This document shows, piece by piece, positions 1 through 54,970 of a DNA stretch of 54,970 nucleotides. The DNA is from a virus, in the IMG/VR virus record IMGVR_UViG_3300037264_009246, positions 1 through 54,970 of that record; one strand, given 5' to 3'. Numbering within the stretch: position 1 is the first letter of the stretch; each line of letters begins with the position of its first letter. The notes under the pieces are model-generated. The model made no database searches. It was given only the letters and a program-made list of their open reading frames with translations, and was not told where the DNA came from. The translations under genes and the position numbers were made by a program.

Positions 1-127
1 AAGCTGACAAAGTACGGCACAATGATCATAATTGGTTTTGCCGACCCGGTTGAAGAACCCAAGATCGATGCGATACTTGCGAAAGTGAAAGGCGTAGATT
101 ATCCTATCTGGCCTTTCGGAGAGCAGA
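1..127. repeat. Terminal direct repeat, left copy (circular overlap)
   Basis: The 127 bases here are identical to 54844-54970. A reading frame runs through both copies and joins the two ends of the window into one gene. 127 is also a common assembler k-mer size, so this is most likely the overlap of a circular assembly rather than a biological terminal repeat. The unique circle is then about 54,843 bp. Confidence 0.95.
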
Positions 128-306
128 TGTCAGAAACAGACTGGCATGTGTACGAGCTTCCTGCACCTATCATAGTCGAGAAAGAACAGGAGATCTATTT
201 CCAGGCACTTGCAGGCAGGGCAGGTCTTGACAAACTCAGACCCCTTGGTGTTTTCTTCTCCAAAGGCGATTACATGAGAAGCAAGACTGCATACGCCCAG
301 GTCTGA
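1..306 (+). CDS. C-terminal part of a 222-aa putative virion protein (continues from 54481)
   Basis: This is the 3' end of a gene whose start lies at 54481; the frame is kept across the circular junction (54970 joins 128). The full protein is 222 aa with no signal peptide or obvious membrane segment. A helical, charged N-terminal half is followed by a Thr/Ser-rich beta-like half. I do not recognise the family. It heads a co-directional series of small proteins that look structural, so a major virion component is the best inference. The stop at 304-306 is followed by a 40-bp gap and the next gene. Confidence 0.75.
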   Translation, partial: KLTKYGTMIIIGFADPVEEPKIDAILAKVKGVDYPIWPFGEQMSETDWHVYELPAPIIVEKEQEIYFQALAGRAGLDKLRPLGVFFSKGDYMRSKTAYAQV

Positions 307-346
307 ACGTGACAAACTCCCTTAACACAACAGCAGAGGAGAGAAA

Positions 347-1036
347 ATGGACGTAAGCAATATCAGTGAACGGTTCCTGAAAGAGAACCAGCTCCTTGGT
401 CTTGGGTTTCCAGGCCAGGGATTCGTTTTTTTCAGGTGTACCGGACTTGAAGAAGTATTTTACGAGTACAACGAATCCCCGGCGGCGGTTGCGGCTGATA
501 CTTTTGAGGACGCTTCGCGTCTCGGTATCGCAGCGTATAAGATCGATAACCTGCTCAGGGTTGAGAAATGCGATCACATCTATCAGGTATTCATGGGATG
601 GAAGCCCGGCGCTGTCAGGCAGTACCTCTACTACCCATACGAGACTGCAAGACGCAACCTTGACGTAAAGAGGATATACACAAAATCGCCGTTCGGATAC
701 ATTGACGGGTTTGAATCCCCGTATGATAAACCGAGTGCGGAAACCGAGATGTTCATTCCCAAGGACGTTGAGGTGGCTTTTGCCTGGTGGAACCCGCTTA
801 GCGAAGCAGTGACAGTCGAACAACATATCCTTATCCGCAGGCTTGAAGTCGATGTACTCAGGGATGCAGATCTGGTAGAACGGATCATGAAAGGACAGCA
901 GCCATGCAGGATAACGACCCAGGGCGGTGTAGGGGATTCGTTCAATTATCCCGCAAGGGATAAACTTGATATTGGGTTCGTGAAGCTTGGATCTTCGCGG
1001 TCTGAAATTGAATCTGCTATTGCCAAGGGTGGATGA
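347..1036 (+). CDS. Putative virion protein, 229 aa
   Basis: The start ATG follows a purine-rich stretch (GGAGAG) about 6 bp upstream. The protein is 229 aa, rich in aromatic residues and predicted beta strands, with no membrane segment or signal peptide. No family is recognised. It sits between the junction-spanning 222-aa gene and three tandem paralogues, all on the same strand and closely spaced, which suggests one transcription unit. A structural role (capsid or spike) is inferred from position only. Confidence 0.75.
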   Translation: MDVSNISERFLKENQLLGLGFPGQGFVFFRCTGLEEVFYEYNESPAAVAADTFEDASRLGIAAYKIDNLLRVEKCDHIYQVFMGWKPGAVRQYLYYPYETARRNLDVKRIYTKSPFGYIDGFESPYDKPSAETEMFIPKDVEVAFAWWNPLSEAVTVEQHILIRRLEVDVLRDADLVERIMKGQQPCRITTQGGVGDSFNYPARDKLDIGFVKLGSSRSEIESAIAKGG

Positions 1037-1083
1037 ATTACGCACATACATACATGAATTGAATTAAGAAAATGGAGGACTAA

Positions 1084-1500
1084 ATGCCAAAAAATCAGGA
1101 TATAAAATCAGTAAGTAAGCGACTTGCAGGCAAAAGCTCTCATGTCGTGTTCGGCTCATCTGTTGCAGCAGGCATGAAACGATATGTTACAATGATCAGA
1201 GTCGCTCAGGACCAATCGACTGCAGGAAAGAGCAGCAAAGTGGTATTTACGAGCACGGCAGCTTCAAACACTGCAAGCTCAACAGGAGCAGCATCCACAG
1301 CGATGAAACTCCGTGTGACGATACAATCTGCGCTTGCCACATCCCCTTTCCAGAAAAAGGTAGTACAGATTCCGCAGCAACCAGATACCGAAAATCACCT
1401 GTTCACGATAGCAGCAAGCAAGTGGTTCGGAGCATATCTGGGATCAGTAGCCGGAGCATCAAGCCCTGTGAATGTTTTCGCACAGTGGTACGATCAGTGA
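1084..1500 (+). CDS. Tandem paralogue 1, putative virion protein (138 aa)
   Basis: First of three adjacent homologous genes, with a strong GGAGG site before the ATG. It shares with the next two an N-terminal block (DIK then S/A-K), a glycine/alanine stretch followed by AGMKRYVT, an Ala/Ser/Thr-rich middle, and a C-terminal block ending in Q-W/Y-Y-D. The composition suggests a beta-sandwich subunit rather than an enzyme. Tandem copies with conserved ends are typical of multi-subunit surface layers or virion coats, but no family was recognised. Confidence 0.8.
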   Translation: MPKNQDIKSVSKRLAGKSSHVVFGSSVAAGMKRYVTMIRVAQDQSTAGKSSKVVFTSTAASNTASSTGAASTAMKLRVTIQSALATSPFQKKVVQIPQQPDTENHLFTIAASKWFGAYLGSVAGASSPVNVFAQWYDQ

Positions 1501-1509
1501 GGTGACACG

Positions 1510-1923
1510 ATGGCATCAGGAAAGAATTTTGATATAAAAACGGTCGCAAAGACCATGACGAAAGGAACAAGGGCCGTAATAGGGTCATCTGTGGCAGCAG
1601 GCATGAAGAGATATGTTACCTTCGTGCGGGTTGAAAAGGCAGCCACTAACCAGAAAGGCCAGGGCGCAAAGGTAATATTCGCAAGCGGTGCAGCATCAAA
1701 TACAGCATCTACGCTTACGTTAGCCTCTGCAGTACAGAAACTCCAGGTAGTATTAACATCTGCGCCGACAGCAGATGCATCTGAAGCCCAGATCCCGCAA
1801 AAGATAAACACAGAGCATCCACTGTTCACAATTGCAGCAAGCAAATGGTTCACAGCATTCTGTGCATCAGCAGCGACTTTCTCATCGCCAGTGAATGTGT
1901 TAGCACAGTACTATGACCAGTAA
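1510..1923 (+). CDS. Tandem paralogue 2, putative virion protein (137 aa)
   Basis: Second copy of the tandem family, closest to the preceding gene: both share SSVAAGMKRYVT near residue 30, an ASNTAS block, and FTIAASKWF near residue 115. Its GGTGAC ribosome site lies just after the stop of copy 1, giving a 9-bp gap. Several substitutions are clustered in the middle Ala/Thr-rich part, as expected if the core fold is fixed and a surface loop diverges. Function unknown; structural role inferred from context. Confidence 0.8.
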   Translation: MASGKNFDIKTVAKTMTKGTRAVIGSSVAAGMKRYVTFVRVEKAATNQKGQGAKVIFASGAASNTASTLTLASAVQKLQVVLTSAPTADASEAQIPQKINTEHPLFTIAASKWFTAFCASAATFSSPVNVLAQYYDQ

Positions 1924-1933
1924 GGAGGTTTAA

Positions 1934-2308
1934 ATGGGCCAAGTAAAGAACTACGACATAAAAACGATGTCTAAGCTCATTGCCACGGCGGTAGCCACAC
2001 TCGGTCTTGGAGCAGTACCGGCAGGGATGAAAAGATACGTCACCCTGGCAAGAGTGAACAACGTTGCAGGTCAGCAGAACGTATTGTACATTGCATCTGC
2101 AGCGAACAGCGCCAACACAAGCACGGTTGCACTTGCAAGCGCAACACAGAAATACTCAGTACAGCTCCCGGCTGACGGCGTTGATCAGTTCCCGAACAGC
2201 GTACCCGATCCAGACCGTCCACTGTTCAGTTTTGCGGCGAGCAGCTACGTAAATATGAAGACCTCAAAAGGCAGTGCGCGGGTCTTCATGCAATACTACG
2301 ATATGTGA
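1934..2308 (+). CDS. Tandem paralogue 3, putative virion protein (124 aa)
   Basis: Third and most divergent copy. It keeps the YDIKTMSK start, PAGMKRYVTLARV, a PLFSFAASSY block equivalent to the FTIAASKW of the others, and a QYYD ending, but is shorter by about 13 residues. TAAGGAGG precedes the ATG and includes the stop of copy 2. A hairpin plus T-run immediately follows the stop, so it probably ends the first structural transcript. Confidence 0.8.
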   Translation: MGQVKNYDIKTMSKLIATAVATLGLGAVPAGMKRYVTLARVNNVAGQQNVLYIASAANSANTSTVALASATQKYSVQLPADGVDQFPNSVPDPDRPLFSFAASSYVNMKTSKGSARVFMQYYDM

Positions 2309-2309
2309 T

Positions 2310-2346
2310 CCCCTGAAACAATCAGGGGTTTACCTTTTTTTATTGT
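2310..2346 (+). terminator. Hairpin plus T-run after the tandem paralogues
   Basis: A perfect 7-bp stem (cccctga / tcagggg, 2310-2316 with 2322-2328) and 5-nt loop are followed by a tract containing seven consecutive T. It starts right at the stop of the third paralogue. Archaeal RNA polymerase stops at T-tracts, so this would separate the virion-protein transcript from the sugar cassette. Confidence 0.8.
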
Positions 2347-2389
2347 TGAGTATCATAATTAGTATCGAATAGTATATCTTATTGAAAAT

Positions 2390-2412
2390 GGTATATACCT
2401 GTGGTATATACC
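2390..2412 (+). promoter_or_regulatory. Twin palindromes before the sugar cassette
   Basis: The 10-bp palindrome ggtatatacc occurs twice, 3 bp apart (2390-2399 and 2403-2412), ending 17 bp before the ATG of the DUF115 gene. Each copy contains a TATA-like core. This could be a promoter with an overlapping operator, or a pair of repressor half-sites 13 bp apart. It lies between the terminator and the first cassette gene, where a promoter is expected. Confidence 0.55.
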
Positions 2413-2429
2413 CAAAGAGGGATTTTTAA

Positions 2430-3539
2430 ATGGCGGCAAAAAAAAGCAGCAACCACGTAATAAAAAATGTAGCTGATGAGGACTGGAAAGAATTTATAAA
2501 CAATATAAAATCGCATAACAAGCAGTTCCCGGATAATAAAGTTACAGTGCGTACATTTTTCAAGCTATTGAACACATACTCACCGATGGTTCGCTCGTTA
2601 ATGGTCCTTGACCCGAACGATTCTGATGTACAGCAGCTCGGGGTTAATACTGCACTTCATCTCGCTCCTCTTTGGGTTAAGAACATAGCTGATAACCTTG
2701 AACGTATAAAGCGGGAGCATGATATAAGAGAACTGAGAAATATACATGCTGGAAAAACCGCTATAGTCATAGGCGCAGGACCGTCTCTGTATGACAATGC
2801 TTCATATACAGACCACCTTAAACTTATCTCAGAGTACAGGGACCGTTTCGATGGGGTGATACTTATAGCTGACAGGGTACTTGAACCCTGCCTGAAATGG
2901 GGTATCGGGGATTTTACCTGTGTGGTGGACGGCAGTGAAAAGATATATCAGTTTTTTGATAACGATACGCTCAGGCAGTATAACAACTGCCAGGCTAAAT
3001 TACACGATATGAAAGGGATTTTTGCCACCAGCACACATAAAAAAGTAGTCGATGCCTGGTCAAACGGCATATATTTCTTCGTTCCATCAATCCCGCAGGA
3101 GATACTTCCTAATGCGACATCTCTAATGGCTGATTTTACAGGAAATTCGGATATTAATGCAGGAGGGAACTGTGGGATGCTTGCGTGGAACATGGCTGCA
3201 TTTATGGGCTGCAAAGAGATAGCGATGGTCGGTATGGATATGAGCTATAAAATTAACACGCCGATAGAACAAACCCAAGCCTATGGTCAGTATCTCAGGT
3301 CTATCGGAAAAGAAAGGGTGCACGAAGCGTTCAGAGAGGGCAGACACCCGTTTTTTAAGACACCCTACAGAATAGATAATATATACCAGACATTCAAAAC
3401 TACAGCCCTTATCTGGATTAAAGCATTTAGAGAAAGGGGAACATGCGTAACGTACAACTGCACTGAAGGCGGCGCCCTGCACGGTAAGGGTATTGAGTAT
3501 ATGTATCTGAAAGAATTTTTAGAATCGAGATGCAGATAG
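2430..3539 (+). CDS. DUF115 / Maf-like glycosyltransferase candidate
   Basis: 369 aa. Residues about 108-125 contain IVIGAGPSL, the nucleotide-binding signature of the DUF115 (MptE-like / Maf) family; the core of that domain extends to about residue 280. In bacteria, Maf proteins transfer CMP-activated nonulosonic acids onto flagellins. Here it is the first gene of a cassette encoding a full nonulosonate route, so a protein O-glycosyltransferase is a reasonable inference. Archaeal MptE relatives instead make a pterin cofactor, but nothing else here fits that. The roughly 100-residue N-terminus is unassigned. The acceptor could be a virion protein or a host surface protein. Confidence 0.75.
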   Translation: MAAKKSSNHVIKNVADEDWKEFINNIKSHNKQFPDNKVTVRTFFKLLNTYSPMVRSLMVLDPNDSDVQQLGVNTALHLAPLWVKNIADNLERIKREHDIRELRNIHAGKTAIVIGAGPSLYDNASYTDHLKLISEYRDRFDGVILIADRVLEPCLKWGIGDFTCVVDGSEKIYQFFDNDTLRQYNNCQAKLHDMKGIFATSTHKKVVDAWSNGIYFFVPSIPQEILPNATSLMADFTGNSDINAGGNCGMLAWNMAAFMGCKEIAMVGMDMSYKINTPIEQTQAYGQYLRSIGKERVHEAFREGRHPFFKTPYRIDNIYQTFKTTALIWIKAFRERGTCVTYNCTEGGALHGKGIEYMYLKEFLESRCR

Positions 3540-3548
3540 GGGAATTTT

Positions 3549-4520
3549 ATGGAATCAGAGAAGATCCCATTTCACAGACCGATGCAGTTACCCGGTGATG
3601 AACTGGAAAAAGTGATAAATAAAATTGATGACTGCATGACAACCGGGATGATATCGAACAAAAAGAACGTCAGAGATCTCGAGCAAACAATAGCAGACCG
3701 ATATGATGTCGGGCACGCTATAGCCACATCATCAGCATCCCAGGGACTCCTGATCGCGTTGCAGGCTTTGTACAGGGTACATCCAGTACCGGCAAATTCT
3801 GTAATAACCCCTGCATTTGCGTGGTACAGCTCAAAGTACGCAATAGAATCAGCAGGGAAAACATGCGTTTTCGTTGATATTGATCCTGACACATGGACAA
3901 TGCAACATGGAAAGTACAGGATGGTTATGCCTGTTCACACTTTCGGTAATGTCTGTGAGATAGAAAGTGACTATAAAATATATGACGGGGCACACAGTCT
4001 TGGATCCAGAATAAAGGATTTTGGTGATGCCACAGTTCTCAGCCTGGCACCAACGAAGATCATAACGAGCATAGAAGGCGGCATGATCTTAACTGACGAT
4101 TTTGATCTGGCTGACAGGATAACAGCAATAAGGGATAAAGTGTCAAGGATGAGTGAAATTCATGCAATATTCGGGCTTGCATACCTGACGCACATCGATG
4201 AAGTGATGAAATTCAAGCAACAGGTATTCAATTATTACAGCAAGAACCTTAAAGGCATATTCCAGAAAACAGACCGGCACAGCAACCACAACACAATAGG
4301 GATGCTCACAGATCTCAAGATACCTGACTGTATTGAAACCAAGAAATATTATGAACCCATGAGTGAAAGCAGGATAGGACTTCTGCAAAATACCAGACTG
4401 GTTTATGACACGATTGTTTGCCTGCCATCATATTTTGACTGCCCGTATGAGCAGATAGTTGGTATTATAAACAACTTCAACAGGGTATATGGCTGCGGTA
4501 CTCCCGATGGAGGTAATTAG
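3549..4520 (+). CDS. DegT/DnrJ/EryC1-type sugar aminotransferase (LegC/PseC-like)
   Basis: 323 aa, PLP-dependent. The family motif around the PLP lysine is visible as LAPTKIITSIEGG, with Lys170 as the expected Schiff-base residue; TSSASQGL near residue 60 is the phosphate-binding loop and DGAHSLG near 146 holds the ring-binding Asp. In the legionaminate route this enzyme aminates the 4-keto sugar produced by the dehydratase encoded at 5241. It is shorter than typical family members (about 370-390 aa), mostly at the C-terminus. Its start is 9 bp after the DUF115 gene stop. Confidence 0.85.
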   Translation: MESEKIPFHRPMQLPGDELEKVINKIDDCMTTGMISNKKNVRDLEQTIADRYDVGHAIATSSASQGLLIALQALYRVHPVPANSVITPAFAWYSSKYAIESAGKTCVFVDIDPDTWTMQHGKYRMVMPVHTFGNVCEIESDYKIYDGAHSLGSRIKDFGDATVLSLAPTKIITSIEGGMILTDDFDLADRITAIRDKVSRMSEIHAIFGLAYLTHIDEVMKFKQQVFNYYSKNLKGIFQKTDRHSNHNTIGMLTDLKIPDCIETKKYYEPMSESRIGLLQNTRLVYDTIVCLPSYFDCPYEQIVGIINNFNRVYGCGTPDGGN

Positions 4521-4521
4521 C

Positions 4522-5244
4522 ATGGTATTCATAGCTGCTGAGATAGGTGTTAATTTCAGGAAAATGAGTGAAGCAAAAAGGATGATTGGTCTTGCTAAAG
4601 ATGCAGGCGCAGACGGGGTAAAGTTCCAGGTGTTTCAGGAAAGTCATATAAAAGGTCATCCAAGGGAAAAAGAGCTTCTTAACTTGATCCATAAACAGCA
4701 GTATTTCCAGTTCCTTAAAAATACGGCTGATGAATGTGGTATTGAGTTTTTCGCAACTCCAATGTACCCTGAAGCTGTGGATATGCTTGAAGCTGTTGGA
4801 GTGAAAAGGTACAAAATACGGTATGCAGACAGATGTAATAATAATTTAATAAATGCCGTACTTAAAACAAACAAGAAAATCTTATTATCATGCGATAAAG
4901 CATATTTAGAGCACTTAATGTATGAAAAAAAGCCAGAAGTGCAATTTAATCCAGCCAGGATACATTATATTTATTGCATACCCAAATACCCACCATCACT
5001 CGAAGAAATAGCATTCCCGGCTGATTTTGGAGATAGTTTATTTAATGGATACAGCAACCATTACCCATCAATCAGCGTACCGCTGGCTGCCACAGCGCGG
5101 GGAGCAAACTACATTGAGGTCCATGTTAAGCAGGATAAATATCCTAAAGACTACAGGCCAATAGACGATGTTGTATCAATCACATTTTCAGAACTCAAAG
5201 AACTTGTCAGATTAACCAGGGAGATTGAAAAGGTGATACTTTGA
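4522..5244 (+). CDS. neuB: NeuB/LegI-type nonulosonic acid synthase, short form
   Basis: 240 aa when started at ATG 4522, which has GGAGGT at 4509-4514; a longer in-frame start at 4489 lies inside the previous gene and lacks a ribosome site. The protein shows the synthase barrel: AAEIGVN at the start, GADGVKFQ near residue 32, EFFATP, a YCIPKYP block equivalent to the family CVSxYP, and GYSNHYPS. It would condense phosphoenolpyruvate with the 2,4-diamino sugar. The usual C-terminal SAF (antifreeze-like) domain of about 60-70 residues is missing and the end of the barrel is compact. Confidence 0.85.
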   Translation: MVFIAAEIGVNFRKMSEAKRMIGLAKDAGADGVKFQVFQESHIKGHPREKELLNLIHKQQYFQFLKNTADECGIEFFATPMYPEAVDMLEAVGVKRYKIRYADRCNNNLINAVLKTNKKILLSCDKAYLEHLMYEKKPEVQFNPARIHYIYCIPKYPPSLEEIAFPADFGDSLFNGYSNHYPSISVPLAATARGANYIEVHVKQDKYPKDYRPIDDVVSITFSELKELVRLTREIEKVIL

Positions 5245-6047
5245 CAACGTTCCTGATCACCGGCGGCGCCGGATCACTCGGCAGGCAGATAGTTCAGAGA
5301 TTACCGAACAGTACTGTGAGGGTACTTGATATTGATGAAGCCGGTTTATCCGATCTTAAAGAAATGTACCCGGATACCAGGACTCTTTATGGGGATATCC
5401 GGGACCTTAGCCGTGTCATGCTGGCAATGAAAGGGGTTGATGTATGCGTTCACACCGCTGCCATGAAGAACATAAACGTGACTGAGTATAACGTTCCCGA
5501 GCTGATAAACACCAACGTAACCGGCACGCAGAATCTCGTATTATCAGCAATCGAACAGGGGGTTAGGCATTTCATATTTGTTAGCAGTGATAAAGCAGTG
5601 CATCCCACTACAGCTTATGGCGCTACAAAGCTCATGGGAGAAAATATCATAAAGTGGGCCGGGAAGATCCAGAATAAAACCAAATTCACGATAATTCGCC
5701 CTGGTAATTTCTGGCATAGTAAGGGTAATGTGTTCGAGGTATGGGAGAAACAGATGAAACAGGGCAAACCGCTTACGCTTACAAACAATATGATGATCCG
5801 TCATTTTATCGAAACCGAAAAAGTTGCTATTATGATTATTGGGCTTGTTGGGGCAACCCAGTTCGGGCATACCACAATTATTCCAGCTATGAAAACATAT
5901 TGTATAGCTGAAGAATTGAAGAAAAGGTATCCCGGAGCTGAGATAACAATCACCGGCAGGAGGGATGGTGAAAAGGATATTGAGAAACTGTGGGCTGACA
6001 GTGAGAAAGCAGTTGATAATGGAGATTTCTGGGAGGTAAAATGGTAG
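5241..6047 (+). CDS. NAD-dependent nucleotide-sugar 4,6-dehydratase (LegB/PseB-like)
   Basis: 268 aa short-chain dehydrogenase. The NAD loop is GGAGSLG at residues 8-14; the catalytic set is SDK at 116-118 with Tyr126 and Lys130 (YxxxK). The spacing SSDKAVHP then YGATK is characteristic of UDP-GlcNAc 4,6-dehydratases. It would perform the first committed step of the nonulosonate route. Translation starts at TTG 5241 with AGGTGA 5 bp upstream, overlapping the stop of neuB by 4 bp (TTGA), so the two are translationally coupled. Confidence 0.85.
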   Translation: MTTFLITGGAGSLGRQIVQRLPNSTVRVLDIDEAGLSDLKEMYPDTRTLYGDIRDLSRVMLAMKGVDVCVHTAAMKNINVTEYNVPELINTNVTGTQNLVLSAIEQGVRHFIFVSSDKAVHPTTAYGATKLMGENIIKWAGKIQNKTKFTIIRPGNFWHSKGNVFEVWEKQMKQGKPLTLTNNMMIRHFIETEKVAIMIIGLVGATQFGHTTIIPAMKTYCIAEELKKRYPGAEITITGRRDGEKDIEKLWADSEKAVDNGDFWEVKW

Positions 6048-6661
6048 AAAGATTTGGTAATGTTCTTGCGATCATCCCGGCACGCAGGGAATCAAAGAGG
6101 CTGCCAGGTAAGAATAAGATGATGTTAAGTGTTGGTGGGCTTCCATTATGGGGAAATACAGTAGATATAGCCCTGAATGCTGGGATTAACAATATCGCGG
6201 TATCAACTGATGATAACGAGATTTTAGATAAGATAGAATTATTATTTCCAAAGTCAAATATTTTAGGATTAAAGAGATCTCCTGAAATGTCTGATGATGA
6301 TGCTTCAACAGAGGACGTAATACGTGAAGTAATGCAGCAGGTAGCACACCAGGAACTTAAATATGACACGATCTGCCTGTTACAGCCCACAAGTCCCACC
6401 CTTCAACCATCAACGCTTAAACATGCCATACACCAATATTATAGCAACAAATATCCCTGTCTTGTAGCTGTAAATCCTGATTTTAAACCCTGTGGGGCAT
6501 TCTATATTTTTAACAGGGATAGTTTTTACCAAAATTCAAATATCTGGATGCCCGGAATGGCTGTATATACAGTTGATGAAAAAGAGTCTGTTGATATTGA
6601 CCATATATGGGATTTCAGGATAGCGGAAGCGGTAATGGATGGACTGGTGATAAAGAAATGA
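6041..6661 (+). CDS. neuA: CMP-nonulosonic acid synthetase (NeuA/LegF-like)
   Basis: 206 aa. The nucleotide-binding signature is seen as PARRESKRLPGKN at residues 13-25, with STDDNEI near 55 and LLQPTSP at 113-119, all standard for acylneuraminate cytidylyltransferases. It would activate the nonulosonic acid with CTP, producing the donor for the DUF115 transferase. GGAGG precedes the ATG and the gene overlaps the dehydratase by 7 bp. Slightly shorter than the bacterial enzyme (about 220-230 aa). Confidence 0.88.
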   Translation: MVERFGNVLAIIPARRESKRLPGKNKMMLSVGGLPLWGNTVDIALNAGINNIAVSTDDNEILDKIELLFPKSNILGLKRSPEMSDDDASTEDVIREVMQQVAHQELKYDTICLLQPTSPTLQPSTLKHAIHQYYSNKYPCLVAVNPDFKPCGAFYIFNRDSFYQNSNIWMPGMAVYTVDEKESVDIDHIWDFRIAEAVMDGLVIKK

Positions 6662-7587
6662 TCGGGATATTATCTTCATGCAGCTCTGAGCAGCATCTTA
6701 TAGAGCCGGTGATCGATGAGCTGAATAAACTTGACATGGATCCCTGGATAATCGGGATACCTCAGAATGACATAACAGGATCTTACAATAAGGTAAACAG
6801 TACATTGAATGACGGCACCGGGTATCCAGATGTTAAATTCATCCTGGCTGTTGCAGACAGGCCTGAGCAGATGGGCGGCGTACTTGCTGCGTTTCATAAC
6901 AGGATCCCGGTAGGACATCTCTATGCCGGTGATCAAAATACTGTAGCCACGTTTGACGATATCCACAGGCACGCAATAACCCTGTATTCACAGATACAGT
7001 TCTGCTCATGTGATGAATCAACTGCAAATGTTCGCAGGATGATGATGGGGGCAGGTCTTGCATCAAACGCGCATACAGTCGGTGCAACACACTTTGACAG
7101 CATTAATCCGGAAGTGATAAAAAACAAGTACCGTGACCGTAAATTCAACTTCCCGAATGAGAAAGGTGGGTTCGTACTGGTATCAATAAATTCAGAAACG
7201 TATGGGGATGATAAAAGGCTGATAGCTGAAGTCCTTGACAAAGCATCTTTCTATAAAAGCCACAAATTCGTTCAGGTCCGGGGAAACGGAGATGACCACG
7301 TAGATAATACTATTTTCACAAGGATCGAGACTGAATCAGTAGATGTGATTTATCTTGACAGGTGCGAGCATGACCTGTATCTCTATCTCATGATGAACTG
7401 CTGTGTGTTCATAACAAATAGCTCTGCCGCGATTTATGAGGCCACACAGCTTCTCCGGGCAGATCAGATCGTTATGGTCGGGTTGAGGAATAAAGGAAGA
7501 ACACCTGTGCCAATTTTTGCTCATGACGGGCAGGCATCAAACAGGATAGCGAATTTAATAAAGGGATTTTTAGATGAAACGCTCTGA
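6658..7587 (+). CDS. neuC: Hydrolysing UDP-sugar 2-epimerase (NeuC/LegG-like)
   Basis: 309 aa from ATG 6658, which overlaps the neuA stop (ATGA) and has GGTGAT upstream; an in-frame ATG at 6607 lies well inside neuA. The UDP-GlcNAc 2-epimerase fold is supported by DRPEQM near residue 70, a PVGHLYAGD block, DDIHRHAITLYS, and a late NSSAAIYEA that matches the family NSGG/E nucleotide loop. It removes UDP while inverting C2, giving the free sugar used by NeuB. It is about 60 residues shorter than typical members. Confidence 0.82.
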   Translation: MIGILSSCSSEQHLIEPVIDELNKLDMDPWIIGIPQNDITGSYNKVNSTLNDGTGYPDVKFILAVADRPEQMGGVLAAFHNRIPVGHLYAGDQNTVATFDDIHRHAITLYSQIQFCSCDESTANVRRMMMGAGLASNAHTVGATHFDSINPEVIKNKYRDRKFNFPNEKGGFVLVSINSETYGDDKRLIAEVLDKASFYKSHKFVQVRGNGDDHVDNTIFTRIETESVDVIYLDRCEHDLYLYLMMNCCVFITNSSAAIYEATQLLRADQIVMVGLRNKGRTPVPIFAHDGQASNRIANLIKGFLDETL

Positions 7588-7972
7588 CCACTGGAAAAAT
7601 AATTGGAAGCAGCCTGTAATAGTGCACATGAAACCTACTGAATGGGGCTGGATTGTTCAATATCCTGACCTTTTCAAGTTAGGCAAATACACTGATATCG
7701 GTTTCGGAACTTATATCAATGCAAGGCATGGTGTAGTTATCGAGGATGATGTGCAGATAGGATCGCACGTTTCAATTTACAGTGAGAACTCAATAGATGA
7801 TACCTGGGGTCTTATCGTATTGAAGAAAGGATGCAAGATCGGATCACACAGCGTCATTCTTCCCGGAGTGGTTATAGGTGAGAACGCTAAAGTTGGTGCT
7901 TTCAGCCTGGTAAAAGAGGATGTACCTGCCGGGGCAACTGCTGTTGGGATACCTGTGAGATTAGTACATTAA
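7574..7972 (+). CDS. Left-handed beta-helix acetyltransferase (NeuD/LegH-like)
   Basis: 132 aa with the imperfect hexapeptide repeats of the trimeric acyltransferase family: IGFGTYIN, VVIEDDVQIGSHVSI, CKIGSHSVILPGVVIGENAKVGAFSLV, ending in the usual PAGATAVGIPVRLV. It would acetylate the 4-amino group of the nonulosonate precursor, completing the set of enzymes for CMP-legionaminic acid. It overlaps the neuC end by 14 bp. Small for the family because the N-terminal domain is reduced to about 30 residues. Confidence 0.85.
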   Translation: MKRSDHWKNNWKQPVIVHMKPTEWGWIVQYPDLFKLGKYTDIGFGTYINARHGVVIEDDVQIGSHVSIYSENSIDDTWGLIVLKKGCKIGSHSVILPGVVIGENAKVGAFSLVKEDVPAGATAVGIPVRLVH

Positions 7973-8005
7973 TCTAATATCTTGAATGTCTGCACCGGGG
8001 TTCTA

Positions 8006-8149
8006 TTATCCGAATTTCCACCCCTTTTTCTCCATACGTTCTCTCCACTCACTTAGCACAAGTACCGATGATAACATATAAGCATAAAACAAAATTAATA
8101 CTATGATTTCTATAATCAGTATTATAAAATATATAGTATTCTGATTCAT
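8006..8149 (-). CDS. Small single-span membrane protein (47 aa)
   Basis: 47 aa with a GGTGA ribosome site. Residues about 6-33 form one hydrophobic helix rich in Ile, followed by a basic tail ending KKGWKFG. It starts 10 bp after the stop of the - strand gene at 8159-8497, so the two form a small operon opposed to the surrounding + genes. AT-rich. Function unknown; a membrane partner of the upstream DNA-binding-like protein is possible. Confidence 0.6.
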   Translation of the reverse strand: MNQNTIYFIILIIEIIVLILFYAYMLSSVLVLSEWRERMEKKGWKFG

Positions 8150-8158
8150 TTATTTCAC

Positions 8159-8497
8159 CTACTCATAAACAATTTCAAATAGCCGAACTGGTGTTTCATA
8201 CGACTTGATTAACGAGGCATACGCTAATTTTTCAAGTTTACCTATTACCTCCTCAGTCAATCCAATGTCAAGTTTTCTGAGTTCACTGGCATAATTTTCT
8301 GCCATTGACCTTATTTCCGACTCTTTAATTTTTATCATTTGTTTATCACCTTTATTGATTAAATCCATCAACACAACCGCAAAGGTTTTCTCGTAAACAT
8401 TTTCGCCAATATCAGGTCTATGTATCCTGAGTTTTTTAAGTGCCTCATATATCTTTTTGGGGATTTTAATTGTAATGTATTCTAAGTTTTCACCCAT
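8159..8497 (-). CDS. Ribbon-helix-helix-like protein (112 aa)
   Basis: The N-terminus (EYITIKIPKKIYEALKKL) looks like the strand and first helix of a ribbon-helix-helix DNA-binding domain; a lysine-rich helical region follows. I use ATG 8497 because a TATA-like box lies at 8524-8531, the correct distance for a leaderless transcript, and no ribosome site is present; a GTG at 8515 is the alternative. AT-rich compared with its neighbours, and on the opposite strand, so it looks like an inserted cassette with the following membrane gene. Confidence 0.65.
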   Translation of the reverse strand: MGENLEYITIKIPKKIYEALKKLRIHRPDIGENVYEKTFAVVLMDLINKGDKQMIKIKESEIRSMAENYASELRKLDIGLTEEVIGKLEKLAYASLIKSYETPVRLFEIVYE

Positions 8498-8538
8498 ACA
8501 TGTAATACATAACACTAATATGGTATAAATAATTCACT

Positions 8539-8595
8539 GTAGGCGAGAATGCTGTTGTCGGGATACCTGCAAAGGTAAAATATCCCATCTCTTGA
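8539..8595 (+). pseudogene. Remnant of a second hexapeptide acetyltransferase C-terminus
   Basis: Translated in frame, this stretch reads VGENAVVGIPAKVKYPIS and then a stop. It matches the last part of the family represented by the gene at 7574 (GENAKVG and AVGIPVRL), but with the segment between them missing. There is no start codon or upstream domain. It is best seen as the decayed end of another acetyltransferase gene, separated from the cassette by the inserted - strand pair. Confidence 0.6.
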
Positions 8596-8637
8596 TATAG
8601 ATATATTTTTGTATTAATCAGTCAATAATAGTGTTAC

Positions 8638-11181
8638 ATGGTTAGTTTTCCAATTCCTTCGCAAGTGCCCGGAGCTGACAGGGCAACAGTTGATATAGCT
8701 GCGGCGCTGAAAGCAATGCCCGATCCATGTGGATTCGCTGCAAAATCAGTATTTATAGTTGCTATAGCTAAACCAACAAACACATCTTTACCATTATATT
8801 TACCTGTATCTGGTGCAACTGTAGAGGGTAGAGTTTCATCAATGGGGCTAACTGTAAAATCATTATCAGCCTTTGCAGACCTGAAAGGTATTACTTATTC
8901 CTGTATATCCATTATGCCCTGGTGGGTTGGTATCACGTATGAATTTAGAGTTAAACAATATAATGTTGATTTTGGAAATGGTTTCGGACAGTATAGTAAA
9001 TGGAAATTTGCTACAGACATCGTAGTCTTTGAGGGTAAAATAGATATCCCATGCGTAAGCGGGACTTTTCCTATAAATGCAGACTTCTTAAACCTAATAC
9101 CCAGGGTATGGTCTGATCCCATATCGATTAACGTTCCTGGATACAAAACAATCACACCCACAGGTATGCCGTTTACCATTTACGTAAACAATGTTGAAAT
9201 TGGCAGCGGAACATTTACCGGCGCTCCATTAAGTTTTACTTCTACTAAAAAACTGACTGATATACCAGCATTATTAGCGGCAATGGGTAAGTCAGTTGAA
9301 GTAAAGGCAGTAATTAAATTCGGGGTGTGTGAATGGGTTGGTAGAAAGACGATTACACTACCCGCGCCGCCAGAGGTACCATGCTTAGGGAGTATGATCT
9401 TCAATCTGCCTAATTGGCAAGATATATCAAGCAAGCCGTCACTGCCAGGCACAATACCAATACCATTTACAATAACGGCTGGTTCTGGAGCAACATTGCC
9501 GCCCACCATACCCTTAGTGATTAGTATAGACGGCAGGAAAGTCGCTGATTGGGAGTCTTATAAGGGTGAAAACAGTATGGATATACTGAAAATAATAAAA
9601 GATGGGCTCGGTGTAAGTGCACTAAGTAGCAAACATACAGTTGATATAAAAGTTAATAACGATAAACTCAGAGACTGCAAAATTCCAGCCGAGTCTTTTG
9701 AGATACCAAGTTTATTACCGCCGTGTTCAGGAATTATCAATATCGGGGATTTTGAAGATCTTACACAGATAATAAGCAAACCTTCACTGCCTGGCAGCAT
9801 ACCTGTACCTGTAACCGTAACTGGCAAGAGTTTACCGGCAAGCATGACCCTGTCGATACTTGTAGATGGTACTGAAAGAACGACCAGAACGGTGGTCAAA
9901 GATGGAAGTATAAACATAGATATTCTATCTATAATACGATCACTTCCACTCGGCACTGCTGCACTTAAAGATAGTCATAAAATAGATATAAAATCAAAAC
10001 TGCCTGACTGCGATATACTCCCTGCATTTATTAACGTACCTGCATTAGTAAAGGAAATTATTGAATTTCTAAAAGGGATAATTAAAATCCCTTCAATACC
10101 AAAACCACCTAAAATACCATACCCCATCAACATTTCAATAGACGGCATATTAGAAGGCGGGCCGCCAATATCAAAAGAAGTAGATCCAGGGACTCATAAT
10201 ATCACTGTTGAGCTTAAGGGAATGGCAAATATTTACAGGAAAGTCTATGTGGAATCTGGCGAAACAGTCACTATAACGGATATTGCATTTATTGAAGAGG
10301 TAGTGATAGAGGTATGCCAGATAGGTCAGGAAAGAAAAATCGGCTGTCCTGACGGTACTGAAATAGTAATAGAGAAATGCGAAAAAGATCCGACCACAGG
10401 CATTAACAGGTGGGTGCCAACAGGAAATACGTGCCCTCCTCCTGAAATGGGTAAAATCATTAAGATACTAACATATCCCGCCGGTGCAGCCCTGGAAGCG
10501 TTTGACGGTATGGATGTGACCATAACTGCAAGCGTGGTTTGCGGAGCATCTCCAAGCAGCGGCGAGACTGCGATATTCCTTGTGGACGGGAAAGAAATTT
10601 CAAGGGGTACTACGAGCGGTGGATTTGTATCATTTCCCTGGACAGCCACAGTAGAACCATCTCGAACCCACAAGATATGCGTCAGCATACCCAAAAGCAG
10701 CCAGTGTTCACAATACGGTGAAGCGCGGGACTGTAAGACCATTACAGTGAGCAGGGCAGTACCCGATGTCCTGGAGAGGCTGAAGAAGGAACGGGAATCA
10801 TATTTAGCTCAACTTGAAGCGCAGAGGATAGAGCGTGAAAAGATACGCGAGATATCGCTGACGTTACCGCTGCAGCCCTATGTGCCTGTAGTCACAATAC
10901 CCACAATACCGGAAGTTCCCATAATATCAATTCCTGTTTTGCCACCGGCAGAACAGGTACCCGGGATAATAGATATCCCGGCAGTGACAGCGCCTCCGGG
11001 AGTACCTTACTCTATCGAGATACGGATAGATGGAACTATTATAGGCCCGCCGCCAGTATATAAAGAAGTAACTCCTGGAACCCATACAATTACAATCAGT
11101 TTAAAGGGTTTTACGCCAATATCAAAGAAAGTGAATTTAACAGCAGGTCAGATACTCACGATTCAAGAGGGGTTCATATGA
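8638..11181 (+). CDS. Large multi-domain surface protein with PEGA domains (847 aa)
   Basis: 847 aa, no signal peptide and no membrane anchor. Two internal repeats of about 115 residues (starting near 245 and 365) share a PS-LPG-IP then I-DG-x then ILSIIK then H-x-DIK pattern with paired cysteines. PEGA-type domains follow near 505-560 and at the C-terminus 785-847, each with I-IDG, PP-x-KEV, PGTH-IT. A coiled coil (about 715-740) and a proline/isoleucine linker connect them. PEGA domains occur in archaeal and bacterial surface proteins. Lack of a signal peptide suggests assembly into a virion inside the cell, as a spike or fibre. A TATA-like box about 35 bp upstream and no ribosome site suggest a leaderless start. 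Confidence 0.8.
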   Translation: MVSFPIPSQVPGADRATVDIAAALKAMPDPCGFAAKSVFIVAIAKPTNTSLPLYLPVSGATVEGRVSSMGLTVKSLSAFADLKGITYSCISIMPWWVGITYEFRVKQYNVDFGNGFGQYSKWKFATDIVVFEGKIDIPCVSGTFPINADFLNLIPRVWSDPISINVPGYKTITPTGMPFTIYVNNVEIGSGTFTGAPLSFTSTKKLTDIPALLAAMGKSVEVKAVIKFGVCEWVGRKTITLPAPPEVPCLGSMIFNLPNWQDISSKPSLPGTIPIPFTITAGSGATLPPTIPLVISIDGRKVADWESYKGENSMDILKIIKDGLGVSALSSKHTVDIKVNNDKLRDCKIPAESFEIPSLLPPCSGIINIGDFEDLTQIISKPSLPGSIPVPVTVTGKSLPASMTLSILVDGTERTTRTVVKDGSINIDILSIIRSLPLGTAALKDSHKIDIKSKLPDCDILPAFINVPALVKEIIEFLKGIIKIPSIPKPPKIPYPINISIDGILEGGPPISKEVDPGTHNITVELKGMANIYRKVYVESGETVTITDIAFIEEVVIEVCQIGQERKIGCPDGTEIVIEKCEKDPTTGINRWVPTGNTCPPPEMGKIIKILTYPAGAALEAFDGMDVTITASVVCGASPSSGETAIFLVDGKEISRGTTSGGFVSFPWTATVEPSRTHKICVSIPKSSQCSQYGEARDCKTITVSRAVPDVLERLKKERESYLAQLEAQRIEREKIREISLTLPLQPYVPVVTIPTIPEVPIISIPVLPPAEQVPGIIDIPAVTAPPGVPYSIEIRIDGTIIGPPPVYKEVTPGTHTITISLKGFTPISKKVNLTAGQILTIQEGFI

Positions 11182-11762
11182 TAGATACTCTGTTCGGATG
11201 GTACATATCGGAAAAGTTAAAGGGGAAATTTATAACAGTTACATTCGAGGAATCGCTTGTGGCTGATGATACTGATACGCTATCCCTGGGTGATGCGGTA
11301 GATGGTGTAGCACTGCAACAAATGCTTGAAACTGATAACTTCATTCTTTTTGATGTGATCGCCTACGCAGATCCCGGCTTCGTCAAGGTGAACGTGCTGC
11401 CTGACAATGATACGAGTTTGAAATTCAGGGTAGAAGCTACGAAAAATGCTTTCCGCGTACCTATAATGCCGCCGAAGATGGCTGAAGTGGATCTCGTTCT
11501 TGATTATACGAATGAAAGCCAGCCCAACGATCTGTATGTATCGTTCACTGCAATGAGGATACCGCAGACTAACCTTGATGAGTTCACGGTGCTGAGCGAG
11601 ATCATACCCTCATCATTACAGAACATGGACATCCAAACATTGCAGATAGTACAGCTATTGCAGAACCTTATAGCATTGCAGCAGGGAAAGGAGCAGCCAT
11701 GGACAGTTTCGGTGGCTCAAAAGGAAGCAGTTGAGAAAAAAGATTTCTGTAAGAGGCGGTAG
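11178..11762 (+). CDS. Putative virion protein (194 aa)
   Basis: The start overlaps the stop of the 847-aa gene (ATGA), so the two are translationally coupled. 194 aa; the first 140 residues look like a beta-rich domain and residues about 145-175 form a glutamine/leucine-rich helix (IQTLQIVQLLQNLIALQQG) that could be a coiled-coil oligomerisation segment. No family recognised. The tight coupling suggests that it assembles with the large PEGA protein. Confidence 0.75.
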   Translation: MIDTLFGWYISEKLKGKFITVTFEESLVADDTDTLSLGDAVDGVALQQMLETDNFILFDVIAYADPGFVKVNVLPDNDTSLKFRVEATKNAFRVPIMPPKMAEVDLVLDYTNESQPNDLYVSFTAMRIPQTNLDEFTVLSEIIPSSLQNMDIQTLQIVQLLQNLIALQQGKEQPWTVSVAQKEAVEKKDFCKRR

Positions 11763-11764
11763 CG

Positions 11765-12064
11765 ATGGCGTACATAACCAAAATACAGCCGTATGCCGTG
11801 ATAACGCTTGGAGCTGGTGCACTGGCTAATCTTGCCCAGGGCGCAATTACGCTCAGGGGCGCAAGTGTGGGAACGTGGAAAGCCAATACCATCACAGTGC
11901 TGACCCTGGCAGCCGGGACCCTGAGTTTCAGGCTGGATAAGAACAACAATGATTCGATTGACGCCAGCGCCGGGCTGAAGATCGAGGGCAGTAGATTCAG
12001 GGATATTTTCTGGACAAAGGCTGCGGCGACCACTGCAACGATATTCATTGCGTGGGTGGATTAA
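11765..12064 (+). CDS. Small putative virion protein (99 aa)
   Basis: 99 aa, preceded by GAGGCGG. The sequence is alanine/threonine-rich with predicted beta strands (ITVLTLAAGTLSFRLDK, TTATIFIAWVD at the end). It resembles in composition the single-domain beta proteins found next to fibres, but I recognise no family. It follows the 194-aa gene by 2 bp and overlaps the next gene's ribosome site. Confidence 0.75.
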   Translation: MAYITKIQPYAVITLGAGALANLAQGAITLRGASVGTWKANTITVLTLAAGTLSFRLDKNNNDSIDASAGLKIEGSRFRDIFWTKAAATTATIFIAWVD

Positions 12065-12065
12065 A

Positions 12066-12707
12066 TTGAAAATGATAAGCCTTGATCTGATAGAAAAAAA
12101 AGAAAATAAGGAACTGTGTGAGAAAATACTTGAAATGTTCAGTACAGTTCCACAAGGCATGACCGCATTTCAAATACACAAATTTGTTCTTGGTGATTTA
12201 GAGTTTCCAACAGTTGATAGTAAATGGTGGCAGGCCAAACTTGAACTGTGGGTTCGCATACAGAATATCATTATTTCTCACTATGAGTACAGAAAAAAGA
12301 TTGCTAAAACCAAAGAACTAAAAGCCAATATTGATGAAATCGAATACAATAATTCTCAGTTAGATAGTGAAATCAAATCAAAAATCCAGACTTCAAAAAA
12401 CGACTCTATTATAGAATACACTAAGGTCGAGATAGAAGAAAATGAGTTCGCTATTGTCTGTATAAAAAAGAGAATCAATGATGTGCTAAAAGAAATGTGG
12501 GCTTTCTGGGATATAATGCAAGAATTAGAACCAAAGATGAAATTCAGTAAAGATGATAAAGAAAAACAAGAAGAGGAATTTTGGACTAAGAAAGCACTCA
12601 ACACCCCAGAGCTCGTAAATCGTCATAGTGAAGTATTCTTAAAATCAAAAGAAGTAACTGGCTACTATAAAGATATATACAAGAGGAAGAAAACTGAAGA
12701 TCGCTGA
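12066..12707 (+). CDS. Helical coiled-coil protein, possibly frameshifted at its end (213 aa)
   Basis: TTG 12066 has GGGTGG 7 bp upstream; ATG 12072 is the alternative. The protein is mostly helical and lysine/glutamate-rich, and distinctly AT-rich compared with the genes on either side, which suggests a separate origin. The annotated stop is at 12705, but in the neighbouring frame a protein-like sequence (KLKIAEKTLSTLATVIKALES) runs on to a stop at 12754. Loss of one A from the run at 12690-12693 would join them. Function unknown. Confidence 0.7.
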   Translation: MKMISLDLIEKKENKELCEKILEMFSTVPQGMTAFQIHKFVLGDLEFPTVDSKWWQAKLELWVRIQNIIISHYEYRKKIAKTKELKANIDEIEYNNSQLDSEIKSKIQTSKNDSIIEYTKVEIEENEFAIVCIKKRINDVLKEMWAFWDIMQELEPKMKFSKDDKEKQEEEFWTKKALNTPELVNRHSEVFLKSKEVTGYYKDIYKRKKTEDR

Positions 12708-12758
12708 AAAAACCTTATCAACATTAGCGACTGTGATTAAAGCATTGGAGTCTTGATT

Positions 12759-13013
12759 ATGTCAATATCGCAGAGATTAAATGAAGTTTTACAGAAGATC
12801 AGACCTGAAGTTGAAACACCTATCATAGTTGAAGTGTATGGCAGCCCGGCAGATCAACAGGGACCGCTTCAGGGTATGGGAATGAGGATAAAATACGTCA
12901 GTAAAACCCTTCCACTGATATACGGGTGGGGAAACAGCGCAGTTATCCAGGCAATAGCATCCCAGGGGTTTGTGAAGGAAGTTTCGTATGATGAACCCAC
13001 GTATGCGCTGTGA
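12759..13013 (+). CDS. Stand-alone subtilase propeptide / I9-type inhibitor (84 aa)
   Basis: 84 aa from ATG 12759 (GGAG at 12747). The size, the central IVEVYGSP strand and the order strand-helix-strand-helix-strand fit the propeptide/inhibitor I9 fold that chaperones and inhibits subtilisins. It ends 6 bp before the protease gene. In most subtilases this domain is fused to the protease N-terminus; here it is a separate gene, so it would act in trans as a folding aid and inhibitor. Assignment rests on size, context and weak motif similarity. Confidence 0.6.
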   Translation: MSISQRLNEVLQKIRPEVETPIIVEVYGSPADQQGPLQGMGMRIKYVSKTLPLIYGWGNSAVIQAIASQGFVKEVSYDEPTYAL

Positions 13014-13019
13014 GGTATC

Positions 13020-14069
13020 ATGTACCCATTAGCGACAGCATACCCGGAATCCGTGACAATACCGATTTCCAGGGCAGTTGAGATGATCGGTGCCCTGAAA
13101 ATGCACGAACTCGGATTTACTGGAAAGGGCATTAAAGTGGCAGTGCTCGATACCGGCTGTGATTTGGATCATCCAATGATAAAGCCCAACATCATAAAAG
13201 CGGAATCCATGGTTGAAGGTGAATCACCTACTGACGCTCATTCGCATGGAACGTGGGTTGCATCTGCAATAGCCGGTGTTCCTGTCAATACGCCCCAGGG
13301 TCAGATATTCGGTGTGGCGCCGGAAGCCAAGCTGATCATCCTGAAGGTCCTGAGCGATAAAGGATCCGGGAGCATGGCTGACGTGGTGCGCGGCATGGAG
13401 AGGGCGGTTGAACTCGGCGCGGATATCGTGAGTATGTCCCTGGGTTCCCTGTTCGGCACGAACTTAAGTCCGGATTCAAGGACGTTGAACGAGCTGGCTT
13501 CCAGGAGCGGGGTTCTGTTCGTTACTGCAGCAGGAAACTCATTCTCGCCCCTGAGCATAGGAAGCCCGGCATGTGCAGCCCTGAGTATCGGTGTTGGCGC
13601 GGTTGCCATGCAGATCCCTTCAAACGGTTCACCTTCAACGTATTCATCCAAGGGACCCACTCTTGACGGAGTACCCAAACCAGATATCAGCACTTATGGC
13701 GGGAACGTGCTTTCACCTGGTCTTGCGGAGCTGCTGCTTGCAGCCGGGAAGCGCGGCAGTTATTCGGCAATGGCAGGAACATCTATGGCTACGCCAATAG
13801 TCTCCGGCGCCCTGGCTCTGCTCCTGAGCGCGGGAGTACCCAGGAACAGGGCATTATTTGAAGAACTGTTCGCACGGACCGGAGGGCAGCCGCTTAACAC
13901 GATCACAGGCTGGGGCCTGCTCGATGTTATGAAATTGCATGAGGCTGCGGCAGCCGGTGTATTTCCGCTTTTATCTTTGATAGGAAATGTACCTTATGCG
14001 CTTGCTCAGCCGTTGTATCAGCTTATGCCAAAGCCGAAACCGGAGACGATCAGGCTTCAGGTGATTTGA
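13020..14069 (+). CDS. Subtilisin-like serine protease (S8), 349 aa
   Basis: Complete catalytic set: Asp44 in VAVLDTGCD, His76 in HSHGTWVAS, oxyanion Asn173 in TAAGNS and Ser255 in AGTSMATP. There is no signal peptide and no own propeptide, which is consistent with an intracellular protease activated after folding with the small protein encoded just upstream. The C-terminal 50 residues are proline/leucine-rich. Located among virion-type genes, it may process structural proteins during assembly or degrade host surface proteins on entry or exit. GAGGT precedes the ATG. Confidence 0.92.
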   Translation: MYPLATAYPESVTIPISRAVEMIGALKMHELGFTGKGIKVAVLDTGCDLDHPMIKPNIIKAESMVEGESPTDAHSHGTWVASAIAGVPVNTPQGQIFGVAPEAKLIILKVLSDKGSGSMADVVRGMERAVELGADIVSMSLGSLFGTNLSPDSRTLNELASRSGVLFVTAAGNSFSPLSIGSPACAALSIGVGAVAMQIPSNGSPSTYSSKGPTLDGVPKPDISTYGGNVLSPGLAELLLAAGKRGSYSAMAGTSMATPIVSGALALLLSAGVPRNRALFEELFARTGGQPLNTITGWGLLDVMKLHEAAAAGVFPLLSLIGNVPYALAQPLYQLMPKPKPETIRLQVI

Positions 14070-14073
14070 ATTT

Positions 14074-15006
14074 ATGACTGACTACGGCTACACCGCAGGT
14101 GGAGATGATAATATCACCACTACTGAGGAATATGATAGTGTAGCAAATACCTGGACAGTCAAACAGCCCATGAACACAGGTAGAGGGGAACTGGCAGGAT
14201 TTTCATTTAATGGATACGGCTATGCAGCAGGTGGATGGGGGACCAATGCAGTTGTTGAGAAGTATGATAATGCCGCAAACACCTGGACTGCAAAAGCCAG
14301 CCTGAACACAGCGAGATATGGTCTTGCAGGATTTTCACTTAGCGGATATGGCTACACAGCAGGTGGATATGATGCTGGCGCCCTTGCAAATACTGAAAAG
14401 TACGATGAGGGCGCAGATACATGGACTAATAAAGCTAACATGAACTCAGCAAGGGCATTACTGGCAGGGTTTTCACTGAACGGATATGGCTACACAGCAG
14501 GAGGACAGTTAGGTGTTAAAAGTGCGATTACTGGCAAGTATGATGGTGTCGCCAACACATGGACACCTAAAGCAAATCTGAACACAGCCAGAATTGGTCT
14601 TGCAGGATTTTCACTTAATGGATATGGCTACACAGCAGGTGGTACTTTAGTCGGGATCGCTGGTTTCACTCCTGCTACTGAGAAGTATGATGATGTTGCT
14701 AACACATGGACACCGAAAACCGACCTGAACACAGCGAGATGGGGTATATCTGGATTTTCACTGGACGGCTACGGATACACAGCAGGCGGGTATCAAGGTG
14801 GCAACCAATCAGTTACTGAGAAGTATGATGATGTCGCCAATTCTTGGACAGTCAAACAACCCATGAACACATCGAGAAGATATTTGACAGGATTTACAAT
14901 ACAACCAGCAGCAGCAGTGACAAATATCGAAGGTAGATCAATATTCCGAAGTATCGGAGCGTCAGTATCAGGCGGGGTCGCGTGTGGGCGCGGTAAAAAG
15001 AGATGA
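14074..15006 (+). CDS. Kelch-like six-repeat beta-propeller protein (310 aa)
   Basis: Six repeats of about 44-50 residues, each with GYGYTAGG, then EKYD, then NTWT, then LNTAR and LAGFSL; this is the Kelch blade pattern (GG doublet, then Tyr and Trp). Six blades would close a propeller. The last 40 residues are basic (ends GRGKKR). No signal peptide. It starts 4 bp after the protease stop and is the last gene of this unit. A host-binding or virion-decoration role is plausible. Confidence 0.88.
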   Translation: MTDYGYTAGGDDNITTTEEYDSVANTWTVKQPMNTGRGELAGFSFNGYGYAAGGWGTNAVVEKYDNAANTWTAKASLNTARYGLAGFSLSGYGYTAGGYDAGALANTEKYDEGADTWTNKANMNSARALLAGFSLNGYGYTAGGQLGVKSAITGKYDGVANTWTPKANLNTARIGLAGFSLNGYGYTAGGTLVGIAGFTPATEKYDDVANTWTPKTDLNTARWGISGFSLDGYGYTAGGYQGGNQSVTEKYDDVANSWTVKQPMNTSRRYLTGFTIQPAAAVTNIEGRSIFRSIGASVSGGVACGRGKKR

Positions 15007-15017
15007 TTGTGTGTAGT

Positions 15018-15084
15018 GTCCGGGCACCTTTTAAAACGATGGGTCGAAGGAGACTGAGGGTACTAAAGGCGAAGATACCCGGAC
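15018..15084 (+). other. Possible RNA structure with two exclusive stems
   Basis: gtccggg (15018-15024) can pair with cccggac (15078-15084), and gggta (15058-15062) can pair with taccc (15076-15080). The two stems share bases, so only one can form at a time. The stretch follows the Kelch gene stop. It could be the 3' end structure of the late transcript or a small RNA. Confidence 0.35.
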
Positions 15085-15123
15085 TGGAATCTACTACACC
15101 ATAATGATTATCATTGATAATAT

Positions 15124-15345
15124 TTAATTCTTTGGTTTAATGCGGTACTCTATTGTTTGACCTGCTTTGGTTCTGCTTATCGATGCTTTGCCCCACTGAT
15201 CAACCACTGCCTCAGTCAGTTTGTTGGTCTTGTAAACCTCTCTTACTCTTTTTAATATGGTGTCATTGCTTTCACCCTTGGATCCAAGACTGGCGATCCA
15301 GTCACGGATTTCCCTGCTAACCTCTATCGTTGTTTTATCACTCAT
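15124..15345 (-). CDS. Ribbon-helix-helix regulator (73 aa)
   Basis: 73 aa. Residues 5-45 (TTIEVSREIRDWIASLG, then SNDTILKRV) fit the ribbon-helix-helix DNA-binding fold: a strand, a short helix, a turn and a second helix. The basic tail may fold into further strands. It has a GGAGG site that lies inside a cluster of palindromes immediately upstream, so autorepression is likely. Confidence 0.75.
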   Translation of the reverse strand: MSDKTTIEVSREIRDWIASLGSKGESNDTILKRVREVYKTNKLTEAVVDQWGKASISRTKAGQTIEYRIKPKN

Positions 15346-15351
15346 CTATAC

Positions 15352-15377
15352 CTCCTATAGGAGTTATAACTCCTATA
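15352..15377. promoter_or_regulatory. Palindromic operator cluster over the RHH gene ribosome site
   Basis: Two overlapping perfect palindromes: ctcctataggag (15352-15363) and the 22-bp stretch 15356-15377 (arms tataggagt / actcctata around tata). Related ctata repeats continue to 15415. On the - strand the first contains the ribosome site of the RHH gene starting at 15345. RHH dimers bind such short inverted sites, so this is a likely autoregulatory operator. Confidence 0.65.
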
Positions 15378-15408
15378 GCTCCTATAAATGTTATGGCTGC
15401 TATAACTG

Positions 15409-15615
15409 TTATAGAAGCCTCTGGATTAATTTATACCCCTTTTTGTTTCCAGTAATTTTGTTCAGCTTGTCCCTGGCCTGCCGGTAGTTATGATCCTCAA
15501 CCTTGATCTCATCCCCTTCTGCATTTCTGAAAGTGTATTCAGTTGGTGCTGAGAAGGGCTTTTCTCCTGTGATTACTGTTTTTGCTGTCATCTTTTCATA
15601 CCACATTTTAGACAT
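15409..15615 (-). CDS. Small hypothetical protein (68 aa)
   Basis: 68 aa. The start at 15615 is supported by AGGAGC 8 bp upstream and overlaps the previous gene by 28 bp. The protein is basic and has a central FRNAEGDEIKVEDHNYRQARDKL stretch of mixed strand and helix. No family recognised. Third gene of the short operon that begins with the recombinase at 16371. Confidence 0.6.
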   Translation of the reverse strand: MSKMWYEKMTAKTVITGEKPFSAPTEYTFRNAEGDEIKVEDHNYRQARDKLNKITGNKKGYKLIQRLL

Positions 15616-15770
15616 ACCGGATTGCTCCTATCATAGACCTTATTCTCCACGAAATTATGACCGTATTTCATCCTGTGGGACGGGTGCCTTCTCTTAAACC
15701 TGGCATTGGCTTTTCTCTTAAGCCTCAGCCTGCGCTCTCGTTTCAGGGGACCGTATCTTTTTGGTCTCAT
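15588..15770 (-). CDS. Very basic small protein with one CxxC (60 aa)
   Basis: 60 aa, about 40 percent Arg/Lys; the first 30 residues are almost only basic and aromatic, and the end carries CLKCGMKR. The ATG follows the recombinase stop by 1 bp. It may bind DNA or RNA, and could be an accessory or directionality factor of the recombinase; this rests on charge and position only. Confidence 0.6.
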   Translation of the reverse strand: MRPKRYGPLKRERRLRLKRKANARFKRRHPSHRMKYGHNFVENKVYDRSNPVCLKCGMKR

Positions 15771-15771
15771 T

Positions 15772-16371
15772 TTACTGGACTGGCTCCCATCCCACCAATT
15801 TCTTTCTAATTTCCATTCTCTCAGTTTCAGTGAATATTGAAGGTATAATCATATAGTGACGCAGGGCCGTAAGTTGTGTATGCCCCTGCCGTAAACACAC
15901 TTCATAGGGTTGAAATCTCGTTGCGAGCATCCAGCATTCAATAGTAGCTCTTGTCATTTTTGCAGTTATTCCTTTTATACCAAGACCTGCATGGTCAGCC
16001 CACCTTTTCAGATTATCATCCCATGTTTGGAGTGTCGGGGGCTTCTTATTCGTGAAAAAATAAGGCAGTTCACCTTCGAGCTGCGGTGGAACCGGAGAAA
16101 TATATCTCTCAGGCATTTGCCTTTTCGCCTTGTTATTAGCTTCTTTTGGAAGGTGTATGACCTTTCTGGATTTCTGCCACCATTCAGGGTGATTGTAAAA
16201 TCTTATGACCTCAGCATACCTCATACCCGAGTAAAGGCACACATTCAGAATCGTCAGCAAGTAAGGTTTATCTATTTGCTGGCATATCTTGTCATAATCG
16301 GATGGACTGAGGATCCGGATCTTATATCCTGTCTGCGTGGTTAAGAAAATAGGTTCTGGCATTAGATTCAT
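15772..16371 (-). CDS. Small tyrosine recombinase / integrase (199 aa)
   Basis: 199 aa, essentially only the catalytic domain. Visible residues: Arg51 in SGMRYAE, Arg141 in AKMTRAT, His164 in RQGH and the nucleophile candidate Tyr173 in LRHYM. Archaeal element integrases have this arrangement. The N-terminal core-binding domain is missing, so it may be a minimal recombinase, a Xis-like resolvase for dimers, or the surviving part of a longer gene. No ribosome site; a 22-bp palindrome lies directly upstream. Confidence 0.82.
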   Translation of the reverse strand: MNLMPEPIFLTTQTGYKIRILSPSDYDKICQQIDKPYLLTILNVCLYSGMRYAEVIRFYNHPEWWQKSRKVIHLPKEANNKAKRQMPERYISPVPPQLEGELPYFFTNKKPPTLQTWDDNLKRWADHAGLGIKGITAKMTRATIECWMLATRFQPYEVCLRQGHTQLTALRHYMIIPSIFTETERMEIRKKLVGWEPVQ

Positions 16372-16373
16372 AA

Positions 16374-16395
16374 TTATGAATTAATTAATTCATAA
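16374..16395. promoter_or_regulatory. 22-bp perfect palindrome at the recombinase start
   Basis: The stretch with arms ttatgaatta / taattcataa is a perfect 22-bp palindrome ending 2 bp before the recombinase ATG (16371). A smaller one, gatgt-aat-acatc, lies at 16447-16459. Both sit in the divergent region between the recombinase and the + operon at 16514 and are probable operators. Confidence 0.55.
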
Positions 16396-16513
16396 GGTTT
16401 TCTATGTTTTCTAAGTAATAATTTGTAGAAAATTTGCAGGTTTTTAGATGTAATACATCGTTACTAACATAAAACATAAGTATTAAATACACCCCAAATC
16501 ATCGTAATGTGTG

Positions 16514-16726
16514 ATGAGTACAGGACGAAGAATATTGATCCTTGTAATGTACCTGGTATCCGGGTTGCTTTTATTGATACTGGTGTATGACCTGCAGGTG
16601 GGAAACATAGTTTCAGGAGTAAAAGGGGGCGGTACATTACCTCACCAGGTTTATGTTTTGGTCCTGCCTGCACTGTTACATATCATGTATAAAGCTTGGA
16701 AAGGTGAAAGTATATGGCAAAAATGA
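16514..16726 (+). CDS. Small membrane protein with two spans (70 aa)
   Basis: 70 aa from ATG 16514. A first hydrophobic helix spans residues 5-25 and a second about 45-60, with a glycine-rich loop between. A TATA-like attaaata lies about 30 bp upstream and there is no ribosome site, so the transcript is probably leaderless. First gene of a three-gene + operon; its end overlaps the next gene by 13 bp. Function unknown. Confidence 0.65.
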   Translation: MSTGRRILILVMYLVSGLLLLILVYDLQVGNIVSGVKGGGTLPHQVYVLVLPALLHIMYKAWKGESIWQK

Positions 16727-17019
16727 TCTTGACTATAGAAGTTGTAGATATTACGCGCAAAGGTGAACATCTCGGGTTTAAGGTTTACATAAATGACTTT
16801 GTACAGGCCGCGAAGCTCCCCAGGAAGCCGGGAGATCTCAAGGACCCACACCCGGAAGAGTTGGTATTTTTCAATGAAGAGCACGGGGTTATGCAGAACA
16901 AAAAGGATCACCCTGAGCCTGTTGATTATTACAAACTCACACTTGTAGATTCAATCCAGAGGGCACTTATCGACTGGCAGATATGGAAGGATCAGGGGTA
17001 TAAGAGGGTCCAGAAATGA
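16714..17019 (+). CDS. Hypothetical protein (101 aa)
   Basis: 101 aa with AAGGTGA before the ATG. The first 35 residues appear to be beta strands (ILTIEVVDITRKGEHLGFKVYI) and the last 30 a helix. No family recognised. It overlaps both neighbours (13 bp and 4 bp), so the three genes are co-translated. Confidence 0.65.
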   Translation: MAKMILTIEVVDITRKGEHLGFKVYINDFVQAAKLPRKPGDLKDPHPEELVFFNEEHGVMQNKKDHPEPVDYYKLTLVDSIQRALIDWQIWKDQGYKRVQK

Positions 17020-17411
17020 ATAATGAGAAGATGGCTGAAGGACCTAAAACGAAAAATATCACTCTTAAAGAATGGCTTGCCGAGGGTGAAAGGCTGTTCG
17101 GCACGGATAAGAAGCAGTGGAAATGGAAATGCTTGAACTGTGGCCATGTGCAGACTATAGCTGATTTCATAGAACTCAGGGATAAGAAAATATTATCTGA
17201 TGATTTCGATCCTGGACAGGTAGTATATTTCTCATGCATTGGCAGATATGATACCAGGATACCTAAAGAGGACGTGGGGACGATTTGGGATAAGAAAAAG
17301 AAAAGTCCATGTAATTATACGCTGGGCGGCCTGTTCTGCTTTGCGAATACTTATGTGATCGATGAATCCGGACAAAGCCATCCAGTATTTGATTTTGCTG
17401 ATGTGAAGTGA
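17016..17411 (+). CDS. Phage-type zinc protein of a widespread hypothetical family (131 aa)
   Basis: 131 aa. The motif order EWLAEGERLFG, then WKCLNCGHVQ, then VYFSCIGRYD, then CNYTLGGLF matches a conserved hypothetical protein common in phages and integrated elements of bacteria and archaea; cysteines in the CxxC, SCIG and CNYT blocks probably bind zinc. Its molecular role is unknown to me. Last gene of the small + operon. Confidence 0.75.
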   Translation: MNNEKMAEGPKTKNITLKEWLAEGERLFGTDKKQWKWKCLNCGHVQTIADFIELRDKKILSDDFDPGQVVYFSCIGRYDTRIPKEDVGTIWDKKKKSPCNYTLGGLFCFANTYVIDESGQSHPVFDFADVK

Positions 17412-17599
17412 ATCGAAAAGGATAAATGTATAGAAATCATTGATGATTATCAAGGGGCTGTGGATAATCTCCTTCAGGTGATCATCCCGCAGTTCCTCCA
17501 GACAACCATAGGCAGAAATTGAAACACTTAAAAAGCGTCTCAACTGCAATGCAATATGATGAAAACCCTTAAGGGAATAATCGGATTGCATAGTATTAG

Positions 17600-17620
17600 A
17601 AAACCCATAAGGGTTTTAAA
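17600..17620 (+). terminator. Hairpin terminator after the + operon
   Basis: aaaaccc (17600-17606) and gggtttt (17611-17617) form a 7-bp stem with an ataa loop. A second self-complementary stretch (cccttaaggg) lies just before. It is 190 bp after the stop of the zinc-protein gene, with no gene between. Confidence 0.45.
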
Positions 17621-18121
17621 ATCAGCCCTGGGCTAAAGCCCCTTCTCCGGGTTAATCTCCGGAGATGAGAGGGATGATTTTCCTCTTCCCTGTGAAGCCG
17701 GGGGAAGATCCATTAAAACAAGGATCCTGGCTGAGGGATAAAATGAGGATTGTCCTATTCAGGCAAATTGTGAGCTGGATTTTATCACATTTGGGTCAAT
17801 ATTTTAGCGATATCGCGGCAAGATTTCAGTCCTGGCCAGCTCCGATCCGGAGCAGCTCTAAAGATTATCATGGCAATGCCTGACGGTGTACAGAAGTGAT
17901 AAAGTGAATACTCTTTTATCCGGGACCCGCACAGACAAATTTAATATGCATCAGGATCAATGGTGTACTAACATTACGATACCCAAAATACCTGACAAAG
18001 CCCCGACTGCAAGGGTGTACCCCGGATGATGCCGAAAGGCTATAATGGTGTGCCGGTTGGTAAGGTGGCTCAAAGCCTTACCGTAACAAAATGTCTGGCT
18101 GTGGAATGACGGGCATGATAT
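17621..18121. other. Intergenic region with several short stems, no supported gene
   Basis: About 500 bp without a convincing gene. A 72-codon open frame (17665-17883) has atypical composition and I do not support it. The right part has local stems: gcc-gaaa-ggc (18031-18040, a GNRA-type loop) and ggtaagg / ccttacc (18059-18065 with 18076-18082). A 12-bp palindrome atctccggagat lies near 17652. A noncoding RNA or the remains of an older gene are both possible. Confidence 0.4.
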
Positions 18122-18400
18122 TCACTTATGTACGTGGTCTTTAATTTCCTCATCAATTAATCTCTTTAGAAGTGGTTGTGCCCTTGTGAAATCATCGATA
18201 AGTTCCTGTTCCACAATCTCTTTGATAAAAACCCGGGCCTGTTTATATTCTTCAAGTACTGTTTTATTCTTTCTGTAGAAATCAACGGCATCCTCAATAA
18301 TTTCCCCTTCATACTTTTTTGTCTCTCCGGATTCTTTCCGGATCCAATCCCTGCACTCTTTCGATAATGTTGTGTGAATTGGCTGCTTGTTCATACTCAT
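18122..18400 (-). CDS. Ribbon-helix-helix-like regulator (92 aa)
   Basis: 92 aa. The N-terminus (PIHTTLSKECRDWIRKES) followed by a helix (EGEIIEDAVDFYRKN) resembles a ribbon-helix-helix domain; the rest is a charged helix suited to oligomerisation. A TATA box (taatatatatatac, 18418-18431) lies the right distance upstream for a leaderless start at 18400. Single-gene transcript at the end of the replication region. Confidence 0.7.
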   Translation of the reverse strand: MSMNKQPIHTTLSKECRDWIRKESGETKKYEGEIIEDAVDFYRKNKTVLEEYKQARVFIKEIVEQELIDDFTRAQPLLKRLIDEEIKDHVHK

Positions 18401-18417
18401 GATTATACATTTAATGG

Positions 18418-18432
18418 TATATATATATTAAA
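18418..18432 (-). promoter_or_regulatory. TATA-box promoter of the RHH-like gene
   Basis: A long TATA-type run on the - strand (taatatatatatacc) is centred about 25 bp upstream of ATG 18400, the normal distance of an archaeal TATA box from a start site. It implies a leaderless mRNA. Confidence 0.6.
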
Positions 18433-18464
18433 ATATCACTTATTATGCCAATGGTCATGGAGCA

Positions 18465-18836
18465 TCAACAGATTAAATGTTCAAGGTGTATTTTCCGAAT
18501 GCATGACGACCCATAAGGACCGATTGTATGCGATTTGAATACCACGTAATACCCTGTAGAGATCCTTTTTCCACATAATCTACAATTGGTATTCTCATTC
18601 TGCTTAACGATTTTTGGTTTTTCAAACTTAAGCTGTGTTGCCCCGGGTGTCATTAAATAGGTTTTTCCAGTTCGTTGTAAAAGCCCCTCTTGTTGTGCTA
18701 TTTTCAGGATTTCATCTATTATTTTGAAGTCCCTTGTTATCAGATTGTAAAGAAGATCCCCAATTTCAACGGGTTTTAATTCAATGGCGCCAAGTGCAGC
18801 AATTAACTCAAGTCCAGCTTCTATTTTAGGATCCAT
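18465..18836 (-). CDS. Winged-helix plus zinc-binding protein (123 aa)
   Basis: 123 aa. Residues 1-75 look like a winged helix (IGDLLYNLITRDFKIIDEILKIAQQEGLLQRTGKTYLMT). The C-terminal part has CRLCGKRI at about 87 and a later cysteine/histidine group (SSCIRKIHLEH), consistent with a zinc knuckle. Its ATG is 1 bp from the stop of the preceding gene. Probably a transcription factor or replication accessory protein. Confidence 0.7.
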   Translation of the reverse strand: MDPKIEAGLELIAALGAIELKPVEIGDLLYNLITRDFKIIDEILKIAQQEGLLQRTGKTYLMTPGATQLKFEKPKIVKQNENTNCRLCGKRISTGYYVVFKSHTIGPYGSSCIRKIHLEHLIC

Positions 18837-18977
18837 TCATGACACATCTATTTTTTTAGTGACCAAGACCATTTTACAGGTCTTGCATATCGTAAGTTCC
18901 TCATTCCCCACAACCTCAATACTAACACTGTGCTTCTTACGCATGTGCTTTTCAGCCTCAGTTATTTCAGGTTTCAT
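18837..18977 (-). CDS. Small CxxC protein (46 aa)
   Basis: 46 aa from ATG 18977, which overlaps the end of the HTH gene; an upstream start at 19025 would overlap it more. The sequence is charged with one CKTC pair near residue 31. It lies between two likely DNA-binding proteins in the same operon. Function unknown. Confidence 0.5.
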   Translation of the reverse strand: MKPEITEAEKHMRKKHSVSIEVVGNEELTICKTCKMVLVTKKIDVS

Positions 18978-19218
18978 GGCAAAATAGTTCCGTGCATACT
19001 CGTTTAAGAATCTTTCTCCGGGCATTTGCTAATTGATGGCTTAATGTTGATTCATCTATCCCAAGTGAACATGCCATTTCTCTGATAGACGGTAAATTCT
19101 TTGGTTTAAAAGAACTGGATGAGCCGGGTTCAAAATAACCCTGTTCATAAGCAAATGCCAGTACGTCAAATTCCTTTTCAGTCAGCCCATATTGTTTCCT
19201 TATCTCCTGACGGTTCAT
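18967..19218 (-). CDS. HTH_10-type (bacterio-opsin activator-like) regulator (83 aa)
   Basis: 83 aa. The sequence follows the archaeal HTH_10 pattern: LTEKEFDVLAFAYEQGYFE, then IREMACSLGIDESTLSHQL, then ARRKIL. In the full-length family this domain is the DNA-binding end of a larger sensor; here it stands alone. It follows the MCM gene by 11 bp and is probably a regulator of element genes. Confidence 0.8.
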   Translation of the reverse strand: MNRQEIRKQYGLTEKEFDVLAFAYEQGYFEPGSSSSFKPKNLPSIREMACSLGIDESTLSHQLANARRKILKRVCTELFCHET

Positions 19219-19229
19219 TTTTCACCAGA

Positions 19230-20519
19230 TTAACTAATAGCTGCCAGTTGTTCAAGTGCCTGCATCTTACCGCCGTTCAAGTTCGGGTTCAGTGTCTTGA
19301 TCGCATTAAGGAAGTCCTTTACCTCAACGTTGCGCCTGTGAAGCTTCGCTATGGTAAATGCTACCCTCAAGATACTCTCCTTGCGCCTTGGACTGCCCCT
19401 TATACCTTCATCGAGGTCTATGTACATGCACATCAGCGTCTTTACCTTATCACGTACTTCCCTGGGTATTGAAGGCTCAAAATCCCTGATCCAGTTCAGG
19501 TAGTTCTTCAGGTCAAAACCATCATATCCCTCTTTATCCTCAAACCAGTGATCCACAATGGAGCAGGTTATCTTTTTCTCATTTTCTCCCACCGGAGCCT
19601 TCAACTCAAATTTGAAATCAAACCTGTCCAGGAGTTCAGGGCTGAAATGTGTTAAGCGGTTGGCTGCTGCTATCGCCCGAACCTCAGCATCCAGGAGTGC
19701 CGAATGTTTGCCAACATCTATTTGCACCTTTCCTTCCTCCATAGCCTCAAGAAGCCCCTGTCTGTCTTTATCTGAGAACTTATCAAGCTCGTCTATGCAG
19801 ATGATACCTTTATGCGCCTTGGGGAGTGCGCCCAGGACAATTTCATCCCCGCTCGCATCTGCTGTAAGACCCACCTTTGAAGTACGCTGGCTGCAAAACT
19901 TAGCTCCGATCTGATACACTATCCAGTTCATGAGTTGTGACTTTGCACTTCCAGGATCACCGTGCATGAGTACGTGAATCCTTCCCCTGTCCCCGAACTT
20001 ATCCCCGTGACTTGCCATGCTGAGAAGCAGTGCCTTTTTTACTGGCGCCATCCCCTCAATTTTCGGGTTTATCCATTTATTCCAGTAATCGAGCATGTCA
20101 GTACCTTCAGATAATAGCTTTTCAAACTGCTGAATGAGTGCAGGGTCAAGTATCTGTATCTGTATCGAGTTTTCATGCCGTTCAACTTCAGCGCGCTCAC
20201 GTTCGATTTCATCTAAGACCTGTTCAAGCTCCTTCCCGTCCACTGCCAGCCTGTAATGCGTGGCTGAATTGCTCTTATACCCATACTTGATGATTTTCTG
20301 CTGCATCAGGATATTTACATGCCCTCCTGTCCACTGAACATCCTCAAACCCCCATCCGAACCTATTTTCACGATAGATTTCATCCACTGCTATGATTTTT
20401 CGCAGCCTGGTTATGTAGTTGATATCCCTGTTGCACAGCGTCCTTACCCGGTCTGCAAGTTCCGCTTCCTGACCGTACTTTGATAGTTCACCTGGCATAT
20501 TTTCTTTCTTTTCATGCAT
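19230..20519 (-). CDS. mcm: Minimal MCM helicase with a winged-helix-like N-terminus (429 aa)
   Basis: 429 aa from ATG 20519 (AAGGTGAG upstream). The AAA+ core is complete: Walker A GDPGSAKS at 187-194, Walker B CIDELDK at 241-247, sensor 1 AAANR at 284-288, and an arginine finger at Arg299 in PELLDRFD. It would unwind the element's DNA at the fork. Host MCMs are about 650-700 aa; the usual N-terminal OB and zinc domains are missing, and residues 25-100 look instead like a winged helix. The C-terminal segment (about 365-410) forms the lid and a helical end. Confidence 0.88.
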   Translation of the reverse strand: MHEKKENMPGELSKYGQEAELADRVRTLCNRDINYITRLRKIIAVDEIYRENRFGWGFEDVQWTGGHVNILMQQKIIKYGYKSNSATHYRLAVDGKELEQVLDEIERERAEVERHENSIQIQILDPALIQQFEKLLSEGTDMLDYWNKWINPKIEGMAPVKKALLLSMASHGDKFGDRGRIHVLMHGDPGSAKSQLMNWIVYQIGAKFCSQRTSKVGLTADASGDEIVLGALPKAHKGIICIDELDKFSDKDRQGLLEAMEEGKVQIDVGKHSALLDAEVRAIAAANRLTHFSPELLDRFDFKFELKAPVGENEKKITCSIVDHWFEDKEGYDGFDLKNYLNWIRDFEPSIPREVRDKVKTLMCMYIDLDEGIRGSPRRKESILRVAFTIAKLHRRNVEVKDFLNAIKTLNPNLNGGKMQALEQLAAIS

Positions 20520-20670
20520 GTTTCTCACCTTGCTGTTCTGTCGCCACTATGGAAGTACAGTTTTTACACAATAGTTTTTTTGTAGTATCATCAAAAATAA
20601 CCATGTTCAATTCACATAAAATTCCACAACCATCACAATTAGCTACCAAAACCTTCTTTTTAATGTCCAT
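20512..20670 (-). CDS. Small two-CxxC zinc ribbon protein (52 aa)
   Basis: 52 aa with CDGCG near residue 12 and CKNC near residue 37, the spacing of a compact zinc ribbon. It overlaps the start of the MCM gene by 8 bp, so its translation is coupled to that of the helicase. Possible helicase accessory protein; evidence is positional. Confidence 0.6.
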   Translation of the reverse strand: MDIKKKVLVANCDGCGILCELNMVIFDDTTKKLLCKNCTSIVATEQQGEKHA

Positions 20671-20671
20671 A

Positions 20672-21115
20672 TTATTCAAACCCTCCTCTCTCTTTTAATA
20701 TGTCAAGGACTGTCTTTTTCCTATCAACCTGATATCCCTTCCACTTCTCAAGCGCCCAGGTCTTGTTATTCCTGAACCGTTCCTGTGCCTGTTTTACCTC
20801 ATCGTCTGAAGCTAACCTGACAACATCATACCTTCGCATGTAAACCTTTTCTGGATCGGTTACGAAATGACCAAATATTTTAGTTCCTGACGCTTCAGGA
20901 TTACAACCGTTCCCGAACTTACAGAAATAAACCCAGTCTATGATATCGAGGTTTAATGATGCCTTTGTTTTCATGATAACGTATTTTCCTTTCAGGTGTA
21001 TATCCGATATCTCAACTGCTTTCCAGTGATGTTGCATATCATCCTCTGGACATTCGTTTTCTTTCCATTCTGTAATCTTATCAACTACAAGTCCACAGCA
21101 TTCACATTGGTACAT
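20672..21115 (-). CDS. Hypothetical protein with N-terminal zinc knuckle (147 aa)
   Basis: 147 aa from ATG 21115 (AAGGTGATT upstream). CECCG near residue 4 and two further cysteines near 65-71 could bind zinc; a Trp-rich segment (WALEKWKGYQVDRKK) near the end looks helical. No family recognised. Part of the long - operon from the clamp-loader region towards MCM. Confidence 0.6.
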   Translation of the reverse strand: MYQCECCGLVVDKITEWKENECPEDDMQHHWKAVEISDIHLKGKYVIMKTKASLNLDIIDWVYFCKFGNGCNPEASGTKIFGHFVTDPEKVYMRRYDVVRLASDDEVKQAQERFRNNKTWALEKWKGYQVDRKKTVLDILKERGGFE

Positions 21116-21116
21116 T

Positions 21117-21332
21117 TCAATCACCTTTCTTTTTACCTATTATCTTATCAGTAATATACAGAAAAAGAACAAACGGTATGGGTATCAGCACCCCCGCAAT
21201 TATGAACATAAACAACACATTCATCCACAGCGGAGTGTCCAAAACGTAATACAGCAAACCATAAATTAACCATGCAATTAACGCTATCACGGATGCTATG
21301 GTGACAATTCCTGCTGTCAATAATCTGCTCAT
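21117..21332 (-). CDS. Membrane protein with two spans (71 aa)
   Basis: 71 aa from ATG 21332, which overlaps the previous gene by 4 bp. Two hydrophobic helices (about 5-28 and 36-58) and a lysine-rich C-terminus, giving a hairpin with a cytoplasmic basic tail. Function unknown. Confidence 0.6.
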   Translation of the reverse strand: MSRLLTAGIVTIASVIALIAWLIYGLLYYVLDTPLWMNVLFMFIIAGVLIPIPFVLFLYITDKIIGKKKGD

Positions 21333-21628
21333 GGTTTCACATCTCCCTTTAACCTGCACCATACGAACTGATTGCATTGAAAACACGCATACACGAAATA
21401 GCCTGTTTCCAGGAATGTTATTTCCACTCCGGGCGGATTCTCTTTTTTACAGTTCGGGCAGTTGGTCGGTTGAGGGTGTTTTATTACTTCCTTTATCCTT
21501 TCATTCTGCTTCGTTATGGGGTTATATGCAACGGTTGGCGTTCCCAGGACTAACATACCATCGCCCAGGTCTGTAATCATTGCGCTGTCGCCCACATGCT
21601 TAGGTTTTCCCATTATCATTTCGTTCAT
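21329..21628 (-). CDS. Zinc ribbon protein (99 aa)
   Basis: 99 aa from ATG 21628. The C-terminal half has CPNCKKE and CFQCNQF separated by about 25 residues, a classic zinc ribbon, preceded by a beta-rich part. It overlaps the upstream 57-aa gene by 29 bp. A DNA- or RNA-binding accessory role is possible. Confidence 0.6.
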   Translation of the reverse strand: MNEMIMGKPKHVGDSAMITDLGDGMLVLGTPTVAYNPITKQNERIKEVIKHPQPTNCPNCKKENPPGVEITFLETGYFVYACFQCNQFVWCRLKGDVKP

Positions 21629-21773
21629 ATTTATCAAGTCCTCCCTTTTTTTCCTCTGGATAATGTCTTGGTTTCACCTTTTTTGAATCTGTAACTTTGA
21701 ACGTTGTCTGCCCTTCGTTCTTACCTGCCAGGTTTTGCTGTATCGTAACGTACCCATTCCCATTTTCATCCAT
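21600..21773 (-). CDS. Small hydrophilic protein (57 aa)
   Basis: 57 aa, starting where the previous gene stops (TAATG) and running 29 bp into the next gene. A strand-rich N-terminus (GYVTIQQNLAGK) and a lysine-rich tail. No family recognised; supported by the tight operon packing. Confidence 0.5.
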   Translation of the reverse strand: MDENGNGYVTIQQNLAGKNEGQTTFKVTDSKKVKPRHYPEEKKGGLDKYERNDNGKT

Positions 21774-21982
21774 TAAGTATCCCTCTTGCCTTTTCTCTTA
21801 GCTTGAAAAAGGGTTCGAGGCTCATCAGGATTGTCAAAATCCTTCCATGTTGCTTTTCGTCCCTCTTGTTCATCCTCTAATTCACATTCAAGGGATTCAA
21901 CTTCTGCTATCTGCTTTTGCGTTGTTGCTGAATTTACGACCTGTTCACCGTCAGCGCCGATGAACAGTGTTTTTGCTTCCAT
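21773..21982 (-). CDS. Small acidic protein (69 aa)
   Basis: 69 aa. The ATG is preceded by CTGGAGGAA, a 13-bp block (atatctggaggaa) also present before the gene starting at 35456. The middle is strongly acidic (ELEDEQEG), the end basic (AKRKGKR). It follows the clamp-loader gene. Function unknown. Confidence 0.55.
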   Translation of the reverse strand: MEAKTLFIGADGEQVVNSATTQKQIAEVESLECELEDEQEGRKATWKDFDNPDEPRTLFQAKRKGKRDT

Positions 21983-21999
21983 ATTTGTTCCTCCAGATA

Positions 22000-22686
22000 T
22001 TATGTTTTAATCGTTACTGATTCGTTTTTCATGTACTGCTGAACTATCTTATCAATCTCTGAATTGCGGTTATTGAGTGCTGCCATCTTTTGAAGTTCAT
22101 TGACTGCTGCTCTCATATCCCCATCAACTTTCCTGGCTATGTTCCGTAAAACATCATCCTGGATACTGACTTTTTCCTTAACCGCTACTCGTTTTAATCC
22201 CTCTACGGTATCGGCTTCACTTATGCGCTTGAACTCGAATAACGCACATCTTGACTTTATGGGTTTGATTATGCCGTTTATGTCATTACATGCAAAGATA
22301 AAAACCGTGTTCCTGGTCTTCTCGATTGGTCGCTTTAAAATGTCCTGAGCTGTCGGTTTTAACCCGTCTGCCTCATCAAGAAGTATAACCCTGATATCTG
22401 ACCCTATCGGTTTGTGTTTTAATGCCCTTATCACCCTTTTTCTCATGTCCCCTTCTTCCCTTGTGTCGCTGGCGTTGAGTTCTATGAAGTTCGCTTCAAA
22501 GTACTCACCTAACAGCTTATGGGCGATAATGTGCGCCGTTGTGGTCTTGCCTGTTCCCGCTTCGCCGTAAAAAAGTAAATGCGGGATATCCCCTGATAGT
22601 ATAAAACTCTCAATGGCTGTCAGGACTTCATTAAGCCCTACCATCTCGGTAAAGGTCTGTGGTCTGTACTTCTCTATCCAGTTCAT
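22000..22686 (-). CDS. Truncated RFC small-subunit-like clamp loader (228 aa)
   Basis: 228 aa AAA+ protein. It starts with the clamp-loader signature WIEKYRP, and has Walker A GEAGTGKT at 41-48, Walker B LLDEAD at 102-107, and the SRC motif at 145-147. The first two domains are intact, but the C-terminal collar domain (about 90 residues in host RFC-S of about 320 aa), which holds the pentamer together, is missing. It may join a mixed complex with host RFC or act on the sliding clamp in another way. It overlaps the upstream 59-aa gene by 4 bp. Confidence 0.85.
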   Translation of the reverse strand: MNWIEKYRPQTFTEMVGLNEVLTAIESFILSGDIPHLLFYGEAGTGKTTTAHIIAHKLLGEYFEANFIELNASDTREEGDMRKRVIRALKHKPIGSDIRVILLDEADGLKPTAQDILKRPIEKTRNTVFIFACNDINGIIKPIKSRCALFEFKRISEADTVEGLKRVAVKEKVSIQDDVLRNIARKVDGDMRAAVNELQKMAALNNRNSEIDKIVQQYMKNESVTIKT

Positions 22687-22862
22687 CCTTTAGTACCCTC
22701 TAAAGTTCTATGCTGTTCTTTTTTTCTGGTTATGTATTCCTTAACTGCTTCTGCTACCTGTTGGGTTATGGGTATCCCGTCTTTTTCCTTGATATCATGC
22801 AGTATGCACATATCATTATCAGAAATTTGATTACCTACCCAGTTATATTTTTTATATTTCAT
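22683..22862 (-). CDS. Small helical protein, possibly RHH (59 aa)
   Basis: 59 aa with GAGGGATAAA before the ATG; its stop overlaps the clamp-loader start. The second half (ITQQVAEAVKEYITRKKEQ) is a basic helix like the second helix of ribbon-helix-helix proteins, but the strand is unclear. Function unknown. Confidence 0.55.
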   Translation of the reverse strand: MKYKKYNWVGNQISDNDMCILHDIKEKDGIPITQQVAEAVKEYITRKKEQHRTLEGTKG

Positions 22863-22870
22863 TTTATCCC

Positions 22871-23041
22871 TCAGTTCCAGTATCTTTTTTTAATAAGTTC
22901 GTTCTGTCGCTGTTGGTTCTGCCCTTTTATGAAGCACGGTTTACATGCTTCTATTCCCATACATTCGATTTTACCGACTTCTGTTAATTGCCCACAAAAA
23001 TGACAAGTACCCTCATGCCATGCCATTTTTATAACTCGCAT
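22871..23041 (-). CDS. Two-CxxC zinc finger protein (56 aa)
   Basis: 56 aa. CHFCG near residue 13 and CKPCF near 33 make a compact treble-clef or ribbon, followed by a glutamine/lysine-rich helix. It is tightly packed in the clamp-loader operon. The exact start (23041 or the internal ATG 15 bp later) is uncertain because no clear ribosome site is present. Confidence 0.55.
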   Translation of the reverse strand: MRVIKMAWHEGTCHFCGQLTEVGKIECMGIEACKPCFIKGQNQQRQNELIKKRYWN

Positions 23042-23136
23042 GTATCCCTATCTTCTTTTGCTTCAAGGCTCATCATGCTATCACTCCCTCACATACTGCC
23101 TTTTGTTGATCCAATTTAAAGCCCTGGTCTATGATA

Positions 23137-23502
23137 TTAACCCCCTGTCGAATATAAAAACAGTCTGCATACATACGTTTGAAGTGTCAAGTCATCTATT
23201 GTGTCAGTTTGTTTTTCATTGACAAATCTTATGTTTTGGGTTACTTCGTCAAGGTGTCCCTTTGTTTCAAATAAGGGTTTAAGGTTAAGGATAATTTGTT
23301 TGCCGTTTATGTCCCTAAATGTTCCCTGGTCTTTTCCTTGCTTATGTGCTTGTTTCAGATTTCTTGTTATTTCGTCTATCTCTGAATGTAGTTTTTCAGG
23401 TATTTCAGGAAGTTCTTTATGTGTTCTGAGTATATCGTTTTTATAGGTTTCCATATAGCTTACTGCCCATTCTTTAAGGTCTTTCTCATTTAGTTGCTCC
23501 AT
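23137..23502 (-). CDS. First gene of the clamp-loader/MCM operon, unknown (121 aa)
   Basis: 121 aa, charged and mostly helical, with a short strand-rich part (GKQIILNLKPLF). GGAGG lies at 23513-23517 on the - strand, just after a long inverted repeat that would fold in the leader. It appears to head the polycistronic run ending near 18465. No family recognised. Confidence 0.65.
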   Translation of the reverse strand: MEQLNEKDLKEWAVSYMETYKNDILRTHKELPEIPEKLHSEIDEITRNLKQAHKQGKDQGTFRDINGKQIILNLKPLFETKGHLDEVTQNIRFVNEKQTDTIDDLTLQTYVCRLFLYSTGG

Positions 23503-23524
23503 ATTTTCCGTTCCTCCAGATTTG

Positions 23525-23616
23525 TGATAGGTATCATGGCGGGTTGGTGGTGGGAATCTTCACCGGATAGGATAGGATTCCTTAGAAATAGTCCATGATA
23601 CCTATCAGTTCCCACT
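23525..23616 (-). promoter_or_regulatory. Structured leader before the clamp-loader/MCM operon
   Basis: A perfect 15-bp inverted repeat (tgataggtatcatgg at 23525-23539 with its complement at 23593-23607) encloses a second stem (ggaatc 23553-23558 with gattcc 23576-23581). A loop segment gtgggaa can also pair with ttcccac just outside the long stem, giving a pseudoknot. The long stem ends 7 nt before the ribosome site of the gene at 23502. This is the expected layout of a translation-controlling RNA leader or a protein-binding leader. Confidence 0.5.
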
Positions 23617-24063
23617 ATTCCCTTATACCTTATATGGCTTTTGCTCGGCTACTGGTTCATTTATGCATAAGTCATTTTTGAATTGTTCATCATCATGAAT
23701 AAATCAAATTTGACTTATTCATGTGAAAAAAACGCATTAAAAAATTTCAAAAAAAATTTTTATAAAATTCAGAAATGAGCAGAAAATCAACCAACGGGAG
23801 AGAGCATACGCAGACCCCAGGCACACAACCAGGGCAGAGATCAAAAATCAATTTTCAGTAACCGTAAGTTACCAGCGGTTACGGATCGAACCGCCCAGGA
23901 CAATCTAATGTAACAAAAAGTAACATCATGTTACAGCCCAAGGCAGCCCCATCACCCACAGGGCATCCAATAGAGAGCTGCACTCTAGGACTTTCCCTTG
24001 ATCAGTGTAATTTCTCCAGGTAAAAGGTAAATCTCCTTGCAGATCCGAAGAGAGTTTGAACAA
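23617..24063. other. Intergenic region with a phased repeat array
   Basis: About 450 bp without a gene. It holds an AT-rich stretch with long A and T runs (about 23700-23770) and the GTAAC/GTTAC array listed separately. It probably contains promoter and control sites for the leftward operon starting at 23502. Nothing else is recognised. Confidence 0.6.
23858..23934. repeat. Two helically phased triplets of GTAAC/GTTAC
   Basis: GTAAC or its complement GTTAC occurs at 23858, 23868 and 23878, then again at 23910, 23920 and 23930. Spacing within each triplet is exactly 10 bp, and the triplets are 32 bp apart, close to three helical turns. All copies therefore face nearly the same side of the DNA. 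Such arrays bind multimeric proteins in origins, partition sites or strong operators. Confidence 0.6.
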
Positions 24064-24267
24064 TTATGTAAATGTATAATACTTGCCTGGTTTAATTATC
24101 TTCGTATAGAATGGAATTTTGTCTTTGTATTTTTCAAGCTGGTTCATGAGAACCTCCGAACCCGTAAAAACTATGTGCAATCGATCACCGAGCTTGAACT
24201 GGATAGTTGTATAGTTTGATTCCTTGAATTTGCTCTTCTTGGTTCTGAAAGCTATTATTAGCAGTTC

Positions 24268-24275
24268 CTTGCCTA
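24268..24275. repeat. Target duplication, left copy (cttgccta)
   Basis: cttgccta directly abuts the left inverted repeat and recurs at 26860-26867 directly after the right one. An 8-bp duplication is normal for IS6-family insertion and shows that the element moved in as a unit. Confidence 0.9.
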
Positions 24276-24483
24276 GGTTCTGTCAGGTCTTCGGGGGATA
24301 GACTGACCTGTCAGAAATCGGTTGATGATGAGATGCGTTCCATGACGCACACCATACCCTATTATTTTTTATAACCAATAGTAATATTCGTTATGAGTAA
24401 AGCCATTTCGCCTACCAATACGCTTAAATACTATCAATACTATTGTATGTATTGTTACAATAGTAACGCAAGGTGATAAAACC

Positions 24484-24687
24484 ATGAACAAACAAGAAGA
24501 AGAAATAATGAGAAGCCTGCCTAAAGAGTGGCAGGATGAGTTTGCAGAAATGCAGGCAGTAGCAGCGCAAAGCCAAATAGCTATGCCAGATGTTGGTAAA
24601 TTTGTATTTGCCAAAAACAATGGTGTGGCTTATAGTCGCATATTCCGCATCAGCGGGGTATCCTTCGGTATAAGGGGAAGTGATTAA
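24484..24687 (+). CDS. IS passenger gene 1 (67 aa)
   Basis: 67 aa with AAGGTGATAAAA before the ATG. The first half is an acidic helix (EEEIMRSLPKEWQDEFAEMQ), the second half probably strands. No family recognised. It lies inside the IS, in the same direction as the transposase, and is followed by the next gene with 1 bp between stop and start. Confidence 0.6.
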   Translation: MNKQEEEIMRSLPKEWQDEFAEMQAVAAQSQIAMPDVGKFVFAKNNGVAYSRIFRISGVSFGIRGSD

Positions 24688-24688
24688 A

Positions 24689-25432
24689 ATGGAAGAAAGA
24701 CAACATGGCGATGTCTTAGAGCATCGCCACGAGGAATATGACTACTGGCACCCTACAACAAGAGTACACAGTGAACAGCCGGACTGGGGACTACCAATGG
24801 GGCACATCCTTGCTCCAGTAGTTCCTTGTTCAGAGGAAGAAGAGCCACCAAGGGGCTTACAGGTGCAACCCTTTGATTGGGCTTCTTGGGACGCAGGATG
24901 TCACGCAAAAGGTATCTGCCAAGGGTACAAAGCAGTACCCGTACTGTCTGAAGAACTTGAAGCAAAGAATTTATTTCAACTCCTTGAACATGACATACTA
25001 CTACCACACTACACACCACAATACCCAGCTACAGAACTTCATCATCGCAATGTCAGCCCTGACCTGGCTGGGTTGGCTGAATCATACTGGCAGTGCCCCC
25101 ATTGCCGACAACTCCAAGTGCCGATTCAGTGGGTTCAGGGCGCACGCCTTGAAACCTATAATATGGAAGTGCGTGGTAGCCGTACCGTCATCTGGGTTAA
25201 GGTCAGTAGTGGTGCGTGGTTTGTGCTAATCATACGTGCGTATGGAACGCTTCAGGGCGTTGCAAGAGGTATCTGTGATGGCACAGCGTACTATTGTGGC
25301 ATTCCAGCTATAACAGAGGGGATGCCACCAATGCAACTCCCGGATGAATGCGCCACAATTCTTGCCCGCAGGATGTGGTACAGGCTGACCAAAGGCTACT
25401 GGTCAGATAAAAAAAAGGAGGATGATTGCTGA
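24689..25432 (+). CDS. IS passenger gene 2 (247 aa)
   Basis: 247 aa, start at ATG 24689. Trp-, His- and Pro-rich N-terminal half; CPHCRQLQVP near residue 134 forms half of a possible zinc site. The C-terminal part is hydrophobic beta-like (WVKVSSGAWFVLIIRAYG). No family recognised. The tight coupling with genes 1 and 3 suggests the three act together, perhaps in regulation of transposition or as cargo. Confidence 0.65.
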   Translation: MEERQHGDVLEHRHEEYDYWHPTTRVHSEQPDWGLPMGHILAPVVPCSEEEEPPRGLQVQPFDWASWDAGCHAKGICQGYKAVPVLSEELEAKNLFQLLEHDILLPHYTPQYPATELHHRNVSPDLAGLAESYWQCPHCRQLQVPIQWVQGARLETYNMEVRGSRTVIWVKVSSGAWFVLIIRAYGTLQGVARGICDGTAYYCGIPAITEGMPPMQLPDECATILARRMWYRLTKGYWSDKKKEDDC

Positions 25433-25617
25433 TGAACCTAAACTTTCGTGGTCTTGACCCCAAGACAGCCTCAAAAATCCATGCTCACCGCATCGAGCAT
25501 GGACATCCCAATCTTGTTTCCACACTTGAATGCATAATCAAGCAGTGGGACGAACAGAGGGAGTATAAGGAAGAGCATAGCGAAAAAATAGAAATCATGG
25601 GGGTAAAAAAGAAGTAA
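25432..25617 (+). CDS. IS passenger gene 3 (61 aa)
   Basis: 61 aa, ATG overlapping the previous stop (TGATG) with AAAGGAGG upstream. One helix-turn-helix-like stretch (DPKTASKIHAHRIEHGHPNLVSTLECIIKQW) resembles small ribbon-helix-helix regulators. It ends 29 bp before the transposase ATG and could control transposase expression. Confidence 0.6.
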   Translation: MNLNFRGLDPKTASKIHAHRIEHGHPNLVSTLECIIKQWDEQREYKEEHSEKIEIMGVKKK

Positions 25618-25646
25618 CCACTCTTCTTTTTTAGGAGGTAATCATC

Positions 25647-26852
25647 ATGGAACAGCGAACGCTCCCTAACTTTTTCCCTGAGATGGTCATAAAAACTCCC
25701 ATCGAACCTCTGACAACAACCAGAGAGGAAAGAGGGCAAGCCATAGCGGATTCATACGGCAACATTCAGCGATTTGATGAACGCACCTATGCCGTGAAAT
25801 CCCAAGCAGGCAATGGATATTATGCCGTGACGCTTACCGAAATCGGCTGGAAATGTTCTTGTCCCGATCATACAACCAGGGGTGTAAAATGCAAGCATAT
25901 CTGGGCTGTGGAATTGAGTTACAGCATCAGGGAGCAGGTTAGGAAAAGCGTTGTACTGCAACCGATAATTATCTCGGAATGCCTCTATTGTCATTCTACG
26001 AACATTCAGAAAAACGGTATCAGGCATAACAAAAGCGGTGATATTCAAAGATTTGTTTGCTATGAATGCGACAAGACATTCAGCATCAATATTGGCTTTG
26101 AAAAGATGAAGCATAACCCGCAGGCAGTAACAACCGCTATGCAGTTGTATTTCAGTGGAGAATCTCTCAGGAAAACAAAAGACTCCCTGAAACTGATAGG
26201 CGTAGAGGTCTCACACCAGACCGTTCATGAGTGGATTGAGAAATATATGAATCTCATGAAGCGATATGTGGATAAGTTGAAACCGAACGTGGGAAGTACC
26301 TGGAGAGCAGATGAAATTTGGATTAAGTTCAGCGGTGATATGAAATATCTATTCGCTCTCATGGATGATGAAACCCGTTACTGGATTGCTCAGGAAGTCG
26401 CTGATACAAAGTTCATGCATGATGCTCAGGGACTACTCCACGAAGGAAAAGAAATAGTAGGCAGGCGACCAAATACTTTCATCACAGATGGTTTGCAGAG
26501 CTATAAAGAAGCGTTCAATAAGGAATATTACACAAGCAAAAACCCAAGAACGAAGCACATCAGCGCAATAAAATTAGCTGGCGACATGAATAATAACAAA
26601 CAAGAGAGGCTAAACGGAGAAATTAGGGACAGAGAGAAAGTAATGCGTGGACTGAAAAAGAAAGACACGCCTATCCTCAAAGGCTATCAAATATATCACA
26701 ACTTCATAAAAGGACATCAAGGATTGAAAGGCAAGACTCCCGCCGAAGCCTGCGGGATAAAAGTTGAAGGTAATAATAAGTGGATTACTCTAATCCAGAA
26801 CGCTGCTCATCAACCGAAAATTGACAGCGTTCATCATCAACCTAAGACCTGA
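25647..26852 (+). CDS. IS6-type DDE transposase with SWIM zinc finger (401 aa)
   Basis: 401 aa. Residues about 45-92 hold a SWIM zinc finger (CSC, then KCKH). A CxxC...CxxC ribbon follows (CLYCHS, then CYECDK), then a helix-turn-helix, then the DDE catalytic core with Asp in WRADEIW, Asp in FITDGLQSY, and Glu in RLNGEIRDREK. AGGAGG precedes the ATG. The stop codon lies inside the right inverted repeat. The reading frame is intact, so the element may be active. Confidence 0.9.
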   Translation: MEQRTLPNFFPEMVIKTPIEPLTTTREERGQAIADSYGNIQRFDERTYAVKSQAGNGYYAVTLTEIGWKCSCPDHTTRGVKCKHIWAVELSYSIREQVRKSVVLQPIIISECLYCHSTNIQKNGIRHNKSGDIQRFVCYECDKTFSINIGFEKMKHNPQAVTTAMQLYFSGESLRKTKDSLKLIGVEVSHQTVHEWIEKYMNLMKRYVDKLKPNVGSTWRADEIWIKFSGDMKYLFALMDDETRYWIAQEVADTKFMHDAQGLLHEGKEIVGRRPNTFITDGLQSYKEAFNKEYYTSKNPRTKHISAIKLAGDMNNNKQERLNGEIRDREKVMRGLKKKDTPILKGYQIYHNFIKGHQGLKGKTPAEACGIKVEGNNKWITLIQNAAHQPKIDSVHHQPKT

Positions 26853-26941
26853 CAGAACCCTTGCCTAATATCTCATCCAATTTTGCCTTATCCCCTTCTA
26901 ATTTCTTTTCTTCTTTCGCGAAGTCGCTGAACCTTGTTGGA

Positions 26942-27961
26942 CTATCCATTGCGTATCTCTCCCCACATTTGTTCTATCCCGAGCGCTTCCTGTAAGTTAT
27001 GGCTGTTAGCCCATTTCAGCCAGCCCATTGTACTCGCTATTGATGATTGGTATTGAAGCTCCGTGATCTTGCCTTTATGGAGTAGCTCGGGAAGCGCCTT
27101 CATTCTGCGTCTGACCCTTTTGGTCGTGCTTTTCCTGACTAGAATGTGATTTGGAAAGTGTCTGTATCCTACAAAGTCGATTCCCTGGGTTATTGGGAAC
27201 ACGTTACATTTGCTAAATGTTAATTTCAGCTTTTCAGCGATGTATTCCCGGATTATCTCTGCAAGTTCGCTCAGGTATTTTTTATCCTCATGTATAACTA
27301 AGAAGTCGTCACAGTAGCGGAGATAGTGTCTGATTTTATGCTCATGCTTCAGGTATTGGTCTATCTCGTTCATGTAAAGGTTGCCAAACCACTGGCTTGT
27401 GTAATTGCCAATCGGAACGTTCTTCCCGCCATCCATGCTGTAAATTATATTTCTTATAAGCCATAGAGTATCCTTACATTTTATTTTGCGCTGGATTATT
27501 CCATATAAAATATCATGGTTCATCGAGGGATAGAACTTTGAGATATCCATCTTCAGACAGTAGCCTTCAGCGCCAACTTCTCTTATGAACTGCATCGTCC
27601 TCTGGCTGGCTTTGTGGATTCCTTTACCTTTCCTGCAGGCGTAGGAATCGTGGATGAATAACCCTTCCCATATTGGCTCAAGCACGTTCATTAGCACGTG
27701 CTGAACTATCCTATCTGGATTAAATGGTAGCCTGTAAATTATGCGCTTTTTGGGTTCGTGGATTGTTTTGAGTGTGTATTCTGATGTGGTGAGTGTCTTA
27801 TCTATGAGCGACTTCTGGATTTCTAAAAGATTACTTTCGAGGTTTTTATCAAACTTCTTAATCGTGTCCTGCCAGCTTTTTCCTTTCTTTGCTGCCTTGT
27901 ATGCATTGTGGATATTCTCTATATCAACTAATTTCTCAAAAAGCTTGCCGTGTCGTTTCAT
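26942..27961 (-). CDS. DGR reverse transcriptase (339 aa)
   Basis: 339 aa from ATG 27961, which gives the usual MKRHGKLFEK-type N-terminus of DGR reverse transcriptases; GTG 27988 is the alternative. The catalytic motif is YCDD at 216-219, with the metal Asp139 in KMDISKFYP and the DGR-type IGNYTSQWFGN at 184-194. It copies the template repeat with errors at adenines for transfer into the variable repeat. It lies just after the template in the expected order. No gene for the common Avd accessory protein is recognised nearby. Confidence 0.93.
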   Translation of the reverse strand: MKRHGKLFEKLVDIENIHNAYKAAKKGKSWQDTIKKFDKNLESNLLEIQKSLIDKTLTTSEYTLKTIHEPKKRIIYRLPFNPDRIVQHVLMNVLEPIWEGLFIHDSYACRKGKGIHKASQRTMQFIREVGAEGYCLKMDISKFYPSMNHDILYGIIQRKIKCKDTLWLIRNIIYSMDGGKNVPIGNYTSQWFGNLYMNEIDQYLKHEHKIRHYLRYCDDFLVIHEDKKYLSELAEIIREYIAEKLKLTFSKCNVFPITQGIDFVGYRHFPNHILVRKSTTKRVRRRMKALPELLHKGKITELQYQSSIASTMGWLKWANSHNLQEALGIEQMWGEIRNG

Positions 27962-28108
27962 TGGTGTTTTTTGAAGAGCAATTTTCACTTTCGTTACTAA
28001 CTGCTCTTCATCTCCGTTGTGTATTTTGCTTATCTGGTAAGCAAGGCGGTCAGGTCCAGCCAGGAGTTAGCTACCGCAAGGAGTCTTGCCATTACTATTT
28101 TTCCTGTA

Positions 28109-28223
28109 TCTGCAAGGAAGCGCCTGCTGATATTCGTATTCGCATTCCAGCGATAATTATTCGCATTACGTGACTGCGAACTGCAATTCGTGCCATTATT
28201 CCAATTGCCGCCTGCAAGAAGCT
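28109..28223 (-). repeat. DGR template repeat (115 bp)
   Basis: 115 bp aligning without gaps to 28301-28415. The two differ at 19 positions, and every one is an adenine in this copy on the - strand. It lies between the target gene and the reverse transcriptase and is the non-changing template of the retroelement. An 86-codon open frame runs through it but is probably incidental. Confidence 0.95.
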
Positions 28224-28290
28224 TCCGATGACCTGATAGCCTGCAATATGTTTTCATATTACCTTTAGATTTTTTCGCTCCGTTATCCAT

Positions 28291-29322
28291 TCACAGTGGC
28301 TCCGCAAGGAAGCGCCCGCCGATAGCCGTACCCGCAATCCAGCGATAACTATTCGCACTACGCGACCGCGAACCGCAATCCGCGCCATCATTCCAACCGC
28401 CGCCCGCAAGAAGCTGTGTATTCCCGTAAGAAGTATTCCCAAATGTGTAGAACGAACCTTTTGCACCGGGTAAGTTATACCAGCCTCCAACCGTTCCATC
28501 GTCCAGTCTTGCTGATGGTGTTTTCAGCCATTGCCATAATGCGCCTGCACAGTCTTCACAACCTATGTTGCTTATCATGCGCCTCGCTGCAGTATCAACG
28601 TGCCCACCTGTAGTTACAGGGTCTGCTGAGCCTGTGATGTTCGTTTCTTCGTTGCTGCCTGCGGCGATTGCCTGGAACTCATTATCGTCCAGCAGACATT
28701 TTCCAACCGCTGCGCCATCGTCCACAAAATCCATCCAGTCACGCGTGTCTGATATGGTCGCATTGTAGGCAGAAGCGGTGCTTGCCCCAGTGCCGCTCGC
28801 TAGATATATATCCACCCACTTCTGGATTTCACTCGACCATACCATGCCTCCTGGGTTGCTCCGTGGGCGATGTTTCAGGTCCCATACGCTTCGTGGCAGG
28901 ATCTCATTTGCAAGATACCCGGTCAGGGTATGCCCAGCGATTACGCCCACATTAACACAGAGAGTATGGAATCCACCAATCTTTCTGCTTGTGGCTGCCG
29001 TGAACCCTGTTGGGAATGTGCTTGCTAAACTGATTTTCCCAACAACAGAACCAGCACTTTCACAGAGATATACGTAATAATCTTTTCCATTGCTGATTGC
29101 ACCTGTATCCATGTCTGTCGCAGTCGATAGTGTAATATCCGTATCGAGCAGATACCAGTTGTTATCGATGTTTATCGGTATATTGTTCGAGCCTTTGACG
29201 ACCACCGTGGTCTTACTCGCCCATTCAAGCAACCGGTCGAGCTTGTTGAGAGGAAAGTTTCCGAGAACCGCTCCTGCGATCACGAAATCCGAGACGTCCT
29301 TTGTGATTTTCCTGTTTGCCAT
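28291..29322 (-). CDS. DGR target protein with C-type-lectin-like variable domain (343 aa)
   Basis: 343 aa. The last ~100 residues fit the formylglycine-enzyme/C-lectin fold used by DGR targets, with ALWQWLK, GGWYNLPG, SFYTFG and the final LLAGGGWN...YRW...GGRFLA. Variable positions fall in residues 304-340. The N-terminal 200 residues include a fibre-like beta part. It is preceded by phage-type fibre and assembly genes, so it is probably the virion's host-binding protein. Confidence 0.93.
   Translation of the reverse strand: MANRKITKDVSDFVIAGAVLGNFPLNKLDRLLEWASKTTVVVKGSNNIPINIDNNWYLLDTDITLSTATDMDTGAISNGKDYYVYLCESAGSVVGKISLASTFPTGFTAATSRKIGGFHTLCVNVGVIAGHTLTGYLANEILPRSVWDLKHRPRSNPGGMVWSSEIQKWVDIYLASGTGASTASAYNATISDTRDWMDFVDDGAAVGKCLLDDNEFQAIAAGSNEETNITGSADPVTTGGHVDTAARRMISNIGCEDCAGALWQWLKTPSARLDDGTVGGWYNLPGAKGSFYTFGNTSYGNTQLLAGGGWNDGADCGSRSRSANSYRWIAGTAIGGRFLAEPL
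28301..28415 (-). repeat. DGR variable repeat (115 bp) at the target gene 3' end
   Basis: Relative to the template, 17 A-to-G, 1 A-to-C and 1 A-to-T changes; no other differences. The changes alter 13 amino acids in the last 40 residues of the target protein. Beyond the repeat the two sequences diverge at once, with a non-adenine mismatch at the first base, which marks the 3' edge where initiation signals are expected. Confidence 0.95.
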
Positions 29323-29597
29323 TATAATGTCCCTTCTGTGAGTATTACCTCAGCGACTTCCTGTCTGCTTGCAAAGCCTTTCTGCTTCCAGGGCGGCATA
29401 GGGTTCTCAACAACTGCCGTGTTCCAGCCCTTATCTGGGTCTTTGGGGTCAATCGGCATAGTTGCTTTTATGACTGTACTATCATTGAGAGCAGCTATTT
29501 TCTTCATCTCTTCAATCGCCTGCACTTTGTACTCAGGCATTGCCAGCAGGTTCAGATAATCCTGTTTTGTAGCAACATTTTTGGGGTATCCGCGCAT
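29322..29597 (-). CDS. Small phage-type protein before the DGR target (91 aa)
   Basis: 91 aa. KNVATKQDYLNLLAMPEY near the start and a C-terminal PWKQKGFASRQEVAE helix resemble small proteins next to phage fibre genes. It overlaps the target gene by 1 bp, so translation is coupled. Possible fibre assembly protein; function unproven. Confidence 0.65.
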   Translation of the reverse strand: MRGYPKNVATKQDYLNLLAMPEYKVQAIEEMKKIAALNDSTVIKATMPIDPKDPDKGWNTAVVENPMPPWKQKGFASRQEVAEVILTEGTL

Positions 29598-29615
29598 TGT
29601 ATTTTACACCTCTAT

Positions 29616-30056
29616 TTATATCTTATTTGGATAGATTTTCATATAGTAAGGAACATTATTTATTAGAAATTTAGCTATGCGTGGTGTGCCAGATATTATT
29701 TTTACTAACGTAAAATTGGGCTTGGCATCAAGAGTACCTGCGTAGGAAACGCTCGCTGAGATTGTAGGGTACATCTGGAAAAAGTGATTTTCACTATTGG
29801 TTTGATAATATACAGTCAATGGTGTGCCTGATAATGTAGCATCGTTTAATGTGTAGATATTATCTGGTGTAAAACTATCGTTTGTTGCGCCGCTTTCTAT
29901 AGAAATCGTTGGATATACTTTAGCATAGTAATACGTTCCACCATTTACTGCTCTGATGATCTTTGGTGTACCTGATAATGTAGCGTCACTGAATGAAAGT
30001 AACTCTATTAATCGTGCCTTATAATCTATTCCCCCTCCTCCAAATATCTGGCTCAT
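29616..30056 (-). CDS. Repeat-containing fibre-like protein (146 aa)
   Basis: 146 aa made of three repeats of about 44 residues, each with DATLSGTP-like (or IISGTPRI), a YY or F strand, and YPTIS or YPNK. All-beta, no signal peptide. It lies directly after the 215-aa fibre-like gene. A trimeric fibre shaft or tip is a reasonable guess. Confidence 0.7.
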   Translation of the reverse strand: MSQIFGGGGIDYKARLIELLSFSDATLSGTPKIIRAVNGGTYYYAKVYPTISIESGATNDSFTPDNIYTLNDATLSGTPLTVYYQTNSENHFFQMYPTISASVSYAGTLDAKPNFTLVKIISGTPRIAKFLINNVPYYMKIYPNKI

Positions 30057-30704
30057 TTATACCTCTGTGAAATGCTGCACCCATCCGCTTACCTGGACTG
30101 CACCGGATAGATTGATTATAAACGCCTCTCCATCATTGGTTTCCAGTGGGTAGAAATCACCGTCAAATACCATACCGCCATTAGCAGCGAAGGGCATAGC
30201 CCCTGTAAGATTATTTGCACCACTTTTAAGGGTTACATTCACAGCCGAAGCACAGAGTATTACCAGTTTTACAAGTTTATGCTTATTGCCTGGCGATGCT
30301 GCAATTATCGTATTGTCCCCTGCGGTGGCAATAGTTATCGGGGTTCTGGATGAGGTCTGTTTTAACGCAGCTCGCGTACTGAGTGCAACATCTAACTTAG
30401 AAAAATCACCTGACCAATCCCTTCCAGTCTGTGCCGTACCGCCCACTTTAGTTAGTTCGGAGCTGACAACATCAACATCAGTGAGTGCCCGTATCTGCCT
30501 TGGATCTATCTCAACTCCTGCACTGCGAAGCTGGACAAGGGTATCAAAAGTAGCAGCCCTCTGTAATATCTGCTGTCCCTGGGATCCGTATATGATACCC
30601 AATAACCGTGCTGCCCTGTTGGTAACATCTACATTTGTGGCTGGTGAAGTGGCCTGCAGTTGGTCAAGTATCTGCTTCAAAAAGATCTGTTCCTCAACGC
30701 CCAT
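30057..30704 (-). CDS. Tail-fibre-like structural protein (215 aa)
   Basis: 215 aa. The C-terminal ~90 residues (NTIIAASPGNKHKLVKLVILC, LKSGANNLTGAMPFAANGG, EAFIINLSGAVQVSGWVQH) closely match a small beta domain common in phage structural proteins. The N-terminal half is helical. This is the clearest phage-type virion gene in the window. It overlaps the upstream gene by 1 bp. Confidence 0.8.
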   Translation of the reverse strand: MGVEEQIFLKQILDQLQATSPATNVDVTNRAARLLGIIYGSQGQQILQRAATFDTLVQLRSAGVEIDPRQIRALTDVDVVSSELTKVGGTAQTGRDWSGDFSKLDVALSTRAALKQTSSRTPITIATAGDNTIIAASPGNKHKLVKLVILCASAVNVTLKSGANNLTGAMPFAANGGMVFDGDFYPLETNDGEAFIINLSGAVQVSGWVQHFTEV

Positions 30705-31162
30705 CAGGATTCCTCACAGAGATCATACACGCCAAGAATATTAGATATCGTGGCCTGGGTACTGAACCATGCAAATATAGATAGACCTTGCCTGAAGTGA
30801 AGCAATTTCAGGTTTAGCACATAATCGCTGCCAACGAGTTTTGCCACTACCGTTTCAGAGTACAGGGTAATGGCTGCCAGGTCATCCCATTCAGATCTCG
30901 CCCCGAACGGCTGCCTCCCGTCAAGTTCAATCTGTAGATTGATCTTCTGATCTGCTACAACTGTGACCTCTCTGAGAACCCCGATCCCTTCTTCCTTAAA
31001 TATGCTTTCCCCGGTTGTGGTTGAAATGTTACGGCGGCTGATGATGCGGGTGGACATCTTATAATGCTTTTTGCCTGGCTGTGCTGCAGCAGATTCAATG
31101 ACCTTGTTAGACCCGGTATCCTGGATGAATGCCTGGATCGCGGTCTCAACTATTTCTGGCAT
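30704..31162 (-). CDS. Putative virion protein (152 aa)
   Basis: 152 aa from ATG 31162, overlapping the previous stop. Mixed strands and helices, with no membrane segment. It is placed directly before fibre-like genes in the same operon. No family recognised; structural role inferred from context. Confidence 0.65.
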   Translation of the reverse strand: MPEIVETAIQAFIQDTGSNKVIESAAAQPGKKHYKMSTRIISRRNISTTTGESIFKEEGIGVLREVTVVADQKINLQIELDGRQPFGARSEWDDLAAITLYSETVVAKLVGSDYVLNLKLLHFRQGLSIFAWFSTQATISNILGVYDLCEES

Positions 31163-31416
31163 CACACCCACTTCTCGATGATATCCAGCGTATTCCCGGT
31201 CCTTGTGATCGAAGTTACTTTTGTCCTGGCCTGCTCCGGTTGCGCCATCCTTGGCATCACCGGCATCATTGACATGCCCTGCATAACGTTGAGAAACAGT
31301 ATTAAAGGCAGAAATGGCGCCAGAGCAAGGAACATGATAGGATCCTGTGGGATAGCCATCATCTGATAGGGCTGCTGATTATTGTTCGTATTTGTCTGAA
31401 CTAATTGATTATCCAC
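31162..31416 (-). CDS. Small membrane protein (84 aa)
   Basis: 84 aa with an asparagine/glutamine-rich N-terminus, one hydrophobic helix (about 27-45, methionine/proline-rich) and a polar C-terminus. It overlaps both neighbours. Possibly a membrane component of the virion. Confidence 0.65.
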   Translation of the reverse strand: MDNQLVQTNTNNNQQPYQMMAIPQDPIMFLALAPFLPLILFLNVMQGMSMMPVMPRMAQPEQARTKVTSITRTGNTLDIIEKWV

Positions 31417-31669
31417 TTACAACACACTCCTGGCTAACTCCAAATGTTCGTGGGATCCAGCTAAATACCGGATCGTCAGGCAGGGGATACCATAGCGCGC
31501 ACCATCCGGAGGTTCCGATGATGTTATAGTCAGGGTATCCCCTCCTGCATACGATCTGGCAGTCGCCCGGAGCTATAAAGAACTTACAAAATTGACACTG
31601 GTAGATCCATAATAACGGCGGCGGTCCCATTGTTGTATAGAACGCCTGGGTTTTAGTGTATTTTACCAT
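31409..31669 (-). CDS. Cysteine-rich protein, HiPIP-like pattern (86 aa)
   Basis: 86 aa with CQFCKFF, then a spaced C, then VCRRGYP, then SGWCALWYPL. The order of four cysteines with a final GWCALW resembles high-potential iron-sulfur proteins and the related small proteins carried by phages, so an iron-sulfur or zinc site is likely. The start lies in a region of three ttttacc repeats, so several start codons are close together. Confidence 0.6.
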   Translation of the reverse strand: MVKYTKTQAFYTTMGPPPLLWIYQCQFCKFFIAPGDCQIVCRRGYPDYNIIGTSGWCALWYPLPDDPVFSWIPRTFGVSQECVVSG

Positions 31670-31695
31670 ATTTTACCCTATTTTACCATAATCGA

Positions 31696-31860
31696 TCATG
31701 CCGGTGGAGGCGGTATCTTTGGAGCAATGGCTGCAAGCACGCCAAGCAGCGGCAGCGCAAGAGTCACGGCAACAACGGCTGACACAACAAGGACGATAAC
31801 AGTTTCATCCTCGATGATGCAGCCTTCGTCACTGTTGATCAGACACTTCTTTTCCGCCAT
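31696..31860 (-). CDS. Small single-span membrane protein (54 aa)
   Basis: 54 aa: an acidic N-terminus with two cysteines (CLINSDEGC), one hydrophobic helix (about 20-45) and a proline-rich end (KIPPPPA). No ribosome site seen, so possibly leaderless. Perhaps a virion membrane protein. Confidence 0.55.
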   Translation of the reverse strand: MAEKKCLINSDEGCIIEDETVIVLVVSAVVAVTLALPLLGVLAAIAPKIPPPPA

Positions 31861-31881
31861 GATATTTAATTATACATACAT

Positions 31882-32367
31882 CTAAATATTCATTTCGTAT
31901 GAAATTGTCCTGACCTTTCTCCATATATCCGGAAATTCATGCTCCCTGTGTATCATCAGGCAGGTTACAACTGTAACGTCCGGTGGAAGATCCATGTCAA
32001 AAGCATCCCCGCATATCACGGTAAGATTTGTCGGCATGTCATAACCGATTATATTAAGTGCGCTGGCAACGATTTTAGGGTTTATCTCGACTGCATACAC
32101 CTTCCTGACCTTCTCTGCCATCATCAGGTCAAACCGAAGATCTCCGGCGCCAACATCGAACACAACATCATACCCGTTGAGCTTTGACAGGCAATCGTCA
32201 TAGTTTGTCAGCTCCGGAACAAACCAGATCTCAAAACCTTTCATCCCTCGAAGTGCCTGGAATGACAGGCATTCTTTGGCATCACTGTGGTCATACTTCT
32301 TAATCCTCCGGGTGAACGATCTCTCAAGCCTCGATATAATCTCCCTGGTTTCCTCGCTCATATTCAT
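31882..32367 (-). CDS. Class I SAM methyltransferase-like protein (161 aa)
   Basis: 161 aa with GAGGT before the ATG. The SAM-binding motif is VVFDVGAGDLRFDLM (about 70-84), followed by KVYAVEINP (motif II) and LTVICGDAFD (motif III). The C-terminal substrate part is short. The substrate is unknown; DNA, RNA or a small molecule are all possible. It is an isolated gene in the run of small proteins. Confidence 0.75.
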   Translation of the reverse strand: MNMSEETREIISRLERSFTRRIKKYDHSDAKECLSFQALRGMKGFEIWFVPELTNYDDCLSKLNGYDVVFDVGAGDLRFDLMMAEKVRKVYAVEINPKIVASALNIIGYDMPTNLTVICGDAFDMDLPPDVTVVTCLMIHREHEFPDIWRKVRTISYEMNI

Positions 32368-32410
32368 ATCTTAAACCTCAAATGAAGTTGAAATAGAGTT
32401 GATTTAGCAT

Positions 32411-32734
32411 TCATTCAAACCCCATGATCTCAATCCCATGCTCCCTGCCCTCACACCTCACGCACAGGGCACGTCCCTCTTCATTGAACGTCCTTTTCGC
32501 CTGCTCTTCAGTTATTTCAGAAGGACAATCCCTGCAGTGGTAAACCTTCACTCGCGGTATTTCCCATGGAAAGGGCAGCTTCCTTGGATCCTCAATAGAA
32601 ATGCGATATGATACCTCAGATCCATACTTGTCAGTGCAATCACGGCAAACAAGCACACGGCAGCCATTGTCTATTCCCGCATACGTGAGCTTCTTTCCGC
32701 AGGTATGGAGCATCCCGGTTGTGTCAAACATCAA
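32411..32734 (-). CDS. Zinc ribbon protein with several CxxC pairs (107 aa)
   Basis: 107 aa with HTCGKKL, CRDC, CRDC and CVRCEGREHG cysteine pairs, suggesting two zinc ribbons; the last has a DksA/TraR-like CxxC placement. A nucleic-acid-binding or transcription factor role is possible. No closer assignment. Confidence 0.6.
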   Translation of the reverse strand: MMFDTTGMLHTCGKKLTYAGIDNGCRVLVCRDCTDKYGSEVSYRISIEDPRKLPFPWEIPRVKVYHCRDCPSEITEEQAKRTFNEEGRALCVRCEGREHGIEIMGFE

Positions 32735-32744
32735 TTATCTTATC

Positions 32745-33008
32745 TCATAAAACCTTTGTTTTCGTACTCCTTCCGTGTTTGCCAAATGAATAACTGGCTC
32801 TTATACATGCTTCAATCCATGCATCTTTCACTTCTTGTCTTACTTCATCCTTGAACTTCTGTATCAGCTCATTCAGTTCATCATTGTTAAGATTCATGAA
32901 TCCCTCGGTAATTTTACTGTCTTCATAAGCTAATTCTTTACCTGGAATCCATGCATTGTACCACGCAATAATTTCCTCAAACAACTTTTCTTTTTCTTCT
33001 TTATCCAT
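32745..33008 (-). CDS. Helical hypothetical protein (87 aa)
   Basis: 87 aa from ATG 33008. Charged helices throughout (KEEKEKLFEEIIAWYNAWIPGKEL, ELNELIQKFKDEVRQEVKDAW). No family recognised. AT-rich like its neighbours. Confidence 0.6.
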   Translation of the reverse strand: MDKEEKEKLFEEIIAWYNAWIPGKELAYEDSKITEGFMNLNNDELNELIQKFKDEVRQEVKDAWIEACIRASYSFGKHGRSTKTKVL

Positions 33009-33043
33009 CTTTGCACCTCGCATTTTAGAATTTCACCGCTCAT

Positions 33044-33433
33044 TCAGTTCAGCCCACAAAAAAACCCATGCCTCTGATCATTCATGCTGCCTGTAAAGAA
33101 TTCAGGGATATCGGGACTCTTCTCCGGTTCTATGACAGGTTCAACGTCCTCAAGCTCATCAACATCGTGCAGTATGATCTCTTCCCCTCGAATCTCGACA
33201 GCGTACTTGATCTTCGCTGAAACTCCTGACTTTTCAGCAGCTTCATGGCAGCCATCACATACAATACCTACAGCCCTATCCTCTAAACCTGGCATAAGAA
33301 AATTATTCCATACAGGAAATTTCCAGGCAGCCTTCTTATCAACCTGTGCCAGGCTCAGGTATTTACTGTCATGAAGGGGCTTTGTGCAGATACAGCACGT
33401 TCCTCTTTTTAATATATCTTCAAAACTAACCAT
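33044..33433 (-). CDS. Zinc finger hypothetical protein (129 aa)
   Basis: 129 aa from ATG 33433 (AAGGA 8 bp upstream). CCICTKPL near residue 13 and CDGCHEAAEKSG near 59 form a four-cysteine zinc site of the sort found in many phage proteins. The C-terminal half is acidic. Function unknown. Confidence 0.6.
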   Translation of the reverse strand: MVSFEDILKRGTCCICTKPLHDSKYLSLAQVDKKAAWKFPVWNNFLMPGLEDRAVGIVCDGCHEAAEKSGVSAKIKYAVEIRGEEIILHDVDELEDVEPVIEPEKSPDIPEFFTGSMNDQRHGFFCGLN

Positions 33434-33650
33434 GTATTCCATCCTTCAAGATTGCCTTGAATGGCAGTCCAGGTTCAAGTGAATCATTTATCTCTTCAAT
33501 TTCCTTTACCGTCTTATCAGGCAGGTTCATGAAAACTTCAATGTGCCGCGACCTATCGTTCTGCTCGATATCCCTGATGCACTGCGTCAGCTTCTTTAAC
33601 TCATCGACTTTGAAGGATCCTTTAGTTGAGATCTGGATGATTTCTGTCAT
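33426..33650 (-). CDS. Small hypothetical protein (74 aa)
   Basis: 74 aa, alternating helix and strand. It overlaps the genes on both sides (4 bp upstream, 8 bp downstream), which supports that it is real. No family recognised. Confidence 0.6.
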   Translation of the reverse strand: MTEIIQISTKGSFKVDELKKLTQCIRDIEQNDRSRHIEVFMNLPDKTVKEIEEINDSLEPGLPFKAILKDGIHG

Positions 33651-33883
33651 GCTGGCCGCACCCTCTCAAGCATATAGCACCCGGATATCCCGTCAAGCTG
33701 TATCATTGCCGTATGCCCTGGGTATTCCCTACACGCGCCAAGCATGAATGCTTCTGACCTTGTTTTAGTTCGTTCCTCAGTCTGATCATCCTTAACAACG
33801 ATCACATCAAGACCGGGTTGATGTTCCTTATTCCAGGCTTCAACAAGCTCAACCTGTTTTTTTTCTTTCTTTCCTGCTTTCAT
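33647..33883 (-). CDS. Small phage-type protein (78 aa)
   Basis: 78 aa. EAWNKEHQPG, then RTKTRSEAFMLG, then MIQLDGISGCYMLERV matches in order a small conserved protein common in phages of many hosts, of unknown function. It overlaps its neighbours by 4 bp on each side. Confidence 0.65.
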   Translation of the reverse strand: MKAGKKEKKQVELVEAWNKEHQPGLDVIVVKDDQTEERTKTRSEAFMLGACREYPGHTAMIQLDGISGCYMLERVRPA

Positions 33884-34023
33884 GCTACTGCCTTCCTTGC
33901 CTTCTTCTGTCTCTCAACCCACTTTATCATCTCATTCTGTTCTTCAGGTTTTAACCAGTCTGTTTTACCAATCACTTCAATGAGTGCATCCAACATTCCA
34001 ATTTCATCTTTCCACTTCTGCAT
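33880..34023 (-). CDS. Small helical protein (47 aa)
   Basis: 47 aa, ATG after GCGGAGATAA, stop overlapping the next start (ATGA). Helical, with a basic C-terminus (WVERQKKARKAVA). Supported by ribosome site and coupling. Function unknown. Confidence 0.55.
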   Translation of the reverse strand: MQKWKDEIGMLDALIEVIGKTDWLKPEEQNEMIKWVERQKKARKAVA

Positions 34024-34064
34024 ATTTATCTCCGCTTAATGTTTTTTTTCGTGCTTTCCGGCTT

Positions 34065-34295
34065 TCATAACTTCGTTTCCTCGAACCCATGCTTATACCA
34101 AAATCCGTAACTCCACATACGGGAACTTGCTATCACATTGAATGCTGCTGCAATCATACCGAACATAGTAATAGGAACTAATGAACTAAACATAAATGAA
34201 AGACCTATTCCAAGACTTAATAAGATAACATCAATTCTCGGTATCCAGTAATTATTCCAGTCAAATATGATTCCTTCAATCGTTTTGTTCATCAC
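34065..34295 (-). CDS. Membrane protein with two spans (76 aa)
   Basis: 76 aa with two hydrophobic segments (about 19-40 and 42-58) and a charged end (KHGFEETKL). It overlaps the stop of the upstream gene by 4 bp. Function unknown. Confidence 0.6.
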   Translation of the reverse strand: MMNKTIEGIIFDWNNYWIPRIDVILLSLGIGLSFMFSSLVPITMFGMIAAAFNVIASSRMWSYGFWYKHGFEETKL

Positions 34296-35152
34296 GTCCT
34301 CCGCTTAAAGAAATGAACCATTCTTGATGATGGTATCAGGCTCGGTAACGGTGCGTATCCCTTGCCAAGAACTGCCGTTGCTATACTCTCGGATTCTGCC
34401 GGGTCTGGCATTGCGCGCACTGCTCCAACTGAAAAAATCTCTATAGGATTCCTGTCAGGTGGATTGTGGATTATCGTGAGGCTTATACCATAACCGCTTT
34501 TTATGTCCATTGGTATAACCGGGATAAACCCGCCCTGCATTCGTAAACGAAGCCCATCTTTCATAGTTATTGTCTTTGCCCGGGTCCTGAGTGCTATAAT
34601 CTCATCTCCGGAGATTAGATCATTGCCTTTAAGCCTGTCAGTACATCGTGAGCAAACATTTGGCGCCGCCCAGGAGCAGCCACCGGGACAGGCATGATCT
34701 GCAGTGCATCCGCAGAACATGCATTTCATTTTTTCCTTCTGAAGATGGCACAGTATCTCACCTAACTTCTCCCTGTCATGGATGTACTTGTCAAGGAGTT
34801 CATCAGCGATTACCAGGGCTTTATTCCAGTCCTCATCTTTGCGTTCCCCAAATATGGCGTCCATGGATTCCAGATACCCCTCGGTGTTCGTGCATATCCT
34901 GGGTTCAAGTAACCCCTTCTCACCATCGTATATACCAACGTCAAACCCACCGGCGCACGGCTCAAGGCAGATCTCAAACCCAGGGACTCCAAATGAGTAA
35001 TAGTAATGCTCTTTATCCAGGTCGATCCGGATGAAATGCTCGCGCGTGAACTTGGTCAAATCTTTCTCTGCCTTACAAATAGGGCACGGACTAAGCCACC
35101 TGCCATGTTTGCAGTCTGTCCATACACGTTCATTTTGTTGTTCAGGCGGCAT
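34292..35152 (-). CDS. Zinc-binding phage-type protein (286 aa)
   Basis: 286 aa. CPICKAE near residue 22 and a dense cysteine block CMFCGCTADHACPGGCSW near 145-160, then CSRC, as seen in phage proteins of unknown function. The N-terminal and C-terminal parts are beta-rich. It is the largest of the small-protein run. Role unknown. Confidence 0.65.
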   Translation of the reverse strand: MPPEQQNERVWTDCKHGRWLSPCPICKAEKDLTKFTREHFIRIDLDKEHYYYSFGVPGFEICLEPCAGGFDVGIYDGEKGLLEPRICTNTEGYLESMDAIFGERKDEDWNKALVIADELLDKYIHDREKLGEILCHLQKEKMKCMFCGCTADHACPGGCSWAAPNVCSRCTDRLKGNDLISGDEIIALRTRAKTITMKDGLRLRMQGGFIPVIPMDIKSGYGISLTIIHNPPDRNPIEIFSVGAVRAMPDPAESESIATAVLGKGYAPLPSLIPSSRMVHFFKRRT

Positions 35153-35153
35153 A

Positions 35154-35456
35154 TCATCCCTTCCCCTTACCGAACTTGGTATAAAATATCTCCAATCCCT
35201 TAACCAAACTTTTAAGCTCGTCTATTGAATTTTTGACTTCATTTATATTAGAATCCTGCTGATCATAGTACCTTCTGATAACCTCTGAAACACGTTCATT
35301 GCCTGTCTGCTTTAATTTCAGCGACCTGACATAATTCTCGATCTCAACATAATCCTTGACGATCTCAAGCAGTGTTTCACCCGGCGGCCTGCCGTTGCCG
35401 CGCTTCTCAATTATCTCCAATAATTCCAGCGGTATCTTTACATTCTTACTTGTCAT
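35154..35456 (-). CDS. RHH-like protein with coiled coil (100 aa)
   Basis: 100 aa. The first 35 residues (KNVKIPLELLEIIEKRGNGRPPGETLLEIVKDY) look like a ribbon-helix-helix domain; the rest is a long helix likely to be a coiled coil. CTGGAGGAA precedes the start as at 21982. A transcription regulator is likely. Confidence 0.6.
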   Translation of the reverse strand: MTSKNVKIPLELLEIIEKRGNGRPPGETLLEIVKDYVEIENYVRSLKLKQTGNERVSEVIRRYYDQQDSNINEVKNSIDELKSLVKGLEIFYTKFGKGKG

Positions 35457-35536
35457 TCAATTCCTCCAGATATTAAAAGGCTATTAAGCCCTGTAATTTG
35501 CACATTTAGACCTGCATTCAACAACATGCACGATCA

Positions 35537-35680
35537 TTATTTTTTCCTGTTAGATTTTATTTGTTTTATTATGTCGATAGCTTCCTTTTCTGCCTGTTTA
35601 TATGCATGAACTTGAACCAATCGATACAGTATGATGATAAAAATTATAAATATTATTGCATACCCATATATCTCGTACAT
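35537..35680 (-). CDS. Small single-span membrane protein (47 aa)
   Basis: 47 aa. An isoleucine-rich hydrophobic helix (about 5-22) is followed by a basic helix (KQAEKEAIDIIKQIKSNRKK). It begins 1 bp after the preceding stop. Function unknown. Confidence 0.5.
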   Translation of the reverse strand: MYEIYGYAIIFIIFIIILYRLVQVHAYKQAEKEAIDIIKQIKSNRKK

Positions 35681-35681
35681 T

Positions 35682-35933
35682 CTAATCCCACACTATAGAC
35701 ACGTCCTTACCACACACATCACAGTGGAAACCACTTTCCATTGCTGGATATTTCTTATCAGTGCGTTTCATTATCTTTCCTGAGCAATCGCAGGTAACTT
35801 CACCTGTTGTTTCATTAATAACAATTCCTAATATTGATGGCTGCTCATCCGGTTCTGCGTCTCTTATCTGATTTTCTCTTACCATTAACTTCTTGCCAGG
35901 ATTGTTACAAACAATAAATTCGTATGCTGTCAT
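35682..35933 (-). CDS. Small zinc ribbon protein (83 aa)
   Basis: 83 aa with CDCSGK near residue 49 and CDVCGKD near 74, the pairing of a zinc ribbon. The N-terminal part is strands. It sits 5 bp after the nucleotidyltransferase gene. Function unknown. Confidence 0.6.
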   Translation of the reverse strand: MTAYEFIVCNNPGKKLMVRENQIRDAEPDEQPSILGIVINETTGEVTCDCSGKIMKRTDKKYPAMESGFHCDVCGKDVSIVWD

Positions 35934-35938
35934 TTATA

Positions 35939-36379
35939 TCAACTCCATAATTCTTCTGCCAATCTGACTAAAGGATAGGGATGTTTCTTTCCAGCCCAGC
36001 GTTCACCAACTGTAAGACTGGGTCCTGCCTTCTCAGCTTTTCGCCATTCCTGTAAAAATGATGGCATGTAGCCTTTGCGAATAATTATATCAAATACCCT
36101 ATCTCCATAGATATTTTGTATGTAAAACGGCACTGGATGAAGATACGGCGATTCTTCTACCCGGATTCCGTATTTATCACTGAGCCTGCTGAGAAGCTGC
36201 CTTATTTCTATTTTTGTCTGGTCTGATGGATGACCATATATTATCAAATCAACATCTGATTTTCCGGGTCTGAACCTGTTCGGGTCAGTTATTGAGCCAA
36301 AAAATTCTATTCTCTCTATGCCTTCTAATTTTCTTGCCTGATCTTTAAAATCATTCATGAATGATATTGTATCAGCCAT
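35939..36379 (-). CDS. Nucleotidyltransferase-fold protein (146 aa)
   Basis: 146 aa. FFGSITDPNRF then KSDVDLIIYG gives the GS...DxD signature of the MNT/KNT nucleotidyltransferase fold. In archaea this fold is found in antitoxins of HEPN/MNT pairs and in sugar or antibiotic transferases; no HEPN partner is visible beside it. It directly follows the polyprenyl synthase gene and may be cotranscribed. Confidence 0.75.
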   Translation of the reverse strand: MADTISFMNDFKDQARKLEGIERIEFFGSITDPNRFRPGKSDVDLIIYGHPSDQTKIEIRQLLSRLSDKYGIRVEESPYLHPVPFYIQNIYGDRVFDIIIRKGYMPSFLQEWRKAEKAGPSLTVGERWAGKKHPYPLVRLAEELWS

Positions 36380-36380
36380 T

Positions 36381-37364
36381 TTATTTCTCCTTGATCATCA
36401 TATCTGCAATTTCACCCGGAGCAGACAGAAGCAGCTCCTCACATTCAAGATATGGTATTTTCGTACAGATTATATTCGTCCTGGCTTCAAGGATCTCCTT
36501 ATCAAGTATTTCCCTGAGAGTTTTCTGTGCCCCTTCCTGTGACCATAATTCCTTAGCCTTCGATAGATCAACAGCCCTGTTCTTGACATCTACGAAGAAC
36601 TCCTTAACAAGCCTGTCAATACCCATACACTTGAAAAGCAGCATCTCAGAACCGAAACCACTGGTCTTTTTACCATCGATAAGTATTTGTAGATCCGCAA
36701 TATCATCCGCGATCTGCATGGCATTACCAACGTGAAGCCCGTAATTCGAGAAATGTACCATCTCATCCTTATACGCGCAGAAATCGTCCAGGCTGTTGCA
36801 GGTCATACACCTTGATGCCATGTGGCCCCACAGAGAGGCAAGACTGAACAGCCGCCCGGTTTTTTGTGATATTACTGCATCGTATAGCATGGTTGCAGGA
36901 AGATCCGGATTAGAGAACAGTTCCTTAACCACTCCCTTGACCATGCTCCGCTGCGTCTGAGCCAGGGAGCCAACGAACCGTTCACCATGTCGTGATGCAA
37001 TGTCATAAGGCATGGATAGAACCCCTATTGTGTCAAGCATGGCCTTCTTATGACCTTTACTGAGGTGAATGGTCGGCAGTCCCCTGCGTTCCGTATCTTC
37101 ATCGAGCATATCATCCAGGATGAGTGACGCGCTGTGAGCCAGTTCAACCGCGCAGGCTAAATTAAGTGCTGCGTCCCTGTTCTGTTTTTTATCGGACATT
37201 GAATCAAAGACCAGGAGTAAAAGACCGGCACGCAGACGCTTACCTTTTAAAAGCATTGGTGTTATGTCAGGATCCTTCAGCTTCTCCCGCGCGATCTTGT
37301 CTATGCGTTCATCGACCTGGGGTTTTATTTCATTAAGGTATCCCTGGAATGTTCTATTGCTCAT
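36381..37364 (-). CDS. Polyprenyl (geranylgeranyl-type) diphosphate synthase (327 aa)
   Basis: 327 aa with a complete active site: GKRLR at 41-45, the first Asp-rich motif DDMLDED at 84-90 followed by RRGLPT, KTG at 168-170, and the second Asp-rich motif DDIAD at 220-224. It would add isopentenyl units to make a C15-C20 or longer chain. The residue before the first motif (Leu/Ile rather than bulky aromatic near 80) does not by itself decide chain length. It overlaps the upstream 87-aa gene (ATGA) and belongs to the operon with UbiA-like, chorismate-lyase-like and reductase genes. Confidence 0.88.
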   Translation of the reverse strand: MSNRTFQGYLNEIKPQVDERIDKIAREKLKDPDITPMLLKGKRLRAGLLLLVFDSMSDKKQNRDAALNLACAVELAHSASLILDDMLDEDTERRGLPTIHLSKGHKKAMLDTIGVLSMPYDIASRHGERFVGSLAQTQRSMVKGVVKELFSNPDLPATMLYDAVISQKTGRLFSLASLWGHMASRCMTCNSLDDFCAYKDEMVHFSNYGLHVGNAMQIADDIADLQILIDGKKTSGFGSEMLLFKCMGIDRLVKEFFVDVKNRAVDLSKAKELWSQEGAQKTLREILDKEILEARTNIICTKIPYLECEELLLSAPGEIADMMIKEK

Positions 37365-37624
37365 TTCTTTGAACCTCCTATAGGGAAATTACGCCCTGTA
37401 AACATCTTCTCATATCTCCTGATTACCGGGATAATTGGTACTGGAATGCGTTTCTTAGGTTCTTTCCAGGCAAACATCTGTCTTGCTTTTTCCTCACGCA
37501 CATACGCTTCAAATTCATCAAATAAATGGTGACGTGGGGGGTTGTAATAGGTAACTGTGTTTGCAGTTGCGGTGCCTATATCTAAAAATATCCCTCGTAT
37601 CTTATATGTCCCTGAATATGTCAT
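37361..37624 (-). CDS. Small basic protein between reductase and prenyl synthase (87 aa)
   Basis: 87 aa from ATG 37624, overlapping the reductase stop (TAATG); AAGGAGGG lies upstream. Strand-rich start, then a basic and proline-containing end (KKRIPVPIIPVIRRYEKMF). It overlaps the next gene by 4 bp, so it is translated with the pathway enzymes and may be a structural or targeting partner. Confidence 0.6.
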   Translation of the reverse strand: MTYSGTYKIRGIFLDIGTATANTVTYYNPPRHHLFDEFEAYVREEKARQMFAWKEPKKRIPVPIIPVIRRYEKMFTGRNFPIGGSKK

Positions 37625-38601
37625 TATATTCTTGCCCTCCTTAAGAGCCTGAACGCATCCCATAGACCTATTTTCATATCCATACGCCGTGTATTACGCT
37701 GTAATACAAGCGCACTGCCTAAGCCTATCGGTTTTCCCCGTATGAACCTTTCAACTACCTCACGCTCCTTTTCCATCCATGCAAATTCACGCAGTATAGC
37801 ACGCTCATAATCAACAGCAGAGTAAAGGTTTTCCAGTTGAAACAATGCGCTTCTCATGCCGTGTATGATCCCGTCACCGAGCATTGGAGCAACGCAACCT
37901 ATCGCCTCTCCGATGCCCCAGACATTTTCATGCACGAAGGGTCTGCTGCCCCTGGGCGCGGTCTGGCGCACTTTACTGTAGCAGGCACACTTTACACCTT
38001 GTCCGGAAGAATATGGTTGTATCCAGTTTATATCCTTCAATATCTTAATCGGGTCAGTAACAAGACTGCCTGCCCCTATATGAAATTCCGTATCAGATAG
38101 TGGAAAGCTCCACGCATAACCTATCTTGCTGACCTTGATACGCATTTCAGGCAGCAGTTCATCACTGGTCATGCGATACTGATAGCACGGTGATATCAGG
38201 TCATTGGGTATCTTCGGTAAAAATGCACGCGCTACACCCGTAGCGTCAATAACCCTGTCATAATTGAACCTTAACCGTTCAGACGGTTCATATTTTTTTA
38301 TTTCAGCATCACCAAGCAGGTCTTTTATCAGCTTCGGTTTATCGATTGTCAGCATGTACGCTTTTATTTTTATTTCATCGAACCAGATGTGATCAAAAAG
38401 GCGAAGGATATAATCATTGGGGTTCAGCCCTGCCTTTTCAACAAGTTCTTGAAAACCCTTTGTCGTTCCCCAGGCGCAGGGATTAATACCGCAGTTTGTT
38501 TTATGTTCCAGGTCAAATATCGTCACGTCAAACCCATTATTTTTAAGCAGCCTGTACATATACGCGCCAGATATCCCCGCACCTGCGATTGCGATTCTCA
38601 T
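37624..38601 (-). CDS. Geranylgeranyl-reductase-like flavoprotein (325 aa)
   Basis: 325 aa. FAD loop GAGISG at 7-12; a cysteine block NCGINPCAWG at 36-45 in the position of the conserved cysteines of archaeal geranylgeranyl reductases; and the second FAD motif VWGIGEAIGCVAPMLGDGI near 225-245 followed by GMRSA. It would reduce isoprenoid double bonds on lipids or on the prenyl tail of a quinone-like compound. It is about 60 residues shorter than the host lipid reductases. Confidence 0.85.
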   Translation of the reverse strand: MRIAIAGAGISGAYMYRLLKNNGFDVTIFDLEHKTNCGINPCAWGTTKGFQELVEKAGLNPNDYILRLFDHIWFDEIKIKAYMLTIDKPKLIKDLLGDAEIKKYEPSERLRFNYDRVIDATGVARAFLPKIPNDLISPCYQYRMTSDELLPEMRIKVSKIGYAWSFPLSDTEFHIGAGSLVTDPIKILKDINWIQPYSSGQGVKCACYSKVRQTAPRGSRPFVHENVWGIGEAIGCVAPMLGDGIIHGMRSALFQLENLYSAVDYERAILREFAWMEKEREVVERFIRGKPIGLGSALVLQRNTRRMDMKIGLWDAFRLLRRARI

Positions 38602-38999
38602 TCTACTTTCACATCCCCTTCCTCAATTGCCATGACTATCACCCTGTATTTTTTATTCTCATTAAGTGTTATAGGACTGATGCCTGGCTTTCCGGCCTGA
38701 TATCCAAGCGTCATACCCCAGTACTGGATAACCAAATCAGAGCGTGGGCCGTGACCTACAATATTTTCATAAACACGGATATTTCCCTTTGTCTTTTCAA
38801 TGTAATCAAGTAAAGTTGGATCCTTAATCTCCAAACCGTCTATTGCCTTTAGAATGCTTGAATACACCCCATTTATTCGCTCTACAGCCTTATCTCCAAG
38901 GCGGGCACACTCTTCCTGGATGAATTTCTTTTCATCTTCTACAGTTTGCCATATCCGTTCTTGAATTATTTTTACGATCTTACCATTATCTTCAGTCAT
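38598..38999 (-). CDS. Hypothetical protein in the prenyl operon (133 aa)
   Basis: 133 aa from ATG 38999. Helical first half (KIVKIIQERIWQTVEDEKKFIQEECARLG), beta-like second half. It overlaps the reductase gene by 4 bp. No family recognised; cotranscription with the pathway genes is the only clue. Confidence 0.6.
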   Translation of the reverse strand: MTEDNGKIVKIIQERIWQTVEDEKKFIQEECARLGDKAVERINGVYSSILKAIDGLEIKDPTLLDYIEKTKGNIRVYENIVGHGPRSDLVIQYWGMTLGYQAGKPGISPITLNENKKYRVIVMAIEEGDVKVE

Positions 39000-39000
39000 T

Positions 39001-39453
39001 TTACTTACCATCTCCTAACAATTTAAAATTAATGTCCTTACCCTCTGCTACCTGTTTCAGTATCAAGTCCCCGACCTTAACCTCCCTGCCGTCCGGGAGC
39101 CTGTAAACAATATCATCCAGGAACTCTTTTTCAAATGTCTTGACACCGTATGCCACCGCTTCCAGCTTTGATTTTACATACCAGTACATAACCCGCATAC
39201 TCTGCTTGTAATTAATTCCCTGTGGACTGTTTTTAGGTCTGATGATAGGAGCATCTATCTGAACCCCTACCTTCTTTCGGGTCCCGTTGATATTAGCTTC
39301 AATAATAAAGGCAAGCCTTGGTAGATCATCCCTGAATACTATCCACTGGATGCCCTCAGCTCCATACTCAAGAAGCAACTGCTGGATATCATTCTGTGAT
39401 TTAATAACGTCTATTTCTGTCCTGTCGTAAGGCGGTTTTTTATTGATGATCAT
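39001..39453 (-). CDS. Phage-type hypothetical protein (150 aa)
   Basis: 150 aa. The motif series YGAEGIQWIVF, then KVGVQI, then RVMYWYVKSKLEAVAYGVKTFEKEFL, then LPDGREVKVGDLI matches a conserved phage protein family of unknown function. It shows that the prenyl operon has been interleaved with typical phage genes. Confidence 0.7.
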   Translation of the reverse strand: MIINKKPPYDRTEIDVIKSQNDIQQLLLEYGAEGIQWIVFRDDLPRLAFIIEANINGTRKKVGVQIDAPIIRPKNSPQGINYKQSMRVMYWYVKSKLEAVAYGVKTFEKEFLDDIVYRLPDGREVKVGDLILKQVAEGKDINFKLLGDGK

Positions 39454-39620
39454 TTAACTTCCTTTAACAGCTTGCTCGTTTCTTTTGATATTAAATCTGT
39501 TACGTTGTGAAGGTGAAAAAGAGGATTTATTCCATGACGAGTTGCTATTTCCTCATGAGAAAATATCAATGTAACCTCAAAATCCCCATTCTGTTTTATT
39601 GTACATTCTTTTATTTCCAT
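39450..39620 (-). CDS. Small protein after the UbiA-like gene (56 aa)
   Basis: 56 aa; TGAGGTAAAAAT precedes the ATG and the stop overlaps the next start (ATGA). Beta strands first (CTIKQNGDFEVTLIFSHEEI), then a helical end. No family recognised. Confidence 0.55.
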   Translation of the reverse strand: MEIKECTIKQNGDFEVTLIFSHEEIATRHGINPLFHLHNVTDLISKETSKLLKEVK

Positions 39621-39624
39621 ATTT

Positions 39625-40305
39625 TTACCTCAAAATAAAAATAACAGCAAGCAGGTAACTCAATAAGCATAGTAGTCTCAAAGCCATCTCAGGTTTATCT
39701 ATAACAGAAGGCTCCTGCAGTAGATACACATTCTTTCTCCATTTCCTGACGTACCGTGACAGCGTTATCTCAATTCCTGAAATGAGAGCTGCTACTACAG
39801 CCCATGGTAAAAACTCCGGATTAAGTGTAAGTGTATTTACGTAATACCCTGCCATCACCGGCACGAACCCAAAGGATACCGCGAACCAGAAATCAGAATG
39901 GAAGAATCCTTTTGCGAATTTTGCATACGGGTACGCCACAACGAAAAACGTCTGCAGGGGAATTATCCACAGCAGATGCCAGGCAGCCAGTTTTACCATC
40001 CAGATTACACCTATCATCACCGCTGCGCTCACGGCAGCCACACCCAGCGATCTCAGTTCCCAGGGCGTCAGATATTTTACATAACTGCTACCCTGACCAG
40101 GGAGCTGATCAAAAGCATGAGCTGCTATTCCAAGACCAAGGAAGTAAGCTATCATGATCCATGCGAACACGTCCCACCGCTGCACACCTGCTATCCCGAA
40201 CCCAACAGCAAGGAAGCTCAGGCTCATGAAAGTGTATGGCAAATGAAGGATAGTCCAGAACTCAGCTAATTTAGATCCTTCTGCTGAATACCAGGTTTTT
40301 CTCAT
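39625..40305 (-). CDS. UbiA-family prenyltransferase-like membrane protein (226 aa)
   Basis: 226 aa from ATG 40305 (GAGGATTTGAG upstream). About six hydrophobic spans. The first Asp-motif region reads AAHAFDQLPG (62-71), like the AHALDELxGRP version of atypical UbiA proteins; the second is reduced to EITLSRYVRKW. UbiA enzymes attach prenyl chains to aromatic rings or to glycerol phosphate. The short length and diverged motifs leave the substrate open. It lies between a chorismate-lyase-like gene and the reductase, which favours an aromatic acceptor. Confidence 0.75.
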   Translation of the reverse strand: MRKTWYSAEGSKLAEFWTILHLPYTFMSLSFLAVGFGIAGVQRWDVFAWIMIAYFLGLGIAAHAFDQLPGQGSSYVKYLTPWELRSLGVAAVSAAVMIGVIWMVKLAAWHLLWIIPLQTFFVVAYPYAKFAKGFFHSDFWFAVSFGFVPVMAGYYVNTLTLNPEFLPWAVVAALISGIEITLSRYVRKWRKNVYLLQEPSVIDKPEMALRLLCLLSYLLAVIFILR

Positions 40306-40306
40306 C

Positions 40307-40489
40307 TCAAATCCTCTGCGGCAGCATCGGTCTTGGCGGCACGTTGAATTTCTTACACCCATACTGGCACATCACGTTTATTGATTCGCCGCCCCTGGGT
40401 CCCGCAAGCAGCTTCCCGCCACACACCGGGCATTTGCCATTCCAGATCTGTTCTGCCTCTTCCTTCGATACTTCCTTCAATTCGCTCAT
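40307..40489 (-). CDS. Zinc ribbon protein (60 aa)
   Basis: 60 aa with CPVCGGK near residue 20 and CQYGCK near 41, a compact zinc ribbon of phage type. It overlaps the upstream gene by 4 bp and its stop is 1 bp from the UbiA-like start. Confidence 0.6.
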   Translation of the reverse strand: MSELKEVSKEEAEQIWNGKCPVCGGKLLAGPRGGESINVMCQYGCKKFNVPPRPMLPQRI

Positions 40490-41001
40490 ATAATTTTCCC
40501 GGCTTTATTTATTGCGTCCCTGGGGAACGTCTCTGTTATGATTAGTTCAACATCACCTGTAATGCGGTAATTCCTTGCTATGACGTTCTCATCTGAATAC
40601 AGGCCGAACACATGCCTTTCCTGTTTCAAGCCTGTGGATTTTATTATTTGCCCGATCCCCATACTACGTTCTCGTATAGCATTCAGGAACCGTTCCGGAT
40701 TGTTTTTATACGGGATGATCGACTCGGCAAGACACGCAGTAACTTCGGTCCCAGGGAAGATCATATCCGTTAGAGGATAAACAGCTACAAGTTTTGTCCA
40801 CCTGAGAATACCTATATCTGGCAATTCCTGCTGTGATAATACCTCAACCTTAACCTGCACACCGAACAGGACCGATAAAAGCGTTTGTACCGTGCCATCA
40901 TGACAGAGTATAACCCTCTCAAGCGGGTTTATTTCTTTAGGTAATTTGTCAATAAGCTGCTGTATGTTCTTTTCGGTTGGCTGTTCCGATATTCCTATCA
41001 T
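40486..41001 (-). CDS. Chorismate-lyase-like (UbiC/DUF98 family) protein (171 aa)
   Basis: 171 aa. RVILCHDGTVQTLLSVLFGVQVKVEVLSQ near residues 28-56, then RWTKLVAVYP, then EVTACLAESIIPYKN, then SMGIGQIIKSTGLKQERHVFGLY follows the pattern of the DUF98/UbiC family. Members convert chorismate to 4-hydroxybenzoate and pyruvate; the Arg/Glu active-site pair is plausible but not proven here. It follows the DUF5371-type regulator with a 4-bp overlap. With UbiA-like and prenyl-synthase genes it would supply the aromatic head group. Confidence 0.7.
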   Translation of the reverse strand: MIGISEQPTEKNIQQLIDKLPKEINPLERVILCHDGTVQTLLSVLFGVQVKVEVLSQQELPDIGILRWTKLVAVYPLTDMIFPGTEVTACLAESIIPYKNNPERFLNAIRERSMGIGQIIKSTGLKQERHVFGLYSDENVIARNYRITGDVELIITETFPRDAINKAGKII

Positions 41002-41177
41002 TTTTTGGCCTTCGTATTTTTGACCTTTGGTTTTTCAGACTTCACATTTTCACATTCAAGATAATGATCAATCGCCTTACTGAGCGCGTCTTTAGTTGCA
41101 TGTTCGCCGGTGCATTCTTTCAATTCACTTAACCTTTCTTCCTCTATAATAGTCTGAACGTGTACGAGTTTTGCCAT
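40998..41177 (-). CDS. DUF5371-type RHH regulator of the prenyl operon (59 aa)
   Basis: 59 aa from ATG 41177 with GGTGATATA upstream. LVHVQTIIEEERLSELKE, CTGEHATKDALSKAIDHYLECE is the pattern of the archaeal DUF5371 / ribbon-helix-helix family found in methanogens. It is the first gene of the operon and a palindrome lies between promoter and start, so it probably represses its own operon. Confidence 0.75.
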   Translation of the reverse strand: MAKLVHVQTIIEEERLSELKECTGEHATKDALSKAIDHYLECENVKSEKPKVKNTKAKK

Positions 41178-41190
41178 TATATCACCGTAC

Positions 41191-41208
41191 ATGATAATGC
41201 ATAATCAT
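41191..41208. promoter_or_regulatory. Imperfect palindromic operator of the prenyl operon
   Basis: atgat-a-atgcat-a-atcat at 41191-41208: symmetric except for one base pair per half. It lies between the TATA box (41242-41252) and the first gene start (41177), in the position of a repressor site. Confidence 0.5.
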
Positions 41209-41241
41209 ATAAAAAAGTTACCATTTGTTTTATTTACACAA

Positions 41242-41252
41242 AGTATATATAA
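41242..41252 (-). promoter_or_regulatory. TATA box of the prenyl-aromatic operon
   Basis: agtatatataa read from the + strand (ttatatatact on -) about 65 bp upstream of ATG 41177, with an expected start near 41217. It is the only good TATA box upstream of the run of overlapping genes. Confidence 0.6.
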
Positions 41253-41271
41253 TTAAAAGTTGTCTATTTAA

Positions 41272-41336
41272 TTGTGTTGTGGGCAGGTTAATCTTTTTTT
41301 ACCAAACACTAACCCCCACTCCCCCCTGCCCCAACA
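41272..41336. other. Inverted repeat around a G-rich tract after the integrase
   Basis: gtgttgtgggcagg (41272-41285) pairs with cctgccccaacac (41324-41336) with one bulged base. Between them the - strand has several G runs (gggggagtggggg), which could fold as a quadruplex in the RNA or DNA. It starts 10 bp after the integrase stop and may terminate that transcript. Confidence 0.4.
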
Positions 41337-41346
41337 CTCCTATCCA

Positions 41347-42738
41347 TCACCTGCGCCCTTTTTCTATTTGCTCCATTCTTCTCGTCAGCTCATCGATTAC
41401 ATTCATTAACTGCGCGACACCTGGTACCTGCGCTCCGGGTATGGCTTCTTCAAACTCCTTCTGTATCCTTTCAATTCTCGATTTATGCTCAGGTATGATA
41501 TAAATTTCCCAATCCTTGATTGTTTTAAGAGCTTTTTTCTCATCCATATCCGCTGCGTATGTATCAAGCGCAGTTTTATCATTTGTCCATCCACCCATAG
41601 CCGAAAGGGTTTTTAAGCCGCCTATTGCGTATATTGCTGCCGACCATGTGTGTCTCAGACCATACAGGATATAATCTTTTTCAGATTTAATTAAACCCTT
41701 TGATTTCAGGGCCTCCCGCCTGCGTCTTATAAATTCGTCATAAGAGCCAAGTGCTGCAAAATCCTTAAAAATATACCCTCTGCCTGTCATATTATTTTCA
41801 CGGCACCATTTCAATAAGTCATCGCGCAGACCTGCCGATATATAAACAAAAGTTGGCGGGAATTTTTTAGCTACCTCTTCTCCTATTTTCTTTTTTTCTC
41901 TATCGTATAACTTCAGGGATGCAATCGTGTAGAATGTCCGGTCAAGTGCGTCTGTTACTGGTTTGTCCTCAATATCACCACAGGTCATATAATATGCCTG
42001 TATAGGTCTGAGTCCTGTCTGTAACATCAGCCTGGAAAACAGTGTATGGTATGGTTTGGCTCCAAAAAGTATTGAATTAAAAAACTCATTTAATTCCTGT
42101 TCATTATATAATTCAACAGCACCCGGACTTTTTGGCATTTCAACTTGTAATCCTGTGAATGGGTTGCTCATAACGTATCGTTCAATATCCAGGAATTTCC
42201 CGAAACCCATAAGACTCGATCTGATCTGCGCTCGAGAGAACTCACTATCGCTTACAGCAATAGCGAACGCTTTTCCATCGCTTGATGTTATACCGTACCG
42301 TAATTTTGCACCTGGGACCGGGCGTTCCAGGTCTTTCATAGTTATTTTTTTATTCTCCCGCTCTGATAACCACTGAACGAACATTGCAGGATACCTTACA
42401 GCAATATCGTATGATTGCCAGCTTTTGTATTTCTTAAGAGATACTACATAATGTTGAAGTATGGCTTTTTTCACCTGTTCATCCGCGTTTATCTCCTTTA
42501 CCGCTTCTGACATTATTTTATAATAATCATCCTTTATTTTAGGTATTATTTGTAATTTTATTCGTGCGTTTGTGTAGAGTGATTTCCACTTTGGGCCAAC
42601 TAAAATAGGTCTCTGGATTGGGCCAGCGGGTCCACCAACTTTAGAATAACCCATCCTTGCACCCCTGAAAAAATATTCACCCGGTCCGCGTCCTTTTCCT
42701 TCCGGATCGGTTTCATAATACTTAGGTTGAGAAACCAT
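41347..42738 (-). CDS. Tyrosine recombinase / integrase (463 aa)
   Basis: 463 aa; AAGGAGAT precedes the ATG. Catalytic residues: Arg244 in TGLRPIQA, the LRHTW block with Arg362 and His363, Trp384 in GGWTND in the place of the second His, and Tyr394 in LDTYAA. The N-terminal ~130 residues would bind the core site and residues 160-220 the arms. The C-terminal extension is helical. It is the main candidate for integration into the host chromosome. Confidence 0.85.
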   Translation of the reverse strand: MVSQPKYYETDPEGKGRGPGEYFFRGARMGYSKVGGPAGPIQRPILVGPKWKSLYTNARIKLQIIPKIKDDYYKIMSEAVKEINADEQVKKAILQHYVVSLKKYKSWQSYDIAVRYPAMFVQWLSERENKKITMKDLERPVPGAKLRYGITSSDGKAFAIAVSDSEFSRAQIRSSLMGFGKFLDIERYVMSNPFTGLQVEMPKSPGAVELYNEQELNEFFNSILFGAKPYHTLFSRLMLQTGLRPIQAYYMTCGDIEDKPVTDALDRTFYTIASLKLYDREKKKIGEEVAKKFPPTFVYISAGLRDDLLKWCRENNMTGRGYIFKDFAALGSYDEFIRRRREALKSKGLIKSEKDYILYGLRHTWSAAIYAIGGLKTLSAMGGWTNDKTALDTYAADMDEKKALKTIKDWEIYIIPEHKSRIERIQKEFEEAIPGAQVPGVAQLMNVIDELTRRMEQIEKGRR

Positions 42739-42741
42739 TTT

Positions 42742-44526
42742 TTATCTCCTTGCTAAGATTTCCCCGATCTGTTTATCTATCAGCTCATGAAGCTCTGTTT
42801 TTTCAGTTTCGGTTAGTCTGTTCGATAGATTCACTATACCCTGTAGTTGTCCAAGTTCATCGATGTCCTCTTCATTATATATGAACGGTTCAAAGTCGGC
42901 AAATGTCCATAATTTATAATCTTGAGGCGGTTCCTGGATCCTGTCGTCCTCACGCAGCCTGCTCGCTGCAGCCAGTTTAAGTTCTCTGTCCTGTTCCTCG
43001 GCCTGCTTCCTGATATCAGGCCCTCCTTTTCTGATTTGTACTTCCCGCTGTTCTACGATCTGCCTTAGCTGTATTCTGTCTCTCGGTGTCGTTACTTCAG
43101 ATTCGCTTATGTGTTTTTCAAGTTCAAGCAGATCTTCTAAATCAGTTGTACGGCTTATGATATGTTTAAAATCATCAACAGTCCAGTTTTTATAGACCCG
43201 AATGACTTCTTTTTTCTTTTCTTCCGGCCCAATCAAAATCCTTGCTGCCTTTATTTTTTCTTCTTTTGATAATCTTGAAATATCATCCAGTGTTATGACT
43301 TTACCAGGTTCCATACGTTTTCCAAGTGATGTCCACATACACTCTATCAGCTTCTTGCGTTCCTCCATTGGTAGTTCTGATAATTTCTCCCTGAGATATT
43401 CGGCTGATGGTTCACCGGCTATGTTTCCAGTGACTTGATAATTCCATATCTTATCCATTAAAAGATCATAAACACCTTTATTAAACTCACTTGCCGGGTC
43501 TATTTGTAACAGTCGTGATAATTCATCTACCCTTGATGATGATATTATTTCTTTATTCTTTATACTCCACGCAAGGGCCTCAACGAAATATACGTAAGGT
43601 GCAGATCCGGAACATCTCTGCCCTGTTTTGGCTGCATGTTCAAAACAGTCCTTTGCTATGACATATCCAGATTCCCACTCTTTGCTTTTTTTAGGTGCAA
43701 CATATTTCTCTGGAATTTCACCCGCCATCCCGCCACCCCGCGCCCGGCGCCTTTTCTCTTCATCGATCTTATCCTTGATTTCTTTCCTCATCAGCTCGAG
43801 ATCCTCAACCCCTTTTATAACAAGTGGTTTTGAAACCGCTTCTTCGGGTTCTACCATGCGTTCTTTGCGCTCTTCAGTCTTTTTAAGTTCAAATTCACCT
43901 TTTTTAACCGCGTTATAAAAATCTTCTGCGGTTTTATATTTTCCCCTTATAAGTTTATAGACATTGGCTGTATTTGGTGATGGAACGCTCTCTAATTTAC
44001 CCATGATCATTGCCATAGAGAATGAATCCGCTGTCGGGTATTTTTTAGATTCTGCTGCAAGATCGTTCAGGAGATCAGGATATGATTTGCCATCAATTAA
44101 ATCACCTGATTTTCTTGATCTGATTTCTTTATCATACTGTTCCTGGGTTATCACCCCGATCTCAACAAGAAGCTTCCCGGACTCTATATCATTTTCATCC
44201 CTGAATAAACCCATCAATCCTTTTTGAACGGTTGGATTCTTTGAATATTCATCACCATTGACTGCTAAATCAAGCATTTCACACGCAAGTTTGTCACCTG
44301 ATTTGCACCTGGTACTTAAAATACGTACCCTGAACTCTGTTGATATAATAACCGTTTGTGTAAGCCACGCTACCTGCTTCCTGGGAATTACAGATATATA
44401 TTCTTTTATCCGGTTGTATATTACTGTCTCGGGGTACAGCCCAAGATTGTTCTGCACTTCATTTAAAAACGCTGTCAGTTCTTTGGGTATTGGTTTTTCC
44501 TTATCTGTTGATTCTGCAAATTCCAT
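42742..44526 (-). CDS. Large helical protein of unknown function (594 aa)
   Basis: 594 aa from ATG 44526 (GAGGA 4 bp upstream); ATG 44550 is the alternative with no site. Lysine/glutamate-rich, with several coiled-coil stretches and two short repeats of a WTVDDFKHII/WTFADFEPFI type (near 475 and 555), each followed by DLEDLLELEKHI- or DIDELGQLQGI-like helices. No catalytic motif recognised. It ends 3 bp before the integrase start, so the two are cotranscribed; it may be a DNA-organising or virion protein. Confidence 0.7.
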   Translation of the reverse strand: MEFAESTDKEKPIPKELTAFLNEVQNNLGLYPETVIYNRIKEYISVIPRKQVAWLTQTVIISTEFRVRILSTRCKSGDKLACEMLDLAVNGDEYSKNPTVQKGLMGLFRDENDIESGKLLVEIGVITQEQYDKEIRSRKSGDLIDGKSYPDLLNDLAAESKKYPTADSFSMAMIMGKLESVPSPNTANVYKLIRGKYKTAEDFYNAVKKGEFELKKTEERKERMVEPEEAVSKPLVIKGVEDLELMRKEIKDKIDEEKRRRARGGGMAGEIPEKYVAPKKSKEWESGYVIAKDCFEHAAKTGQRCSGSAPYVYFVEALAWSIKNKEIISSSRVDELSRLLQIDPASEFNKGVYDLLMDKIWNYQVTGNIAGEPSAEYLREKLSELPMEERKKLIECMWTSLGKRMEPGKVITLDDISRLSKEEKIKAARILIGPEEKKKEVIRVYKNWTVDDFKHIISRTTDLEDLLELEKHISESEVTTPRDRIQLRQIVEQREVQIRKGGPDIRKQAEEQDRELKLAAASRLREDDRIQEPPQDYKLWTFADFEPFIYNEEDIDELGQLQGIVNLSNRLTETEKTELHELIDKQIGEILARR

Positions 44527-44612
44527 AAATCCTCTTGTGGTACCAGGCATCCGGTGTATGCAGCGTTCACATAGTTTACCACGGTGTTATACAACATTTC
44601 GTCCTGCTGCAT
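44475..44612 (-). CDS. Possible small protein overlapping the 594-aa gene start (45 aa)
   Basis: ATG 44612 lies about 25 bp after a TATA-like box and opens a 45-codon frame (QQDEMLYNTVVNYVNAAY...) that overlaps the start of the large gene in another frame. It would couple translation to it. Only position and promoter support it. Confidence 0.3.
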   Translation of the reverse strand: MQQDEMLYNTVVNYVNAAYTGCLVPQEDLWNLQNQQIRKNQYPKN

Positions 44613-44693
44613 CAAATATACTAACCTTGCAATAATTATATCTTTCTCTTTCAAAATAAGATAATTTATGAGTTATGATATAAAATAGTTATG

Positions 44694-44729
44694 CCAAAAA
44701 AAGAAAAAGAGTATAAGGTTTGAACCTTA
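44694..44729 (-). terminator. Hairpin and T-tract after the 63-aa gene
   Basis: taaggtt / aacctta (44714-44729) forms a tight stem, followed on the - strand by ctctttttcttttttt. It starts 15 bp after the stop of the gene at 44744. Confidence 0.6.
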
Positions 44730-44743
44730 ACTCTGTCTGCCGA

Positions 44744-44935
44744 TTAAGCCTTTGCTCTATACTTTGCGACCATGTTTTCAACAGTGAGCGCACGCTTTTT
44801 GGCGTCATGCAAGCACTGTGCAACTGCAAGGAAGCCCTGATCTGATCTGTCGCCGCATGTTGCGTAGTTATCGACACCGAATCTTGTTATACCTTCGCGG
44901 TATGCTTCGGCTGCCTGTTCTTTTGAAAGTACCAT
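44744..44935 (-). CDS. Small hypothetical protein (63 aa)
   Basis: 63 aa; GGTGATTTAAA precedes the ATG. Helical, with GITRFGVDNY and RSDQGFLAVAQCLHDAKK, a pattern like small phage structural proteins. Single-gene transcript with its own terminator, divergent from the RHH gene at 45001. Perhaps highly expressed; function unknown. Confidence 0.65.
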   Translation of the reverse strand: MVLSKEQAAEAYREGITRFGVDNYATCGDRSDQGFLAVAQCLHDAKKRALTVENMVAKYRAKA

Positions 44936-45000
44936 TTTAAATCACCAGGTTAAAATTGTCACCATTAAATATATACTTGTGTGTGACACTTGTATCCAGT

Positions 45001-45231
45001 ATGCCAAGAATACAATTCAGGCTCAGTGACGAGCTGAACACTTTTGTTGAAAGTCGGGCTAAGGAGAGTAAAATATCACCGAGCGAATATCTCAGACTTT
45101 TGATCGTTCGTGATATTGATGATACTACGCGAGCTAAAAATCTGGCACTTGAAGAAGTCAATAAACAACTGGAAGAGCTTCAGAAAGATGTTGTAAAGCT
45201 TCAGGATATAAAGAAGCTGCTGGCATACTAA
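45001..45231 (+). CDS. Ribbon-helix-helix regulator with coiled coil (76 aa)
   Basis: 76 aa from ATG 45001. RIQFRLSDELNTFVESRAKESKISPSEYLRLLI is a standard ribbon-helix-helix domain; residues 45-76 form a coiled coil. A TATA box (aaatatata, 44966-44974) lies at the right distance for a leaderless start. It lies between two leftward units and may control the 63-aa gene. Confidence 0.8.
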   Translation: MPRIQFRLSDELNTFVESRAKESKISPSEYLRLLIVRDIDDTTRAKNLALEEVNKQLEELQKDVVKLQDIKKLLAY

Positions 45232-46259
45232 GGTTTCTCATCCCACATTTTCTCTGATGACATTCGTTGTTCTCTTCTTTCTTGATCTAAACGCCTTTTA
45301 GTCTCATCACCAACTATTCCTTCAGCCAGCTTCCTGCTCACCCTCTGTATGCATTCTGCATATTCCTTTTGATCTGGTGATAGCCCTAACAGCTTGGTGC
45401 ATAATCCAGCAGCTTCATTCTGCGCCCATGTACTCTCCTGGATGGCTTTTACCCTCTGATCATGTGACAGTCCGGGTTCGTCTCTTGCCTGCATTACCGT
45501 TTCGGGTGCCAGTACCTTGATCCTCACGCCTTCAATATCAACTTCAGTTAAGTCCTCACCGCAGTAATCCTTAATCGTGGACATTGCTGCTTTCATTGCA
45601 ATATCGCATTTATCATCTACTTTATCAGTTTCCATAACTCTTTCAATTCCTCCAATTCCTGTTCCTGGCATCCTGCCAGCCTCTTTATAAGAATAATATC
45701 CTTCTTTACCAATAATAAGGGCATCGATCACATCTATTCCCAGCAGCCTGAACCCTTCAGACAGTTTTGTTCTGATACTATCATCCTCAGTTGATGGAGT
45801 GGGTATTCCTGATGGATGATTGTGTATAAGCATAACACCGGCTGCGTTGGCAAGGACCGCGCCCTTGACCGCTTCCCTGGGATGAATGAGAGCTGCGTTT
45901 AACGTGCCCTCGCTTATGTTCTCAACTCCGATAACGCGGGTCTTGTTATCCAGGTAAATTACCTTGAACCGCTCCCGGTCATAATCCTCCATCTCGCGCA
46001 CGAACTTGGCCACATCTTCAGGGACAGAGAGTTTTATGTTAGGCACGTTCCTGATCTGCTTGAGCTGGACCCTGTGGGTGTCAAGATCCCTCTTGATAAG
46101 CTTCTCCCCGCCGGTTGGTTCAGGGTATGTGACCGCATGGAACTGAGGGCATGAATCTTTGATTATAAATGACCCGTCCTCTGGCGGTGGGTACTTGATA
46201 ACCTTCTTTTCCTTTTCCTTTTTCACGTCCTCATCCTTCTTTTCAGTATCATCGTTCAT
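45228..46259 (-). CDS. RadC/JAB-type (MPN+) protein (343 aa)
   Basis: 343 aa from ATG 46259; a longer frame to 46319 would overlap the upstream gene. The metal site is H146-N-H148-PSG...D159 with the upstream Glu in an LIHPREA block, the JAMM signature of RadC. The N-terminal ~60 residues are lysine-rich and the C-terminal ~170 helical. RadC-type proteins often come with phages and integrative elements, where they may cleave a peptide, remove ubiquitin-like tags or act in recombination. Confidence 0.85.
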   Translation of the reverse strand: MNDDTEKKDEDVKKEKEKKVIKYPPPEDGSFIIKDSCPQFHAVTYPEPTGGEKLIKRDLDTHRVQLKQIRNVPNIKLSVPEDVAKFVREMEDYDRERFKVIYLDNKTRVIGVENISEGTLNAALIHPREAVKGAVLANAAGVMLIHNHPSGIPTPSTEDDSIRTKLSEGFRLLGIDVIDALIIGKEGYYSYKEAGRMPGTGIGGIERVMETDKVDDKCDIAMKAAMSTIKDYCGEDLTEVDIEGVRIKVLAPETVMQARDEPGLSHDQRVKAIQESTWAQNEAAGLCTKLLGLSPDQKEYAECIQRVSRKLAEGIVGDETKRRLDQERREQRMSSEKMWDEKP

Positions 46260-46569
46260 AGGGTTTCTTTGCCTGGCTTTTCTTCCGTTCTTCTTCTCTC
46301 TTCTGCTTTTCGATCTCATTTAATATTTGAGTCTGGATATCAGCAATGAGATTTACCATTTTATTAAACTTACTTGAATGTTCTGCCTCTTGATCTGCAA
46401 TACTTTCCAGAGCATTAACCATTGAAGAATCAACTAAACTTCTTGCTACATTAGCCCATTGCCTGTACTTTCTGGCGGTATCCGATTCTTCTGTTACAAC
46501 ACCTTTAAAATTTTGTTTTAATCTTTCAAGGTCGTTGCGCCTGCTGTTGAGCTTACTTATATCAGCCAT
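46249..46569 (-). CDS. Helical protein, possibly ferritin-like (106 aa)
   Basis: 106 aa from ATG 46569 (GGTGATTAAA upstream). A long helical protein with ARKYRQWANVARS and ALESIADQEAEHSSKF, in which ExxxH pairs resemble the ferritin/rubrerythrin helix motif. Too short for the whole four-helix bundle, so this may be coincidence. It overlaps the RadC gene by 11 bp. Confidence 0.55.
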   Translation of the reverse strand: MADISKLNSRRNDLERLKQNFKGVVTEESDTARKYRQWANVARSLVDSSMVNALESIADQEAEHSSKFNKMVNLIADIQTQILNEIEKQKREEERKKSQAKKPYER

Positions 46570-46601
46570 TTTAATCACCAAATAACCCACCCTCAAAAAT
46601 C

Positions 46602-46682
46602 AGTTGTCGAGACTGCATATTTCAGGGCGGGTAATACTATTATATAGAATTACAGCATATTAATAGTTGTCGAGATTGCATA
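46602..46682. repeat. Direct repeat pair before the homing endonuclease
   Basis: agttgtcgagactgcata (46602-46619) recurs with one change as agttgtcgagattgcata (46665-46682), ending directly at the endonuclease ATG. The pair could be the mark of insertion of the homing gene or an operator repeat over its promoter. Confidence 0.6.
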
Positions 46683-47354
46683 ATGTATACAGATGAACAT
46701 AGAATGAAAATTGCTGATGCACTTAGGGATAGAAAAAGACCCCTTGAAGTTAGATTGAAGATTTCATCTACAAGAAAGGATAAAATGTCCAAAGGTGAAA
46801 TTATACCTTGGAATAAAGGTAAAAAATGTCCACAAATATCAGATGCAATCAAGGGTGATAAACACCCTCAGTTTGGTAAGATCCCTTGGAATAAAAATCC
46901 ATATCCACTGATACCGGATTTATGCGCCTGTGGATGTAAAGAAGTGGTGTGGAGTGGAAGATCATTTCTTCAAGGTCATGGAGCAAAGTTAAAACCCTGG
47001 AATAAAGGTGAAAAAACATACCAAACTCCGTGGAATAAAGGGAGAACAAATGTTTACTCTAAAGAACTTCTAAATAAATGGTCTGAATTACGTAAAGGTG
47101 AAAATGCGTCTAACTGGAAAGGTGGAGAAAAATTAGCCCGAGCAAGAAAAAATAATAAACGAAGAGATCTTGGTACTGTTTTAATATTAGATAAAAATCC
47201 TTTCAATGAGCCTATAGAATATCATCATATACACCCTTCATTGCCTTATGTAATCCCTGTTCCAGAAAGAATACATAAAATGTTTTACAGTGATAAAGAG
47301 CATCACAATAATGTAAATGCTTTTATGGGATTAAAGTTTCAAGTTCTAATCTAA
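46683..47354 (+). CDS. Free-standing HNH-type homing endonuclease with NUMOD3-like motifs (223 aa)
   Basis: 223 aa, AT-rich and opposite to its neighbours. The N-terminus (YTDEHRMKIADALRDRK) and several WNKG motifs are the NUMOD3-type DNA-binding modules of homing endonucleases; the C-terminal EYHHIHPSLPY block and EHHNNVNA supply histidines and asparagine of a degenerate HNH site. A CACGCKE pair near residue 82 may bind zinc. Its 3' end runs 32 bp into the stop of the converging gene at 47323, so it was inserted at the boundary of two older genes. Confidence 0.75.
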   Translation: MYTDEHRMKIADALRDRKRPLEVRLKISSTRKDKMSKGEIIPWNKGKKCPQISDAIKGDKHPQFGKIPWNKNPYPLIPDLCACGCKEVVWSGRSFLQGHGAKLKPWNKGEKTYQTPWNKGRTNVYSKELLNKWSELRKGENASNWKGGEKLARARKNNKRRDLGTVLILDKNPFNEPIEYHHIHPSLPYVIPVPERIHKMFYSDKEHHNNVNAFMGLKFQVLI

Positions 47355-47706
47355 CTCGTTCCTTTATCTTTTGAATTTCATCATCTGTAAATTCTTCACG
47401 TTTTCTCTTCCCCGATTCCATTTCTTTATAAATTCTTACGCCCACCAATGCTGACTGCACTAAATTTTTACAACCACTACAAGGAGCCACTTTATATGCT
47501 TCTATAAGGTGATGCTCATATTTCCGGATCTTTGTATCCATGATGCTTTCCTTGCTGGGTTCTTCCCTGACCTCGGATTCCTGCTTTGCCTTCTCCATCT
47601 CCCCGGCATTCTTCAGCGGATCGAACAGCACCACGGGCATGTCTTTGGTAAGGTCGCCTAATATCCCTAATGGGTCCGGTACTGGAATACGTATCTTTTC
47701 TTGCAT
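47323..47706 (-). CDS. Hypothetical protein with CxxC (127 aa)
   Basis: 127 aa; the N-terminal half is proline-rich and the rest helical, with CSGCKNLVQSALVGVRIYKE near residue 78. Its last 32 bp overlap the converging endonuclease, so the end may have been altered by that insertion. Function unknown. Confidence 0.6.
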   Translation of the reverse strand: MQEKIRIPVPDPLGILGDLTKDMPVVLFDPLKNAGEMEKAKQESEVREEPSKESIMDTKIRKYEHHLIEAYKVAPCSGCKNLVQSALVGVRIYKEMESGKRKREEFTDDEIQKIKERVRLELETLIP

Positions 47707-47719
47707 TTCACTTCATCCT

Positions 47720-48028
47720 TTATCCATTTTTAGGATACCTGAGTTCCTCTAAATACTTTTCTTTTTCCCTTAACATCCCCAATGCCTCATCTTTTAACCG
47801 TATGTGATCTCTGAGTGTGCCAACCATATCACTCATTGCTTTTGTGTTCTCCTTAAATGTACAGTCCATGAACTTAAACATCTTTTCATTATTTTCAACG
47901 AGCTGCTGCTGGGCTTTTTCAATCTGCTGAAATGCTTTATCAGATATCCACTTCATGAACTGGAACATCAGTATCACTACCACCGCTGCTATACCAACAT
48001 CACGGATCAGCGCAAGTTCTTCAATCAA
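47720..48028 (-). CDS. Membrane-anchored coiled-coil protein (102 aa)
   Basis: 102 aa. A hydrophobic helix at about 10-30 (IAAVVVILMFQFMKW) and a long polar coiled coil up to the C-terminus. The topology is that of small phage membrane proteins linked to lysis or to DNA segregation. Function not assigned. Confidence 0.65.
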   Translation of the reverse strand: MIEELALIRDVGIAAVVVILMFQFMKWISDKAFQQIEKAQQQLVENNEKMFKFMDCTFKENTKAMSDMVGTLRDHIRLKDEALGMLREKEKYLEELRYPKNG

Positions 48029-48033
48029 GTTTT

Positions 48034-48330
48034 TTACCTCCCCATTATTTTTGCTGTCTTGATTATGTCCTCTATGAATCTAAGATCAATCGTTCCGGTT
48101 TTATCCAGGAACAAAATTGTGTTTGTAGGGGTTGGCAGCGGTCCGGAGATCAGGTCAAATATCTGTAAAACCCTCTTGCGCTCAGATTTGGCTTCTACAG
48201 CTCTGAAAAAATCACCTATCTCACCGACCACGGGAAGGGCACTGACAATATCTGCAAGTATTGCCTCATGAAGAGAAGCATGATCAGAACTGAAAAGCAC
48301 CCTTTCAATATCAATATCTGAATCTGGCAT
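48034..48330 (-). CDS. Hypothetical protein (98 aa)
   Basis: 98 aa, ATG followed by an acidic start (PDSDIDIERVLF) and alternating helices and strands. No family recognised. It is the gene nearest to the single ORB on the left side of cdc6. Confidence 0.6.
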   Translation of the reverse strand: MPDSDIDIERVLFSSDHASLHEAILADIVSALPVVGEIGDFFRAVEAKSERKRVLQIFDLISGPLPTPTNTILFLDKTGTIDLRFIEDIIKTAKIMGR

Positions 48331-48390
48331 GTATTTAATATTATTCTTCTTTATACAAATAGATATTTATGTATAATTATAATGATTACG

Positions 48391-54970: not shown

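What the first reader, a model, noticed from the sequence alone, without database searches (positions are those of the whole stretch)
26942..29322. Archaeal diversity-generating retroelement with purely adenine-directed changes
Template and variable repeats are each 115 bp and differ at 19 positions, all at template adenines (17 to G, 1 to C, 1 to T), altering 13 residues of a lectin-like protein. The reverse transcriptase has YCDD and the DGR-type IGNYTSQWFGN. The heavy bias to G and the lack of any other change suggest recent activity. The target sits beside phage fibre-type genes, so host-range switching is likely.
Basis: seen in the sequence. Interest (0 to 1): 0.85.

Follow-up and report, generated by a model that had tools for sequence, protein, structure and literature searches.

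The report
Archaeal virus gene-diversifying retroelement, Avd-less type
This archaeal virus-like DNA carries a complete, probably working cassette that rewrites the tip of a host-binding protein by sloppy copying of adenines; the kind is known, but its branch appears to turn adenines in the sequence CAG into G almost every time, a regularity that I did not find described.

Summary
It is a real diversity-generating retroelement (DGR) on an element with archaeal replication genes. It belongs to the known Avd-less 'target-VR-TR-RT' kind: no bAvd in the window or in 43 related records. The RT probably starts at 27961, not 27988. Between TR and RT lies a covarying structured RNA (181 two-sided changes against 50 in shuffles), related to Rfam DGR RNAs. 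Relatives show activity: one pair differs at 15 of 7,997 bp, all in the VR at template adenines. The G bias is not evidence of recency; it is largely sequence context. In this lineage, adenines in CAG become G 77/81 times (27/28 at silent sites), whereas in 25 Avd-type DGRs 30/36 stay A. That recoding rule is the interesting part. Host-range switching is plausible but unproven; no terminase, portal or capsid gene was recognised in the 55 kb, and the genes beside the target are only weakly virion-like.

The parts
28291..29322 (-). DGR target gene, 343 aa, Mtd-like (major tropism determinant) receptor-binding protein
   Evidence: Pfam mtd_2nd 6.5e-23; phrog_11262 tail 3.1e-66; PDB 1yu4 1.3e-17; AF2 model (pLDDT 83) matches Mtd with TM 0.75, E 1.5e-21
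28301..28415 (-). variable repeat (VR), last 37 codons of the target
28109..28223 (-). template repeat (TR), 33 adenines; potential 3e16 protein variants without stop codons
27972..28112 (-). conserved structured spacer RNA: P1 (28112-28102 with 28065-28057; its 5' side is the TR 3' end), P2 (28043-28027), P3 (28010-27972)
   Evidence: 93% of cells paired, 181 two-sided changes against 50.5 in shuffles and at most 51 when slid; window fold z -3.8; sub-threshold Rfam RT-14 and Phage_DGR
26942..27961 (-). DGR reverse transcriptase, 339 aa, YCDD and IGNYTSQWFGN
   Evidence: RVT_1 3e-19; phrog_1423 5.8e-125; BPP-1 bRT structure 8ub7 3.2e-57; start codon by conservation
29322..29597 (-). 91-aa gene of unknown function, conserved with this cassette in 22 relatives (upstream of the target or downstream of the RT)
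   Evidence: AF2 model pLDDT 88, alpha/beta, no PDB match, not Avd-like
29616..30056 (-). 146-aa protein, same position in relative L010
   Evidence: 37% identity, 2e-18
30057..30704 (-). 215-aa protein, possibly virion-associated; C-terminal half resembles a protein in L121 next to weak head-decoration and tail matches
19230..20528 (-). MCM helicase (archaeal marker)
22000..22686 (-). RFC small-subunit-like clamp loader
48461..49687 (-). Orc1/Cdc6 replication initiator (archaeal marker)

Best explanation
This is an intact DGR of the Avd-less 'target-VR-TR-RT' kind in an archaeal virus or virus-derived element. The TR transcript, with a folded 3' spacer, is bound by the RT without a recognisable Avd protein. 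The RT copies the TR from its 3' end into cDNA with errors opposite adenines, and the cDNA replaces the VR at the end of a Mtd-like receptor-binding gene. Two classes of template adenine behave differently: those in AAY (Asn) codons become any base and diversify the binding face; those in CAG (and mostly CAC) become G nearly always, so they are recoded rather than randomised. Shown here: the anatomy, the fold of the target, the conserved RNA, the context rule across the lineage, and A-specific VR turnover in relatives. Inferred: current activity in this very virus, RNA-only RT recruitment, and host-range switching. A further inference is that the CAG sites at the repeat ends mark TR apart from VR, so that the cDNA matches the VR better than the TR.
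For: 19/19 changes at A. RT aligns over its full length with BPP-1 bRT. Target has the Mtd fold. Spacer RNA with strong covariation, found by the model in relatives not used to build it: L045 61 bits, L086 57 bits. bAvd rings in BPP-1 but not in the window or 43 related records. Near-identical relatives: L037/L038 15 substitutions in 7,997 bp, all in the VR at TR adenines; L027/L030 12/12 in the VR, 11 at A; L041/L042 15/15, 14 at A; L033/L034 18/20, 17 at A. CAG rule: 77/81 to G, 27/28 at silent sites, 40 of 44 loci entirely G; independent VRs of one TR agree on G at 27 of 34 CAG sites while AAN sites differ at 181 of 262; Avd-type DGRs 30/36 unchanged, Fisher 1e-22.
Against: No reads or second isolate of this virus, so its own activity is untested. 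No typical hairpin with a GRNA loop behind the VR; only a 6-bp stem in the VR-TR gap. A diverged Avd elsewhere on the missing part of the genome cannot be excluded. At non-silent sites the context rule may be mixed with selection on the protein. The comparison set for the rule is small (36 CAG sites, mostly from one bacterial phylum).
Confidence: 0.9

Rival explanations
1. A decayed or silent DGR: the cassette was active once and is now frozen, for example after insertion of the neighbouring IS240-like transposase gene.
For: An IS240-like transposase gene ends 90 bp from the RT 3' end; only one VR state is known for this virus.
Against: RT is open and full-length with intact motifs and start; no TR-VR difference outside adenines; target frame open; close relatives are active.
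Confidence: 0.1
2. The cassette diversifies something other than host attachment, such as a surface or cell-cell binding protein of a plasmid-like archaeal element, since no terminase, portal or capsid gene was found on the 55 kb.
For: No recognised terminase or other hallmark virion gene; the element carries replication, ParA, integrase and sialic-acid-like surface-sugar genes.
Against: Target is a Mtd homologue; the cassette with its 91-aa partner is shared with the tailed virus vir525, and terminase occurs in records of the near relatives L004, L005 and L009; the record is a fragment.
Confidence: 0.2
3. The A>G excess and the CAG rule come from selection on the protein (Gln to Arg, Ser to Gly needed by the fold), not from the RT.
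For: Arg and Gly are conserved at several of these positions.
Against: 27 of 28 silent CAG sites inside the variable tract are also G; independent VRs repeat it; DGRs of another lineage keep A.
Confidence: 0.15

Closest known systems
Bordetella phage BPP-1 DGR (Mtd, bRT, Avd)
   Same: RT over its full length (8ub7, 3e-57), Mtd fold of the target, A-specific TR/VR, order target-TR-RT, folded spacer
   Different: no avd between target and TR; YCDD instead of YMDD; another spacer RNA (the model does not find BPP-1); AAT instead of AAC codons; archaeal element
ANMV-1 DGR (AdtA), the archaeal virus DGR of Paul et al. 2015 (PMC4372165)
   Same: archaeal virus, Mtd-like target, repeats of 114-115 bp beside the RT
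   Different: an Avd ORF is drawn in ANMV-1; its sequence was not found in the collections searched, so no direct comparison
Avd-less lineage-3 DGRs, e.g. crAssphage LMMB (PMC7290462)
   Same: target-VR-TR-RT order without avd; crAss-like phages are among the RT hits at 40-46% identity
   Different: other target family, bacterial hosts
Caudoviricetes sp. vir525 (BK063673), host Methanosarcinales
   Same: cassette: RT 65%, target 55%, 91-aa gene 41% identity
   Different: apart from one short ORF match, no other gene shared with the window
Rfam RT-14, RT-17 and Phage_DGR RNAs
   Same: position in front of a DGR RT; RT-17 reaches threshold in distant relatives; P2 and P3 hairpins align
   Different: window scores below threshold (27.3 against 48.1 bits)

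Membership tests
Diversity-generating retroelement | RT of the DGR clade with the SQ motif | tested here: met
   phrog_1423, 8ub7, IGNYTSQWFGN
Diversity-generating retroelement | TR/VR differing at template adenines | tested here: met
   19 of 19
Diversity-generating retroelement | VR at the end of a C-type-lectin-fold target | tested here: met
Diversity-generating retroelement | IMH block and hairpin behind the VR | tested here: inconclusive
   adenine-free shared 3' block GGCGCTTCCTTGC present; only a weak 6-bp stem
Diversity-generating retroelement | turnover of the VR in the population | tested here: inconclusive
   shown in relatives, not for this virus
Avd-less lineage-3 type DGR | target-VR-TR-RT order and no Avd | tested here: met
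   with BPP-1 as positive control
Avd-less lineage-3 type DGR | RT inside the published lineage-3 clade | not tested
   the reference set of Wu et al. was not available
BPP-1-type DGR | avd between target and TR | tested here: not met
   67 bp between target and TR, no bAvd on the record
Tailed archaeal virus (Caudoviricetes) | terminase, portal, capsid genes | tested here: inconclusive
   terminase model absent and no portal or capsid match among the ORFs scanned on a 55-kb fragment
Rfam RT-14 RNA | gathering score 48.1 bits | tested here: not met
   27.3 bits

The most novel reading that the evidence does not exclude
The RTs of this Avd-less (YCDD/YADD) DGR lineage recode adenine to G almost deterministically in CAG, while randomising adenines in AAY codons. 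The recoded sites at the repeat ends would make each cDNA match the VR and mismatch the TR, giving retrohoming its direction.
Probability: 0.55. Interest if true: 0.7.

Novelty: new member of a known kind. Interest (0 to 1): 0.5.

Why it matters
It adds a complete Avd-less, RNA-rich DGR cassette in an archaeal element. More generally, it shows that DGR lineages may differ in their mutation code: in this one CAG is rewritten to CGG nearly every time, in Avd-type ones it is spared. The 2012 DiGReF survey called substitutions essentially random (PMC3521204), and the only detailed context map known to me is for BPP-1 (PMC12875486). If the rule is a property of the RT, it predicts which template letters are variable and which are fixed, and may explain how TR and VR are told apart.

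Tried and rejected
1. G bias as a trait of an RT clade: G-rich loci are scattered on the RT tree, 6 changes. 2. G bias from AAT against AAC codons: no correlation. 3. The window's residual G excess: P about 0.003 against context expectation, not notable among 61 loci. 4. The 86-aa ORF over the TR (28030-28290): not accepted as a gene, since its matches follow the TR and the spacer RNA. 5. The 91-aa neighbour as a replacement for Avd: its model is not a helical bundle and has no PDB match. 6. Second copies of this virus: exact search with the VR flank found none. 7. Searches with the MCM and the 602-aa protein found no viral relatives.

Full report
Observation. On the - strand the window holds a target gene (29322-28291), its variable repeat (28415-28301), a template repeat (28223-28109) and a reverse transcriptase (to 26942). 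The repeats are 115 bp and differ at 19 positions, all of them adenines of the TR: 17 to G, one to T, one to C. Chance would place all 19 on the 33 adenines with probability 3e-13. Thirteen residues change; three changes are silent. The RT start at GTG 27988 is probably wrong: nearly all of about 45 relatives begin with MKRHG or a close variant, which in the window is the ATG at 27961.

Proteins. The RT matches Pfam RVT_1 and the phage DGR family phrog_1423 and aligns over its full length with BPP-1 bRT, 8ub7, E 3e-57. The target matches the Mtd second domain and Mtd itself. A model built from an alignment of 23 sequences (pLDDT 83) is a Mtd fold, TM 0.75, E 1.5e-21. The VR is the C-terminal stretch, as in Mtd.

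Element and host. The record is a 55-kb virus record in IMG/VR. It carries MCM, an RFC-like clamp loader and Orc1/Cdc6. The 11 virus records with similar MCM are all archaeal, and the Orc1/Cdc6 hits among plasmids listed are from haloarchaea and Methanosarcina relatives. The nearest annotated relative of the cassette is vir525, assigned to Methanosarcinales. The window shares with it essentially only the cassette and the 91-aa gene. The terminase model found nothing in the window, and no portal or capsid family was matched by the ORFs scanned. Near relatives L004, L005 and L009 do have terminase. So this is an archaeal element with a virus-type cassette. That it is a tailed virus is likely by kinship but not shown on this fragment.

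No Avd. The bAvd model finds BPP-1 (positive control) but neither the window nor 43 related records. An Avd-less cassette of the order target-VR-TR-RT is described as typical of lineage 3, and about a quarter of DGRs lack the accessory gene (PMC7290462). The 91-aa neighbour, conserved in 22 relatives, is predicted alpha/beta and matches nothing.

Spacer RNA. The stretch between TR and RT is a conserved structured RNA. On a plain MAFFT alignment of 38 sequences, three helices plus an inner pair stack are formed in 93% of cells, with 181 two-sided changes against 50.5 in shuffles and at most 51 when the partners are slid. The 5' strand of P1 is the 3' end of the TR. An alternative CUCC-GGAG pairing has weaker support. 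A covariance model finds the RNA in relatives not used to build it (L045, L086, L054), but not in BPP-1. Rfam already has DGR RNAs of this sort: RT-17 reaches threshold in distant relatives, while RT-14 and Phage_DGR touch the window below threshold. In BPP-1 the spacer is known to fold, recruit bRT-Avd and supply the priming adenine (PMC12875486). The same role here, without Avd, is inference.

Activity in relatives. The window's own reads were not available, and an exact search for its VR flank found no second record. Near-identical pairs in the same lineage serve as a substitute. L037 and L038 differ at 15 of 7,997 bp, all 15 in the VR at TR adenines; L027/L030 at 12, all in the VR, 11 at adenines; L041/L042 at 15, all in the VR, 14 at adenines; L033/L034 at 20, 18 in the VR, 17 at adenines.

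The G bias and the CAG rule. In 61 dereplicated TR/VR pairs the outcome depends on context. Inside the variable tract, adenines in CAG are G in 77 of 81 cases, in 40 of 44 loci without exception, and in 27 of 28 fourfold-silent sites. Adenines in AAT are unchanged in about 40% and otherwise mixed. Independent VRs of one TR agree on G at 27 of 34 CAG sites and 11 of 11 CAC sites, but differ at 181 of 262 AAN sites. In 25 Avd-type DGRs (BPP-1 and others found by their bAvd gene) the same context is unchanged in 30 of 36 cases, Fisher 1e-22. The lineage of the window has YCDD or YADD at the active site where BPP-1 has YMDD. In the window, nine of the 17 A>G lie behind a C (six CAG, two CAC, one CAA). 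The G excess is therefore not a clock. It does not follow RT clades, and the remaining excess is unremarkable among 61 loci. The earlier DiGReF survey concluded that substitutions are essentially random, with G the commonest (PMC3521204). The rule may thus be unreported, but the literature searched was limited to open papers.

Limits. Comparators for the CAG rule come mostly from one bacterial phylum and are few. At non-silent sites selection on the protein may contribute. The idea that CAG sites at the repeat ends separate TR from VR rests on their position only.

Verdict. A genuine, probably functional DGR, a new member of a known kind. The lineage-wide recoding at CAG is the part worth following.

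Noticed in passing
window 2430-7587 (+): A run of surface-sugar genes: MptE-like, DegT aminotransferase, NeuB, Polysacc_synt_2 epimerase, CMP-sugar synthetase-like CTP_transf_3 and UDP-GlcNAc 2-epimerase, i.e. a sialic-acid-like (nonulosonic acid) pathway on the same element as the lectin-like target.
   Followed up: partly
window 25647-26852 (+): IS240-like DDE transposase gene with a SWIM zinc finger, converging on the RT and ending 90 bp from it.
   Followed up: partly
window 36381-38601 (-): Polyprenyl synthetase and a Rossmann oxidoreductase close together, as in archaeal isoprenoid metabolism.
   Followed up: no
window 14074-15006 (+): Kelch-repeat protein with a 138-bp tandem repeat, next to a subtilase gene.
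   Followed up: no
window 8638-11181 (+): 847-aa protein with repeated beta domains and PEGA domains, possible surface protein.
   Followed up: no
window 15772-16371 (-) and 41347-42738 (-): Two integrase-like genes on one element, plus a RadC-like protein at 45228-46319 and a ParA-like protein at 51481-52206.
   Followed up: no
L083, L084, L085, L103: RTs 60-66% identical lie on contigs binned as Bacteroides, Shapirobacteria, Nitrospirae and Omnitrophica, perhaps mis-binned viral contigs.
   Followed up: no
L050, L054, L073, L109: Rfam family RT-17 falls on the TR-RT spacer of DGRs, which identifies that family as a DGR RNA.
   Followed up: partly

What the first reader, a model, noticed from the sequence alone, without database searches (positions are those of the whole stretch)
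36381..41252. Prenyl-aromatic (quinone- or methanophenazine-like) pathway on a mobile element
One operon with overlapping genes encodes a chorismate-lyase-like protein (40486), an atypical UbiA (39625), a geranylgeranyl-reductase-like flavoprotein (37624) and a polyprenyl synthase with both Asp motifs (36381), under a DUF5371-type regulator with its own palindrome. In order these would make 4-hydroxybenzoate, a C20-type chain, join them and saturate the tail. That is the scheme expected for a membrane electron carrier such as methanophenazine or a quinone. I know of no virus or plasmid carrying such a set. Alternatives are lipid remodelling of an envelope or a prenylated signal.
Basis: partly seen in the sequence, partly recalled or inferred. 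Interest (0 to 1): 0.92.

Follow-up and report, generated by a model that had tools for sequence, protein, structure and literature searches.

The report
Host prenyl-lipid genes on archaeal virus-like element
A 55-kb circular virus-like element of methane-oxidising archaea carries a set of prenyl-lipid genes shared with a host chromosomal operon, plus a chorismate-lyase-like gene of its own type, and two related elements carry similar genes, which suggests that such elements alter their host's membrane electron carriers or lipids.

Summary
The genes are real. One minus-strand operon (41177 to about 35680) encodes a chorismate-lyase homologue, a UbiA-like membrane protein, a geranylgeranyl-reductase-family flavoprotein and a polyprenyl diphosphate synthase. 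The window is an IMG/VR record with a 127-bp terminal repeat, so probably a complete circle. Of 186 genomes in the order, five Ca. Methanoperedens-type genomes hold a related chromosomal operon (UbiA-like, reductase, second UbiA-like, synthase) at 71-74, 55-60 and 51-61% identity. In one it directly follows a cbb3-type oxidase. The chorismate-lyase homologue is not from that operon: its closest relative (42%) lies on a fragment of a related element, next to a PF01040 UbiA gene. A third, 52-kb related element carries two tandem UbiA-type genes; its backbone is collinear with the window, and the window's prenyl genes occupy a slot that holds only small genes there. Methanophenazine is unlikely: the host genomes carry menaquinone (Mqn) genes and published enrichments lack methanophenazine. 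A quinone-like or tail-modified respiratory lipid is the best guess, but the UbiA-like protein lacks the canonical Asp motifs, fold predictions for it failed, and no product is known.

The parts
40998..41177 (-). DUF5371 protein, first gene of the operon (ORF can start at 41192; 41177 more likely)
   Evidence: PF17341 E 3.2e-18; homologues on L092 and on the related element L189; start choice by eye
40486..41001 (-). Chorismate-lyase-like (Rv2949c/UbiC superfamily) protein, element-type lineage
   Evidence: E 2.4e-9 with HMM of host PF01947-type proteins, hhalign 97%; 42% to L140 element copy; tree
40307..40489 (-). 60-aa Cys-rich (zinc-ribbon-like) protein
   Evidence: ORF and weak Pfam matches only
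39625..40305 (-). UbiA-like membrane protein, 226 aa (start corrected)
   Evidence: 71-74% to chromosomal relatives; relatives match PF01040 up to 1.4e-6; fold models poor
39450..39620 (-). small gene of unknown function
   Evidence: ORF
39001..39453 (-). gene of a viral family (phrog_17260), probably element backbone
   Evidence: E 1.1e-9; weak match to L189 8086-8574
38598..39011 (-). unknown gene with a homologue on the related element
   Evidence: 40% over 93 aa to L194 7517-7780
37624..38601 (-). Geranylgeranyl-reductase-family flavoprotein, 325 aa
   Evidence: TIGR02032 E 1.7e-14; 55-60% to chromosomal operon copies; YAWSFP at residue 162
37361..37624 (-). small unknown gene at the position of the second UbiA-like gene of the chromosomal operon
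36381..37364 (-). trans-polyprenyl diphosphate synthase, probably long chain
   Evidence: PF00348 E 2.6e-29; best PDB match 3ipi; 51-61% to chromosomal copies; tree
35939..36379 (-). nucleotidyltransferase-like protein, same strand, next gene
   Evidence: Polbeta E 0.0025, below cut-off
35154..35456 (-). backbone gene bordering the insert
   Evidence: 39% homologue on L189 at 7545-7820, near DUF5371
41278..41331 (.). palindromic repeat dispersed in host-lineage genomes
41347..42738 (-). tyrosine integrase (backbone)
   Evidence: phrog_1 E 1.4e-13; 42% on L189

Best explanation
The operon is metabolic cargo inserted between conserved backbone genes of a circular virus or plasmid of Methanosarcinales, most likely of Ca. 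Methanoperedens. The UbiA-like, reductase and synthase genes share a common origin with a host accessory operon. The chorismate-lyase-like gene belongs to an element lineage that also pairs with a UbiA gene elsewhere. Inferred working: the synthase makes a long trans-prenyl chain (C25 or more), the UbiA-like protein joins it to an acceptor, either 4-hydroxybenzoate made from chorismate by the element's own lyase or a host aromatic, and the reductase saturates part of the chain. This gives a quinone-like or tail-modified respiratory lipid in the host membrane. Shown: gene identities, linkage, cargo position, kinship with the host operon, recurrence of UbiA-type genes on two sibling elements. 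Inferred: enzyme activities, substrates, product, benefit.
For: Chromosomal operon in five genomes; host type by McrA: best PDB hits 9QQT/9QR1, which are Methanoperedens enzymes (PMC12413448), plus MqnA/D-family genes. Synthase tree puts the window within the five-row operon clade. Related element fragment with lyase and PF01040 UbiA adjacent; third element with two UbiA-type genes. Collinear backbone with the window's cargo absent from that slot. In G435 the operon starts 19 bp after a gene that follows a fused cbb3-type oxidase; in G430 it lies near CcmE. Purifying selection. A distant UbiA-like relative lies beside a methyltransferase-like gene and genes that read by eye as UbiD/UbiX/AcnX.
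Against: The UbiA-like protein lacks both canonical Asp-rich motifs, and its fold was not confirmed. The lyase-like protein has Glu where its relatives have Arg or Lys at a conserved place, and its Arg76 match depends on gap placement. The chromosomal operon has no lyase gene and has a second UbiA-like gene that the element lacks. No ring-modifying genes are present. The oxidase link is one genome of five.
Confidence: 0.5

Rival explanations
1. The module remodels archaeal ether lipids or a virion membrane: prenyl chain, UbiA-type transfer to a glycerol-phosphate head, and saturation, as in the archaeal phospholipid pathway.
For: Synthase, UbiA-type protein and geranylgeranyl-reductase family are the same enzyme kinds used for archaeol; the chromosomal operon has no aromatic-making gene, and G363 has a patatin-like lipase next to it.
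Against: The chorismate-lyase homologue pairs with UbiA-type genes on two elements; the synthase resembles a C25 rather than a C20 enzyme (inference); no glycerol-phosphate prenyl transferase gene is seen in the operon; no capsid or membrane protein proves a virion.
Confidence: 0.22
2. A methanophenazine pathway, as the first reader proposed as one option.
For: Best NCBIfam and PDB matches of the synthase are the Methanosarcina geranylfarnesyl synthase.
Against: Far below that family's cut-off (74.9 of 600 bits); window and operon synthases form their own clade; hosts have menaquinone genes and enrichments lack methanophenazine (PMC5244752); 4-hydroxybenzoate is not, to my knowledge, a phenazine precursor.
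Confidence: 0.05
3. A prenyl carrier or prenylated sugar for surface glycan synthesis, linked to the element's own nonulosonic-acid gene cluster at 2430-7972.
For: Both the window and the 52-kb sibling carry NeuB, aminotransferase, epimerase and cytidylyltransferase genes.
Against: Archaeal glycan carriers are made by cis-prenyltransferases (established knowledge), and this synthase is of the trans type; the two clusters are far apart in the window.
Confidence: 0.1
4. The chorismate-lyase-like protein acts in host methanopterin or another 4-hydroxybenzoate use, or has another ligand, and is unrelated to the prenyl genes.
For: Host chromosomal homologues are single, unlinked to prenyl genes and the element copies differ at a conserved Arg/Lys position.
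Against: Two elements place it in a run with a UbiA-type gene.
Confidence: 0.13

Closest known systems
Chromosomal UbiA-like/reductase/UbiA-like/synthase operon of Methanoperedens-type genomes (found here: L092, L111, L112, L113, L114)
   Same: Same three genes, order and strand, 51-74% identity
   Different: Element lacks the second UbiA-like gene and adds a chorismate-lyase homologue and small element genes
Bacterial UbiC-UbiA entry to ubiquinone
   Same: Chorismate-lyase homologue next to UbiA-type genes
   Different: UbiA-like protein atypical; no ring-modifying genes; archaeal host with menaquinone genes
Methanosarcina geranylfarnesyl diphosphate synthase (3ipi; NF040627)
   Same: Closest solved and curated relative of the synthase
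   Different: 34% identity over the aligned part, far below the family cut-off
Archaeal digeranylgeranylglyceryl-phosphate pathway
   Same: Uses a UbiA-type enzyme and a geranylgeranyl reductase
   Different: C20 chains and glycerol-phosphate acceptor; no such acceptor enzyme here
Borgs and large Methanoperedens plasmids
   Same: Extrachromosomal elements of the same host group that carry host-type metabolic genes (PMC9605863, PMC9674854)
   Different: The two papers searched mention no UbiA, prenyl or quinone genes; this element is 55 kb with a diversity-generating retroelement and integrase

Membership tests
trans-polyprenyl diphosphate synthase (PF00348) | Pfam cut-off and two DDxxD motifs | tested here: met
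   102.6 bits against 27; motifs at residues 84 and 220
geranylgeranyl reductase family | family score cut-off (TIGR02032) | tested here: not met
   54.2 bits against 158.8, E 1.7e-14
geranylgeranyl reductase family | FAD GxGxxG and YxWxFP motifs | tested here: met
   IAGAGISGAY and YAWSFP
UbiA prenyltransferase (PF01040) | Pfam cut-off for the window protein | tested here: not met
   no match; two of six relatives match, best E 1.4e-6, under the cut-off
UbiA prenyltransferase (PF01040) | two Asp-rich motifs | tested here: not met
   only one invariant Asp in the first region, none in the second
UbiA prenyltransferase (PF01040) | UbiA fold | tested here: inconclusive
   models with pLDDT 48.6 and 57.7; Foldseek gave nothing
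chorismate lyase (PF01947) | homology to the family | tested here: met
   E 2.4e-9 with HMM of host members, hhalign 97%, although its own Pfam score (13.1) is under the cut-off of 22
chorismate lyase (PF01947) | product-binding Arg76 and Glu155 of UbiC (PMC7879144) | tested here: inconclusive
   Glu kept (ITETFP); Arg kept only under one gap placement; a nearby conserved Arg/Lys is Glu in both element copies
methanophenazine pathway | host uses methanophenazine | tested here: not met
   MqnA/D-family genes in all six operon or remnant genomes; PMC5244752 reports no methanophenazine in enrichments
methanophenazine pathway | GFPS_Meth equivalog cut-off | tested here: not met
   74.9 bits against 600
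quinone-type prenyl aromatic | prenylated aromatic product | not testable with these tools
   needs lipid analysis
virus | capsid, portal or terminase genes | tested here: inconclusive
   none recognised among the PHROGs and Pfam searches made, but not every ORF was scanned

The most novel reading that the evidence does not exclude
A family of mobile elements of methane-oxidising archaea repeatedly acquires prenyltransferase modules in order to rebuild the host's respiratory lipid pool, making a quinone-like carrier that the host alone does not make.
Probability: 0.25. Interest if true: 0.88.

Novelty: new variant of a known kind. Interest (0 to 1): 0.74.

Why it matters
Viruses and plasmids are known to carry host-derived metabolic genes, but I found no report of one with a prenyl-chain, prenyl-transfer and chain-saturation set, and here three related elements each carry UbiA-type genes. 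If the product is a respiratory lipid, these elements would act directly on electron flow in archaea that consume methane. The same search also uncovered an accessory operon in Methanoperedens-type chromosomes that I have not seen described, once placed right behind a cbb3-type oxidase.

Tried and rejected
Single-protein scans of viral contigs with the lyase, UbiA-like, synthase and Cdc6 proteins, and scans with alignments of the lyase, a backbone protein and the RadC protein, found no viral relatives. A scan with the UbiA-like alignment gave three weak viral hits (41% over 46 residues) that were not pursued. Plasmid and phage collections gave only ordinary bacterial synthases or chance hits. 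Two fold predictions of the UbiA-like protein were too poor to use; the structure search gave only chance hits. hhalign of the UbiA-like family to host canonical UbiA proteins was not significant; to the second UbiA-like family it was suggestive only. Methanosarcina geranylfarnesyl synthase loci hold no homologues of the other operon enzymes. A 36-bp match at 48419-48454 to two host-order genomes was considered as a CRISPR spacer and rejected, as no repeats surround it. The genera of G429 and G360 could not be named.
Full report
What is there. The window is an IMG/VR record whose first and last 127 bases are identical, so it is probably a complete circle. It has an Orc1/Cdc6, an MCM-type helicase, a ParA-like ATPase and a reverse transcriptase with an Mtd-like protein, a clamp loader and an integrase. 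No capsid, portal or terminase gene was recognised in the searches I made, so 'virus' is the collection's label, not my result. The finding lies in a tightly packed minus-strand operon from DUF5371 (start near 41177) to at least 35939. Neighbouring genes overlap or nearly touch.

The enzymes. The synthase at 36381 is secure, with both Asp motifs. Its best curated and solved relatives are the Methanosarcina geranylfarnesyl synthase family and 3ipi. The residues four and five places before the first motif are Ser and Ala, which by established rules for these enzymes favours long chains; that is inference. The flavoprotein at 37624 belongs with the geranylgeranyl reductases (TIGR02032 E 1.7e-14) and has the FAD and YxWxFP motifs. 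The protein at 40486 is a chorismate-lyase homologue: an HMM of 13 host proteins of that family finds it with E 2.4e-9 and hhalign gives 97%. The Glu that binds 4-hydroxybenzoate in UbiC (PMC7879144) is kept; the Arg76 match depends on gap placement; a second conserved Arg/Lys is Glu in both element copies. The protein at 39625 begins at 40305. It has no Pfam match itself, but two of six family members match PF01040 at up to 1.4e-6, below the cut-off. It lacks the canonical Asp-rich motifs, and two fold predictions were too weak to settle its fold. It is best called UbiA-like.

Where the set comes from. A search of 186 genomes of the order found the UbiA-like gene in five genomes plus a truncated remnant in a sixth. 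In four of the five it stands in the order UbiA-like, reductase, second UbiA-like, synthase; in the fifth (G452, L113) the synthase was not found. Identities to the window are 71-74% for UbiA-like, 55-60% for reductase and 51-61% for synthase. Third codon positions differ about two to three times as often as first and second, so the proteins are under selection. The synthase tree groups the window with this operon, apart from the methanogen geranylfarnesyl synthases. The genomes are Methanoperedens-type: the McrA of G363 matches 9QQT and 9QR1 best, which PMC12413448 assigns to Ca. Methanoperedens, and all six carry two MqnA/D-family genes that two Methanosarcina genomes lack. Reports give the menaquinone futalosine pathway for this family and no methanophenazine in enrichments (PMC7327174, PMC5244752). 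One of these genomes (G363) also has a menaquinone-type UbiA and glycerolipid-type UbiA genes of its own, so the operon is an extra pathway. In G435 it begins 19 bp after a small gene behind a 906-aa fused cbb3-type oxidase; in G430 it lies near CcmE and a hybrid-cluster protein. In the sixth genome most of it is deleted, so it is dispensable.

Cargo on a family of elements. The lyase-like gene is not in the chromosomal operon; host lyase-family genes are elsewhere and mostly 26-31% identical. Its nearest relative, 42%, is on a 7.7-kb contig of G429 that also has homologues of the window's 52213, ParA, 51083 and RadC proteins, so it is part of a related element. There the lyase gene is followed at once by a PF01040 UbiA gene (E 1.5e-15), apparently cut short (210 aa) in front of an IscB-type gene. 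A 51.9-kb contig of G360 is a second related element: clamp loader 68%, MCM 44%, integrase 42%, RadC 57%, Cdc6, the surface-sugar genes and more. It carries two tandem UbiA-type genes, one over the Pfam cut-off (4.8e-29) and one only by eye. The run 35157, DUF5371, integrase, 602-aa protein, RadC, 47326, Cdc6 is collinear in both. In G360 the gap between the 35157 and DUF5371 homologues holds two small genes, while in the window it holds the whole biosynthetic set. The prenyl genes are therefore cargo, and all three elements of this kind that I could find carry UbiA-type genes, at different sites.

How it most likely works. The synthase makes the chain, a UbiA-type protein transfers it, and the reductase saturates it. 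The lyase homologue, twice found with UbiA-type genes, points to a 4-hydroxybenzoate-like acceptor; the oxidase neighbour points to respiration. I therefore favour a quinone-like or tail-modified respiratory lipid, at about even odds. The main doubts are the degenerate UbiA-like protein, the altered lyase site, the missing second UbiA-like gene and the absence of ring-modifying genes. Ether-lipid or virion-membrane remodelling is the main rival. Methanophenazine is unlikely.

The palindrome. The inverted repeat at 41278-41331 folds better than shuffles (z -2.8), but similar ~50-bp palindromes occur in about 33 genomes of the order, all within one block of the list that holds most of the Methanoperedens-type genomes. 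It is a dispersed repeat and a further hint at the host, not a private operator.

Novelty. I found no paper in the library that reports such a set on an archaeal virus or plasmid; the library is partial. Host-derived cargo on elements is a known kind; this cargo, and its recurrence in one element family, is new to my knowledge.

Noticed in passing
window 26942-29322: Reverse transcriptase (RVT_1) next to an Mtd-like protein (PF21916): a diversity-generating retroelement on an archaeal element.
   Followed up: no
window 2430-7972; L193 10131-18284: Cluster of MptE/Maf-like, DegT aminotransferase, NeuB, epimerase, cytidylyltransferase and UDP-GlcNAc 2-epimerase genes (nonulosonic-acid type sugar), conserved in the 52-kb sibling (NeuB 64%).
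   Followed up: partly
window 1084-2308; L193 6369-8506: Three tandem paralogous genes of about 130 aa, present as about five copies in the sibling; possibly structural.
   Followed up: no
L112 5970-9147: 906-aa fusion of COX1, FixO and c-type domains (cbb3-type oxidase in one chain) directly upstream of the chromosomal prenyl operon in a Methanoperedens-type genome.
   Followed up: partly
L092 136-1083: Patatin-like phospholipase gene next to the chromosomal prenyl operon.
   Followed up: no
L115 9799-10394: Deletion remnant of the operon: truncated UbiA-like gene followed by the end of the synthase gene.
   Followed up: partly
L189 16483-19050: Subtilase gene of the sibling element interrupted by an intein with endonuclease-like domains.
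   Followed up: no
L140 3491-7553: IscB-type (RRXRR plus HNH) gene and, by eye, a TnpB-like gene beside the lyase-UbiA pair; the window RadC C-terminal domain occurs twice on this contig.
   Followed up: no
L093 9100-14101: Distant UbiA-like homologue beside a methyltransferase-like gene and genes that read by eye as AcnX, UbiD and UbiX of archaeal isoprenoid synthesis.
   Followed up: partly
window 48419-48454: 36-bp G-rich stretch just downstream of the Cdc6 gene is 94-97% identical to places in two host-order genomes, not in a CRISPR array; maybe a replication-origin motif or dispersed repeat.
   Followed up: partly
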